From Granulosicoccus sp. (GTDB lineage: Bacteria > Pseudomonadota > Gammaproteobacteria > Granulosicoccales > Granulosicoccaceae): a stretch of DNA of 41,770 nucleotides. How positions within the stretch are numbered: position 1 is the stretch's first letter; every line of letters begins with the position of its first letter. A model generated the notes under the pieces. It ran no database searches. It was not told the origin of the DNA and saw only the letters and a program-made list of their open reading frames with translations. The DNA lies in NCBI GenBank assembly GCA_023301795.1, contig JALZVU010000029.1:1-41770 (forward strand), written 5' to 3'. The translations under genes and the position numbers were made by a program. This document shows, in pieces, positions 1-41,770 of the stretch.

Positions 1-1
1 A

Positions 2-688
2 CGCTGGCTTAATGATGCGTTTGGCAATTTATGTGGTCTTGTCATCATGTTGCCCAATCGTTTTTTTCGGTATGAGCACTGTGATCACCACACCTACACA
101 CAAGTCAAAGGAAAAGATACTGAGCTTATTGAACTGCCCGATACACTGGCGGGCTATTTCATGTATCTGTCGTCCATTCCCTATTGGAGTGCCAAGATTG
201 ATGAGTTATGGCGCCACGCGCGTGGTGAGTTGTCAGCAGCAGAGAAGCGATTTGTGCCGCTTGAGGAACGCAAGCTGATTACTCTGGAGGCGCGCTGTAT
301 GGCTGGTTTTTACGCGTATATATTGTTGGTCAGCATTGTTATGCAGAGCACTGCCGCTATTTGGTTCTGGTTTTTACCTATCGTGCTTGGTGAGCCTGTT
401 ATGCGTGCCATCAGAATGACAGAACATGTGGGACGTCCTATGGTGAGTGATATGAAAACCAACACGCGCTCGAATCATGTAAACGGAGTGTGGCGCTTTC
501 TGTGTTGGAACATGAACTACCATGCCGAACACCACTACGCCTCGTCTGTGCCGTTTCACGCACTACCGGCCCTCAATAAGAAACTGGAAGGCCATGTGCA
601 CACAGAGAAACGTGGTTATTGGGGTGCGCACAAAGATATCTTGCGGCAGTTGTCAGGGCGTGTAACTCGATGTGATGCAGGCGATTGA
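2..688 (+). CDS. Fatty-acid-desaturase-type membrane oxygenase, MocD-like (5' truncated)
   Basis: This is the C-terminal part of a membrane di-iron desaturase/hydroxylase. The reading frame is open to the left edge of the window, so the true start lies outside. Visible histidine boxes are HCDHH (codons near 65-80) and the C-terminal YHAEHH in NYHAEHHYASSVPFHALP. A hydrophobic stretch (YAYILLVSIVMQS and WFWFLPIVLG) lies between them, as expected for enzymes that place the iron ligands on the cytoplasmic face. The stop codon overlaps the start of a Rieske ferredoxin gene, which would supply electrons. This pairing resembles rhizopine-catabolism MocD/MocE and related small-substrate oxygenases rather than lipid desaturases, but the substrate cannot be read from the sequence. 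Family call is firm; the MocD label is tentative. Confidence 0.8.
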   Translation, partial: RWLNDAFGNLCGLVIMLPNRFFRYEHCDHHTYTQVKGKDTELIELPDTLAGYFMYLSSIPYWSAKIDELWRHARGELSAAEKRFVPLEERKLITLEARCMAGFYAYILLVSIVMQSTAAIWFWFLPIVLGEPVMRAIRMTEHVGRPMVSDMKTNTRSNHVNGVWRFLCWNMNYHAEHHYASSVPFHALPALNKKLEGHVHTEKRGYWGAHKDILRQLSGRVTRCDAGD

Positions 689-1023
689 TCGGTGTGAGCG
701 CATCTGAAAATGAATGGTTTGACCTGATTGCCGTTAATAAACTGGAAGCAGGTGATGTCACTCCGGTGGAATTCAACGACGTGTTGCTGGCGGTGTATGA
801 CACCCGTGATGGAATTACCGTTAGCGATGCACGTTGTACTCACGCAGGTGCAGATTTGTGTGACGGATATTTTGATGGCCGATATATCGAGTGTCCCTTG
901 CATCAAGGCCTGTTTGATGCGGTAAGCGGTCAGGCAAAGGCTGCGCCCGTTACAAAGGCATTGACTATGTTTGAATGCCGGGTACAAAAGGGAGTGGTGC
1001 AAATTAAATCAGGACCTGTCTGA
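685..1023 (+). CDS. Rieske [2Fe-2S] ferredoxin, MocE-like
   Basis: A small soluble Rieske ferredoxin of 112 residues. The cluster motif is complete: CTHAGADLCDG supplies Cys and His, and CPLHQGLFD supplies the second Cys/His pair. It probably passes electrons to the upstream di-iron oxygenase. The start is taken as TTG at 685, whose last two bases are part of the upstream TGA stop (TTGA overlap), which implies translational coupling. A GTG at 694 is an alternative start. No reductase gene follows, so electrons must come from a reductase encoded elsewhere. Confidence 0.85.
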   Translation: MIGVSASENEWFDLIAVNKLEAGDVTPVEFNDVLLAVYDTRDGITVSDARCTHAGADLCDGYFDGRYIECPLHQGLFDAVSGQAKAAPVTKALTMFECRVQKGVVQIKSGPV

Positions 1024-1061
1024 TACCTTGCGGTTTTGCCTTGCCACCGCTTGTGCCACTG

Positions 1062-1105
1062 CAGTGTAACCACCCCTTCCAACTGCCTAAGGTGGGATTA
1101 CACTG
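1062..1105. terminator. Hairpin between convergent genes
   Basis: The arms CAGTGTAA (1062-1069) and TTACACTG (1098-1105) are perfect reverse complements. The stem extends inward imperfectly through CCACCCC and GGTGGG. It lies between the converging Rieske gene and the ABC permease gene and could act as a bidirectional terminator. There is no long T-run on either side, so the call rests on position and pairing only. Confidence 0.5.
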
Positions 1106-1123
1106 TATTGACGTTTGATGGCA

Positions 1124-3640
1124 CTACCCGCGCTTGAGCAATACTGCTGGCGATACTTTAAGTGTTGATATCAACCAGATCGCACCCGCTGCAAGGCATA
1201 AAGAACTGGCGCCGATGGCAACCACAGCGCCTGCCCAGGCACTGCCAGAAGCATCCAGTTTTAGCCACAGGCTTAACAACGCCTGTGCCAATGCACCACC
1301 GGTTATCATCGCAAACACCGATAGCACAAAAGCTAACAGGGCATATTCGAACATCACGCTTTTCATCACTACGCTCATGCGCGTACCGATGGCATGCATG
1401 ATGGATGCTTCGTACACTTGTCGCTCTCTGTTTACTGCAACAACGCTTGCCATCACAAGGATACTGGCGCTCAGGCTCACAGCTGCAATCAGCATCATGG
1501 CCAGCCCTGCGCTTTCGAGGATAGAGCGCGATGACTCAAGTATCTTTGCGGTACGGACAGTCACTATGTTCGGAAAGCTTGCGGCCAGAGCTGATTGAGC
1601 AGCGATATCTGTTTGTGGCGCTAGCATGGCGCTGCCAATATATCGGGTAATGAATGGATCCAGCACATCATCGGTGAAAACAGCCTCGAGCCAGAAGCTA
1701 GTCTCGAAGCGTGCCTGGGAATAGATCGCTGTTAGTGTGGCGGTTATTGGCTCACCCAGGATGGTGAATTCAAGTGCGTCTCCCACTTGGAGCCCCAGTT
1801 GATCAGCTTCGCGATCCTCCATGGCCACTAGCGGCGCGCCACTGTAATCGCTAGCCCACCATTGTCCGCGGTCGACCGTGGTGTTGTCGATATTGGGTTG
1901 TCGGTAACTGAGTTTATGCTCGTCATTGGCTTCCAGGGCTCGGGAGGCGACTGTACTGTCGGTCAGACTTTCGCCGTTAACCCGTGTTAACCGACCTAAA
2001 ACCAGTGGTGCCAGTGTGTGACTCTGGTAACCATCAATCTCTGCAATGGTCTCGTTGAAATCGTCCACTTGTGGCTTTTGCAAGTCGTACAACACAAGTG
2101 ATGGAGCGCGTTCAGGTACTGTGCTGTTGAGCGTGCCGTAGGTAGAGGCGATGATGAGTGCTGAGGCCACCAGAAGTGTGAGCGCAGTACCCAGCGATAG
2201 CAGCATCGGCTTGAGAGATGCCCCTGGTCGGTACAGTCCTGCAATTGCCAGCCGCAGGGCAAAGTGGCCATCGAGTGCGCGCACATGCATCAGCTTTTCA
2301 GCTGCTGCGCGAATCACTAACGCAATGCCATTGAGCAATAACAGGAGCACGCCGATGCAGACAACAAATCCAGCAGCCACCAAGGGCTCTGGTACGAAGG
2401 CCAACAGCAAAAGCAATCCGATACCGGCAATGAGCAGAGTGGCCCATCGATACGATGAAGGTGTTTTGCTGTCTGAGGTGGTTAGGCCTTTGATCAGCAA
2501 TGCCGTGGGCATATTCAGAGTTTTACCCAGGGTCGGTAAGGTAAACGCCAGGGCGGTACTGATGCCAAGTAATACGGCAAGCAGTGTGGGCAGCATCAAC
2601 GCCTGTAGAGTCGGGTTGATGGGCAGTCTTTCACTTAAGGATTGTGCCGCGCTCCAGGCGACTCCCGAGCCTAGTAATGCGCCAATTGCACTGGCCAGTG
2701 CCGCCAGCAAAATGATCTGCCCGATGTACACAGACGCAACCTGAGCTGCACGCGAGCCTAGCGATTGAAGCGTAGCGACAGTGCGCAGTTTTGTTTGAAG
2801 ATAGGCGTTGACGCTGTTGGCAACGCCCAGTCCACCTATGAGCAAGGTGCTGAATCCAATTAGCAGAAGCACTGAGGCTACCTGATCGAGACGACGGCTG
2901 ACAAACTCGCCGCGCTCTTTGACGGTCTGCACTTCCCAAGCCTCGTTTGGAAAGGCGCTGTTCAGGCGTTCACGCCAAGCCACAGGATCGCCGTCAACGC
3001 GCACACGATAGTCGTAGTCGATCAGGCTGGTAGGCAGGAGTAGGCCACTTGCTTTTAGCGCCGCCTCATCAACAATAACCGGCGGACCACGAAAGTCAGC
3101 GCGAAGGCTTCTGTCGGGTTGTTCGAGAATCAGCGCCCGTAGTTCAAGTTCAAGATCACCGATGCTTATTGTCTGCCCAACCTCAAGTGAGAGCTGTTGG
3201 ACCAGTGCAGGATCGAACGCTGCACCCCACACGCCTGATTCAGATTGCTGAACAGCTTCCTGCAAAGTCATGGCAGGTTCCAGCACCACCTCGCCGTATA
3301 GGGGGTACGCATCGTCAACGCTTTGCAGTTCGACGACAGTAAAGTCGCCAGCCTCGGTTCCCATCATGGTCCGAAGTTCAAGCAGAAGTGATGCTTGAGC
3401 GTTGTCATCCAGCCACCGCTGTTGTTCTTCGGTGATAGCCTGGCGTTGGCTAATTTGTAAGTCGCCGCCAAACAGGTTTCTCTCTTGTTGTTCGAAACCA
3501 TCACGAACCAGTTGTAGCAAGCTTCCGCAAGCCGCAATCAAGGCAATGCCGAGGACAAGACATGCACCAAACACCCACAGCGAACGCAGCTTGCTGGCGC
3601 CGCGCAGGTCGCGAAACATAAATCCTGGTAAGGCGATCAT
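1124..3640 (-). CDS. FtsX-family ABC transporter permease (YbbP-like)
   Basis: A large permease of 838 residues. It has an N-terminal transmembrane helix (about residues 22-44), a long periplasmic domain, a central membrane block (about 255-470) and a C-terminal block of FtsX-type helices (LAMMLIAAVSLSASILVMASV and onward). The duplicated FtsX layout and length fit the YbbP group of MacB-like mechanotransmission or lipoprotein-type ABC systems, which act on envelope substrates rather than importing nutrients. Its ATG lies immediately after the stop of the ATPase gene, so the two are cotranscribed. In E. coli ybbAP lies beside tesA; no tesA is present here. Substrate unknown. Confidence 0.88.
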   Translation of the reverse strand: MIALPGFMFRDLRGASKLRSLWVFGACLVLGIALIAACGSLLQLVRDGFEQQERNLFGGDLQISQRQAITEEQQRWLDDNAQASLLLELRTMMGTEAGDFTVVELQSVDDAYPLYGEVVLEPAMTLQEAVQQSESGVWGAAFDPALVQQLSLEVGQTISIGDLELELRALILEQPDRSLRADFRGPPVIVDEAALKASGLLLPTSLIDYDYRVRVDGDPVAWRERLNSAFPNEAWEVQTVKERGEFVSRRLDQVASVLLLIGFSTLLIGGLGVANSVNAYLQTKLRTVATLQSLGSRAAQVASVYIGQIILLAALASAIGALLGSGVAWSAAQSLSERLPINPTLQALMLPTLLAVLLGISTALAFTLPTLGKTLNMPTALLIKGLTTSDSKTPSSYRWATLLIAGIGLLLLLAFVPEPLVAAGFVVCIGVLLLLLNGIALVIRAAAEKLMHVRALDGHFALRLAIAGLYRPGASLKPMLLSLGTALTLLVASALIIASTYGTLNSTVPERAPSLVLYDLQKPQVDDFNETIAEIDGYQSHTLAPLVLGRLTRVNGESLTDSTVASRALEANDEHKLSYRQPNIDNTTVDRGQWWASDYSGAPLVAMEDREADQLGLQVGDALEFTILGEPITATLTAIYSQARFETSFWLEAVFTDDVLDPFITRYIGSAMLAPQTDIAAQSALAASFPNIVTVRTAKILESSRSILESAGLAMMLIAAVSLSASILVMASVVAVNRERQVYEASIMHAIGTRMSVVMKSVMFEYALLAFVLSVFAMITGGALAQALLSLWLKLDASGSAWAGAVVAIGASSLCLAAGAIWLISTLKVSPAVLLKRG

Positions 3641-4339
3641 CTAAGGCACTGCCGCAAGCTTATGCCCACCAGACTGGTCGTGCAAACTGCCGTCATGGAG
3701 TTTCAGTGTTCTGTCACAGCGCATGGCGAGTTCGTTGTCGTGGGTGACGAGTACAAGCGTTGTGCCGCTGTCACGATTCAGATCGAACAGCAGCTCCATA
3801 ATCAGCTCGCCGGTTTTTTCATCCAGATTGCCGGTGGGTTCATCAGCGACAATAAGGCTGGGTTCATTCACCAACGCTCTCGCCATGGCTACGCGTTGTT
3901 GCTCACCGCCAGAGAGCTGCGCTGGGTAGTGATCGTATCTGGATGAAAGACCTACTTTATCCAGCATCTGCATGGCGCGATCACGGCTATTGCCCAAGCC
4001 TGCGATTTCCAGAGGAAGTGCAACGTTTTCCCGGGCCGTCAGACTGGGAATAAGATGGAAAGACTGGAAAACAATCCCGATGTGTTCGCGCCGAAGATCT
4101 GCGCGATCATCGGCGCTCATGCCGCTCAGGGACTTTCCGGCCATACTGATGTCGCCGCTAGTGGCGGTTTCCAGGCCTGTAAGTATCAGTAGCAGAGTGG
4201 TTTTGCCGGAACCGGATGGGCCAATAATGGCCGTTCTGTCGCCAGACTGGACGTCGAGGTTGAGGTTTTGAAGAACGGTGACCTCGCTGCTGGCCATCGT
4301 ATAGCTTTTGGACAGGTCGGTGAGTTTGACGACGCTCAT
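3641..4339 (-). CDS. ABC transporter ATP-binding protein (YbbA/LolD-like)
   Basis: A 232-residue ATPase with every expected motif: Walker A GPSGSGKTT (40-48), Q-loop Gln92, signature LSGGEQQRVAMARAL (from 142), Walker B LIVADEPTGNLD (from 162) and switch His200. The sequence type (MacB/LolD/YbbA branch) matches its FtsX-type permease partner, whose start codon directly abuts this stop. It would power that permease at the inner membrane. It is the first gene of the two-gene operon; a promoter is expected in the shared region with the divergent dehydrogenase gene. Confidence 0.92.
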   Translation of the reverse strand: MSVVKLTDLSKSYTMASSEVTVLQNLNLDVQSGDRTAIIGPSGSGKTTLLLILTGLETATSGDISMAGKSLSGMSADDRADLRREHIGIVFQSFHLIPSLTARENVALPLEIAGLGNSRDRAMQMLDKVGLSSRYDHYPAQLSGGEQQRVAMARALVNEPSLIVADEPTGNLDEKTGELIMELLFDLNRDSGTTLVLVTHDNELAMRCDRTLKLHDGSLHDQSGGHKLAAVP

Positions 4340-4705
4340 AGGTGATACCTGTTAGTCATGGGTTCGGCACGCTGCCTTGAGTTTGCTAGATCAATAATAC
4401 GTTACGGATGTATCGAGAAGTTGGGCTAGGAGTAGCCAATGTCAGCGGCAGCCGATAGGTTTCGTTCTGCTGCGATCAGTGCGGGCGTCGCTGTTGGGTG
4501 AGTAGCTGTAAGTTTTTGATGTTTGCCGGCCGCGGGTGTTCCGTCGTCACTAGTAACTCTTGAGCACTAGTGTGTGGACTGAATATCAAAAAAGCTGGAT
4601 TGTTCTTGTTGGTTTAGTTAGTCTCTAGGTCTGAGTCAGGGGTTTCTACAGGGCTCAGTACATTGCAGTTGACTAAAAAAAACTAACAACTTCAACATTG
4701 GAGAC
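4340..4705. other. 366-base divergent intergenic region
   Basis: No convincing coding sequence on either strand. It separates the divergent ABC ATPase and dehydrogenase genes and must hold promoters for both. The only structure I can point to is the CACTAGT/ACTAGTG inverted repeat at 4548-4572. A possible weak promoter for the plus-strand gene is TTGAGC (4560-4565) followed 18 bases later by TATCAA (4584-4589). That match is poor and should be treated as a guess. Confidence 0.5.
4548..4572. promoter_or_regulatory. Operator-like inverted repeat upstream of the dehydrogenase
   Basis: CACTAGT (4548-4554) and ACTAGTG (4566-4572) are perfect reverse complements separated by 11 bases, about 135 bases before the dehydrogenase start. 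Each arm contains the self-complementary hexamer ACTAGT. The half-site size and spacing suit a dimeric regulator. There is no direct evidence of binding. Confidence 0.3.
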
Positions 4706-5947
4706 ATGATGAAACACCTGATTACACTTGCGGCAGCAGCGTCGGTTTTCGCTGGTGCGGCCGTTGCTGAAACAAACCTGGATAAGCTGGGTGCAATGCA
4801 AATTACCGGCACCAAAGAACACACCGTCATCGATCAGACTGATGCGGTAGCAGGATCAATAAAGAGCGTGCTGGAAGGAATTTCTCTACCAGAGGGTTTT
4901 AACATTGAGCTATACGCCTTGGTGCCTGATGCACGGCACATGGCCATGGCGCCGCAAGGAACGGTATTATTCGTAGGCACGAAAAAAGACAAAGTATGGG
5001 CCGTTATGGATCGCAACCGGGATCGTGTTGCCGATGAGGTCAAAGATTTTGCACCATCGCTTGAATTTGATATTCCCAACGGTTTGACGTTTTCAGACGA
5101 TGGCTTTTTGTTCATTGCAGAGCGTAATCGTGTGTTGATGTTCCCTGCTGCTGAATTCTTTCACGAGAGCCCTGATGTAGTGGCTGCTGCTATCGTGCCT
5201 CAGGGTGAACTCATTCCTGTGGAAGAGGAGAGCTTCAATCACACCGCTCGTGTGGTTAAAATTGGCCCGGACAACAAACTCTACATATCGCTAGGCCAGC
5301 CGTACAACGTTGCTCCAGAAGAAAAGCTTGACCTGTATACCGAGACGGGTATTGGTGGCATTATCAGAATGAATCGTGATGGTTCAGATCGTGAGGTTTA
5401 CACGTACGGTGTGCGGAATTCTGTAGGTCATGATTTTCATCCTGTGACGGGTGACTTGTGGTGGACTGATAATCAGGTAGACGGCATGGGGGATGATATT
5501 CCACCAGGCGAGATTAACCGACAGACAGAGGCCGGCCAACATTTTGGCCATCCCTGGTTCGGTGGTGGCTCGGTTAGAACCAACGAGTACGCTGATGCTG
5601 AGGTGCCGGTTGATGTTGTCATGCCAGTAACAGAGACGGTTGCACACGCAGCAGACTTAGGCATGATGTTTTACACCGGCAAGATGTTTCCTGAAAAATA
5701 CAAGAACGCTATCTTTTCAGCACAACATGGTTCGTGGAACCGAACCACACCTATCGGTGCGCGCGTTATGGTCACGTTCATTGATGAAGAGGGTAATGGC
5801 TCGACAGAGCCTTTTGCTGAAGGTTGGATTGATGAGAACGGCGAGTACGATGGTCGACCGGTTGACGTAGCCCAAATGAGGGATGGGTCAATTCTGGTGT
5901 CCGATGATTTTGCGAATGCCATCTACCGCATTTCCTATTCGGAATAA
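4706..5947 (+). CDS. Periplasmic PQQ-type glucose/L-sorbosone dehydrogenase family protein
   Basis: A secreted beta-propeller oxidoreductase of 413 residues. The N-terminus is a clear signal peptide (MKHLITLAAAASVFAGAAVA) with predicted cleavage before ETN. Family landmarks include SLPEGFNIELYA at the start of the propeller, IPNGLTFSDDGFLFIAERNR, VRNSVGHDFHPVTGDLWWTDN, QHGSWNRT and the closing DGSILVSDDFANAIYRI. Relatives are soluble aldose or sorbosone dehydrogenases that use PQQ, but not every member has been shown to bind it. ATG at 4706 or 4709 follows a good GGAG ribosome site at 4699. A small cytochrome c gene follows 81 bases downstream and is a natural electron acceptor. Substrate unknown. 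Confidence 0.85.
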   Translation: MMKHLITLAAAASVFAGAAVAETNLDKLGAMQITGTKEHTVIDQTDAVAGSIKSVLEGISLPEGFNIELYALVPDARHMAMAPQGTVLFVGTKKDKVWAVMDRNRDRVADEVKDFAPSLEFDIPNGLTFSDDGFLFIAERNRVLMFPAAEFFHESPDVVAAAIVPQGELIPVEEESFNHTARVVKIGPDNKLYISLGQPYNVAPEEKLDLYTETGIGGIIRMNRDGSDREVYTYGVRNSVGHDFHPVTGDLWWTDNQVDGMGDDIPPGEINRQTEAGQHFGHPWFGGGSVRTNEYADAEVPVDVVMPVTETVAHAADLGMMFYTGKMFPEKYKNAIFSAQHGSWNRTTPIGARVMVTFIDEEGNGSTEPFAEGWIDENGEYDGRPVDVAQMRDGSILVSDDFANAIYRISYSE

Positions 5948-6028
5948 CGTCCATCGCATGCGTGGCAGGGGTTTATAGCTTCTGCCACGCTTTGCATGTT
6001 TTTGATAAAAAGTGATTTAAAGATAGCA

Positions 6029-6358
6029 ATGAATCGTTATTCCTCCGTGTTGTTGATCAGTGCACTTGCCAATGTTTTTATTGGGCAGGCTGCGGCTGCT
6101 GATCCAGTGAATGGGCAGAGTCTTGCCGCACCATGTGCTGTTTGCCATGGAAAAACCGGTATCGCCAACGAGGCCATAGTGCCCAATCTTGCGGGACAGC
6201 AAGAGATGTATCTTGAAAAAAGCCTCAAGGATTTTCGATCTGGCGCTCGTCAGGATCGTCGGATGAGTCTTATGGCGCAGAATCTATCTGATGCTGATAT
6301 CAAGGACTTGGCTGCCTGGTACGCCTCACTAACTATCGAAGGGTCAGTGCCCGACTAA
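6029..6358 (+). CDS. Small class I cytochrome c
   Basis: A periplasmic monohaem cytochrome of about 109 residues. It has a signal peptide (SVLLISALANVFIGQAAA, cleavage near AAA-DP), the haem attachment motif CAVCH (Cys36, Cys39, His40) and a distal Met candidate in RRMSLMAQNLS. The C-terminal DADIKDLAAWYASL helix is typical of the cytochrome c553/c4 single-domain group. I chose ATG 6029; an in-frame ATG at 5996 would give a longer, less signal-like N-terminus. Position directly after the dehydrogenase suggests it takes electrons from that enzyme and hands them to the respiratory chain. Confidence 0.85.
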   Translation: MNRYSSVLLISALANVFIGQAAAADPVNGQSLAAPCAVCHGKTGIANEAIVPNLAGQQEMYLEKSLKDFRSGARQDRRMSLMAQNLSDADIKDLAAWYASLTIEGSVPD

Positions 6359-6477
6359 AGTCGGTTCAAGACCAAAAATAAAGTGGGCGCAGCGTTGTCG
6401 TTGTGCGGCAGGCATGAATCGCTTAGTGTGGATTCAGCCTATTCTTATTTGTTAAACCCCTCGAGATAATTGTGCTC

Positions 6478-7443
6478 ATGAATAAAATTTTTGGTTCTGC
6501 CTGTGTGGCTATGTCTTTGGTCTGCGCGGTAGGCGCACTGGGTACAGCGTACGCAGACGAATTCCCGCAGCGGCCTATCAACCTTGTCGCCCCTTTTAAT
6601 GCAGGTGGCGGTACAGATTTGCTACTGCGAGGTTTTGCACCGCATTTCGCCGCGGCGCTTGATGGCGACGCTTACGTGTCCAATATGGCCGGTGGCTCAG
6701 GCACAGTGGGTGCTGCGGCACTGGCCCAACAAAAGCCCGACGGATATCAGCTGGGGTACTGGTCGATTACGGTATCCACAATTCAGCCGCAGATTAAAGA
6801 CGTGCCCTACGATGTTGATAGCTGGACGCCAATCTGTTCTGTTGCAGCCTCACCCACTTTGCTGTTTGTGAATGCCGACAGTCCGTTTACGAGCATGGAC
6901 GATGTCGTTGCTGCAGTGAATGAAGAGCCTGGTAAATACCTGTTTGGTTCTTCAGGTCCCGGTGCCATGACGCACCTGACCACTGTGGCAGCTTTTGAAG
7001 GGTTGGGGATTATGGATAAGATGAAGCACTTACCTTTTCAAGGATCGGGGCCCGCACTTCAGGCCATGGCAGCAGGCACTATTCAGTTTTTCGGTGATAC
7101 TGAAATCCTGATGACCAAGGGCGATTTCAGACCACTGATGGTGTTTAATGACACACGCTTGGAGTCATTTCCTGACGTGCCTACGGCGGCCGAAGCAGGT
7201 ATTGAAGCGCCTCTTGATGAGCTTTACTTGTGGGGTGGTTTGTTTGCACCAGCAGGGTTGGATGCTGCGGTAGCGGAAAAGTTGTCTTCAGCTTGCGAAA
7301 CTGCTGTGAATTCCGAAGGATTTCAGGAGTTTGCCGCAAAAACGAACACAGTCATCGATTTTAAAAATGCCGGTGAGTTCGAGACGTTTTTCCGTGCCCA
7401 GTATGAGGCGAACGCAATGATTATTGATGCAGCCGGTTTGTAG
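6478..7443 (+). CDS. tctC: Tripartite tricarboxylate transporter substrate-binding protein (TctC/Bug family)
   Basis: A periplasmic solute receptor of about 321 residues. A signal peptide ends at ALGTAYA before DEFPQRPINLVAPFNAGGGTD, which is the diagnostic start of Bug proteins: the first beta strand and the glycine-rich loop that contacts the ligand carboxylate. GGSGTVGAAALAQQKPDGY and the FPDVPTAAEAGI motif are also standard. The start is ATG 6478; a GTG at 6472 is possible. It is the first gene of a complete TTT system. Bug proteins bind small carboxylates and related compounds. An oxidised product of the neighbouring dehydrogenase would be a sensible ligand, but that is inference. Confidence 0.9.
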   Translation: MNKIFGSACVAMSLVCAVGALGTAYADEFPQRPINLVAPFNAGGGTDLLLRGFAPHFAAALDGDAYVSNMAGGSGTVGAAALAQQKPDGYQLGYWSITVSTIQPQIKDVPYDVDSWTPICSVAASPTLLFVNADSPFTSMDDVVAAVNEEPGKYLFGSSGPGAMTHLTTVAAFEGLGIMDKMKHLPFQGSGPALQAMAAGTIQFFGDTEILMTKGDFRPLMVFNDTRLESFPDVPTAAEAGIEAPLDELYLWGGLFAPAGLDAAVAEKLSSACETAVNSEGFQEFAAKTNTVIDFKNAGEFETFFRAQYEANAMIIDAAGL

Positions 7444-7492
7444 GTTAGCGCTCAACCCCGTGTTATTTTTGTGACCAGAAACCGCGCTATGA

Positions 7493-7520
7493 TGGCAGGC
7501 TACAACAGGGTGGCCTGCCA
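7493..7520 (+). promoter_or_regulatory. Intercistronic stem-loop between tctC and tctB
   Basis: TGGCAGGC (7493-7500) and GCCTGCCA (7513-7520) form a perfect 8-base-pair stem with a 12-base loop. No T-run follows, so it is more likely a processing or mRNA-stabilising hairpin than a full terminator. Such elements are known to let a binding-protein gene be expressed above its membrane partners. Confidence 0.5.
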
Positions 7521-7604
7521 GCTTAACGACTCTCACCCAGTTGGGATCATTCAAAACGCCACCAGGCTAGTGCCAAGTTGCGTGCCTATCCGCGGCTTGC
7601 CAAT

Positions 7605-8066
7605 ATGAATATTGCGGGTTCGTTGATTGAACGATCATGGCTTTCCCTGCTTCTGCTTATTGCAGGATGCGCGTTGTTTGCGTCAACGCTTAATGCTAGC
7701 TATGCGGATTTAGGTGGCGCTTTTAGCCCTGTTTTTTTTCCACGCATTATTTTGGCTGGTTGGATAGTGCTAGCAATAATGTCCCTGTTTGCCGATATCC
7801 TGTCCACTAATCGTCAAGGTGGTGAACAATGGTTGACGGTGGCCATTATTTCCATATCGCTGTTCGCTTACATTGAGCTGATGCCGGTCGTCGGTTTTTT
7901 TCTTAGCTCAACGGTGTTTGCCATTGTTGTGTTGTTGAGCACCGGGCAGCGAAAAGCAATTGATATTGGTTTGTTCGCTGTCCTGGTGCCCGGTACGCTG
8001 CTGATATTGTTTAATCATGTACTAACGATGCCCCTGCCTGTTTCACCTTTTGTGTGGTGGTTGTGA
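7605..8066 (+). CDS. tctB: Tripartite tricarboxylate transporter small membrane subunit (TctB family)
   Basis: A hydrophobic protein of about 153 residues with four predicted helices: SLLLLIAGCALFAS, SPVFFPRIILAGWIVLAIM, LTVAIISISLFAYIEL plus VGFFLSSTVFAIVVLL, and IGLFAVLVPGTLLILFNHV. The FPRIILAGWIVLA segment after the first loop and the C-terminal PLPVSP are characteristic of TctB. ATG 7605 is preferred over TTG 7578, which would add nine residues. The 3' end overlaps the tctA frame, and a TGATG sequence at 8064-8068 makes the junction look translationally coupled, with the complication noted at tctA. Confidence 0.85.
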   Translation: MNIAGSLIERSWLSLLLLIAGCALFASTLNASYADLGGAFSPVFFPRIILAGWIVLAIMSLFADILSTNRQGGEQWLTVAIISISLFAYIELMPVVGFFLSSTVFAIVVLLSTGQRKAIDIGLFAVLVPGTLLILFNHVLTMPLPVSPFVWWL

Positions 8067-9588
8067 TGAAAGCTTCAGAATTGGACAGTTCACTTTGCTA
8101 GGTTCACTCCCAGAAGCTCTATCAATACTGTTCAGCCTGCAAGGCATCTCGGTGTTGTTACTCGGCACAACCTTAGGGATTGTGATGGGCGCATTGCCAG
8201 GCATAGGGTCCACCGTTGCTGTGGCTATGATTCTGCCGTTTACGCTGACGATGGAACAGGCACCTGCCATCATGCTGCTTATCGCCATCTATGCAGGGTC
8301 GGTGTACGGAGGGTCGGTATCGGCCATCCTTATCAACACGCCGGGTACGCCACAAAGTGCTGCGACCTGTCTGGACGGCTACCCCATGGCGCAACGAGGG
8401 GAGGCTGGCAAGGCCTTGGGCTGGTCGACTGTTGCGTCGGTGTGTGGTGGTCTTGCATCAGCGCTATTGCTTATTTTCGCTGCACCTCAGCTTGCGGCAT
8501 TTGCTCTGAATTTTGGGCCTATCGAGACGTTTTCACTCGTGCTGCTTGGGCTAACGTGCATTGTTTCTGTCTCTGAAGGCTCCTTGGTAAAAGGACTGCT
8601 GGCTGGCATGCTTGGTCTGTTTCTGTCTACTGTGGGTGGTGATCCCATCACAGGCGAGGCGCGTTTTACGTTTGGCTACTTTCCTCTGATATCGGGCTTT
8701 AATCTTTTGGCTGTTGTGATTGGTGTGTTTGCGTTGTCCGAGGTGCTCACACGGGTGTCGCAGAAGATTGATTCCACACGAGCCCTGGTGACTTTCAGCG
8801 GAATCGTGCTTCCGAGGTTATCTGAGTGGAAAGGGCGAGTGGGTAATCTGATCAAGTCGGTTGCCATCGGGTGCGGTATTGGTGTTTTACCCGGAACGGG
8901 TGCTGCAACAGCTGCCTTTATTTCATACGCCGAGGCGAAGCGATCATCGCCACGTGCAAGCGAGTTTGGAAAAGGCGAGCCTGACGGATTGGTGGCCTCC
9001 GAAGCTGCGAACAATGCGGTGACCGGCGGTGCATTGATTCCGACGATGGCGTTGGGCATACCGGGAGATGCTGTTACGGCGGTGATGTTGGCTACGCTGA
9101 CTTTGCATGGTGTATCACCAGGGGTACGATTGATGACAGACAACCCTGTGCTGATAGCCGCAATATTCACAGGATTTCTCATCATCAATCTTCTGTTGTT
9201 ACCACTAGGCATGCTGGTGTCTAAAATTGCTGCGCCGCTTTTGCGCATGCGCGAGAGCTTCATGCTGGCCGCCATTGCTATCCTATGTGTGATAGGCGTC
9301 TATTTTGTTCGAGGTAACCCGTTCGATTTACTGATTATGGTTTGCGCCGGCATTGTTGGCTTTTTGCTGCGAAGACAAGGGTTTCCCATGCCGCCATTGG
9401 TTATCGGCATGGTGTTGGGTCCCACACTTGAGATTAGCCTCAGACAAGGGCTTATCATCACGGATGGTAGCTTTGCAGCATTTTTTACGGGTCATCCCAT
9501 CGCCCTTTTTCTGATCGTGGCTGCGGCAGGAATGTTAAGTCTTCCGCTGATCAGATTTTTGCGGGCGCGACGCTTGAAGTCTGCCTGA
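8050..9588 (+). CDS. tctA: Tripartite tricarboxylate transporter large membrane subunit (TctA family)
   Basis: The channel subunit, up to 512 residues with about 11-12 helices. Diagnostic segments are GIVMGALPGIGSTVAVA near the N-terminus and the matching repeat GVLPGTGAATAAFISYAEA near residue 285, plus ILINTPGTPQSAAT and GIPGDAVTAVMLATL. The start is uncertain. The longest frame begins with TTG at 8050, a second TTG lies at 8095, and no ATG exists in this frame near the beginning. The ATG that overlaps the tctB stop (8066) is in another frame and runs into TAG at 8099. A natural start may have been lost by a one-base change, or TTG 8095 is used. Confidence 0.88.
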   Translation: MCGGCDESFRIGQFTLLGSLPEALSILFSLQGISVLLLGTTLGIVMGALPGIGSTVAVAMILPFTLTMEQAPAIMLLIAIYAGSVYGGSVSAILINTPGTPQSAATCLDGYPMAQRGEAGKALGWSTVASVCGGLASALLLIFAAPQLAAFALNFGPIETFSLVLLGLTCIVSVSEGSLVKGLLAGMLGLFLSTVGGDPITGEARFTFGYFPLISGFNLLAVVIGVFALSEVLTRVSQKIDSTRALVTFSGIVLPRLSEWKGRVGNLIKSVAIGCGIGVLPGTGAATAAFISYAEAKRSSPRASEFGKGEPDGLVASEAANNAVTGGALIPTMALGIPGDAVTAVMLATLTLHGVSPGVRLMTDNPVLIAAIFTGFLIINLLLLPLGMLVSKIAAPLLRMRESFMLAAIAILCVIGVYFVRGNPFDLLIMVCAGIVGFLLRRQGFPMPPLVIGMVLGPTLEISLRQGLIITDGSFAAFFTGHPIALFLIVAAAGMLSLPLIRFLRARRLKSA

Positions 9589-9681
9589 GAACCCGCTCAT
9601 AACCTGAGCAGTCCTGATATCTTGAACTATTTATGTTCTGATCTGTCCTAGCGAATTGACAGCAGCTAACTACGAAAATCC

Positions 9682-10149
9682 ATGGCCAAGAAAAAATCAA
9701 GCAGCACCCCATCGTCCTTTCGTGATCGCTTCGCAAAAATGACGCCTCAAAAACAAAGACGATTTCTCATGAAGAGCGGAGGCGCGGCTGCTCTGGTAGT
9801 GGCTAGTGCAGGTGCTTTGGCTACCTACGACAAGCGCCAGCGTACCTTGCATGATTTGTCAGGACTAGGTGAGGGCCGCGCCACGGTTGTGCAGATTCAT
9901 GACCCGAGCTGCCCGGTGTGCCGAAATCTAAAATCACGTACTTCCAAGGTGTTGGAAGGATTCGAGAGTGTAGATTTTCGACTTGCTGATATCACCACCA
10001 GCGAAGGCCGCAAGTTACAGGAGCAGTACAGAGCTACGAAAACTACCCTGTTGTTATTTGACGGCAAAGGTAAGCATGTGCGAACAGTGGTAGGTCTTCA
10101 AAGTATTGAAGAACTGGCCGAGTTATTTCGAGGTGTATTCAAGACATAA
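9682..10149 (+). CDS. Membrane-anchored thioredoxin-fold protein
   Basis: A 155-residue protein with a basic N-terminus (MAKKKSSSTPSSFRDRF, then QKQRRFLMKS), one hydrophobic helix (about 33-48, GGAAALVVASAGALATY) and a thioredoxin-like domain holding DPSCPVC with Cys77 and Cys80. The order beta strand, CxxC, helix, strand, then TTLLLFDGKGKHVRTVVG fits a compact thioredoxin domain. The N-in topology would place the CxxC in the periplasm, so a role in thiol redox or metal handling is plausible. The cis-Pro expected before the third strand is not evident (ATKTTLLLF), which makes activity as a classical reductase uncertain. Confidence 0.65.
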   Translation: MAKKKSSSTPSSFRDRFAKMTPQKQRRFLMKSGGAAALVVASAGALATYDKRQRTLHDLSGLGEGRATVVQIHDPSCPVCRNLKSRTSKVLEGFESVDFRLADITTSEGRKLQEQYRATKTTLLLFDGKGKHVRTVVGLQSIEELAELFRGVFKT

Positions 10150-10155
10150 GCAATA

Positions 10156-10225
10156 TGGCAGGTAGCGCTGGGATCTCCTTGCTGCCTGCCAGAACCCATC
10201 GAGCTCCTGATCTATGAGCCCGATG
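10156..10225. terminator. Two tandem hairpins between convergent genes
   Basis: First stem: TGGCAGGTAGC (10156-10166) against GCTGCCTGCCA (10181-10191), 11 positions with one G-U-type mismatch. Second stem: CATCGAGCTC (10197-10206) against GAGCCCGATG (10216-10225), 10 positions with one mismatch. They sit between the thioredoxin-like gene and the convergent iorB end and probably terminate transcription from both sides. No T-run follows. Confidence 0.6.
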
Positions 10226-10281
10226 GTCAGACGATCTATTAACGATTGAACGCGTCGCGATTAAACAGGCGCGAACACTGT

Positions 10282-12456
10282 CTACGCAAAGCTAACGCCA
10301 TGAACTGTCATTGGGAGTTCGGTGTTGCGATTCCCGGTAAGATCAAAAATGGCGTTGGATAATGCTGCCCCTGCAGGCGGTAATCCTGGCTCACCCGCTC
10401 CAGACGGTGCCTCGTTTGAAGTCACAATATGCACAGCAACGTCAGGCATATCACTGATACGCAGTGGTTCGTAGTCAGGAAAATTACTTTGCTCAACCAC
10501 GCCATCTTTGAAGCTGATCTGGTTGCGCATAATGGCACCTAAACCATAGCCAATTGCCCCTTCCATCTGTGCGCGGATAACATCCGGATTGATGGCAATG
10601 CCACAGTCCACTGCGCAGGTGAATTTATCAATGGATATTTTCCCATCGACCAGGGATACCTTGGCAACTTCTGCTACATAGGTATTAAAAGAGAAGTGTG
10701 CAGCAAAGCCATAGCCTTCGCCTTTTTGTCGCTCATGCCAGCCCGACTCTTTCGCTGCCAGACGAATGACCTCAGCGAAGCGACTCCCTTTCTCGTCACC
10801 CTCGTCAAGATAAGACAGTCTGTAATCAACCGGGTCCTCATCGGCTGCATGCGCCAGCATGTCCATCATGATTTCCATGGTGAATGCGTTTTGCGAGTGG
10901 CCTACTGCACGCCACCATAAAGCTGGGCGTGGTGTGCTGTAGTCACTGACCCCCACGGCCATTTGAGGAATCTGATAAAGCGTGTCAACGATTCCTTCTA
11001 CCGTGCTGTGATCAACACCATCGTGCACCACCATAGATTCAAATGGCGTGCCTTTCATGATGGACTGGCTTGCCAGTCGATGCTCCCAACCTTGAACGCG
11101 ACCGTTTTCATCAAGACCTACAGACACTTTTTGAACAGACATGGGGCGATAGAATCCGCCAGCCAGATCGTCCTCTCTTGACCAGATGAGTTTTATGGCG
11201 TGCTTGCCTTCTTTCAATGCGTAAGCCATGGCAGCTTCCACATGATAGTCAGAGACAGTGTTGGCACGCCGCCCAAATGAGCCTCCGGCAAACACGGTGC
11301 GTATTTCTACATTTTCAGGAGCCAGTTGCAGGACAGCAGCTACTGCCCCCTGGGTAATCGTCGGCATCTGGCAACCATCATGCACGCGAACTCCGGTAGC
11401 GGTAGGCTCGATGACACAGTTCATAGGCTCCATTGGAGCGTGTGCCAGGTTAGGGAGTGTGAATTGCGCATCTACCATCTTGGCAGCGTCACTGTTGAGC
11501 GCTGATACAGTAGCAATGTCAACCGGTGTTGCCGGAAATTGTGGGTCAGCACCTACAAGTGCCACATGCTCAGCCATCATCGCTTCGCTGCCACGTGTGT
11601 CGGCTTCACTGTCGTCCCATGTTGCCGTTATCAGCTTGCGTGCGCGGATCGATGCGTACGTTGAGTCTGCATAGATGGCTACGCCTGCCTTGTTAGGTAA
11701 TGCCATGGCATCGATAAACCCAGGTGCATCCTTAGCGCCACTGGCATCAAATGTTGCCAGCTTACCGCCTGCACAAGGCGCGCGTAACAAGGTGACGTAC
11801 AGCATGTTTGGCACTTTGACATCCATAGCAAATTCTGCGGTGCCGTTCGTCTTTGCCACACTGTCTTTTCTTTGCAGATAATCGCGCCCGATGAGTGTGA
11901 AATCGGCAGGCTGTTTCAACACTGGTGATGCAACAGGCTCAAGGGTGGTTGCGGTGGACGCAACATCACCAAATCCTGCACTTTTAGAGCCGTGTGTAAT
12001 GAGGCCCTCGCTTATCGTTATCTCTGATGCATCGACGCCCCAATCCTTCGCGGCTGCGCGTACCAAAAGATCTCGGGCGCTGGCACCGGCTTCCCGATAT
12101 TGCATAAACGAATTGGCCATCGCTGTTGATCCACCGGTTCCTTGTATTTTGAAGAACAGGTTGGAGTACAGCGCATTGTTAGCCGGTGCAAAATCAACTT
12201 TTACGTCGTCCCAGTTTGCATCCAGTTCTTCGGCAACCAATGTAGCAAGCCCGGTCGATGTGCCTTGACCCATTTCGAAGTGTTTAGCGATGACGGTGAC
12301 TGTGCCGTCGCCGTCAATTTTCAGAAACGGGTTTATCGAGGCATCGGTATTTGTTGAGGCGACGGCTAATGTGCCGTTGGTGTCGAGACCTATAACGAGG
12401 GATACGCCAACGGCTGTACCGGCCTGAAGAAAACGTCTTCTGCTGAGTTGAGTCAT
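10282..12456 (-). CDS. Molybdenum hydroxylase large subunit (IorB family), Tat-exported
   Basis: The molybdopterin-binding subunit of an isoquinoline-1-oxidoreductase-type enzyme, 724 residues. ATG 12456 is chosen because GGAGG sits at normal spacing before it and it follows the alpha-subunit stop by two bases. Residues 6-25 carry a Tat signal, SRRRFLQAGTAVGVSLVIGL. Family motifs include HFEMGQGTSTGLATLVAEEL, GGSFGRRANTVSDYHVEAA, the PALWWRAVGHSQNAF region and the C-terminal GEPGLPPAGAALSNAIFDLTG, whose Glu is the conserved catalytic base. Known relatives hydroxylate N-heterocycles or oxidise aldehydes. No cytochrome subunit or cofactor-insertion (XdhC-like) gene is adjacent, so maturation genes lie elsewhere. 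Substrate unknown. Confidence 0.9.
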   Translation of the reverse strand: MTQLSRRRFLQAGTAVGVSLVIGLDTNGTLAVASTNTDASINPFLKIDGDGTVTVIAKHFEMGQGTSTGLATLVAEELDANWDDVKVDFAPANNALYSNLFFKIQGTGGSTAMANSFMQYREAGASARDLLVRAAAKDWGVDASEITISEGLITHGSKSAGFGDVASTATTLEPVASPVLKQPADFTLIGRDYLQRKDSVAKTNGTAEFAMDVKVPNMLYVTLLRAPCAGGKLATFDASGAKDAPGFIDAMALPNKAGVAIYADSTYASIRARKLITATWDDSEADTRGSEAMMAEHVALVGADPQFPATPVDIATVSALNSDAAKMVDAQFTLPNLAHAPMEPMNCVIEPTATGVRVHDGCQMPTITQGAVAAVLQLAPENVEIRTVFAGGSFGRRANTVSDYHVEAAMAYALKEGKHAIKLIWSREDDLAGGFYRPMSVQKVSVGLDENGRVQGWEHRLASQSIMKGTPFESMVVHDGVDHSTVEGIVDTLYQIPQMAVGVSDYSTPRPALWWRAVGHSQNAFTMEIMMDMLAHAADEDPVDYRLSYLDEGDEKGSRFAEVIRLAAKESGWHERQKGEGYGFAAHFSFNTYVAEVAKVSLVDGKISIDKFTCAVDCGIAINPDVIRAQMEGAIGYGLGAIMRNQISFKDGVVEQSNFPDYEPLRISDMPDVAVHIVTSNEAPSGAGEPGLPPAGAALSNAIFDLTGNRNTELPMTVHGVSFA

Positions 12457-12458
12457 GT

Positions 12459-12920
12459 CTATGCCTCCATTATTTCTGATGCACGATGAATAGCTGCGCG
12501 TATTCGATGGTAGGTAGCGCACTTGCAAGCATTACCATTCATAAACGTATTGATTTGAGTGTCATCAGGTTTCGCGTGATCTTCAAGCAGTGTGGTGGCT
12601 TGCATGATCTGACCAGATTGACAGTATCCGCATTGCACCACATCCAGTTCTTGCCAGGCTTGTTGCACTGCCTGGGCAGCCTTTGATTCAATGGATTCTA
12701 TAGTCGTGACTTCCTGCTCGCCAACAGCCGATACAGGCAATACACAGGAGCGTTGTGCTCGACCGTTGACATGCACAGTACAGGCACCGCAAGAAGCAAC
12801 GCCGCAACCGAACTTGGTGCCGGTTAAATCCAGTTCATCGCGCAGTACCCATAGCAGGGGTGTATCAGGCGGTGAGTTTATTTCTCTGTTTTCACCATTG
12901 ACTTTCAATGTGAGTGACAT
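12459..12920 (-). CDS. Molybdenum hydroxylase small [2Fe-2S] subunit (IorA family)
   Basis: A 153-residue subunit with two iron-sulfur sites. The plant-type cluster is held by CGVASCGACTVHVNG and the later Cys in AQRSCVLPV. The second, helical cluster uses CGYCQSGQ and CKCATY. In most relatives the last motif reads CRCGTY; here Gly is Ala (ACKCATYHRI), a mild oddity. It transfers electrons from the molybdenum centre of the downstream subunit. The start has a clear GGAGA ribosome site. With iorB it forms a two-gene operon; the small subunit has no Tat signal and would be carried across with its partner. Confidence 0.92.
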   Translation of the reverse strand: MSLTLKVNGENREINSPPDTPLLWVLRDELDLTGTKFGCGVASCGACTVHVNGRAQRSCVLPVSAVGEQEVTTIESIESKAAQAVQQAWQELDVVQCGYCQSGQIMQATTLLEDHAKPDDTQINTFMNGNACKCATYHRIRAAIHRASEIMEA

Positions 12921-13345
12921 GGATATTCTCCGGTATGTGGTGGCGGATTGTGCAAGCGAACGGCAAATTCAGATTAGCCTTGCAGACGGTAAGCGCAGCT
13001 CGGTAAGTGATGGTTCAGGCTTGGCAAAATTCAGATGCTGTGGTCTTGAGATAACGCATCCTGACATGCAGTATACGTTGCCATGGAGTCTTTGGAGGGC
13101 CAGAATATTGACAGGTTCTGCTGGTGGATACATACCCGGTATTCGCCAGATCAAGGTGGAAACTGACAGAGAGTTTTCTACCCTAGCGGTTTGCAGTCCT
13201 GTCCACGATACGTTACCGGTTCGGGTAGAGTAGTGAGTAGCTAGCCCGATATGGTGTGACTACCGGCAATCATTTTTTTTGAGTCGGTTGGTTAACCAAC
13301 GTTGCTGCAGGAACCTTTGACGCTACGTTTTTCATAGAGGATGTT
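12921..13345. other. 425-base divergent intergenic region
   Basis: I see no credible gene on either strand. It separates the minus-strand iorAB operon from the plus-strand protease gene. The notable elements are the perfect palindrome at 13287-13300 and an A/T-rich run (CATTTTTTTT) just before it. The remainder shows no recognisable repeat or RNA structure. Confidence 0.5.
13287..13300. promoter_or_regulatory. Perfect 14-base palindrome upstream of the protease gene
   Basis: GTTGGTTAACCAAC reads identically on both strands and lies 45 bases before the protease ATG. Position and symmetry suit a dimeric repressor operator. It is too short for a strong terminator and lacks a loop. Confidence 0.4.
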
Positions 13346-14557
13346 ATGGAACTTGACTACACACTGATAACAACACCCCGACCGATGACTCCACCCACAC
13401 GGGGTTCGGCAACCGGTCTTGGTGCTGATACAGATGAGCTTATCAAGGGCTTGACTGCAGAAGCCCAGGAGTCGTGGCGTGTGGAAAACATCAAGGCACA
13501 GCCTGCCGAGATTGCAGATCTACATAACGACTCACGGACAGTGTCGGTGACGCCTGCGATGCCTATGACATTGATTGCCCCGGTATCGAGTGAAGAGCCA
13601 ATCGGTACCCGTGAGGAATCTGGCCGCGTGGCTTGGGGTATCGAAGCGGTGGAGGCCGATCGTTCCAGGTTTACAGGAGAGGGGGTCAGTGTTGCAGTTT
13701 TGGATACGGGAATTCAAAGCACTCATGCGGCGTTCAAGGGTGTATCACTGTTAGTGCAGAATTTCACCACGGACGCTACAGCTAACGACGCCAATGGTCA
13801 CGGGACGCATTGCGCGGGGACAATCGCTGGCAAGGATGTTGATGGTACGAGGATCGGCGTGGCAAAAGGCTTGGATCGTCTGATCATCGGTAAGGTGCTG
13901 AGCGACTCGGGTCAGGGCTCAACCACGGCCATTGTTCAGGGAATTCAATGGGCCTCGCTGCAGGGAGCTCAGATCATCTCCATGTCATTGGGGATCGATT
14001 TCACCGCGTTTGTAGAAAGATTGCATAAGGAGCAAGGTGTTGAGTTAAAAGCGGCAGTGTCGATGGGGTTGCAGGCGTACAGTGCCAACGTTGAGATGTT
14101 TGAAAAGCTGGGCGATTCGTTTAACGCGTTAAGTTTTATCGGACGAGGTGCACTGTTGGTGGCGGCGGCGGGCAATGAAAGCCGCAGACCTGCCTACACC
14201 ATAGGTACATCGCCGCCGGCGGTCGCTGACTCTATCTTGTCAGTGGCGGCGGTTGATCGTGATTTTGCGGTTGCGCCATTTTCTAACACCGAGGCCGATA
14301 TCAGTGGTCCTGGTGTCAACATAAGCTCTGCTGGTCTGGATGGGGGGTTGTCGATACTCTCTGGCACGAGTATGGCTGCACCGCATGTTGCAGGTGTGGC
14401 TGCTTTGTGGAGTCAGAAGCTTCTGGAAACAGAGCCTCAGCTGAACATTGACCGGCTGAAAAGTACGTTGTTTTCCAATGTGAATCTGGCCTCTGACCAA
14501 GTGATTCCTGATCTCGTGAATACGGGGAGAGGTATGATAAAATCGCCAATTATTTGA
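13346..14557 (+). CDS. Subtilisin-like serine protease (peptidase family S8)
   Basis: A 403-residue S8 peptidase with an intact active site: Asp120 in VAVLDTG, His152 in GHGTHCAGTIAG, oxyanion Asn277 in AAAGNES and Ser342 in SGTSMAAPHVAG. About 100 residues precede the catalytic domain and may be a propeptide (it includes VSVTPAMPMTLIAP, which resembles an I9-like strand region only loosely). There is no signal peptide, so the protease is either cytoplasmic or exported by an unusual route. An insertion at about 215-260 (FVERLHKEQGVELKAAVSMG) lies before the oxyanion Asn. AGAGGA at 13336 is the ribosome site. Two downstream genes of unknown function follow on the same strand, suggesting one functional module. 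Confidence 0.92.
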   Translation: MELDYTLITTPRPMTPPTRGSATGLGADTDELIKGLTAEAQESWRVENIKAQPAEIADLHNDSRTVSVTPAMPMTLIAPVSSEEPIGTREESGRVAWGIEAVEADRSRFTGEGVSVAVLDTGIQSTHAAFKGVSLLVQNFTTDATANDANGHGTHCAGTIAGKDVDGTRIGVAKGLDRLIIGKVLSDSGQGSTTAIVQGIQWASLQGAQIISMSLGIDFTAFVERLHKEQGVELKAAVSMGLQAYSANVEMFEKLGDSFNALSFIGRGALLVAAAGNESRRPAYTIGTSPPAVADSILSVAAVDRDFAVAPFSNTEADISGPGVNISSAGLDGGLSILSGTSMAAPHVAGVAALWSQKLLETEPQLNIDRLKSTLFSNVNLASDQVIPDLVNTGRGMIKSPII

Positions 14558-14769
14558 CTCGCTCTCGCCGTACGGTAGTTACGATGCTGAATTCGCGGCG
14601 GAAAGGGGCGATAACTGTGCAGGGTAGGTGCATGATACCGGCCGGTTTATGAGGACGATCGTGGGGCGGTTGAAATTAGCTGAGTTAGAGCGCATCTTCC
14701 ATAACGCATTGTTATGAAAGCAAAGGTGTTGTATCTTCTGAGTATGGGCGTGAAAAGCGTGGTGTTAAA

Positions 14770-15051
14770 ATGACAGTACCAGAGCAGGACGAAAAACAAG
14801 CGTGTGTCTGGGCAACCAGCAAAGATCGTTGGGACAGCTTTCTTAATGATCCTGAGCTCGCACGTGCAATTGACTCTGTAAGGCAGACGTCTCCAGCTAC
14901 TGGCAGTAGCGTTGAGAGTGCGGTTGCCGAGTCGCCAGTGGCTGCTGCGCGCAAGGGCGATACCGATGAGAGCATGCACAGTATAGGAGCTCGTCTGCGA
15001 GCTTACGAGACGCCCATCACGGATGAAATTCTTCGCCAATCCATTCGGTAA
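14770..15051 (+). CDS. Small unknown protein between two peptidase-like genes
   Basis: A 93-residue acidic protein that I do not recognise. The N-terminal third is helical-looking (RWDSFLNDPELARAIDSVRQ), the middle is low-complexity Ala/Ser/Glu (about 45-65), and the end is a conserved-looking tail (IGARLRAYETPITDEILRQSIR). It has no signal peptide or membrane segment. It lies 212 bases after the S8 protease and 129 bases before the C39-like gene, same strand. By position it could be a protease substrate, inhibitor or adaptor; nothing in the sequence decides this. The ribosome site is weak. A longer antisense frame exists, but its Cys/Arg-rich translation looks random. Confidence 0.55.
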   Translation: MTVPEQDEKQACVWATSKDRWDSFLNDPELARAIDSVRQTSPATGSSVESAVAESPVAAARKGDTDESMHSIGARLRAYETPITDEILRQSIR

Positions 15052-15180
15052 ACCAATACAAACCTTAGTTCGCCCTGTGCAACGGCACACCTCACAGTAG
15101 CATCTGCATTTACCAGTTGTTGAAACTGATTTCTTCACAGATCGCCCCTTAAGCTGCAGTAACCGCCATCGCTGATATTC

Positions 15181-16773
15181 ATGCATCAAGCCGCTAGTCT
15201 GGAGTTTCATGCATTCGATCAGGATTGTTTCGACGATCTTTATCCGTCTCGACAGCTGCGCTACCTGTACTGCTATCTGCGGGATCTGGGTGCGAAAACC
15301 ATTCTGGTAGAGCCTCATTATTTTGACAAAGACTACTTGTCAGAATTTGCCGCATTTTATAGCGTCAGCTCGCGCGGCTACCCCAATACCTGCAGAAGGC
15401 TTCATTTTTTCGCTGATAACGTTTCGCGTGATCAGTTTATAGAAGCGGTCTCGGGCAAGGCTTGTGCGTTGAAAGCGTTACAGCAAGCCTATCTTGGATT
15501 TAGTGTGATCCGGCCTATTTCAGCAGCGCCTCTAGGCTGTACGGTACTTGCCTGGTATCCCGATGTGGGTCGACCCACACGTCGCGTCACCACGCCCTCA
15601 CGTGAATACCGCTGTCATGTGGCTGGGGTACAGCTCAGTGTGACGGGTCTGGCCTGGCAGCAGCAAGATTCAGCGGTAGGAGCCTGCGCCACAGTAGGTT
15701 TGTGGAGTATGTTGCATGCATCCAGTTTTGATAACGACCATAGTGCGCCAACCACGGCACAGATAACCGAGGCAGCGCATCAGACGGCTGTGACTGGCGC
15801 ACGTGTCTTTCCGTCTAATGGTCTGACGATTATCCAGTTGCTTGAGGCGATCAAGCGTTACCACATGGCCCCGTTTGCCATGAGTGGTGATATTCAACCC
15901 AGAAGTGCATCAATTCGGGCCGACACGATCTCGCGCAGTGCGGGGTTCAGTCGTGAACGTTTTGCCAGCACATGTGCCTCCTTCATCCGGTCCGGCTATC
16001 CGGTGCTGGCTATCGGCCAATCCATAGGCAATGGCCGACACGCGATCTGCATCACAGGTTTTCGTGAGGAGCCCCCGGGTGATGTGCCCGCGCGGGCAGT
16101 GAAGGCCGCTGATGAATCCATCGTACATGTCTATATACACGATGACAATCTGGGACCAAACGTGCGCTTTGCCGTCACGACACGCAGCCAGTTTGGCCAG
16201 GTGACGCTGCTTCCCGATCCGCCAGAGAATAAACGCGATGGTGAAAATGCCTCACCGACGCTTGGGCATCCAGCCTTTATCCCGCAGCAACTGGTGGTTT
16301 GCACGCATGAGGATCTGAGAACCTCACCCGATAAGCTCAACGGCACAGGCCTGAAAATTTGCGCAGATATTTCTAGCACGATGAACCAGCTGCTTGAGCG
16401 TTCAGGGCTACCTGAGCGCGGTTTGTTATACAGCTGTCGATTCCTGTTGTTGCGTGATTATCTCAGTGAAGAGCTCCAGATGCTGTTCAGTGCCCCTGAA
16501 GAGGCTTCACTACTGGGTCGTGTCCGTATGGAGGTGGTGGAGCGTGTGGTGCCGATGAGTAAACATGTCGGGGTTGTCAGAATATCCCTACAAGATTCCA
16601 CACCCTTGCTGGACGTGCTCTACGACACATCGGACAGTGATCTGAACCACCCTGTGTTTGCACACTTATCTTTCGGTATGAACGTTTGCCGCATTCTGGA
16701 AGGAGTGGAAGGTTATGATCGCGATCGATTTGGTGTGCAAATAAGAGCGTTTAATGTGGATGAATTGCAATAG
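15181..16773 (+). CDS. Papain/C39-like putative cysteine peptidase
   Basis: A 530-residue protein of unknown function with signs of a papain-like fold. The segment WQQQDSAVGACATVGLWSML has an oxyanion-type Gln (160-162) and a candidate nucleophile Cys169 at the head of a helix. NGRHAICITGF supplies His287, and VYIHDDNLGP supplies Asp321/322 as the third residue. This Gln-Cys-His-Asp order and the HAI.I.GF context match C39-like and related cysteine peptidases. Residues 1-150 form a separate N-terminal domain with YLGFSVIRPISAAPLG, and 370-530 a C-terminal alpha/beta region without recognisable motifs. No signal peptide. It ends a plus-strand group that begins with the S8 protease. Catalytic activity is inferred, not certain. 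Confidence 0.55.
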   Translation: MHQAASLEFHAFDQDCFDDLYPSRQLRYLYCYLRDLGAKTILVEPHYFDKDYLSEFAAFYSVSSRGYPNTCRRLHFFADNVSRDQFIEAVSGKACALKALQQAYLGFSVIRPISAAPLGCTVLAWYPDVGRPTRRVTTPSREYRCHVAGVQLSVTGLAWQQQDSAVGACATVGLWSMLHASSFDNDHSAPTTAQITEAAHQTAVTGARVFPSNGLTIIQLLEAIKRYHMAPFAMSGDIQPRSASIRADTISRSAGFSRERFASTCASFIRSGYPVLAIGQSIGNGRHAICITGFREEPPGDVPARAVKAADESIVHVYIHDDNLGPNVRFAVTTRSQFGQVTLLPDPPENKRDGENASPTLGHPAFIPQQLVVCTHEDLRTSPDKLNGTGLKICADISSTMNQLLERSGLPERGLLYSCRFLLLRDYLSEELQMLFSAPEEASLLGRVRMEVVERVVPMSKHVGVVRISLQDSTPLLDVLYDTSDSDLNHPVFAHLSFGMNVCRILEGVEGYDRDRFGVQIRAFNVDELQ

Positions 16774-17030
16774 ACGCATTCCAATTCAAACGCCCGCATG
16801 GCACACTGCCAGTTGCTGCTGTGTTGTATTGCCGTAGTAAGTATCTAGGGGTCAGCTAGTGCAATATGTTTCAACTAGCTGATGGTACTGCGGGGGCTGT
16901 TGTATCGCTAGCCTGCGACTTCAACAATCATCAATACGCCACCATGTATCGTCACTCTGATCTCATGAAGAGATCCCGGAATATCCGGCACTATCAAGAA
17001 CAGTTTTGGACAGCCAGGCCGTCTGAGGCG
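16774..17030 (+). other. Region before the OmpA-like gene
   Basis: 257 bases that I leave unassigned. The OmpA-like frame is open back to 16866, so ATGs at 16866, 16944 and 16965 could in principle extend that protein. The extension has no signal-peptide character, and the real start is more likely at 17031. No repeat or terminator is evident. Confidence 0.4.
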
Positions 17031-18239
17031 ATGCGCATATCGCCCCGTTCAATGGGTTGGCTGGCTCGCAGCCTTAGCCTGTGGGTTCTGGGTATTGCTC
17101 TATTGATCACGCATCCGGTCCTGCATGCCCAGCAAACCGCCACAGATTCGCTGCTTGTCAGGATTGTTGACGAGCAAGGAAATATCGGATCCAAATCAGC
17201 GCCGCCTGCCCTGTTAAAGCGTGGACCTTATCTGGGTGTGGGTGTTGGTCTCAGTTTGCTGGAGCCAGAGCCCCGAGGTGATATCGATATCGAAATCGAG
17301 GACGATACAGACGTGGGTGCGCAACTGACATTGGGTCTGGACATCAACAGACACTGGTCGGCTGAATTGCATGCGGCTGATCTTGGCAGTGTTGAACTGT
17401 CCGATGGTTCCTCTGTTGATTATCGAGAGTGGGGTTTAAGTGCGCTCTACTACTTTGGTGATAACAAGGGTCGTTATAATCGCCAAGGGTGGACAGGCTT
17501 CGGCAGAGCAGGTGTGGGTAAACTGAGCAACCAATCTGACGGGCAGGTGCAAGTCCAGATGAAAGAAGGGGAGCACTTTATTCTTGGGGCAGGTGCTGAA
17601 CGCTCCACCCGTAGTGGCTTTGCAGTGCGGCTGGAGGCAATCCTGTTTGATCGGGATGCCAGTTATTTTCAGCTTGGATTACTCTATCGGCTTGGTGGTG
17701 TCCCTGCGTGGGTTCCAGGTTTCCCCGGCTTGGATGCCCGCCGCGCGGCTATTGCCGAGAAAAAGGTTCGTATGTCCGGCAAGGTCACACGGGTTCCATC
17801 GCCGCGTGATGCAGACGGCGATGGTGTTCTACAAGCTGCTGACAAGTGTGAAGATACACCTCCCGGGATTGCCGTTGGTGACAATGGATGTGCCGTATTC
17901 AACGGCGTGATTGATGGGCTGACGTTTGTCTCGGGTTCTGCGCAACTCACGGATGAAGCGAGTGTGGTTCTTGACAGCGTTGCCAGCTCTCTGCAGCAAA
18001 TTCCAGAGGCGCGTGCACGGGTTACGGCCCACACCGACAACCTTGGATCAGCCGATGCCAATATGCAACTTTCGCGACAACGAGCCTTGGCTGTGGCCAA
18101 GTATCTGGTTGATAAAGGTATTCGCAAAGCTCGGCTAGAAGCCCGGGCATTCGGCGAAATCAGGCCCATCGATACCAACAGCATTGAATCAGGGCGACGC
18201 AACAATCGACGCGTGGAGATAGACCTGATTGCGGAATGA
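17031..18239 (+). CDS. OmpA-family outer-membrane protein with N-terminal beta-barrel
   Basis: About 402 residues from ATG 17031, which precedes a signal peptide (WLARSLSLWVLGIALLITHP, cleavage near LHA-QQ). GPYLGVGVGLSLLEPEPRGD starts a small barrel of the OmpA/OmpW type, ending near LGLLYRLGG. A short calcium-binding-like TSP3 linker follows (DADGDGVLQAADKCEDTPPG). The C-terminal OmpA peptidoglycan-binding domain is clear: TFVSGSAQLTDEASVVLDSVA, TAHTDNLGSADANMQLSRQRA and RNNRRVEIDL. It would link the outer membrane to peptidoglycan. The start is uncertain, since the frame extends upstream to 16866. It is followed by a single-pass membrane protein gene. Confidence 0.85.
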   Translation: MRISPRSMGWLARSLSLWVLGIALLITHPVLHAQQTATDSLLVRIVDEQGNIGSKSAPPALLKRGPYLGVGVGLSLLEPEPRGDIDIEIEDDTDVGAQLTLGLDINRHWSAELHAADLGSVELSDGSSVDYREWGLSALYYFGDNKGRYNRQGWTGFGRAGVGKLSNQSDGQVQVQMKEGEHFILGAGAERSTRSGFAVRLEAILFDRDASYFQLGLLYRLGGVPAWVPGFPGLDARRAAIAEKKVRMSGKVTRVPSPRDADGDGVLQAADKCEDTPPGIAVGDNGCAVFNGVIDGLTFVSGSAQLTDEASVVLDSVASSLQQIPEARARVTAHTDNLGSADANMQLSRQRALAVAKYLVDKGIRKARLEARAFGEIRPIDTNSIESGRRNNRRVEIDLIAE

Positions 18240-18326
18240 GTGCAAATAGCTGGCAGACAACGACAAGCCCTACCGGTTGTGATTCAATGCACCAATGCGG
18301 GTGTAGGCTGCAGCCGGCATTTGCTC

Positions 18327-18350
18327 CGTGATTTAACAACGTGATTTAAC
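18327..18350. repeat. Short tandem direct repeat
   Basis: CGTGATTTAAC occurs twice, at 18327-18337 and 18340-18350, a 13-base period. It lies 27 bases before the start of the single-pass membrane protein gene and could be a regulator site or a chance duplication. Confidence 0.4.
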
Positions 18351-18376
18351 GAACGTGGATACTTATTAGGCACACT

Positions 18377-18964
18377 ATGGATAACGGCGCTCTGGTTTTT
18401 CTCATCATCATCGAAGCAATTATCATCGTCTGGCTGACGAGTAAATTGAAGCAGTATCAGAAATTTGAGCAGATGCTTGGCGCTGGCAGTAACGGGGGAG
18501 CCCCTCATTCGCCCACCCGTTCCACGGAGAGTGTGTCTGCAGAGGCCGCCGCAAGCAACACAGCTGCACCTGACAGAGCCAATGCAGCGGCATCCGCCGT
18601 AGCAAGTTCTGTCAGTGCCTCGCAGGATACCGAAGAAGGCTTGTTGGATATGCCCGGAGTAGATCCGGAGAGCAACATCGAGGAGGCTAAGCGTGTACAG
18701 CTGGTGATGGCAAGATGCCGCTATGCCGAGTTCTATCTGGAGCAGCTTGATGATGACTACGAGTTGGGGCAGTTTCAGCGAATTCTAAACAGTTGCAAAG
18801 GCACCGCACGCAATATCGAAGATCCCTTTTTTCGAGCAAGTGCCCTGGAACCTATTGTCCTGTTGTTGCACCGGGCAGAGTTTACTGACGAGCGTGATCA
18901 GTTGCTGGCTGAGGTCGATGATGAATTGGTCAAGCAGCGAATCATGGACGAGATGTCAACGTAA
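18377..18964 (+). CDS. Unknown single-pass membrane protein
   Basis: A 195-residue protein I do not recognise. Residues 5-22 (ALVFLIIIEAIIIVWLTS) form one transmembrane helix right at the N-terminus, followed by a basic and glutamine-containing stretch. An Ala/Ser-rich, probably disordered linker spans about 40-85. The C-terminal 100 residues are acidic and helical (VMARCRYAEFYLEQLDDDYE, then ILNSCKGTARNIEDPFFRA), looking like a small helical-repeat domain. With the helix N-out/C-in, the domain would be cytoplasmic. AGG seven bases before the ATG acts as a ribosome site. The direct repeat at 18327-18350 lies in its upstream region. Confidence 0.65.
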   Translation: MDNGALVFLIIIEAIIIVWLTSKLKQYQKFEQMLGAGSNGGAPHSPTRSTESVSAEAAASNTAAPDRANAAASAVASSVSASQDTEEGLLDMPGVDPESNIEEAKRVQLVMARCRYAEFYLEQLDDDYELGQFQRILNSCKGTARNIEDPFFRASALEPIVLLLHRAEFTDERDQLLAEVDDELVKQRIMDEMST

Positions 18965-19077
18965 TTCACGTTGACGCCTCCGACGTAGATCATTGCGACG
19001 CTGCGGGTGAGCACGTACGTACTGCGCTACACTGTCCCGCTTCCGAACGTTCAATTTAATGAGTGAGGCGAGTTTCA

Positions 19078-19326
19078 ATGAGTGACGGTAAAGCAACCCA
19101 AAATAGCCCGTACCGTGTAGAAGTCGAGGCGGGTAAGAGCTATTTCTGGTGCTCTTGCGGCCAGAGTGCAAGTCAGCCTTTCTGCGATGGTAGTCATAAG
19201 GGCAGTGAGTTTTCACCGGTTAAGCATGTTGCTGAAAAAGATGGCACGCTAGCCTTTTGCGGATGCCGCCAATCAGGCAACAAGCCACTGTGTGATGGCA
19301 CGCACCGTAGTCTTTCAGAATCCTGA
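19078..19326 (+). CDS. Double-CDGSH iron-sulfur protein
   Basis: An 82-residue protein carrying two complete CDGSH-type motifs, each a CxCx2(S/T)x3Px(C)DGxH-like cluster site: CSCGQSASQPFCDGSH and CGCRQSGNKPLCDGTH. Each would bind a [2Fe-2S] cluster with three Cys and one His. Two-motif versions are common in bacteria and are soluble; there is no membrane anchor here, unlike mitoNEET. The start is ATG 19078, preceded by GAGTGAGGCGAG; an upstream in-frame start at 19063 would add five residues. Proposed roles for the family are redox sensing and iron-sulfur handling, with no specific partner suggested by the neighbours. Confidence 0.9.
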   Translation: MSDGKATQNSPYRVEVEAGKSYFWCSCGQSASQPFCDGSHKGSEFSPVKHVAEKDGTLAFCGCRQSGNKPLCDGTHRSLSES

Positions 19327-19398
19327 TCACAGGATCGATCGTCAGGCATGCTGAGTAAGTCCGAGGTTTCTCATCTCAGCGTGTCTTTTAGCTAAGGC

Positions 19399-20283
19399 AT
19401 GGGGCCGGTAAAGCACACACCGTTGGCGGGCATGCTGGTTATGGTAGTTGCCACGTTCATATTTGCGGTACAAGACGCGATCACCAAGTCGTTGACCACT
19501 GAACTTCCAGTGGCCCAGATCGTTTTTGTCAGATTTGTCGCCTTTGCGCTGATGGCGCTTTTCATCGCTCATCGCGAAGTGGGTTTGCGCTCAGCCTTTG
19601 TCTCGGCCACGCCTTCGTTGCAACTGTTACGTTGCATTATCATGTGTGCGGAGATAGCGTTGTTTGCTTATGCGCTTCGTTTTCTCGGAATTGCTCAGAT
19701 GCATGCATTGTTTGCCTGCTTTCCGTTATTCGTTGCAGCGCTGTCTGTGCCATTGCTCAAAGAGGCTGTGGGTTGGCGGCGCTGGCTGGCCGTCATTATC
19801 GGTTTTATCGGTACGCTGATTATTCTTCGACCTGGCACCGCAGTGTTTGATCCTTATGCACTGTATCCTTTGTTAGGTGCAATTTTGTATGCGGTGTACA
19901 ACCTGTTAACACGTCGTGTGTCTCGCCAGGATTCCTTTGCCACATCGTTAGTGTACTTTGGCGGTGTGGGAGCCGTTGCATCGGGTCTGGTTGCCATGTG
20001 GCAGTGGCAGCTCATGAGTGGCGAACAGATGAAACTGCTTGCCTACCTTTGCGTCACCTCTGTTATCGCCCACATGATGTTAATGAAAGCCTTACAGCTG
20101 ACGGAGGCTGTTGTACTTCAACCTTTCCAGTATTTGATACTTCCCTGGGCGATCCTGCTGGGGTATTTTTTATTTGATGAAAAGCTGGACACTTACACGA
20201 TCGTCGGTGCGTTGGTTGTGGTTAGTAGCGGTGGGTATGTTGCCTATCGTGAATATCGCCTGCAACGTCGTGTCATCCAATGA
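19399..20283 (+). CDS. EamA/DMT-family transporter
   Basis: A 294-residue inner-membrane protein with ten predicted helices in two EamA repeats (about 10-140 and 150-285). Typical family segments are FIFAVQDAITKSL in helix 1, LRCIIMCAEIALFAYALRFL, MHALFACFPLFVAALSVPLL closing with WLAVIIGFIGTLIILRPG, and the second-repeat QPFQYLILPWAILLGYFLFDE. It most likely exports small metabolites such as amino acids or drugs; the substrate is not readable. It stands between a CDGSH gene and an outer-membrane protein gene without obvious coupling. Confidence 0.88.
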   Translation: MGPVKHTPLAGMLVMVVATFIFAVQDAITKSLTTELPVAQIVFVRFVAFALMALFIAHREVGLRSAFVSATPSLQLLRCIIMCAEIALFAYALRFLGIAQMHALFACFPLFVAALSVPLLKEAVGWRRWLAVIIGFIGTLIILRPGTAVFDPYALYPLLGAILYAVYNLLTRRVSRQDSFATSLVYFGGVGAVASGLVAMWQWQLMSGEQMKLLAYLCVTSVIAHMMLMKALQLTEAVVLQPFQYLILPWAILLGYFLFDEKLDTYTIVGALVVVSSGGYVAYREYRLQRRVIQ

Positions 20284-20309
20284 ACAACTAACCGAGCAAG
20301 AGAACATTC

Positions 20310-21041
20310 ATGGACGTACTTTCAATGAATAATCAACATACAGCCTCTCGATACCGCATGACATGTGGAATCGTATTCGGGCTTTTGATGAATACGCTTC
20401 TGGCAACCACTGCCAATGCGCAATGGACAGGTGGCCTTGAAGGTGGAACTGTCATCGGCGATTCACGTCAGGCATCAACACGGCTACGAGGTGTTTTGCG
20501 CAACGATACACGACCACTGAGCCACTACATTTTTGCGGAATGGATAGACGGCAACGACGCTGGCGACAGCTATTCCTTAGGCTATAACCCGCGATTCTGG
20601 TTTAGCCAAACGAACTACGCGTTTGGTGAATCACGATTTCGTATAGAACAATCCTTGGGGATTGACAGGGAATTCAAGCTGATTGGTGGCGTTGGTAGTC
20701 AACTGATCAACGAACAAACCCGTAGTCTGTTTGTCGAGGCGGGCGTCGGTGGAAGATCCATCACCTTCGATGATCTAGATGACGACACCACAACTGAGGG
20801 GCTTGCCGTGGCTCGTCTGGGCGGCCATCAAACTATTGCTGATGCTGTGAAACTGGATTTAAGTCTCAGTGGTACGCAAAGCAGCGACGATGTTCTGGAG
20901 CTGGATGCAGAAGTGGGGTTGTCTGTGCGTATTGGAGGTGGGGCGGTACGCGTTGGCTATAGAGGCCGCTCTATCAAGGTAGGTGATTTTGACTCTGTAA
21001 GCGACGACGATACGTTTGTAAGCTTCAACTATGGTTTCTGA
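20310..21041 (+). CDS. Predicted outer-membrane beta-barrel protein (DUF481-like)
   Basis: A 243-residue exported protein. The signal peptide is MTCGIVFGLLMNTLLATTANA, cut before QWTGGLEGG, with the likely start at ATG 20310, 20325 or 20358. The mature part alternates polar and hydrophobic residues in amphipathic strands and ends in Phe after VSFNYGF, as outer-membrane barrels do. The phrases GYNPRFWFSQTNYAFGESR and LIGGVGSQLINEQTRSLFVE resemble the DUF481/YdiY 'salt-induced outer membrane protein' group. Function unknown. Confidence 0.6.
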   Translation: MDVLSMNNQHTASRYRMTCGIVFGLLMNTLLATTANAQWTGGLEGGTVIGDSRQASTRLRGVLRNDTRPLSHYIFAEWIDGNDAGDSYSLGYNPRFWFSQTNYAFGESRFRIEQSLGIDREFKLIGGVGSQLINEQTRSLFVEAGVGGRSITFDDLDDDTTTEGLAVARLGGHQTIADAVKLDLSLSGTQSSDDVLELDAEVGLSVRIGGGAVRVGYRGRSIKVGDFDSVSDDDTFVSFNYGF

Positions 21042-21130
21042 TGTCATATACGTCAGATTGCGGCACCGCGTTTTTTTTGTGAGTATCGAGTGCGAATGCA
21101 CTCTGCCGGCATGTCTCTGATGAGCTTATT

Positions 21131-22489
21131 GTGATGTTTTATGGAGTTCGTTGGAGCCCTCTGCGGGCCGATCTGCTACGTACCTTGAGAATGGGTGTGC
21201 CGCTGGTGGGCGCCCAGCTATTGCAGATGGGTAACGGACTTGTTGATGCGGTTGTTGCCGGACGTCTTGGAAATATTGAACTGGCAGCGGGCGGCATTGG
21301 TGCAAGCCTATGGTTCATTACCTCATTATTGAGCATGGGGCTGATGGCAGGTTTATCACCTACCTTGTCGCGGCTTATTGGTCAGAGTCGACGCGCCTTT
21401 GTCGGACGTGTTTTCCGGCAAGGCGTCTGGCTTGGGCTGATGACAGGTTTCTTTGCGCTGGGTGTGTTGCTGATCGTCAGCCATTTTGTTCCGCGGTTCG
21501 GGTTTGCGCCTGAGCTACCGCCTCTGATCAGAGAATATCTGTGGGGTGCTGTATGGAGCCTGCCATTTTTTGCTCTTGTCATGGCCGCACGCAATGTCTG
21601 TGAAGCAACCGGATTAACACGTCCAGTGTTATTTGTTACAGCCATGGGTTTGCTGGTTAACATTGCCGGCAGTTCCATACTAGGGCTGGGTTTGTTGGGC
21701 GTGCCCGCGCTTGGGTTGTTCGGCATCGGCATAGCAACAACGATCGTTAATGTCTGCATGGCAGTGGTTCTTTTTGCCCTATTGTCCGGCAAACGATTCA
21801 CCCGCTTTCAGCTTTTCTCCGACATTGAACGACCTGAGTGGAGTTTTCTTGGGCCCATGCTGAATCTGTCTGTCCCTATTTTTCTGGGCATGCTTTTCGA
21901 AGCGGGTCTGTTTGTGGCCACTGCGCTGCAAATGGGCATGATTGGCGTAATGGAGGCAGGCGCACACCAAATTGCAATCAGTGCATCAGCTTTTTGTTAT
22001 ATGTTGCCGCTGGGGATGTCGTTTGCCGTAACGGCAAGAATAGGCAGGGCGGTGGGTCAGCAATCGATGAGCTCGGTTCGACTACGTATTGTCAGTGCTT
22101 GCCTGCTGGTTCTGGTGATGGCAGTTTCAACTGCCCTGTTACTCATATTGTTTCGTCATGACATCGCCTCGATTTATACCAGTGACCCCGAGCTGATCGA
22201 GTTCGCAGCAAGTTTGTTGATTCTGGGTGCTGTATTCCAGCTCTCTGATGGTGCGCAAATCATGCTGATTGGCATATTGCGAGGGCTACACGACACACGC
22301 GTACCCATGCTGATCAATGCATTCTCATACTGGGTGGTTGCATTTGGTTTTGGCGTGTTTGCGGCGCATGTCCTTGACTATGGTGCACATGGTTTGTGGC
22401 TGGGCTTGATCACTGGACTCACTATCGCATCTGTTCTATTGGGATTTCGTCTTAGATGGAAGCTGGGTGCCATGCGACACGAGTTTTGA
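21131..22489 (+). CDS. MATE-family multidrug/cation exporter
   Basis: A 452-residue inner-membrane protein with twelve predicted helices in two six-helix halves. The N-terminal LVGAQLLQMGNGLVDAVVAGRLG and the LGAVFQLSDGAQIMLIGILRGLHDTRVP segment in the second half are diagnostic of the NorM-type MATE branch. These proteins export cationic compounds using a sodium or proton gradient. GTG at 21131 and ATG at 21134 are both possible starts; no strong ribosome site is visible. It converges with the caspase-like gene with only 26 bases between them. Confidence 0.92.
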   Translation: MMFYGVRWSPLRADLLRTLRMGVPLVGAQLLQMGNGLVDAVVAGRLGNIELAAGGIGASLWFITSLLSMGLMAGLSPTLSRLIGQSRRAFVGRVFRQGVWLGLMTGFFALGVLLIVSHFVPRFGFAPELPPLIREYLWGAVWSLPFFALVMAARNVCEATGLTRPVLFVTAMGLLVNIAGSSILGLGLLGVPALGLFGIGIATTIVNVCMAVVLFALLSGKRFTRFQLFSDIERPEWSFLGPMLNLSVPIFLGMLFEAGLFVATALQMGMIGVMEAGAHQIAISASAFCYMLPLGMSFAVTARIGRAVGQQSMSSVRLRIVSACLLVLVMAVSTALLLILFRHDIASIYTSDPELIEFAASLLILGAVFQLSDGAQIMLIGILRGLHDTRVPMLINAFSYWVVAFGFGVFAAHVLDYGAHGLWLGLITGLTIASVLLGFRLRWKLGAMRHEF

Positions 22490-22515
22490 GTCTTATTGGC
22501 TGCGTAGGTGGAGCT

Positions 22516-24633
22516 TCATAGTCCAGCGCTAACGTGTGTTTGAGCTGTGGGCACAAAGATAAACTCACCGGCCTGATGCCCAGAATGCCTTATAGGGGCA
22601 TATTGTGGAATCTGTTCTACGTCCAGTGCGGCTGCTGCATCTGCCACCTTTTGTTGCAGATTGAAAAACAAGCGGTAGGATTCAAGAACATCGGTATTGC
22701 TCTCCAGCGCATTGATGAACTCGTTAGCGAATATGGAATGTCGGGATCCGGGCACGCCATCGAGTACAGGCCGAATGCCGCCAGAGCTTAGTACTGTTCG
22801 TACCCTTGATTGTGAAATAGCCTTGAGCCACTTGAGTCTCATGCTTGCATCAACTTGTGGAAGTGGGCGCGCAATTGAAGATCGACTTAATGTCCCTGAA
22901 TAGCACGAGTCGGCAACCACAAGAACGTGTTTGGCTTTCATCGTGTCGATCATGGCGGTAATGGCCGTGTTGGCAATCCAGCGATCTGTCGAATCAGCGG
23001 TGGCATCCGTGGGCAACCAATAACTGCGACCACTCTGGCGATCCAGCTCCCCGTGTCCGGCATAGTAGATAACAAGGTTATCGTTACTACCTAGCGTTGC
23101 ACGCATACTTTCCAGCGCGTTGAGTAGAGTTTTCTGATTCGCGTTTAACAGTAGCGTTGTGTTAAATCCGTATTTTTCTCGCAAGATACGTTCTACAGCA
23201 ATGGCATCATTACCAGCAGTTCTCAGGTTACTTAACGAATCATACGTATCGTTACCCACCACCAGTGCGTGATATGTGCCGAAGTCCACGCTGCTTAAGG
23301 GTTGGCTGAGTTGTCGGTCGACGGCACTCGCTTCAGGCAGTATCGTCGTATCAGCGGATGTCGGTTTTGGGTAGGCATCTATCAATAACGACAACCGAGT
23401 GCTTGCGCCCTGAGCGTTTACAGCAAGCAGGTCGAGATTGTCAGAGCTTGATTGAGAGGTATCAAACTGGAATAGACCGTTGTCGGTTACGGGATGATTC
23501 TGTCCGTTAATATGAAATGCGAACAGTGACTGTGCAGGCTCCACCTTGCCGATCAATGTCAGAGTCCGGGCACGTTGGGTGAGAGTCGGTTTGCCGCGAG
23601 TGATCAATATCGGTGGATCAATGATATTGATGGAAGGGCCATTGGGAACAATGTGAGAAACCTGTTCTATGGCATCGGGTGTGAGTTGTGCTTGTTGTGT
23701 TGAGAGGCGTTGTTGTAGCTTTTTGAGCTCGGTTGCCTGTGCGTTCAGATCGGTTTCGCGCAGGGCGAGCGTTGTTTGCAGTGCCTGAAGTGTGTTGTAT
23801 TGTTGGTGTTGTGCAGAGCTCTTATTGTCATCAGAGTCTAGTTTGGAATCAGGAGTTTCAACAAGCTCAGATTGTTTGAGCTTCACTGCATCGCGTAGGC
23901 GCTGCACTTGTTGCTCACTTTTACGCAGAAGGCTGAGCTGTATTTTGAACTGCTTTCGCTCAGCTTTGATGGCAGCTTTCAGCGAATCAACTTCTGCCTG
24001 AAGTGTCTGTGCTTGTTGGGCTGTAGCGCGGCGCTCGGCTACCTCGATCGATGACACATACTCAAGGTCTACCGCTGTGAATCCTGAGGCCTGTCGGTAC
24101 AGGTTCAGGGCTCTTGTCAGGTTGCGCTCCACACCTAGACCTGACTCATACAGATAACCCAGATTGATTTGTGCACGCGCGTAATTTTGCGCTGCGGCCC
24201 GTTCATACCACTTTGCGGCGCTCTCGTAGCTTGCACGTGTTCCCAGTCCTTTTTCGTGAATCTCTCCAACGTAGGTCTGGGCTTCCGGGTCGCCCTGTCG
24301 AGCTTGAGGTAGCCAGGTAGCGAGTGCACTTTTAAAGTCTGCCTGATCGTAGGCCACGTACTCACCACCGCGTAACGCACATTGAGCCCCAGATGTACGA
24401 ATACCCCGCCGGGGTGCAAGGTAGGAGATGTGTGTGCCCAGTTGACGGACTTGCGGCGGCAACAGGCAATCGACAGTTAACAGGTCTTGTGGATTAACCA
24501 CTGCTGTATTAGTCTTTTTCTGGGCGCTAGTACTACAGGCACTCATTGCACAGAGTACGACGGCCAGAGTCAACATGTGCACTCGATGGGTAAGTGCATG
24601 TTGTCCAATTTGAGAAATTCGACAGAAGGGCAT
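22516..24633 (-). CDS. Caspase-like (C14) lipoprotein with Sel1 repeats and coiled coil
   Basis: Up to 705 residues. A lipoprotein signal ends in MSAC (Cys33), so the protein should be lipid-anchored in the envelope. Two Sel1-like repeats follow (about 114-183, with DPEAQTYVGEIHEKGLGTRA and ARAQINLGYLYESGLGVERN). A long coiled coil covers about 200-315, then a beta-rich linker. The caspase-like domain starts at HALVVGNDTYDSLSNLRTAGN; catalytic residues are His527 in YYAGHGE and Cys577 in VVADSCYSG. The 24633 start gives a basic n-region; ATG 24574-24576 would leave an uncharged 13-residue signal. No clear ribosome site supports either. It follows a Ser/Thr kinase gene on the same strand. Confidence 0.85.
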   Translation of the reverse strand: MPFCRISQIGQHALTHRVHMLTLAVVLCAMSACSTSAQKKTNTAVVNPQDLLTVDCLLPPQVRQLGTHISYLAPRRGIRTSGAQCALRGGEYVAYDQADFKSALATWLPQARQGDPEAQTYVGEIHEKGLGTRASYESAAKWYERAAAQNYARAQINLGYLYESGLGVERNLTRALNLYRQASGFTAVDLEYVSSIEVAERRATAQQAQTLQAEVDSLKAAIKAERKQFKIQLSLLRKSEQQVQRLRDAVKLKQSELVETPDSKLDSDDNKSSAQHQQYNTLQALQTTLALRETDLNAQATELKKLQQRLSTQQAQLTPDAIEQVSHIVPNGPSINIIDPPILITRGKPTLTQRARTLTLIGKVEPAQSLFAFHINGQNHPVTDNGLFQFDTSQSSSDNLDLLAVNAQGASTRLSLLIDAYPKPTSADTTILPEASAVDRQLSQPLSSVDFGTYHALVVGNDTYDSLSNLRTAGNDAIAVERILREKYGFNTTLLLNANQKTLLNALESMRATLGSNDNLVIYYAGHGELDRQSGRSYWLPTDATADSTDRWIANTAITAMIDTMKAKHVLVVADSCYSGTLSRSSIARPLPQVDASMRLKWLKAISQSRVRTVLSSGGIRPVLDGVPGSRHSIFANEFINALESNTDVLESYRLFFNLQQKVADAAAALDVEQIPQYAPIRHSGHQAGEFIFVPTAQTHVSAGL

Positions 24634-24797
24634 GGGGCGCTGGAGGTTGTTGCAAGCGGATTGAATACGTAACTGCTAAACAGTGCGTTATTCGTGCCTA
24701 ATTTGCCGGTATTGGTACGTGTAGTCCCAACCTGCGAAGGCCTAGTCGATAGCATTGACAAGTCTGAACACACACCTGTTACACCAGGTGCCTTGCG

Positions 24798-25991
24798 CTA
24801 TTGTGAAAGCGTTCTGAGTCTGTCCACCGCTGTAACAATGTCTTGGTTACAGGGATCTATTTCCAGTGCCAAGGTATAGGCTTCCAGTGCATTGGCGCCG
24901 GGTGGGTGAGCAAGTCTACCAACTGTTTCGTGTATACCAGCGAGCTCTGTCAAGGCAGTTACTTGCTGTGTCTGTTCTTGTGTCAGCGCAGGGCAACGTA
25001 ACGATTCCGGCGGCAGTGCTGAGCCAGATTGGGAGCTAAGAAACAGTATTGAACCGGTAAGAACAACCAGCATGGACGCGGCGGCTATTAGAACAGTGGT
25101 GGTCTGCGTGTTGCTGGTTAATCCGTTGCTACCGGGAAAAGCAGATGACGCCGTCGAAGTTTTTGAGGGCTCGAGCAAGGTGTGCGCTTGCTGTTCTAAT
25201 TCCTCTATCAGCTCTCTGGCTGAGCTGTAACGTTGATCAACCTGTTTTGCCATCAGTTTGTTGATGATAGGCTGAAATTGTTTGTAGCTTTTAGGTAATT
25301 CGGGAATGGGCTCGTTGAGATGTTTGAGCATAAGCGCCAGCGGGTCGGTTGCCTCGTAAGGTGCGTATGATGTCAACACCTCGAAAAACACTATGCCCAG
25401 AGCGTAGAGATCAGATCGGCCATCGATGTGTTTGTCCGCGCGGCCTTGTTCCGGGCTCATGTATTTTGCAGTTCCAACGATGGTGCCTTGCTGGGTTAGT
25501 TGTGTGAACTGATTGCTGGTCCGAGCGACTCCGAAGTCTGACAGCACCGCCTCGCCGGATTCGTCAAACAACACATTGGCAGGCTTTACATCGCGATGGA
25601 TAAAGCCTTTTTCATGAACATACGACAACGCCTCTGCCAATTGGAGAAGCAGTGCTGCCGGTTGGATTTGTTTATCGTGCGCTTCGATGCGTTGTTTCAG
25701 GTTCGCACCTTTCAGATACTGCATCGCGATGTAGTACGAGCTCCCAATCTGGCCCACATCAAAAATAGTGACGATGTTGGGGTGATTGCTAAGCTTTGCG
25801 GTGTCGCGCGCTTCTCTGATGAATCGGGCGCAATAGTCAGCATCACTCACTAACAGAGGATTCATGACCTTAAGCGCCACATCTCTGTGCAAGTTATGTT
25901 GCTCTGCCAGATAGACAGTGGCGAAACCACCTGAGCCGATCACAGACTTTAAGGTGTATCCGGGAATACTGGGCGCGGTTGTTTCCAACAC
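24798..25991 (-). CDS. Transmembrane Ser/Thr protein kinase (PknB/Hanks type)
   Basis: A 397-residue kinase with a complete catalytic core: glycine loop IGSGGFATVYLAE (18-30), Lys41 in VALKVM, HRDVKPANVLF with Asp134, DFG at 152-154 and the SPEQG activation-segment end near 170. A single transmembrane helix (about 300-320, VLIAAASMLVVLTGSILFLS) separates it from a short external domain with a TPR-like end (ALEAYTLALEIDPCNQDIV). It should phosphorylate cytoplasmic targets in response to an envelope signal. The gene lies 20 bases after the nitrile hydratase accessory gene and is followed after 164 bases by the caspase-like gene. No PASTA domains and no phosphatase gene are present nearby. Confidence 0.92.
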   Translation of the reverse strand: MLETTAPSIPGYTLKSVIGSGGFATVYLAEQHNLHRDVALKVMNPLLVSDADYCARFIREARDTAKLSNHPNIVTIFDVGQIGSSYYIAMQYLKGANLKQRIEAHDKQIQPAALLLQLAEALSYVHEKGFIHRDVKPANVLFDESGEAVLSDFGVARTSNQFTQLTQQGTIVGTAKYMSPEQGRADKHIDGRSDLYALGIVFFEVLTSYAPYEATDPLALMLKHLNEPIPELPKSYKQFQPIINKLMAKQVDQRYSSARELIEELEQQAHTLLEPSKTSTASSAFPGSNGLTSNTQTTTVLIAAASMLVVLTGSILFLSSQSGSALPPESLRCPALTQEQTQQVTALTELAGIHETVGRLAHPPGANALEAYTLALEIDPCNQDIVTAVDRLRTLSQ

Positions 25992-26011
25992 AGTGGGAGA
26001 GTTTATACGCG

Positions 26012-26395
26012 CTACGGTAGTGTTATGGGTAAGCCGTGAGCGGTGTTACGCGCAGCGGTATCCCAAGCCTTATGCAGTTTGTTCAGCTGTGCTGCATCCC
26101 CCAGGTTTTTATCGATGATCAGTTGTTCAAGGGCGCTTAGCCAATGCAGATAGTAAGTGTTTCCAAGATCAGGATCACCATCGCGCTGCGCCTCTTTAAT
26201 GGTGCTCGACAGTGTGTGAGCCCATTCTGTCCAAGTGAAAACCCCTTGTTCATGCAGCGACAGACTCAGCGCAAAAACTTCCGCTTGCCATGGCTCGTCA
26301 AATACCGGCTCGTTATCGCGACGAGGAATGTCTGGCAATTCTCGCAATACGTCAGCGGTAGCCGTCAAGTTACTTTTGGCAGAATTGTTTGTCAT
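26012..26395 (-). CDS. Nitrile hydratase accessory protein (activator / small beta-like subunit)
   Basis: A 127-residue protein of the nitrile hydratase activator group, homologous to the N-terminal part of the beta subunit. EPVFDEPWQAEVFALSLSLHEQGVFTWTEW and the later YYLHWLSALEQLIIDKN are the family signatures. In cobalt-type enzymes such proteins (NhlE/P14K type) pair with the alpha subunit and deliver the metal by subunit exchange. The gene starts two bases after the beta stop, consistent with cotranslation. The kinase gene begins 20 bases downstream, an unexpected neighbour. Confidence 0.88.
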   Translation of the reverse strand: MTNNSAKSNLTATADVLRELPDIPRRDNEPVFDEPWQAEVFALSLSLHEQGVFTWTEWAHTLSSTIKEAQRDGDPDLGNTYYLHWLSALEQLIIDKNLGDAAQLNKLHKAWDTAARNTAHGLPITLP

Positions 26396-26397
26396 GA

Positions 26398-27075
26398 TCA
26401 GGAGTTTACATTCTCAGGCTTTGTAGCTTCCAGGTAGGGTTCCCAGCAATCCACATGCACGTGTCCCGTTGTGGCCTGATCACCCCAAAGCTCTTGATTG
26501 TCGAAGCGCACGTTATATAACCAACGTGGATCTTCGCCTTGTCCAAGAGCATGTGCATCAGGGAAGATATGCGCACCATGAATTCGGAAAACCTGCCCGG
26601 CTCGTTGTCGGATGTAGGCGGGTAGGCGTGTGTGTGTCGGGCAATGAAGATTGCGAACCGTAACAGTATCGCCAACACTGAACAGCGGCTGTGCGCTGGT
26701 CGCTCTGTCCACAGGTGCACCTGCGGCTAATGCGGATGCAACCTTATCAGCTGCTAGAACACGTTTGACGGATCTGGGCTCGGACTGACTGGTGCCGCTG
26801 TGTAGCTCAGCTTCTGTAATCAGCTCGTGGGTGATGAGCAGGGATTCCAGCCCCGCTAACCAGATGCCGTAGTACCCTGCATTCAGATAGTACGAAGCTG
26901 GCAGACTCTCTCGAGCAGCGCGTGATTGATCAAGGTTCCAGGTGCCAGTGGCGCCCATCGCCAGTGCCATGGCCAGTACCTCCTTTTCCCAGTCGTTATG
27001 GAAAAGCGGTGCATGGGCATCAGTGTCAATGGGGCCAAAACACTGCATGCCGCCCATATCATGAACACCGTTCAT
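26398..27075 (-). CDS. nthB: Nitrile hydratase beta subunit
   Basis: A 225-residue subunit beginning [16 protein letters not shown], the classical beta N-terminus. [28 protein letters not shown] and [20 protein letters not shown] are conserved helical segments. The C-terminal SH3-like barrel includes [33 protein letters not shown] and [13 protein letters not shown]. It pairs with the alpha subunit to hydrate nitriles to amides. The start overlaps the alpha stop in ATGA. No amidase or aldoxime dehydratase gene is present in the window. Confidence 0.93.
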
Positions 27076-27740
27076 TGACTGACAGCCGATGCGGGATCTG
27101 GCAGGCCAGTGCCAATCATGGAATTACGGGTTACTAACTCGCCAAGTTGCTGTTCGCTCAGGTGTTCAGTATTGGCGGGTTGTTCAGGCAGCACCAGATA
27201 ACGGACCTCGGCGGTGGAATCCCAGACACTGATACTTTTGCCAGTAGGTAGGGTAATTCCAAATTCTGCCAGCACGCCAACAGGATCGCTGACAGCTCGG
27301 GCTCGATAAGGGGCTGATTTGTACCAGCTTGGCGGCAGGCCGAGAACTGGCCACGGGTAGCATGAGCACAAGGTACAGACCACCATGTTGTGTACATCAG
27401 ACGTGTTTTCAACCACAACCATGTGCTCTCCCTGGCGACCCGTGAATCCTAATGATGCAATGGCCGCGCTGGCATCTTCCAGCAACCACTGTTTGAACGT
27501 GCTGTCTGTCCAGGCACGTGCCACCACGCGCGCGCCGTTTTGTGGCCCAACTTGATGTTGGTAGGTGTCTATTAATACATTAAGCGCTTCTGGGTCGAGA
27601 TAGCCCTTTTCGCTAAGCAGGCTTTTTAATGCGCGGACCCTGAGTTCAGTCTCGTCAAGATGCGAATGTTCGTGATCGTGAGTGTGCTCGTGAGTGGGCT
27701 TTGAGGCTTTGGAAGCCGCGGTTGTTTCGTTATTGTTCAT
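27072..27740 (-). CDS. nthA: Nitrile hydratase alpha subunit, cobalt-type
   Basis: A 222-residue metal-binding subunit. The claw motif [20 protein letters not shown] (Cys122, Thr123, Cys125, Ser126, Cys127) has Thr in the second place, as in cobalt enzymes; iron enzymes have Ser. [17 protein letters not shown] is also conserved. The start is ATG 27740 because AGGAG precedes it at good distance; an ATG at 27761 is in frame. Unusual is a His-rich N-terminus, seven His in residues 15-27 ([12 protein letters not shown]), not needed for the fold. First gene of a five-gene same-strand run. No cobalt transporter gene is adjacent. Confidence 0.94.
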
Positions 27741-27784
27741 TGGATCTCCTGTACATGCCATCTGTCTTCATGATCTACTGCCAG

Positions 27785-28396
27785 ATGGACAGTTTTCTGA
27801 CACCTACCCGAGTATTCGAAACTCGGACCACTATCAAGAACAGTCGGTTTATTGCTGCCTGTGCACCAGCGGTAGGGCGAGAGCAAGCGAAAGCCTTCAT
27901 TGCCGCCAGAGCATCGCTGAACTCTGATGCCAACCACCATTGCTGGGCCATGGTCGCAGGCCAGCCCCAGGATGTCTACCAACACGATCAGAGTGATGAC
28001 GGCGAGCCGCGTGGTTCGGCGGGTAAGCCCATGCTCAACGTGCTGACCCACAGTGAATTTGGCCAGATTGTGGTGGTAGTCACACGTTTTTTTGGTGGCC
28101 AGAAATTGGGGGTAGGCGGGTTGGTGAGGGCTTACTCGCAAAGCGTTGTTGATTTACTGGAGAGCGTGGAAAGTCAGTGCATCGTGCCTTCTGTTACCTG
28201 GCAATTTTGTGTTCCGTATAACCTTCTGGCCTCCCTTGAACATGGCCTCGGGGTACTAAATTGTGAGGTTGACAATAAAGAGTTCGGGGTCGAAGTCACG
28301 TTAACAGTACGTGTGCCGACGAGCGATCAACAATTGTTGGAACAGTATCTTCAGAAGCTGGGTCAGGCCACAATCGACATAACCGTTTGCCCCTGA
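27785..28396 (+). CDS. yigZ: YigZ/IMPACT family protein
   Basis: A 203-residue protein of the UPF0029 family. TTIKNSRFIAACAPAVGREQAKAF and the central HHCWAMVAG, DDGEPRGSAGKPML, VVVVTRFFGGQKLGVGGLVRAYS motifs are diagnostic of bacterial YigZ, whose N-terminal domain is shared with eukaryotic IMPACT. Exact function is unsettled; links to translation or proteolysis have been proposed. The start at ATG 27785 gives a normal YigZ N-terminus, although in-frame ATGs at 27755 and 27770 exist. Divergent from nthA, with only 44 bases between the chosen starts. Confidence 0.88.
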   Translation: MDSFLTPTRVFETRTTIKNSRFIAACAPAVGREQAKAFIAARASLNSDANHHCWAMVAGQPQDVYQHDQSDDGEPRGSAGKPMLNVLTHSEFGQIVVVVTRFFGGQKLGVGGLVRAYSQSVVDLLESVESQCIVPSVTWQFCVPYNLLASLEHGLGVLNCEVDNKEFGVEVTLTVRVPTSDQQLLEQYLQKLGQATIDITVCP

Positions 28397-28420
28397 CTCA
28401 GTGCTAAACTACGGTTTATG

Positions 28421-28432
28421 GAGCAATTGCTC
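28421..28432. promoter_or_regulatory. Perfect 12-base palindrome upstream of the glycosyltransferase gene
   Basis: GAGCAATTGCTC is self-complementary and lies in the 141-base gap between yigZ and the glycosyltransferase gene. It could be a regulator site. No supporting promoter motif is evident. Confidence 0.3.
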
Positions 28433-28537
28433 TGTATACAAGTATTCGTGTCGTACGTTGAAAAGCATTTTAGTTATTCAATCACATGCACGACATCACT
28501 TGTTTTGTGAATCTTTCCTCACTGTAATGCATAGTCC

Positions 28538-29719
28538 ATGTCCGTTATAGAGCTAACACAACCTACTGAGAAATGTCTGCAAAGTAAAATCTGTGGGGAT
28601 ATGCACGGCCGACGGCTGATGTTTGTTATTGAAGCACTAACGGTAGGCGGTGCCGAACGGATGGTGGTCGATCTGGCGAATGAGTTTTCGCGCCGTGGCG
28701 CCTGTGTCAGCGTAGTGTGCCTGAGCTCGCTCGGAGAGCTAGCAGTTTCTCTTTCCAGTGATGTAAGCCTGCACCTTCTGAACAAGAAGCGGGGAATTGA
28801 TCTGAGTGTGGTCAAAAGAATTCGTGAGCTTGTTATCAGTCAACGTGCGGAGGTTGTTAACAGCCACTTGTGGACAGCTAACCTTTGGGCCCGTCTGGCT
28901 CTCTACAGGCTCCCAGTCCCCATTGTTGTCACTGAGCACAACCGTGATATCTGGAAGGGTCGTCACAATAGATTTATAGATCGGGTACTCAGTCATGGAA
29001 CGGCCAGGCTCATTGCAGTCTCTGAGGACACTGCTAATTTTTATCAGCATGATGTCGGTATTGCACAAAGCCTTGTTTGCGTGGTTAATAACGGGGTCGA
29101 TACAAAGCGCTATGCCGCTGGGCAGGGAGAGCGTTTGCGAGATCAGCTGATTGGTGACAAGCAGCTTCTGGTGGGCACCGTTGGCAGGCTTGCGTCACAG
29201 AAAAACCATTGTCGACTCGTGGAGGCAGCAGCCATACTGAAATCTCGGGATCTCTCGTTTCAGGTAGTTATCGCTGGCGAAGGGGCGGAGCGTGCGCGAA
29301 TAGAGAGCCGCATTGCCGAACTGGGTGTCGCAGATTGTGTAACCTTGCTGGGTGAACGGTCGGATATCCCAGACCTTCTCGCTGCTCTGGATTTATTCGT
29401 ACTGTCCAGTGACAGGGAAGGCCATCCCTTGTCTGCGCTTGAAGCTCAGTCAGCTGGAACACCAGTGGTTCTCACTAACGCCGGCGGTAGTGCGGATGCC
29501 ATATCGCGTTCAAAAGACGGCTTTGGCGGGATTTTGGTTGACTGTAGTGCGCAGGCAATGGCTGACGCAATTACCGAGCTTGCGAATGATCGGGAGAAGC
29601 TTGCCAGCATGGCGCGCTTTTCTGCATCGTATGCAGCAGCACATTTTGACAAGCAAATAATGATTGACCGGTATGGTGATGTCTTCAATGAGGTGACCAC
29701 AGCCAGCAGTGCGAAGTAG
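28538..29719 (+). CDS. Glycosyltransferase family 4 protein
   Basis: A 393-residue GT-B fold enzyme. The N-terminal domain opens with LMFVIEALTVGGAERMVVDLA, the GGAE loop being typical of GT4. The donor-binding domain has VNNGVDTKRY, LLVGTVGRLASQKNHCRLVEA and the catalytic-region SSDREGHPLSALEAQSAGTPVV, with the E(x)7E-type pair. It probably adds a sugar to a surface polysaccharide or lipid at the inner membrane. ATG 28538 is used, though ATG 28601 would begin just before the first strand. No other polysaccharide genes are nearby, so its pathway is unclear. Confidence 0.9.
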   Translation: MSVIELTQPTEKCLQSKICGDMHGRRLMFVIEALTVGGAERMVVDLANEFSRRGACVSVVCLSSLGELAVSLSSDVSLHLLNKKRGIDLSVVKRIRELVISQRAEVVNSHLWTANLWARLALYRLPVPIVVTEHNRDIWKGRHNRFIDRVLSHGTARLIAVSEDTANFYQHDVGIAQSLVCVVNNGVDTKRYAAGQGERLRDQLIGDKQLLVGTVGRLASQKNHCRLVEAAAILKSRDLSFQVVIAGEGAERARIESRIAELGVADCVTLLGERSDIPDLLAALDLFVLSSDREGHPLSALEAQSAGTPVVLTNAGGSADAISRSKDGFGGILVDCSAQAMADAITELANDREKLASMARFSASYAAAHFDKQIMIDRYGDVFNEVTTASSAK

Positions 29720-29851
29720 AGCGACGCAGTCTTAATCGTTTTCGCTGCATTCAGGTTAGAACATACTCGGGATTTTCATGTGGCTCGATTGCTTTGCTGT
29801 CTGAGGTAGAATTCGAGCGGCCGCTCTCTTCTCCCCAAGATAACTGTTGCC

Positions 29852-30532
29852 ATGTACACAATTGCCCCCTCTATTCTTTCAGCCGACTTTGCCACATTAG
29901 GCAGTGAAGTCCGGGCCGTCATCGATGCGGGTGCCGATTGGATCCATTTCGATGTCATGGATAATCACTATGTTCCCAATCTGACAATTGGCCCCGCTGT
30001 TGCCGCAGCTATCAAGCCGTACTGCGTAACATCAGACGGCCAAGCTGTTCCGCTTGATGTTCATCTCATGGTGCAGCCCGTGGATGCATTGGCTGAAGCC
30101 TTTGCCAATGCAGGTGCAGATCTGATCACATTTCATCCGGATGCTGAAACGCATGTAGATAGAACGCTTCAGCTGATCAAGGATCAAGGGTGCAAAGCGG
30201 GTCTGGTGTTTAACCCAGCGATGCCATTGGATGTTCTGGACTGGGTTATCGATAAAGTGGATATCATTTTGTTGATGAGTGTTAACCCCGGGTTTGGTGG
30301 GCAATGTTTTCTGGAATCTACCTACCGTAAAATTGAGCAGGCACGACGTCGAATCGACAGTACCGGTCGGGATATTCGGTTGGAGGTTGATGGCGGAATA
30401 AAGGCCGATAACATTGCGCTAGTGGCCTCTGCGGGGGCGGATACCTTCGTGGCAGGCAGCGCAATTTTTAACGCCCCCGACTACACCGCTGTGATCGAGC
30501 AAATGCGTTCCAATCTGGCTGCTGCTAAGTAA
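29852..30532 (+). CDS. rpe: Ribulose-phosphate 3-epimerase
   Basis: A 226-residue TIM-barrel enzyme that interconverts ribulose 5-phosphate and xylulose 5-phosphate in the pentose phosphate (or Calvin) pathway. The active-site elements are all present: [32 protein letters not shown] with metal ligands His and Asp, [20 protein letters not shown] and the phosphate loop [11 protein letters not shown] plus AGSAIF. One difference from most homologues is QCF where QxF with Ser/Lys (GGQSF/GGQKF) is usual. A stand-alone housekeeping gene here; no gph or trp gene follows. Confidence 0.95.
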
Positions 30533-30539
30533 CCTGCGT

Positions 30540-30610
30540 AGTTACCATTGCAGTATGTCAGGTGCGATTCATGGGTAAGAAATGACTAACCTCTCACCTG
30601 TGCAGTAACT
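30540..30610 (+). terminator. Imperfect long hairpin after rpe
   Basis: Three nested pairings face each other: AGTTAC (30540-30545) with GTAACT (30605-30610), TGCA (30549-30552) with TGCA (30601-30604), and AGGTG (30560-30564) with CACCT (30595-30599). The structure has bulges and a 30-base loop and lacks a T-run. It may end the rpe transcript or form a leader structure before the chemoreceptor gene. Confidence 0.3.
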
Positions 30611-30665
30611 GTGTGGATTGTCGCTATTGTCTCCAACGATAGGAAGGTTGTTGGGAGTGGGCTAG

Positions 30666-32579
30666 ATGCGGCGAATGAGTATTTCTGTTCAGATGAACGT
30701 GGGACTGACCCTCACGGCCGTCATAGCGTTTGCATTTTTGGTAACGCTTATGCTCCGCGCTGAGGATCGGCACGACACCGAAGAAGTCAATGTGATCATG
30801 GCGCATCAGCTCCATGTCACACAAATGCAGGTAGACTTTAAAAAACAGGTACAGGAATGGAAGAACATTCTGATCCGCGGTGAGGACCCTGTTGATCTGG
30901 ACACTTATCGGACACGGTTTTTCTCTATGGAGTCTAGCGTGCTTGCAGCCGTTGATGAGCTGCTTGCAGCGCGTGTCAATGATGAGACGAGTAGCTTGCT
31001 GCAGACACTCAAGAATGATCTTGACGCATTAAATAGACGTTACCGCGAAGCACTGAATGTTTTCGCCGATACCGGTGGCACGGAGCCTCTTGTTGCTGAC
31101 TCATTGATGCGTGGTCGGGACAGAGCGCCAGCGAGTCTCATGGATGAGTTGGTCCAGAGCATGGATCTGAGCATAGAGCAGTTGAAAGTCGCTCAATCGA
31201 CACTTGAACGGCGAGAGCAGAAAGAGCTGCGTACATTGGTAGCGATTGGGGGTGTTGCATTTATTGCCTTGTCGGCCATGTTTGCATTTTATTTGTCTCG
31301 ACGAATTATCAAGCCCATACAGAACCTTAGTCGATGTGCACATTTACTCAGCGATGATAAAAATAGTACTGAGGTGCCACACACTGGTCGTAAAGACGAG
31401 ATTGGTGATATGGCGAGTGCTCTGCAAGTATTCAGGCGTAACCGTATTACAGCGCTGGCATTGCAGCGCTCAGCGAAGTTTGCTATCGAGGTTGAAGAGA
31501 AAGAGAAATTGGATTTACTTCAACAACAATTAGACACTGAACGTAACTCGGCAGTGTTGCGTGATGAGCAACATGCTCAGGAGTTGGTCGACTTGTCGCG
31601 TGAGCGTGAAGAGCAGCTGAAGGGAAGAATTCAACGGCTTTCAACGGCTGTTGCCGCGGCAGCGGCAGGCGACTTGAAATACCTGGCTGCCCACCCGGAA
31701 ACTGGAGGTCGTGTCAACGATGATCTATGCAAAACAATCATGGACCTTGAGCTACTTTTCGGGCAGTTTGATAGTGATTTTCACAGTATTTCGGAGGAGG
31801 CAAGAACCCTGAGAGACGCTGCGATATCTTTGAGTGGGCAAAGCGATATGATCAATGCTGATGCCAGACGAAATAATGAACAAGCCGTCAAGGTACGTGG
31901 TACCGCCAATGGTGTGCGCGACGCGATTGTTACCATGTCTGAAAATTTGGGCACGATGGCTAGCGGCATAGATACTATCGAAGCCAGTGCCTCGCAAGCT
32001 TCAGTTGTTGCCAACGAGGCAGTAGATCTGGGGCAGCGGACCGATGCCATCATGCGTAACCTATCGACCTCTTCAGCGGATATCGGGAACGTTATCAAGC
32101 TCATTACTTCGATAGCTGAGCAAACCAATCTGCTGGCATTGAACGCTACTATTGAGGCGGCTCGAGCAGGGGATGCAGGTAAGGGGTTTGCGGTGGTTGC
32201 CAACGAGGTTAAGGAGTTGGCCAAGGAGACCAACAAAGCGACAGAGGAAATTCAGCGACGTATCGATGCTATCCGTGGCGATACTGATCAGGCTGTTGAA
32301 GGAATTGGCAGCATCAATCATATTGTGTCGCAAATTAATGGTATTCAGGTGAATATTGCTGAATCTGTAAGAGAGCAATCAACATCGGCTGATGGTGTTA
32401 TTAAGCTGGTTACAAAAATACTCGCTGGCAATAAAGAGGTCAGAGCGTTGATCAGTGATGTCATCGACCGGCAAGTAGGGGCTCAAGAATCGGCAACTCA
32501 AATCTATGATGCGTCAGAGAAGCTTAAGGCTAGTGCATCGGGTAGTCTGGAGCTGACATCACGCTACGTGGGCAGTTGA
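30666..32579 (+). CDS. Methyl-accepting chemotaxis protein
   Basis: A 637-residue chemoreceptor. Transmembrane helix 1 is about residues 10-30 ([20 protein letters not shown]), then a helical periplasmic domain to about 190, helix 2 ([20 protein letters not shown]), a HAMP domain starting [18 protein letters not shown] and a long coiled coil. The signalling tip is [20 protein letters not shown] followed by [14 protein letters not shown]. It should feed a CheA/CheW system encoded elsewhere. GGGAG eight bases upstream supports ATG 30666. The ligand is unknown. It converges with the regulator gene with an 18-base gap. Confidence 0.94.
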
Positions 32580-32597
32580 AACGAGCGCGATATGTAT

Positions 32598-33695
32598 CTA
32601 CGAGAACTCAATAAGTCCCAGCTGTAGTGCCTTGGCTACAGCATGAGCACGATTGCTGGCTTTGAGTTTGACACCCGCGTTGCGTAGATGAAACGTGGCC
32701 GTACTTTCCGACACGCCAAGAATGACTGATATCTCCCAGGATGTTTTTCCATTGGCAGTCCAGGTCAGGCATTCAGATTCGCGTTGCGTCAGAGAGACGG
32801 TCTCCGTACTGTGGCCCATCGGCGGGGAAACTGACTCACGTTCTGCCAGTACTGGCGTGTAGCTGGTTCCAACATAGCGTTTGTCAGGTTTTACGCTCAG
32901 TAAGAGATCACAAATTATTTTGGCCGCTTGCTCGCCTATTTCACGCATTGGTTGTTGCACTGAGGTGAGTTTTGGTGACACATATTCACACATGGGTATG
33001 CCGTCGAACCCCATAATCGAAATATGCTCTGGAACTTTAATACCAAGTCGGCGACAGGCGTTCAGAGCACCAAAGGCCATGACATCGTTATGAAAGAAAA
33101 CAGCGCTGACATTTGAGTGTTGTTCATGGATTTTCTCCATGGCACGCTCTCCGCAATCTTGTACAAATCTACCAGGGAGGTCGGCGACCAGCTCAATGCC
33201 TTGTGTCTTGAGCACGCGTTTGAACCCGGCGGCGCGATCGTTGGATTCAAGGTATTTTTCTGGGCCATTCACCATCGCGATATGGCGATGACCGAGCGAG
33301 GTCAGATAGCGAGCTGCGACTTCTCCACCTTGTATGTTGTCAACTTCAACGCAGCGTTCTGGAAAAAGGGGAAGATGGCGATTGAGTAAAACTGCGTTCG
33401 GGTATTGCCGCATGACATCATTCAGGACTTCATCGTCCAGTGTGTCGGAGTGAATGATTAGTCCGTCACATTGATTGTTGGCAAGTGACTCAAAGGCTTG
33501 CAGTTCGCCTTGTGGAGTATGCAAGTTGGATTGAACAACTACCAGGAAACCGCGAGCGGTGAGGTAGTTGGAAGCAGACTCCACCAGCCGATTGTAATAT
33601 GCCGATTCAAAGCTATTGGTGACAATGCCCACGCGCCCGACTGGCTCAGTGGCTGGTAAATATCTGATGGTGGCTGGATTACTATCCACGTCCAT
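32598..33695 (-). CDS. Regulator with LacI-type sensor domain and C-terminal LuxR-type HTH
   Basis: About 365 residues from ATG 33695 (TTG 33710 would add five). Residues about 20-290 are a LacI/PurR-type periplasmic-binding fold: GRVGIVTNSFESAYYNRLVE, CDGLIIHSD, DNIQGGEVAARYLTSLGHRH and ISIMGFDGIPMCEYVSPKLT. The usual LacI N-terminal helix-turn-helix is absent, as only about 20 residues precede the sensor. Instead the last 64 residues are a LuxR/GerE-type domain: SLTQRESECLTWTANGKTSWE, then ISVILGVSESTATFHLRNAG and the NRAHAVAKALQLGLI tail. It should bind a small ligand (perhaps a sugar) and control transcription. Target genes are not evident. Confidence 0.9.
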   Translation of the reverse strand: MDVDSNPATIRYLPATEPVGRVGIVTNSFESAYYNRLVESASNYLTARGFLVVVQSNLHTPQGELQAFESLANNQCDGLIIHSDTLDDEVLNDVMRQYPNAVLLNRHLPLFPERCVEVDNIQGGEVAARYLTSLGHRHIAMVNGPEKYLESNDRAAGFKRVLKTQGIELVADLPGRFVQDCGERAMEKIHEQHSNVSAVFFHNDVMAFGALNACRRLGIKVPEHISIMGFDGIPMCEYVSPKLTSVQQPMREIGEQAAKIICDLLLSVKPDKRYVGTSYTPVLAERESVSPPMGHSTETVSLTQRESECLTWTANGKTSWEISVILGVSESTATFHLRNAGVKLKASNRAHAVAKALQLGLIEFS

Positions 33696-33710
33696 GGAGC
33701 GCTGATTCAA

Positions 33711-34161
33711 TTATTGGTGTTTCACGGAACTTTATAATATAACTTATAGCGTCCAAGTGCATCACCAATTACAGTGATTTTGAGGTTGCAGTCTGTTGTT
33801 ACGGGCCAAAACCGAAGTGAACAATGGCAGCGTAAGTGGCAACCACACTGATGCTGACAAGAAGAAGCTGAGTTGTGAAGCTGTTGTTACGCATGATATT
33901 CGTGCATCCTTATGCCTGAGATACTTGATAGGCTGAACTTAAGAGAAATCAGGGTGCTACAAGCGCCCTTATGCTTGTTGCTATGAAGAGCCGAGTTTTA
34001 CAGAAATTCATGCCTCTGGTTGTGATGTTATTCTCAGATAACCCCCTTTCACACCGATAGTGCCGACGTGCAGCTGTGATATCAGATGCGTGATGCAATA
34101 GGCCTTCTTGCAGGTGCAGCGCGTAACGTAACTGGCAGAGTAGCCTGGACATCCAAGACCT
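33711..34161. other. 451-base intergenic region with one small ORF
   Basis: Separates the divergent LacI/LuxR-type regulator and DUF72 genes. It contains an A/T-rich stretch (TTTATAATATAACTTATA, 33731-33748) that could be the regulator's promoter, and the 31-codon membrane ORF described separately. The rest (33895-34161) shows no credible gene; a 67-codon minus-strand frame there looks random. Confidence 0.5.
33799..33894 (-). CDS. Putative 31-residue single-pass membrane protein
   Basis: An ATG-to-TAA frame of 31 codons. The product starts MRNNSFTTQ, continues with a hydrophobic helix LLLVSISVVATYAAIV and ends HFGFGP. A basic N-terminus followed by one helix is a typical small membrane protein layout. 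AAGGAT lies 11 bases before the start, a slightly distant ribosome site. It lies on the regulator's strand, 104 bases upstream of it, so it could share that transcript. Too short for a family call; it could be chance. Confidence 0.4.
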   Translation of the reverse strand: MRNNSFTTQLLLVSISVVATYAAIVHFGFGP

Positions 34162-35004
34162 TTGAATACACAGCCGTATCGTTTGGGTTTACCTGCCTGG
34201 GCTTACGCCGGATGGCGTAACAAATACCTCTTTGATCAACCGTCCATGCTTTCGAGCTATGCCTCGGTGTACAACGCTGTGGAAGGCAACACCACTTTCT
34301 ATCACGTGCCGGAGGCTTCCAAGGTGGCTGCCTGGGCAGCTGCCTTGGAGGGGCGTGATTTTCTGATCAGTTTTAAATTGCCTCGTTCGGTTACACACGA
34401 GCGTCACCCTGACGTCGATGAGTTTCGCCGTTTTCTGGACCGAGTAAAACCATTGCAACCGCACATTGGGCCGTTTTTGCTGCAATTTCCTGACTGGGTG
34501 GGTATGGCTCAGTTGCGACGATTGAAAAATGTGTTTGATGATATCGCCAGCGACTACGATGCCGTCATAGAGGTGCGCAATCCTGATTTCTTTACCGAAC
34601 CGGAACTGCTCGAACCATTCTTGCAATATTACGGTTTTGGCCGAGTGATGCTGGACTCTCGAGCTTTATATCAAGGTGATACACAACACCCGGATGTGCT
34701 AGCCGCGGTGCACGAGAAGCCAGATGTTCCGGTGTTGGCCACGGTGTACAACCAGCAGGCTTTTGTACGACTTATTTTGCATCCTGACGGGGTTAGTAAT
34801 GAGTGCTGGATTAATGAGTGGGCACAACGTACTGCTGCTTGGATTGGCGATGGTCTGAAGCCGTCAGTGATGATTCATTGTCCGAACAACCAGTATTGCC
34901 CCGAATTCTCAGAGCAGTTCCATCAAGCATTAACAAATATCATGGGTGATCTTTGCCCCGCCTTACCGCCTTGGCCTGTGCCGCAGCAAGGTCAATTGCT
35001 CTAG
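34162..35004 (+). CDS. DUF72 (YecE-like) protein
   Basis: A 280-residue predicted TIM-barrel protein of the DUF72 family. RLGLPAWAYAGWRNKYLF replaces the usual GTSGW-type opening, and AVEGNTTFYHVPEASKVAAWA, FLISFKLPRSVTHERH, GPFLLQFPDWVG and YDAVIEVRNPDFF are the conserved barrel segments. The function of the family is unknown; relation to sugar-phosphate-isomerase-like barrels has been suggested. The start is TTG 34162, with no ATG close by. The gene ends in TAG that is part of a palindromic repeat described separately. Confidence 0.85.
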   Translation: MNTQPYRLGLPAWAYAGWRNKYLFDQPSMLSSYASVYNAVEGNTTFYHVPEASKVAAWAAALEGRDFLISFKLPRSVTHERHPDVDEFRRFLDRVKPLQPHIGPFLLQFPDWVGMAQLRRLKNVFDDIASDYDAVIEVRNPDFFTEPELLEPFLQYYGFGRVMLDSRALYQGDTQHPDVLAAVHEKPDVPVLATVYNQQAFVRLILHPDGVSNECWINEWAQRTAAWIGDGLKPSVMIHCPNNQYCPEFSEQFHQALTNIMGDLCPALPPWPVPQQGQLL

Positions 35005-35020
35005 AATTATTCATGAATAG
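35001..35020 (+). repeat. Palindromic repeat copy C, after the DUF72 gene
   Basis: CTAG (35001-35004, containing the gene's TAG stop) followed by AAT and the 12-base palindrome TATTCATGAATA (35008-35019). It lies in the 33-base gap between the converging DUF72 and MscS-like genes and may act as a terminator. It shares layout and core with copies at 39027 and 40463-40535. Confidence 0.5.
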
Positions 35021-35037
35021 TTCAGGCTAACCCTCCC

Positions 35038-36741
35038 CTAGGGTTTATTAATCAGGGAGACATGCGGGTAGGGGATGGTCCACGCGTTTTGAGTACACGC
35101 TTGTATGCACGCGCTTTGCATCATTCGTTCTATGCGCACGTACGATTTGGCCGCTTTGGTGTCCATCGTCACATGTAACCAGTAGTTTATCGATGATGTG
35201 CCTGCCTCTTTGAGTTCTACGCGCACATCTTTGATAAAGGGTTCCATGTCAGAGTCTGTCAGTGCCTGGCGTAGCGCGTCGCGCAGCGCCTTGGGAACTG
35301 CATTCTGGCTGATATCCTGATAAAGGTAGTCCACTCTGAACTGGCTGGTTACGCCGAAACTTGAGCCTCGGGAAAGATTGATCATTTCTTTGGTATAGAA
35401 CTGCGCAGTGGGTACGCTGATTTGCTGCCCACCTCGTTTGCGCAGTTCCACGGTATCCGGATTCTGGTCAAGCACCTCCGCCCAGCTACCGTCTGGAAGC
35501 AGCACGCTATCTCCACGCGATGTAGGGAACCAACTGTCTTTGTCCGCCGGGCGCGACGTCACTCCATGAAATTCTGCCAGCGGTATACGCAGTACACCCT
35601 GTAGTTCAGGGTTTCTGAGCACGGTGTACATATTGATGGACTCCACACGCCACGGTAGGCCGCGGTAGATCACGCGCTCAGCTTCACGCATCGCCCCTAT
35701 GTTCAGAAGCAAACGAGCCTCAGCCATGTATTGGGGGAGCAGCTGCCTGATACCCAGTGCCAGACCGATAAAAAACAGAATGAGAATACCGAGCAGTAAG
35801 ACATCACCGCGTTCATAGAACACCACAAATACCGCGATCAGACTGAGCAGGAATGTGAACACATGAACGCTGTAGGCCGCTAGTCGGTAGCGTGTTCTGT
35901 GTTCTGGTGAATCACCACTACCAATAGTTGATCGATATCCGCGCAGTAGAAAACGAACTCCAAACCAGACAGTGAAAGCGGCAACTGCTGCCAGTACCAG
36001 TGTGAATCCGCGACCTGTGATGAAATCGACAAGTGCTGCGAATATGGTTTGTGCAATGGGTTTGTCGCCTTGCAAGTCAGCTATCTGAAATCGTGCGATG
36101 TCGACGGTGGATTGGGCATCGTTGCGTCGCCCGGTCCAGAGTCTGATCAAGCCTTCCAGTGAATCTTTCAGAGCGCCGTCAGGTTTGAGATTTACTAGGG
36201 GTTGAAGTTTGCTCAGCGCTTGTGCTGCAACAGCCAGTTCCTGCTCATGCAAGGCAATTTCATCATTAAGCGTTTTGAGCTTTCTGGGTTTTTCAGTCAG
36301 ATCTTTGAGACTGTCGATAACGGGTTGGGCGATAAGTGCGACGTCTTCACGCCAGTCACCTTTTTCTTGTGGCTGCTCGGGTGTAAAGAGGCTAGTGTCC
36401 AGGCCATCAATCGCAATGAGCTCAAGCGTGTTGCGTAGCTGCTGAATGTCGTAGGTCAGATCATTTGCCTGAACTCGCAAGTCAGCTTGATCTTGCTCGT
36501 TGGCTTGCTCGATTCTCCCGCCCAGCTCACTGCGTTCCTGCAGCTTCTGCGAGAGCACACCTTGAATGTATTCAAGCTTTACCAGTGCTTGGGGCGCGTT
36601 ACCCGGTACCGGTGTGTTAGCGGCTTGCGATGCTGCATTAGAGGAATCCTGCGATGCTTCCTGGGCCAATACCGGTGAACTTGCCAACGTGCTGCATAGC
36701 GCCAGCCACAACAGCGCTGCAATGTACTGTTTACGCATCAA
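35038..36741 (-). CDS. MscS-like membrane protein
   Basis: A 567-residue envelope protein. Signal peptide MRKQYIAALLWLALCSTLAS (cleavage near VLAQ-EA), then a helical, coiled-coil periplasmic region (about 50-240), and three or so helices between 245 and 340 (GFTLVLAAVAAFTVWFGVRF, VFTFLLSLIAVFVVFYER, VLLLGILILFFIGLALGI). The C-terminal part (QYMAEARLLLNIGAMREAER, WAEVLDQNPDTVELRKRGGQ, INLSRGSSFGV) resembles the MscS beta domain and the following alpha/beta cage. It would be a tension-gated or regulatory channel-like protein, but it is divergent. It lies 12 bases after the EndoU-like gene and is probably cotranscribed. Confidence 0.65.
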   Translation of the reverse strand: MMRKQYIAALLWLALCSTLASSPVLAQEASQDSSNAASQAANTPVPGNAPQALVKLEYIQGVLSQKLQERSELGGRIEQANEQDQADLRVQANDLTYDIQQLRNTLELIAIDGLDTSLFTPEQPQEKGDWREDVALIAQPVIDSLKDLTEKPRKLKTLNDEIALHEQELAVAAQALSKLQPLVNLKPDGALKDSLEGLIRLWTGRRNDAQSTVDIARFQIADLQGDKPIAQTIFAALVDFITGRGFTLVLAAVAAFTVWFGVRFLLRGYRSTIGSGDSPEHRTRYRLAAYSVHVFTFLLSLIAVFVVFYERGDVLLLGILILFFIGLALGIRQLLPQYMAEARLLLNIGAMREAERVIYRGLPWRVESINMYTVLRNPELQGVLRIPLAEFHGVTSRPADKDSWFPTSRGDSVLLPDGSWAEVLDQNPDTVELRKRGGQQISVPTAQFYTKEMINLSRGSSFGVTSQFRVDYLYQDISQNAVPKALRDALRQALTDSDMEPFIKDVRVELKEAGTSSINYWLHVTMDTKAAKSYVRIERMMQSACIQACTQNAWTIPYPHVSLINKP

Positions 36742-36753
36742 AGAATTTACGCG

Positions 36754-37356
36754 TTACTGGCTGCGCACATAAACCGGAAAGGCGGTGTTGATTCCGCCAC
36801 GACCCGATGTGTAGCCCTGAATGGTAAATCCCAGGCCCGATGGTCCTTCAAATGGCTGCGCATTCTTATCATTACTGTTGTTGTAGGCGTTCAGTACTGC
36901 GCTGATGACCTGGTCGCGAGACAGCGAGTCGGGAAAGAAGCTGGAGAATTTACTTTTCCACTGGTTGGCATCACGAATTTCGATAGTCGCGGTATACACA
37001 CCCGCTCTATTGGGTTTATCGCGCACTGACACTACGCGCGCATTTGAAGGATCTTGACCGCTGGGTCGTGAATGAAAGCCGACGGGTTTTCCGCTGCGGT
37101 TTGTCTCGCCTTCAAAGACATGCCATAAATTGATCTCTGGGCTCGTGTCAGACCACTGGCTGTAGCTCGGTTCACTGTGAGAGCCTGAATCAGTAGCTGG
37201 CCGTGAGGAAGATCCGTTACTGTTGCCTGTGCTTGAGATCGTGCTGCCAGAGCCTTGCGACAGGGCTCTGAGGTCGATGCCAAACTGATCCAGATTGACT
37301 CCAAGCGCGACAAGCACGAGAGCCACGATCGGAATATAGCGTTTGTATTTGTTCAC
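36754..37356 (-). CDS. Membrane-tethered EndoU-like nuclease domain protein
   Basis: A 200-residue protein with an N-terminal membrane anchor (IPIVALVLVALGVNLDQFGI, about 8-27), a Ser/Gly-rich linker (33-70) and a C-terminal domain matching the bacterial EndoU nuclease pattern: WHVFEGETNRSGKPVGFHSR with His79 and His95, GVYTATIEIRD, SSFFPDSLSRDQVISAVLNA and a final FTIQGYTSGRGGINTAFPVY. In the family two His form the active site; a Lys is expected as third residue (Lys134 or Lys136 are candidates, unproven). The anchor would place the domain in the periplasm. Most relatives are CdiA-type or other polymorphic toxin tips; this one stands alone. No immunity gene is recognised. Confidence 0.7.
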   Translation of the reverse strand: MNKYKRYIPIVALVLVALGVNLDQFGIDLRALSQGSGSTISSTGNSNGSSSRPATDSGSHSEPSYSQWSDTSPEINLWHVFEGETNRSGKPVGFHSRPSGQDPSNARVVSVRDKPNRAGVYTATIEIRDANQWKSKFSSFFPDSLSRDQVISAVLNAYNNSNDKNAQPFEGPSGLGFTIQGYTSGRGGINTAFPVYVRSQ

Positions 37357-37435
37357 GAGACTGCACCCTGTAGTGATTTCATAGTTGACACGTGAGCGAT
37401 GGTAACAAGTCTGGTGCTTTGTTACCGCGCAGGTT

Positions 37436-37645
37436 TTACCTCTTACCAGAGTACGTGCAATCAGATGAGGGTTGAAGCGCCACGATTACGTCGTTGATGG
37501 CGCGTATCGGTAGCCGATTTACCTTAGCGTTGGTTTCGTGAGCGCTTAGGCACACAACCAGCGTGTGGGTTGCCGCGTATACGAGATACTCTGTGTTTCC
37601 TTCCTCACTGATAGCCTGTCCGTATGTCTTCCGGTTCCACCGCAC
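37436..37645 (-). CDS. Possible small gene upstream of the EndoU-like gene
   Basis: An open frame of 69 codons starting at GTG 37645, overlapping the first 22 bases of the divergent transporter gene and ending 79 bases before the EndoU-like start. The translation looks more protein-like than a random frame: RWNRKTYGQAISEEGNTEYL, AATHTLVVCLSAHETNAKVN, LPIRAINDVIVALQPSSD. The THTLVV and RLP segments loosely recall the C-terminal strands of hotdog thioesterases, which could mean a gene remnant. The frame extends further into the transporter coding region to 37759. I cannot assign a function, and it may be chance. Confidence 0.25.
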   Translation of the reverse strand: MRWNRKTYGQAISEEGNTEYLVYAATHTLVVCLSAHETNAKVNRLPIRAINDVIVALQPSSDCTYSGKR

Positions 37646-39030
37646 CTCGCAACAACTCAGACTCGGCGTCAGAGGCGACGACTCATACTGGAGAGCCTCA
37701 GCCGCAAGTATCCCGGCGTGTGCCAAAGTTGGTACTGGCTGCCTATGGCTCACTGGCATTCCCGTTGGCAGCAGCGTTCATCGCTTTGCAGGTCATCGTG
37801 CCAACCTTCTATGCACAGAACACAGCGCTGAGTCTCACAGCCATCGGTGGGCTTTTGTTGCTGGCGCGACTGTTCGATACCATCACTGATCCTCTAGTGG
37901 GCTACTGGTCTGATCAAAGCAACTTCAGGTTAGGGCGGCGCAAGGTGTTTGTGGTGATTGCCGCACCCCTGATAGCGATATCTACCTGGTTTCTGTTCAA
38001 CCCTGCAAGTGGGGCGGGTGGGGGCTACCTGTTGTTCTGGACGATAGCGATCTACGTGGCCGGTACCTTGTCTATTGTGCCTGCCAGTGCCTGGGCTGCA
38101 GAACTTTCTCCAGACTACAACCAGCGTAGTCTTGTTACCGGGGTAAGGGTGGCCTTCGGACTGGCGGGTACGCTGGTCGCGTTGATCCTGCCTGCACTGA
38201 TTGCAGGTGGCGATGCTGAAGATCTGGGCAGCACGTTAAAGATTGTTACGATTCTGGTGCTCGTGACCCTTGTAATTGCAACGGTGTGGGCAGCAGTCAG
38301 TGTGCCCGACACTGCTAAAACTACTCTGCCACCCAATTCTGTCAGCGCTGCCTGGTCGTTGATGAAAACGCACAATCCGTTTCGGCAATTGCTGGTGAGT
38401 TTTCTCCTCAATGCGGTGGGTAATGCCATTCCAGCAACGTTGTTTTTACTTTTTGTTACCCATGTGCTCGGCGTTCCGGGTCAGGCAGGAATCTTTTTGG
38501 TGCTGTATTTTGTCAGCGCCGCCATTGCTGTACCTTTCTGGGTAACTGCCTCAAAGCGCTATGGCAAGCACGGAACCTGGGCGTTTGCCATGGTGCTGGC
38601 TTGTCTGTTTTTCCTGTGGACCCCCTTCCTGGATGCCGACACAGTGGTGTGGTTCTATGTGATTGTCATCGCCACAGGCTTTGCCACGGGCGCTGATTTA
38701 GCATTACCCAGTGCTATCAATGCCGATGTCATTGAGTGGGATGCTCTGCACACGGGCTACACAAGGCCGGGGTTGTTCTTTGCGCTCTGGGGCACCGCAT
38801 CCAAGCTCTCGTATGCGCTTGCTATCGGTATCGCGTTCCCGCTACTCGATGTGGCAGGGTTCAGTGCTAACGGGCAGAACAGTGAAAGCTCGCTGTTGTG
38901 GCTGGCTGTGCTGTATGGCGGACCTTGCATTCTGTTCAAACTGGCTGCCATCTGGACGATGCGCGGCTACCCAATCACCGAAGCGGTGCATGCTGATATA
39001 CGCAAGCAACTGGACGAGCGTAATGTCTAG
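37624..39030 (+). CDS. GPH-family sugar:cation symporter (MelB-like MFS)
   Basis: A 468-residue transporter with twelve predicted helices. LLLLARLFDTITDPLVGYWSD with the following RLGRRKVFVV is the hallmark of the glycoside-pentoside-hexuronide family. TGFATGADLALPSAINADVI and DALHTGYTRPGLFFALWGTA correspond to the conserved second-half motifs (usually DYxxxKxG-like; here HTGYTRPG). It would import a sugar or glycoside with sodium or protons. The first 35 residues are Ser/Thr-rich and cytoplasmic. No glycosidase is adjacent, so the substrate is open. The TAG stop is part of palindromic repeat copy B. Confidence 0.9.
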   Translation: MSSGSTAPRNNSDSASEATTHTGEPQPQVSRRVPKLVLAAYGSLAFPLAAAFIALQVIVPTFYAQNTALSLTAIGGLLLLARLFDTITDPLVGYWSDQSNFRLGRRKVFVVIAAPLIAISTWFLFNPASGAGGGYLLFWTIAIYVAGTLSIVPASAWAAELSPDYNQRSLVTGVRVAFGLAGTLVALILPALIAGGDAEDLGSTLKIVTILVLVTLVIATVWAAVSVPDTAKTTLPPNSVSAAWSLMKTHNPFRQLLVSFLLNAVGNAIPATLFLLFVTHVLGVPGQAGIFLVLYFVSAAIAVPFWVTASKRYGKHGTWAFAMVLACLFFLWTPFLDADTVVWFYVIVIATGFATGADLALPSAINADVIEWDALHTGYTRPGLFFALWGTASKLSYALAIGIAFPLLDVAGFSANGQNSESSLLWLAVLYGGPCILFKLAAIWTMRGYPITEAVHADIRKQLDERNV

Positions 39031-39051
39031 CGGGACTATTCGTGAATTCAC
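39027..39051 (+). repeat. Palindromic repeat copy B, after the sugar symporter gene
   Basis: CTAGCGGGAC (39027-39036, containing the TAG stop) followed by TATTCGTGAATT, a one-base variant of the TATTCATGAAT core, and the internal palindrome GTGAATTCAC (39042-39051). It lies between the convergent symporter and sbtB genes and may end transcription. Confidence 0.5.
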
Positions 39052-39097
39052 TCGACCCTACTGGAAGGGTGATTTCGCGTTTCGTTGACAGCTCGGA

Positions 39098-39409
39098 CTA
39101 GAATCGTTCTGGACGTATCACTTCGCAATCCGATACCGACACAATTCCCAGATGCCTTTCCACGATACCGAAGGCAATATCCAGAATAGTATCCACGTTG
39201 TCCTCTTTCACGATACACAGCACGTGCACCATGCCCCCTGCAGAGGAAATCTGACCATCGACTGTCCATGGTCCGCTACGTCCTGAACCACCCATGACGG
39301 GTAGCAGGGTATAACCTGATACACCGCCGGCGTCCAGCGCCTTGGTGAGGCGTGATTGCATGGGTGCCTCAATGATAATTTCTACGCGCTTGGCTTTATG
39401 TACATTCAT
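39098..39409 (-). CDS. sbtB: PII-like regulator of bicarbonate transport (SbtB-type)
   Basis: A 103-residue ferredoxin-fold protein of the PII superfamily. RVEIIIEAPMQSRLTKALDAGGVSGYTLLP is strand 1-helix 1-strand 2, the VMGGSGRSGPW segment starts the T-loop, and MVHVLCIVKEDNVDTILDIAF completes the core. In cyanobacteria SbtB binds adenine nucleotides including cAMP and inhibits SbtA. Canonical PII signatures (Tyr51 uridylylation loop, BL-loop) are missing, and the redox-active CGPxGC tail of some SbtB proteins is absent: the protein ends CEVIRPERF. It follows sbtA by 20 bases. Confidence 0.85.
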   Translation of the reverse strand: MNVHKAKRVEIIIEAPMQSRLTKALDAGGVSGYTLLPVMGGSGRSGPWTVDGQISSAGGMVHVLCIVKEDNVDTILDIAFGIVERHLGIVSVSDCEVIRPERF

Positions 39410-39429
39410 GAGAATTTTCGGCTAAGAGG

Positions 39430-40404
39430 CTAAGAGTAGATAAGACCGACGGCTGCCAGGTACAAGGGTATGCCCACCGTCAGGTTGAATGGAAAGGTAA
39501 TGCCCAGCGACAGCGTCAGGTAGATTCCGGCGTTGGCTTCAGGCAAGGCCACCCGCATGGCAGCGGGTACAGCAATGTAGGAGGCTGAGGCCGATAACAC
39601 CATGAGCAACAGGGCTCCACCCTCAGACAGATTTAGCGCTAAGGCAGTAACAAGCCCAATAGCGGAACCGATCAGTGGCATCAACACACCAAATGCCACT
39701 AACCCTCGCGTAATAAGCTTGTGGCTTTGCAGCAAGCTGCGTCCAGCAACCAGACCAATATCCAGAAGGAACAGACACAACACACCTTTAAAGGGCGTCA
39801 CGATAAAGCTTTCAACTTCCTTCATTCCCTGAGCGCCCGAGAGCAGTCCGATCATGAACGCACCGAGCAGCAGCACGATAGACCCGTTGAGCAGAATTTC
39901 ACGCCACATGCCCGAATTCATACGCGAATTCTTATCGCCGCGAGAGGCTAGCCAGAGTGCAGTCACGATAGCCGGTGCTTCCATGGCTGCAGCTACCGCA
40001 ACCATATAGCCCTCTGATGCAAGGCCTGATAGCTCCAGGGCGGATGTGGCAGCCACAAATGTGACAATGGATATAGATCCGTAGTGACCTGCCACGGCAG
40101 CCCTGTCCAGGGTGCCAAGGTTGGTTAGCACCTTGAGTAGTGCAAAGGCAATAAACGGAATTAGCAGAGACAGCAGTGTGCCCGCTATCAGTGCCATTAA
40201 GACACCGATGTCAAACTCGTTGCTCGATACGGCAACCCCACCTTTGAAACCGATGGCGAAGAGTAGATAGATCGATAGCGCCTTGGCCATCGCCTCCGGT
40301 ATCGTTAAATCGGAGCGCACGATGGCAGCAAAAAACCCAAGCACAAAGGACAGAATGATGGGGGAGAGCAGATTATTCCCTGCAGATGCGAGGATATCGT
40401 TCAT
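39430..40404 (-). CDS. sbtA: Sodium-dependent bicarbonate transporter (SbtA family)
   Basis: A 324-residue membrane protein with about ten helices in two inverted repeats. SPIILSFVLGFFAAIVRSDLTIPEAMAK and LYLLFAIGFKGGV-type segments (here IYLLFAIGFKGGVAVSS) are diagnostic of the family, as are VAGHYGSISIVTFVAATSAL and SASASYIAVPAAMRVALPEA in the second half. The family imports bicarbonate with sodium in cyanobacteria; function in heterotrophic bacteria is less studied. First gene of an sbtA-sbtB operon. The upstream region carries a large inverted repeat. No carboxysome or Rubisco gene is in the window. Confidence 0.9.
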   Translation of the reverse strand: MNDILASAGNNLLSPIILSFVLGFFAAIVRSDLTIPEAMAKALSIYLLFAIGFKGGVAVSSNEFDIGVLMALIAGTLLSLLIPFIAFALLKVLTNLGTLDRAAVAGHYGSISIVTFVAATSALELSGLASEGYMVAVAAAMEAPAIVTALWLASRGDKNSRMNSGMWREILLNGSIVLLLGAFMIGLLSGAQGMKEVESFIVTPFKGVLCLFLLDIGLVAGRSLLQSHKLITRGLVAFGVLMPLIGSAIGLVTALALNLSEGGALLLMVLSASASYIAVPAAMRVALPEANAGIYLTLSLGITFPFNLTVGIPLYLAAVGLIYS

Positions 40405-40462
40405 GAAAAGCTAAGGCTCGGAATCGGGCTTAAAACCTTACACTATTCAGCCCCGCCATTGA

Positions 40463-40535
40463 GCACGCTAGCGTGGACTATTCATGAATCTGGACCGGGC
40501 GTCCCCGTGGCTTCATGAATAATCCACGCTAGTGC
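40463..40535. repeat. Large inverted repeat (palindromic repeat copies A) between SNF2 and sbtA
   Basis: The left arm (40463-40488) reads GCACGCTAGCGTGGAC then TATTCATGAA. The right arm (40512-40535), read on the minus strand, gives GCACTAGCGTGGAT then TATTCATGAA. They form a stem of about 23 pairs with one bulge and one mismatch and a 23-base loop. The right arm contains the TAG stop of the SNF2 gene. It lies between two minus-strand genes, so it could terminate or separate their transcripts. Confidence 0.75.
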
Positions 40536-41770
40536 AGTGCGTTGTTTTCCGCGTCTGTAGGATCGCTGGCAGAAAACAGATCCATGATGTCATCAGCTGT
40601 CAGGGTTTGTAGCGTTGCCCCTTCAGCAGCGTTGATGGTCTGATCGGCAAGCAGTTGCTTATGTGCCTGCATGGCCATGATCTTTTCTTCAACGGTGTTG
40701 CTGGCTACTAACTTGTAGATGAATACAGGTTTGTTCTGTCCAATACGATGTGCCCGGTCACTGGCCTGATTCTCCACCGCAGGGTTCCACCATGGGTCGT
40801 AGTGGATAACGGTATCGGCGGCTGTCAGGTTTAAACCGGTACCGCCGGCTTTCAGGCTGATCAGAAACAAAGGCACATCGCCGTGCTGGAAAGAGTCTAT
40901 GACTTCATCGCGCTTGCGAGTTCGCCCGGTGAGCTTGGCGTAACGGATGTTGCGCTTGGTGAGTTCTACTTCAATGAGTCCCAACATCTCTGTGAACTGA
41001 GAGAAGAGCAGTATCTTTTTGCCTTCGCTGATTAGCTCGTCAAGCATCGACATCAGCAATTCGGTTTTCGCCGATTCATGAATACCACGGGCGCTATCGA
41101 GCTTGACCAACGCTGGGTGACAACACGTCTGGCGTAGCTTTAGCAAAGCATCTAGCATCTCGATATGGCTACGGGCGAGGCCACGTTCTGCCAACAGGGC
41201 GCGAACGCGTTGCTCCATGCTCACACGAATACTCTCGTACAGACGCGCCTGTTCAGGCTCTAGCGTGACCTCACGGATGATTTCGGTTTTTGGCGGTAGC
41301 TCGGTGGCCACTTGCTCTTTTCGTCGCCGCAACAGGAACGGTCGAATCAGAGCTGACAAACGCTGTTGTCTGTCAGTGCTGCCGTGGTTCTCGATGGGTG
41401 TTCGGAAGTAGCGGTTGAAATGCTTACGCGTGCCCAGAAAGCCCGGCATGAGAAAGTCAAACTGGGACCATAGTTCGCCCAGGTGATTCTCCAGTGGCGT
41501 ACCGGTGAGGCAAATGCGTCGTGGTACATCAAGCGTCTTGATAGCTTGGGTGACTTTGGCGGTAGGGTTCTTGATAGCTTGCGCTTCGTCGAGCACCACG
41601 CAACCAAATTGTTGTCGGCCGAGTAGTTCGATGTCACGCGTCACCAGGGCATAGCTGGTAATCACAATATCGACAGGGTTGGTGGTAAGGTCGCCCAGTT
41701 TTCGATGCGTGCCGTGCCAGATAAGGGTCGTTAAGTCTGGTGTGAAACGTGCGGCCTCTCGTTTCCAGTT
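40529..41770 (-). CDS. SNF2-family DNA/chromatin-type helicase (5' truncated at window edge)
   Basis: The C-terminal 413 or so residues of a SNF2/HepA-like ATPase; the frame is open to the right edge with NWKREAARFTPDLTTLIWHG preceding the first visible internal start, so the real start lies outside. Motif II is DEAQAIKN, motif III LTGTPLENHLGELWSQFDFL, then helicase C motifs ILLFSQFTEMLGLI, SLKAGGTGLNLTAADTVIHY, DPWWNPAVENQASDRAHRIG. It would use ATP to remodel protein-DNA or nucleic-acid complexes. Bacterial members of this type often have an N-terminal SWIM zinc domain; that part is not visible here. The gene ends in the palindromic repeat. Confidence 0.95.
   Translation of the reverse strand, partial: NWKREAARFTPDLTTLIWHGTHRKLGDLTTNPVDIVITSYALVTRDIELLGRQQFGCVVLDEAQAIKNPTAKVTQAIKTLDVPRRICLTGTPLENHLGELWSQFDFLMPGFLGTRKHFNRYFRTPIENHGSTDRQQRLSALIRPFLLRRRKEQVATELPPKTEIIREVTLEPEQARLYESIRVSMEQRVRALLAERGLARSHIEMLDALLKLRQTCCHPALVKLDSARGIHESAKTELLMSMLDELISEGKKILLFSQFTEMLGLIEVELTKRNIRYAKLTGRTRKRDEVIDSFQHGDVPLFLISLKAGGTGLNLTAADTVIHYDPWWNPAVENQASDRAHRIGQNKPVFIYKLVASNTVEEKIMAMQAHKQLLADQTINAAEGATLQTLTADDIMDLFSASDPTDAENNALH

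What the first reader, a model, noticed from the sequence alone, without database searches (positions are those of the whole stretch)
13346..16773. Two-peptidase module: S8 subtilisin, small unknown protein and a C39-like cysteine peptidase
Seen: an intact S8 active site (Asp120, His152, Asn277, Ser342) with no signal peptide, a 93-residue acidic protein, then a 530-residue protein with a Gln/Cys169/His287/Asp321-322 arrangement, all on one strand. Known: S8 and C39-like folds are peptidases, C39 often cutting leader peptides at Gly-Gly sites. Inferred: the three genes could be a proteolytic cascade or a peptide-maturation or conflict system, with the small protein as substrate or inhibitor. 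I do not recognise this three-gene arrangement.
Basis: partly seen in the sequence, partly recalled or inferred. Interest (0 to 1): 0.65.

Follow-up and report, generated by a model that had tools for sequence, protein, structure and literature searches.

The report
Cysteine peptidase with small tailed partner
Two of the three genes form a widespread, apparently undescribed pair: a papain-like protein-cutting enzyme and a small partner with a conserved tail end, which one model places at the enzyme's substrate groove; the third gene is an unrelated neighbour.

Summary
The three genes and the quoted active-site residues are real. The three-gene module is not: a subtilase lies in the fetched flanks of only 2 of 89 loci of the peptidase family, and orthologues occur in two same-genus genomes without a peptidase match. 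The other two genes are a robust pair. The 530-aa protein has a confidently predicted papain-like fold (pLDDT 92; staphopain Z 15, C39 Z 13-14, UfSP/ZUFSP Z 12-13). Gln162, Cys169, His287 and Asp322 are kept in 86-87 of 87 relatives. A short upstream gene is accepted by eye in 83 of 87 loci and by a cross-validated tail profile in 54 of 87. Its last ~13 residues are the conserved part. A read-through model places that tail at the conserved loop that I equate with papain's substrate-binding strand, but the bridging residues themselves are of low confidence. E1-type genes of ubiquitin-like conjugation adjoin 15 of 87 loci. Best reading: a latent cysteine peptidase held by a small partner's C-terminal tail, used in cellular conflict. 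Biochemistry is untested, and none of the models scanned describes the pair.

The parts
14770..15051 (+). small partner gene, 93 aa (P0002)
   Evidence: homologous short gene upstream of the peptidase in relatives; leave-out HMM ranks it first of 528 window ORFs; alignment A4
14803..14841 (+). N-terminal tryptophan motif of the small protein (residues 12-24, CVWATSKDRWDSF), shared within the window's own subfamily
   Evidence: alignment A4: W14 nearly invariant (90% or more) in 12 sequences
14995..15048 (+). C-terminal tail of the small protein (residues 76-93, LRAYETPITDEILRQSIR); residues 91-92 are strand in the read-through model
   Evidence: the family-wide tail is shown
15181..16773 (+). 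papain-like cysteine peptidase gene, 530 aa (P0003)
   Evidence: AlphaFold2 pLDDT 91.9; VIA-align Z 15.3 to staphopain
15571..16317 (+). papain-like domain (about residues 131-379)
   Evidence: range aligned to solved papain-like structures
15664..15687 (+). Gln162 (oxyanion-type position) to catalytic Cys169
   Evidence: Q 87/87, C 86/87
15802..15837 (+). conserved loop R208-Q219 (RVFPSNGLTIIQ); residues 215-216 are strand in the read-through model, coil in the solo model
   Evidence: L215 86/87; DSSP
16039..16041 (+). catalytic His287
   Evidence: 86/87
16141..16146 (+). Asp321-Asp322 (third catalytic residue; Asp322 invariant)
   Evidence: D322 87/87, D321 86/87

Best explanation
Window 14770-16773 is a two-gene unit. 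Gene 1 makes a small protein, modelled as helices with a C-terminal tail; gene 2 makes a papain-like cysteine peptidase with extra N- and C-terminal regions. Shown by computation: the fold, the conserved catalytic residues, the recurrent gene pairing, the conserved extreme C-terminus of the small protein in the family. Predicted by one model, at modest confidence: the tail bridges the loop that I equate with papain's S2/S3 substrate-binding strand, so its last residue would lie near the catalytic Cys. Inferred: the small protein binds like a product or trans-acting propeptide and holds the peptidase in check inside the cell. Loss, displacement or cleavage of the small protein then frees the peptidase, which cuts cellular or invader proteins in a defence or stress response. 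In some lineages the unit is tied to a ubiquitin-like conjugation system. The window's copy is a stand-alone, patchily distributed version.
For: Fold: pLDDT 91.9; Z 15.3 staphopain, 14.3 PCAT1, 13.1 UfSP2. Catalytic residues: Q162 87/87, C169 86/87, H287 86/87, D322 87/87. Pairing: in a two-fold cross-validation the small gene's tail exceeds the 99th percentile of 7030 control ORFs in 54 of 87 loci and is first in its own locus in 53 of 87 (one search printed 57 and 55, of which 3 and 2 are an XRE gene's tail). By eye 83 of 87, and again in the viral-contig loci (4 after merging two alike, one tail a variant). 60 of 82 measured pairs overlap (17) or lie within 30 nt (43). Docking: in the read-through model residues 71-90 of the small protein have block pLDDT 85-87 and the linker 97-135 is under 50; tail residues 91-92 and P0003 215-216 are both strand, while 215-216 is coil in the solo model. 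Context: plasmids; E1-type genes beside 15 of 87 loci; some neighbours matching defence models. The one relative that lost both Cys and His (L092) also has an unusual tail end.
Against: No inhibition, toxicity or proteolysis has been measured. The docking rests on the best of five single-chain models, with no coordinates, PAE or decoy tail, and the block 91-100 that holds the bridging residues averages only pLDDT 59. Tail-peptidase covariation was inconclusive (61 rows, effective 52). The seed pattern of the tail profile was written after I had looked at all loci, so the cross-validation is not fully blind. The window's own tail scored -9.5 in that profile, below 188 of 278 control ORFs; its membership rests on subfamily alignment and HMM. 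The defence-neighbour scan had no background. A conserved free C-terminus fits a modifier or substrate as well as an inhibitor.
Confidence: 0.4

Rival explanations
1. The small protein is a substrate or a peptide modifier. Its C-terminus is the position of a scissile or isopeptide bond, and the peptidase processes, removes or transfers it, as deubiquitinases do with ubiquitin-like tails.
For: Conservation is anchored near the free C-terminus: Leu at position -7 in 48 of 64 profile windows. UfSP and ZUFSP deconjugases are among the fold matches. E1-type genes adjoin 15 of 87 loci. The modelled tail pairs with the substrate-side loop.
Against: The last residue varies: Leu 28, Ile 13, Arg 8 and ten others among 82, and no Gly-Gly in the last 8 residues. 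72 of 87 loci show no E1 in the fetched flanks (some flanks are cut by contig ends). The window's own genome has no Multi_ubiq match.
Confidence: 0.25
2. The small protein is an obligatory activator, chaperone or adaptor subunit that completes the peptidase or brings targets to it.
For: Tight pairing; the later part of a long helix of the small protein (residues 56-78) is modelled at block pLDDT 71-87.
Against: The solo peptidase model is already confident without it; the new bridge that I see in DSSP is at the substrate-side loop.
Confidence: 0.17
3. Peptide-maturation system: a C39-like peptidase matures the small protein into a secreted peptide.
For: C39 domains are among the closest folds; a long relative just passes PF13529's cut-off, and 5 of 45 members match it at E<=0.01. 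ABC-ATPase-type genes lie in 5 of 89 loci, the window's included.
Against: Those ABC-ATPase genes lie 2 to 11 genes away, on varying sides, not as a constant partner. The family-wide conserved part of the small protein is the C-terminus, the reverse of a leader peptide, although the window's subfamily also has an N-terminal Trp motif. No Gly-Gly in P0002.
Confidence: 0.1
4. The subtilase, small protein and cysteine peptidase form one three-gene proteolytic cascade.
For: They are adjacent and on one strand in the window.
Against: A subtilase match in 2 of 89 loci only, the other one on the opposite strand. Subtilase orthologues at 49-51% identity occur in G012 and G019, which have no peptidase match. 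The gap to the small gene is 212 nt.
Confidence: 0.03

Closest known systems
Peptidase_C39_2 / C39 peptidase domains (ComA, PCAT1; PF13529)
   Same: papain-like fold, Z 13-14; Gln-Cys-His-Asp arrangement
   Different: P0003 does not match the Pfam model; no ABC-transporter domain matched in it; large extra N- and C-terminal regions; partner conserved at its C-terminus rather than at a GG leader
Staphopain / staphostatin and other papain-like peptidases with a dedicated inhibitor
   Same: best fold match (Z 15.3); peptidase paired with a small partner
   Different: partner not shown to inhibit; no sequence match to solved structures at E<=1
UfSP / ZUFSP (C78) ubiquitin-like deconjugases
   Same: fold match Z 12-13 over about 170-205 residues; some relatives adjoin ubiquitin-like genes
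   Different: identity 9-12%; the partner has no Pfam match and no Gly-Gly tail
Bacterial ubiquitin-like conjugation operons (Multi_ubiq PF14452, Prok-E2_E, Prok-JAB-ThiF, DUF6527)
   Same: E1-type genes beside 15 of 87 loci, Multi_ubiq-type genes in 7 of these; co-directional with the pair in L012 and L044
   Different: the pair is not mentioned in the passages that I read of PMC1779556 and PMC7159879; the window has no such gene nearby
Type II toxin-antitoxin operons
   Same: small gene first, tight coupling, some on plasmids, XRE regulators in some loci
   Different: toxicity and neutralisation untested

Membership tests
Papain-like cysteine peptidase fold (clan CA type) | papain-like fold by structure comparison | tested here: met
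   Z 15.3 staphopain, rmsd 3.3 over 167 residues
Papain-like cysteine peptidase fold (clan CA type) | conserved Gln, Cys, His, Asp/Asn | tested here: met
   87/87, 86/87, 86/87, 87/87; their geometry in the model was not measured (no coordinates)
Papain-like cysteine peptidase fold (clan CA type) | proteolytic activity | not testable with these tools
   needs assay
Peptidase family C39 (Pfam PF13529) | match to the family model | tested here: not met
   P0003 no match at E<=10; 5 of 45 relatives at E<=0.01; L012 just above cut-off
Peptidase family C39 (Pfam PF13529) | Gly-Gly leader in the substrate (recalled) | tested here: not met
   no Gly-Gly in P0002, if it is the substrate
Bacterial ubiquitin-like conjugation system | Ubl and E1 genes with the pair, in the window | tested here: not met
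   no E1-type neighbour in the window; no Multi_ubiq match in the genome, which is 97% complete
Bacterial ubiquitin-like conjugation system | same, in relatives | tested here: met
   E1-type gene in 15 of 87 loci, Multi_ubiq-type in 7 of these; domains in the loci scanned; 10 changes on the tree
Type II toxin-antitoxin | two-gene operon, small gene first | tested here: met
   co-transcription not tested
Type II toxin-antitoxin | toxicity neutralised by the partner | not testable with these tools
   needs expression test
Pup / UBact modifiers | small protein ending in Gly-Gly-Gln/Glu (recalled) | tested here: not met
   0 of 82 small proteins have Gly-Gly in the last 8 residues
S8 subtilase cascade | subtilase gene co-occurs with the pair | tested here: not met
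   2 of 89 loci

The most novel reading that the evidence does not exclude
The small proteins are a new class of tail-bearing protein modifiers or signalling tags, unrelated to the ubiquitin fold, whose free C-terminus is read, removed or transferred by a dedicated papain-like peptidase; the module is repeatedly combined with bacterial ubiquitin-like conjugation systems as a second layer of control.
Probability: 0.2. Interest if true: 0.85.

Novelty: new variant of a known kind. Interest (0 to 1): 0.6.

Why it matters
A papain-like peptidase with a conserved trans-encoded tail, spread over many bacterial phyla and two archaeal contigs and repeatedly placed beside ubiquitin-like conjugation genes, links two areas: protease-based bacterial immunity and the bacterial roots of ubiquitin deconjugation. 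The prediction that a short C-terminal tail sits in the active-site cleft is directly testable with a two-gene construct in a laboratory strain.

Tried and rejected
Rejected: the subtilase as part of the module. Tried without result: sequence search of solved structures; Pfam, NCBIfam and PADLOC for P0002 and P0003 (the one hit for P0002, Csx24 at E=0.019, taken as chance) and for the 45 members of A2 (PF13529 in 5 of 45; CotO, AbiEi, type I specificity and EntC in 1 of 45 each, taken as chance); phage records (no match); tail-peptidase covariation (inconclusive); genome-level co-occurrence with Multi_ubiq (6 of 48 genomes, against 13 of 369 in the class), weak alone and not matched for taxonomy; one search was given 50 of the 80 genome-contig loci. 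Promoter and terminator scan: no excess over shuffles. PHROGs was not scanned.

The defence-neighbour scans used 96 proteins of 174 within two genes of the peptidase (60 cut by the size limit, 18 dropped by hand; L011-L073 only), with no background. Of these, 3 match helicase models (HmaA, DrmD, BrxH, DpdE); since the models are alike these are probably the same three proteins and do not show whole DISARM or BREX systems; AriA 4, mad3 5, SoFic 2, type I methyltransferase 2, PDC-S06 2. The N- and C-terminal regions of P0003 were not searched alone for folds. Only 80 of 174 confirmed genome contigs relatives were returned, and many flanks end at contig ends, so absences of neighbours are lower bounds of presence.

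Literature: the listings showed me no description of the pair; I read only passages of PMC1779556 and PMC7159879. Most subscription papers and all bioRxiv preprints are missing from the library, so absence in print is not shown.

Rows dropped: L022 and L030 (same contigs as L016 and L017) from counts of 87; L100, L076, L031 and L018 (short or divergent) plus the two duplicates from the 83-row tree; small-protein-only rows from the read-through alignment after they misaligned; L058's weak E1 match (E=1e-4, 7 genes away) from the 15.
Full report
Observation. The three ORFs, strand and coordinates are as stated. The subtilase has Asp120, His152, Asn277 and Ser342 and matches PF00082. The 530-aa protein has Gln162, Cys169, His287, Asp321 and Asp322. 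It has no match in Pfam, NCBIfam or PADLOC.

Which genes belong together. A genome-contig scan with a nine-member alignment gave 174 relatives of the 530-aa protein, of which the best 80 were returned. Four more are on plasmids. Four are in genomes of the same class (stretches taken; 7 of 369 class genomes match, the window's own included and two only weakly). With the window these make 89 loci, 87 after removing two duplicates. None of the 26 other genomes of the genus searched has a match, so the family is patchy. A subtilase match lies in the fetched flanks of 2 of 89 loci (window, and L091 on the other strand). Two same-genus genomes without a peptidase match, G012 and G019, encode a subtilase 49-51% identical; their stretches show no tblastn match at E<=1e-5 to the peptidase or to the small protein, the latter a weak test for so short a query. 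The subtilase is therefore best seen as an independent gene. Window 4.7-16.8 kb lies between genes that are about 4-5 kb apart in G008 and G020, so the pair sits in a variable region.

The small partner. Listing ORFs upstream of each peptidase showed a short same-strand gene in most loci. The 82 that I placed are 40-117 aa long, median 63.5, with 78 ATG starts by my choice of start. Across the family the sequences differ towards the N-terminus and agree at the end: in the main group [V/I/L]-[D/S/T]-x-[E/D]-x-L-x-x-x-aliphatic/aromatic-x-[L/I]-COOH. By eye I accept 83 of 87 loci, some with variant tails; L015, L018, L032 and L074 are unclear. A tail profile trained on half the loci and scored on the other half puts the small gene above the 99th percentile of 7030 control ORFs in 54 of 87, and first in its own locus in 53 of 87. 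On average 1.6 candidate ORFs stood against 81 controls per locus, so about 2% would be first by chance. The seed pattern was written after seeing all loci, so this is not fully blind. The window's subfamily has its own version of the tail, and the window's tail scored -9.5 in that profile, no better than chance. Its membership rests on alignment A4 and on a leave-out HMM that ranks it first of 528 window ORFs (E=0.001). Viral contigs gave five loci, two with the same match figures which I took as one; the four examined again have the short gene, one with a variant tail. Of 82 pairs measured, 17 overlap and 43 lie 0-30 nt apart, counted from the first start codon of the peptidase frame; the window's gap is 129 nt.

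The peptidase. AlphaFold2 on 45 sequences gave pLDDT 91.9, pTM 0.92. The closest solved structures are papain-like: staphopain (Z 15.3, rmsd 3.3 over 167), C39 domains of PCAT1 and ComA (Z 13-14), phytochelatin synthase, IdeS, UfSP2 (Z 13.1) and ZUFSP (Z 12.1). In 87 relatives Gln162 is 87/87, Cys169 86/87, His287 86/87, Asp322 87/87 and Leu215 86/87. L092 (Proteus hauseri) has lost both Cys and His. P0003 is not a member of Pfam's C39_2 family by the model; 5 of 45 members match it at E<=0.01, and one long relative is just above the cut-off.

How the two may fit. The two window genes are in one frame, so I folded them as one chain with the intervening stops read as glycine, using 25 such read-through rows and 27 peptidase-only rows. 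The linker is disordered (pLDDT under 50 at 97-135). Residues 71-90 of the small protein have block means of 85-87; the block 91-100, which holds the last three residues and the start of the linker, averages 59. DSSP marks tail residues 91-92 as strand and likewise P0003 215-216, which are coil in the solo model. From the order of elements (Cys helix, second helix, then a loop leading into a third helix) I infer that the FPSNGL loop corresponds to papain's Gly65-Gly66 strand, which pairs with substrate residue P2 (papain facts recalled). The tail would then lie on the substrate's acyl side with its C-terminus near Cys169. This is one prediction, weakest at the very bridge, without coordinates, PAE or decoys; a covariation test gave no clear support.

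Setting. E1-type (ThiF) genes lie in the fetched flanks of 15 of 87 loci, with Multi_ubiq-type genes in 7 of these: L012, L016, L017, L044, L070, L098 by sequence and L013 by annotation. Domains found in the loci scanned are Multi_ubiq, Prok-E2_E, Prok-JAB-ThiF, DUF6791-ThiF and DUF6527. In L012 and L044 these genes run in the same direction directly before the pair. On an 83-row tree the link needs 10 changes, so it is not one inherited accident. Most loci (72 of 87) show no E1 in what was fetched, and the window's genome has no Multi_ubiq match. At genome level Multi_ubiq is found in 6 of 48 genomes with the family, against 13 of 369 class genomes. Among 96 neighbour proteins a few match defence models: helicases, AriA, SoFic, methyltransferase, PDC-S06; some relatives have XRE regulators upstream. 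There was no background set for these.

Reading. The most economical account is a latent cysteine peptidase held by a small partner whose C-terminal tail fills the substrate cleft, used in cellular conflict and sometimes wired to ubiquitin-like conjugation. The main rival is that the tail is itself the substrate or the reactive end of a modifier. Both predict the same docking, and only biochemistry separates them.

Novelty. No family model in the three libraries scanned describes it beyond the partial C39_2 match, and the searches of open papers listed under Tried and rejected showed nothing on it. The kind (protease with small partner) is known; this family, its conserved tail and its recurrent ubiquitin-like link appear not to be described, within those limits.

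Noticed in passing
window 13346-14557: Independent subtilase (403 aa) with orthologues at 49-51% identity in two same-genus genomes, there next to a 229-aa gene that I take, from recall and unsearched, for a zinc-peptidase type. It also matches a PADLOC model named subtilase at E=1.5e-21, not followed.
   Followed up: partly
window 4706-16773: Variable segment between blocks conserved in G008 and G020 (window 1124-4339 and 16866-25991).
   Followed up: partly
L005/L017/L030 and L004/L016/L022, after the papain-like domain: Long acidic simple repeats, (EEA)n and (EET)n, inserted in frame in two close relatives between the papain-like domain and the C-terminal region; absent from the window's protein.
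   Followed up: no
L092 7947-9986: Relative from Proteus hauseri with both catalytic Cys and His replaced by Tyr, and an unusual small-protein tail end; a possible pseudoenzyme.
   Followed up: no
L012, L014, L047, L050, L056 and other long relatives: A group of relatives of about 660-780 aa; in those aligned it shows as an additional C-terminal region, not analysed.
   Followed up: no
L042, L043, L064, L100, gene +1: A conserved 389-397 aa protein lies just downstream on the opposite strand in these four loci; the one scanned has no Pfam match over cut-off.
   Followed up: no
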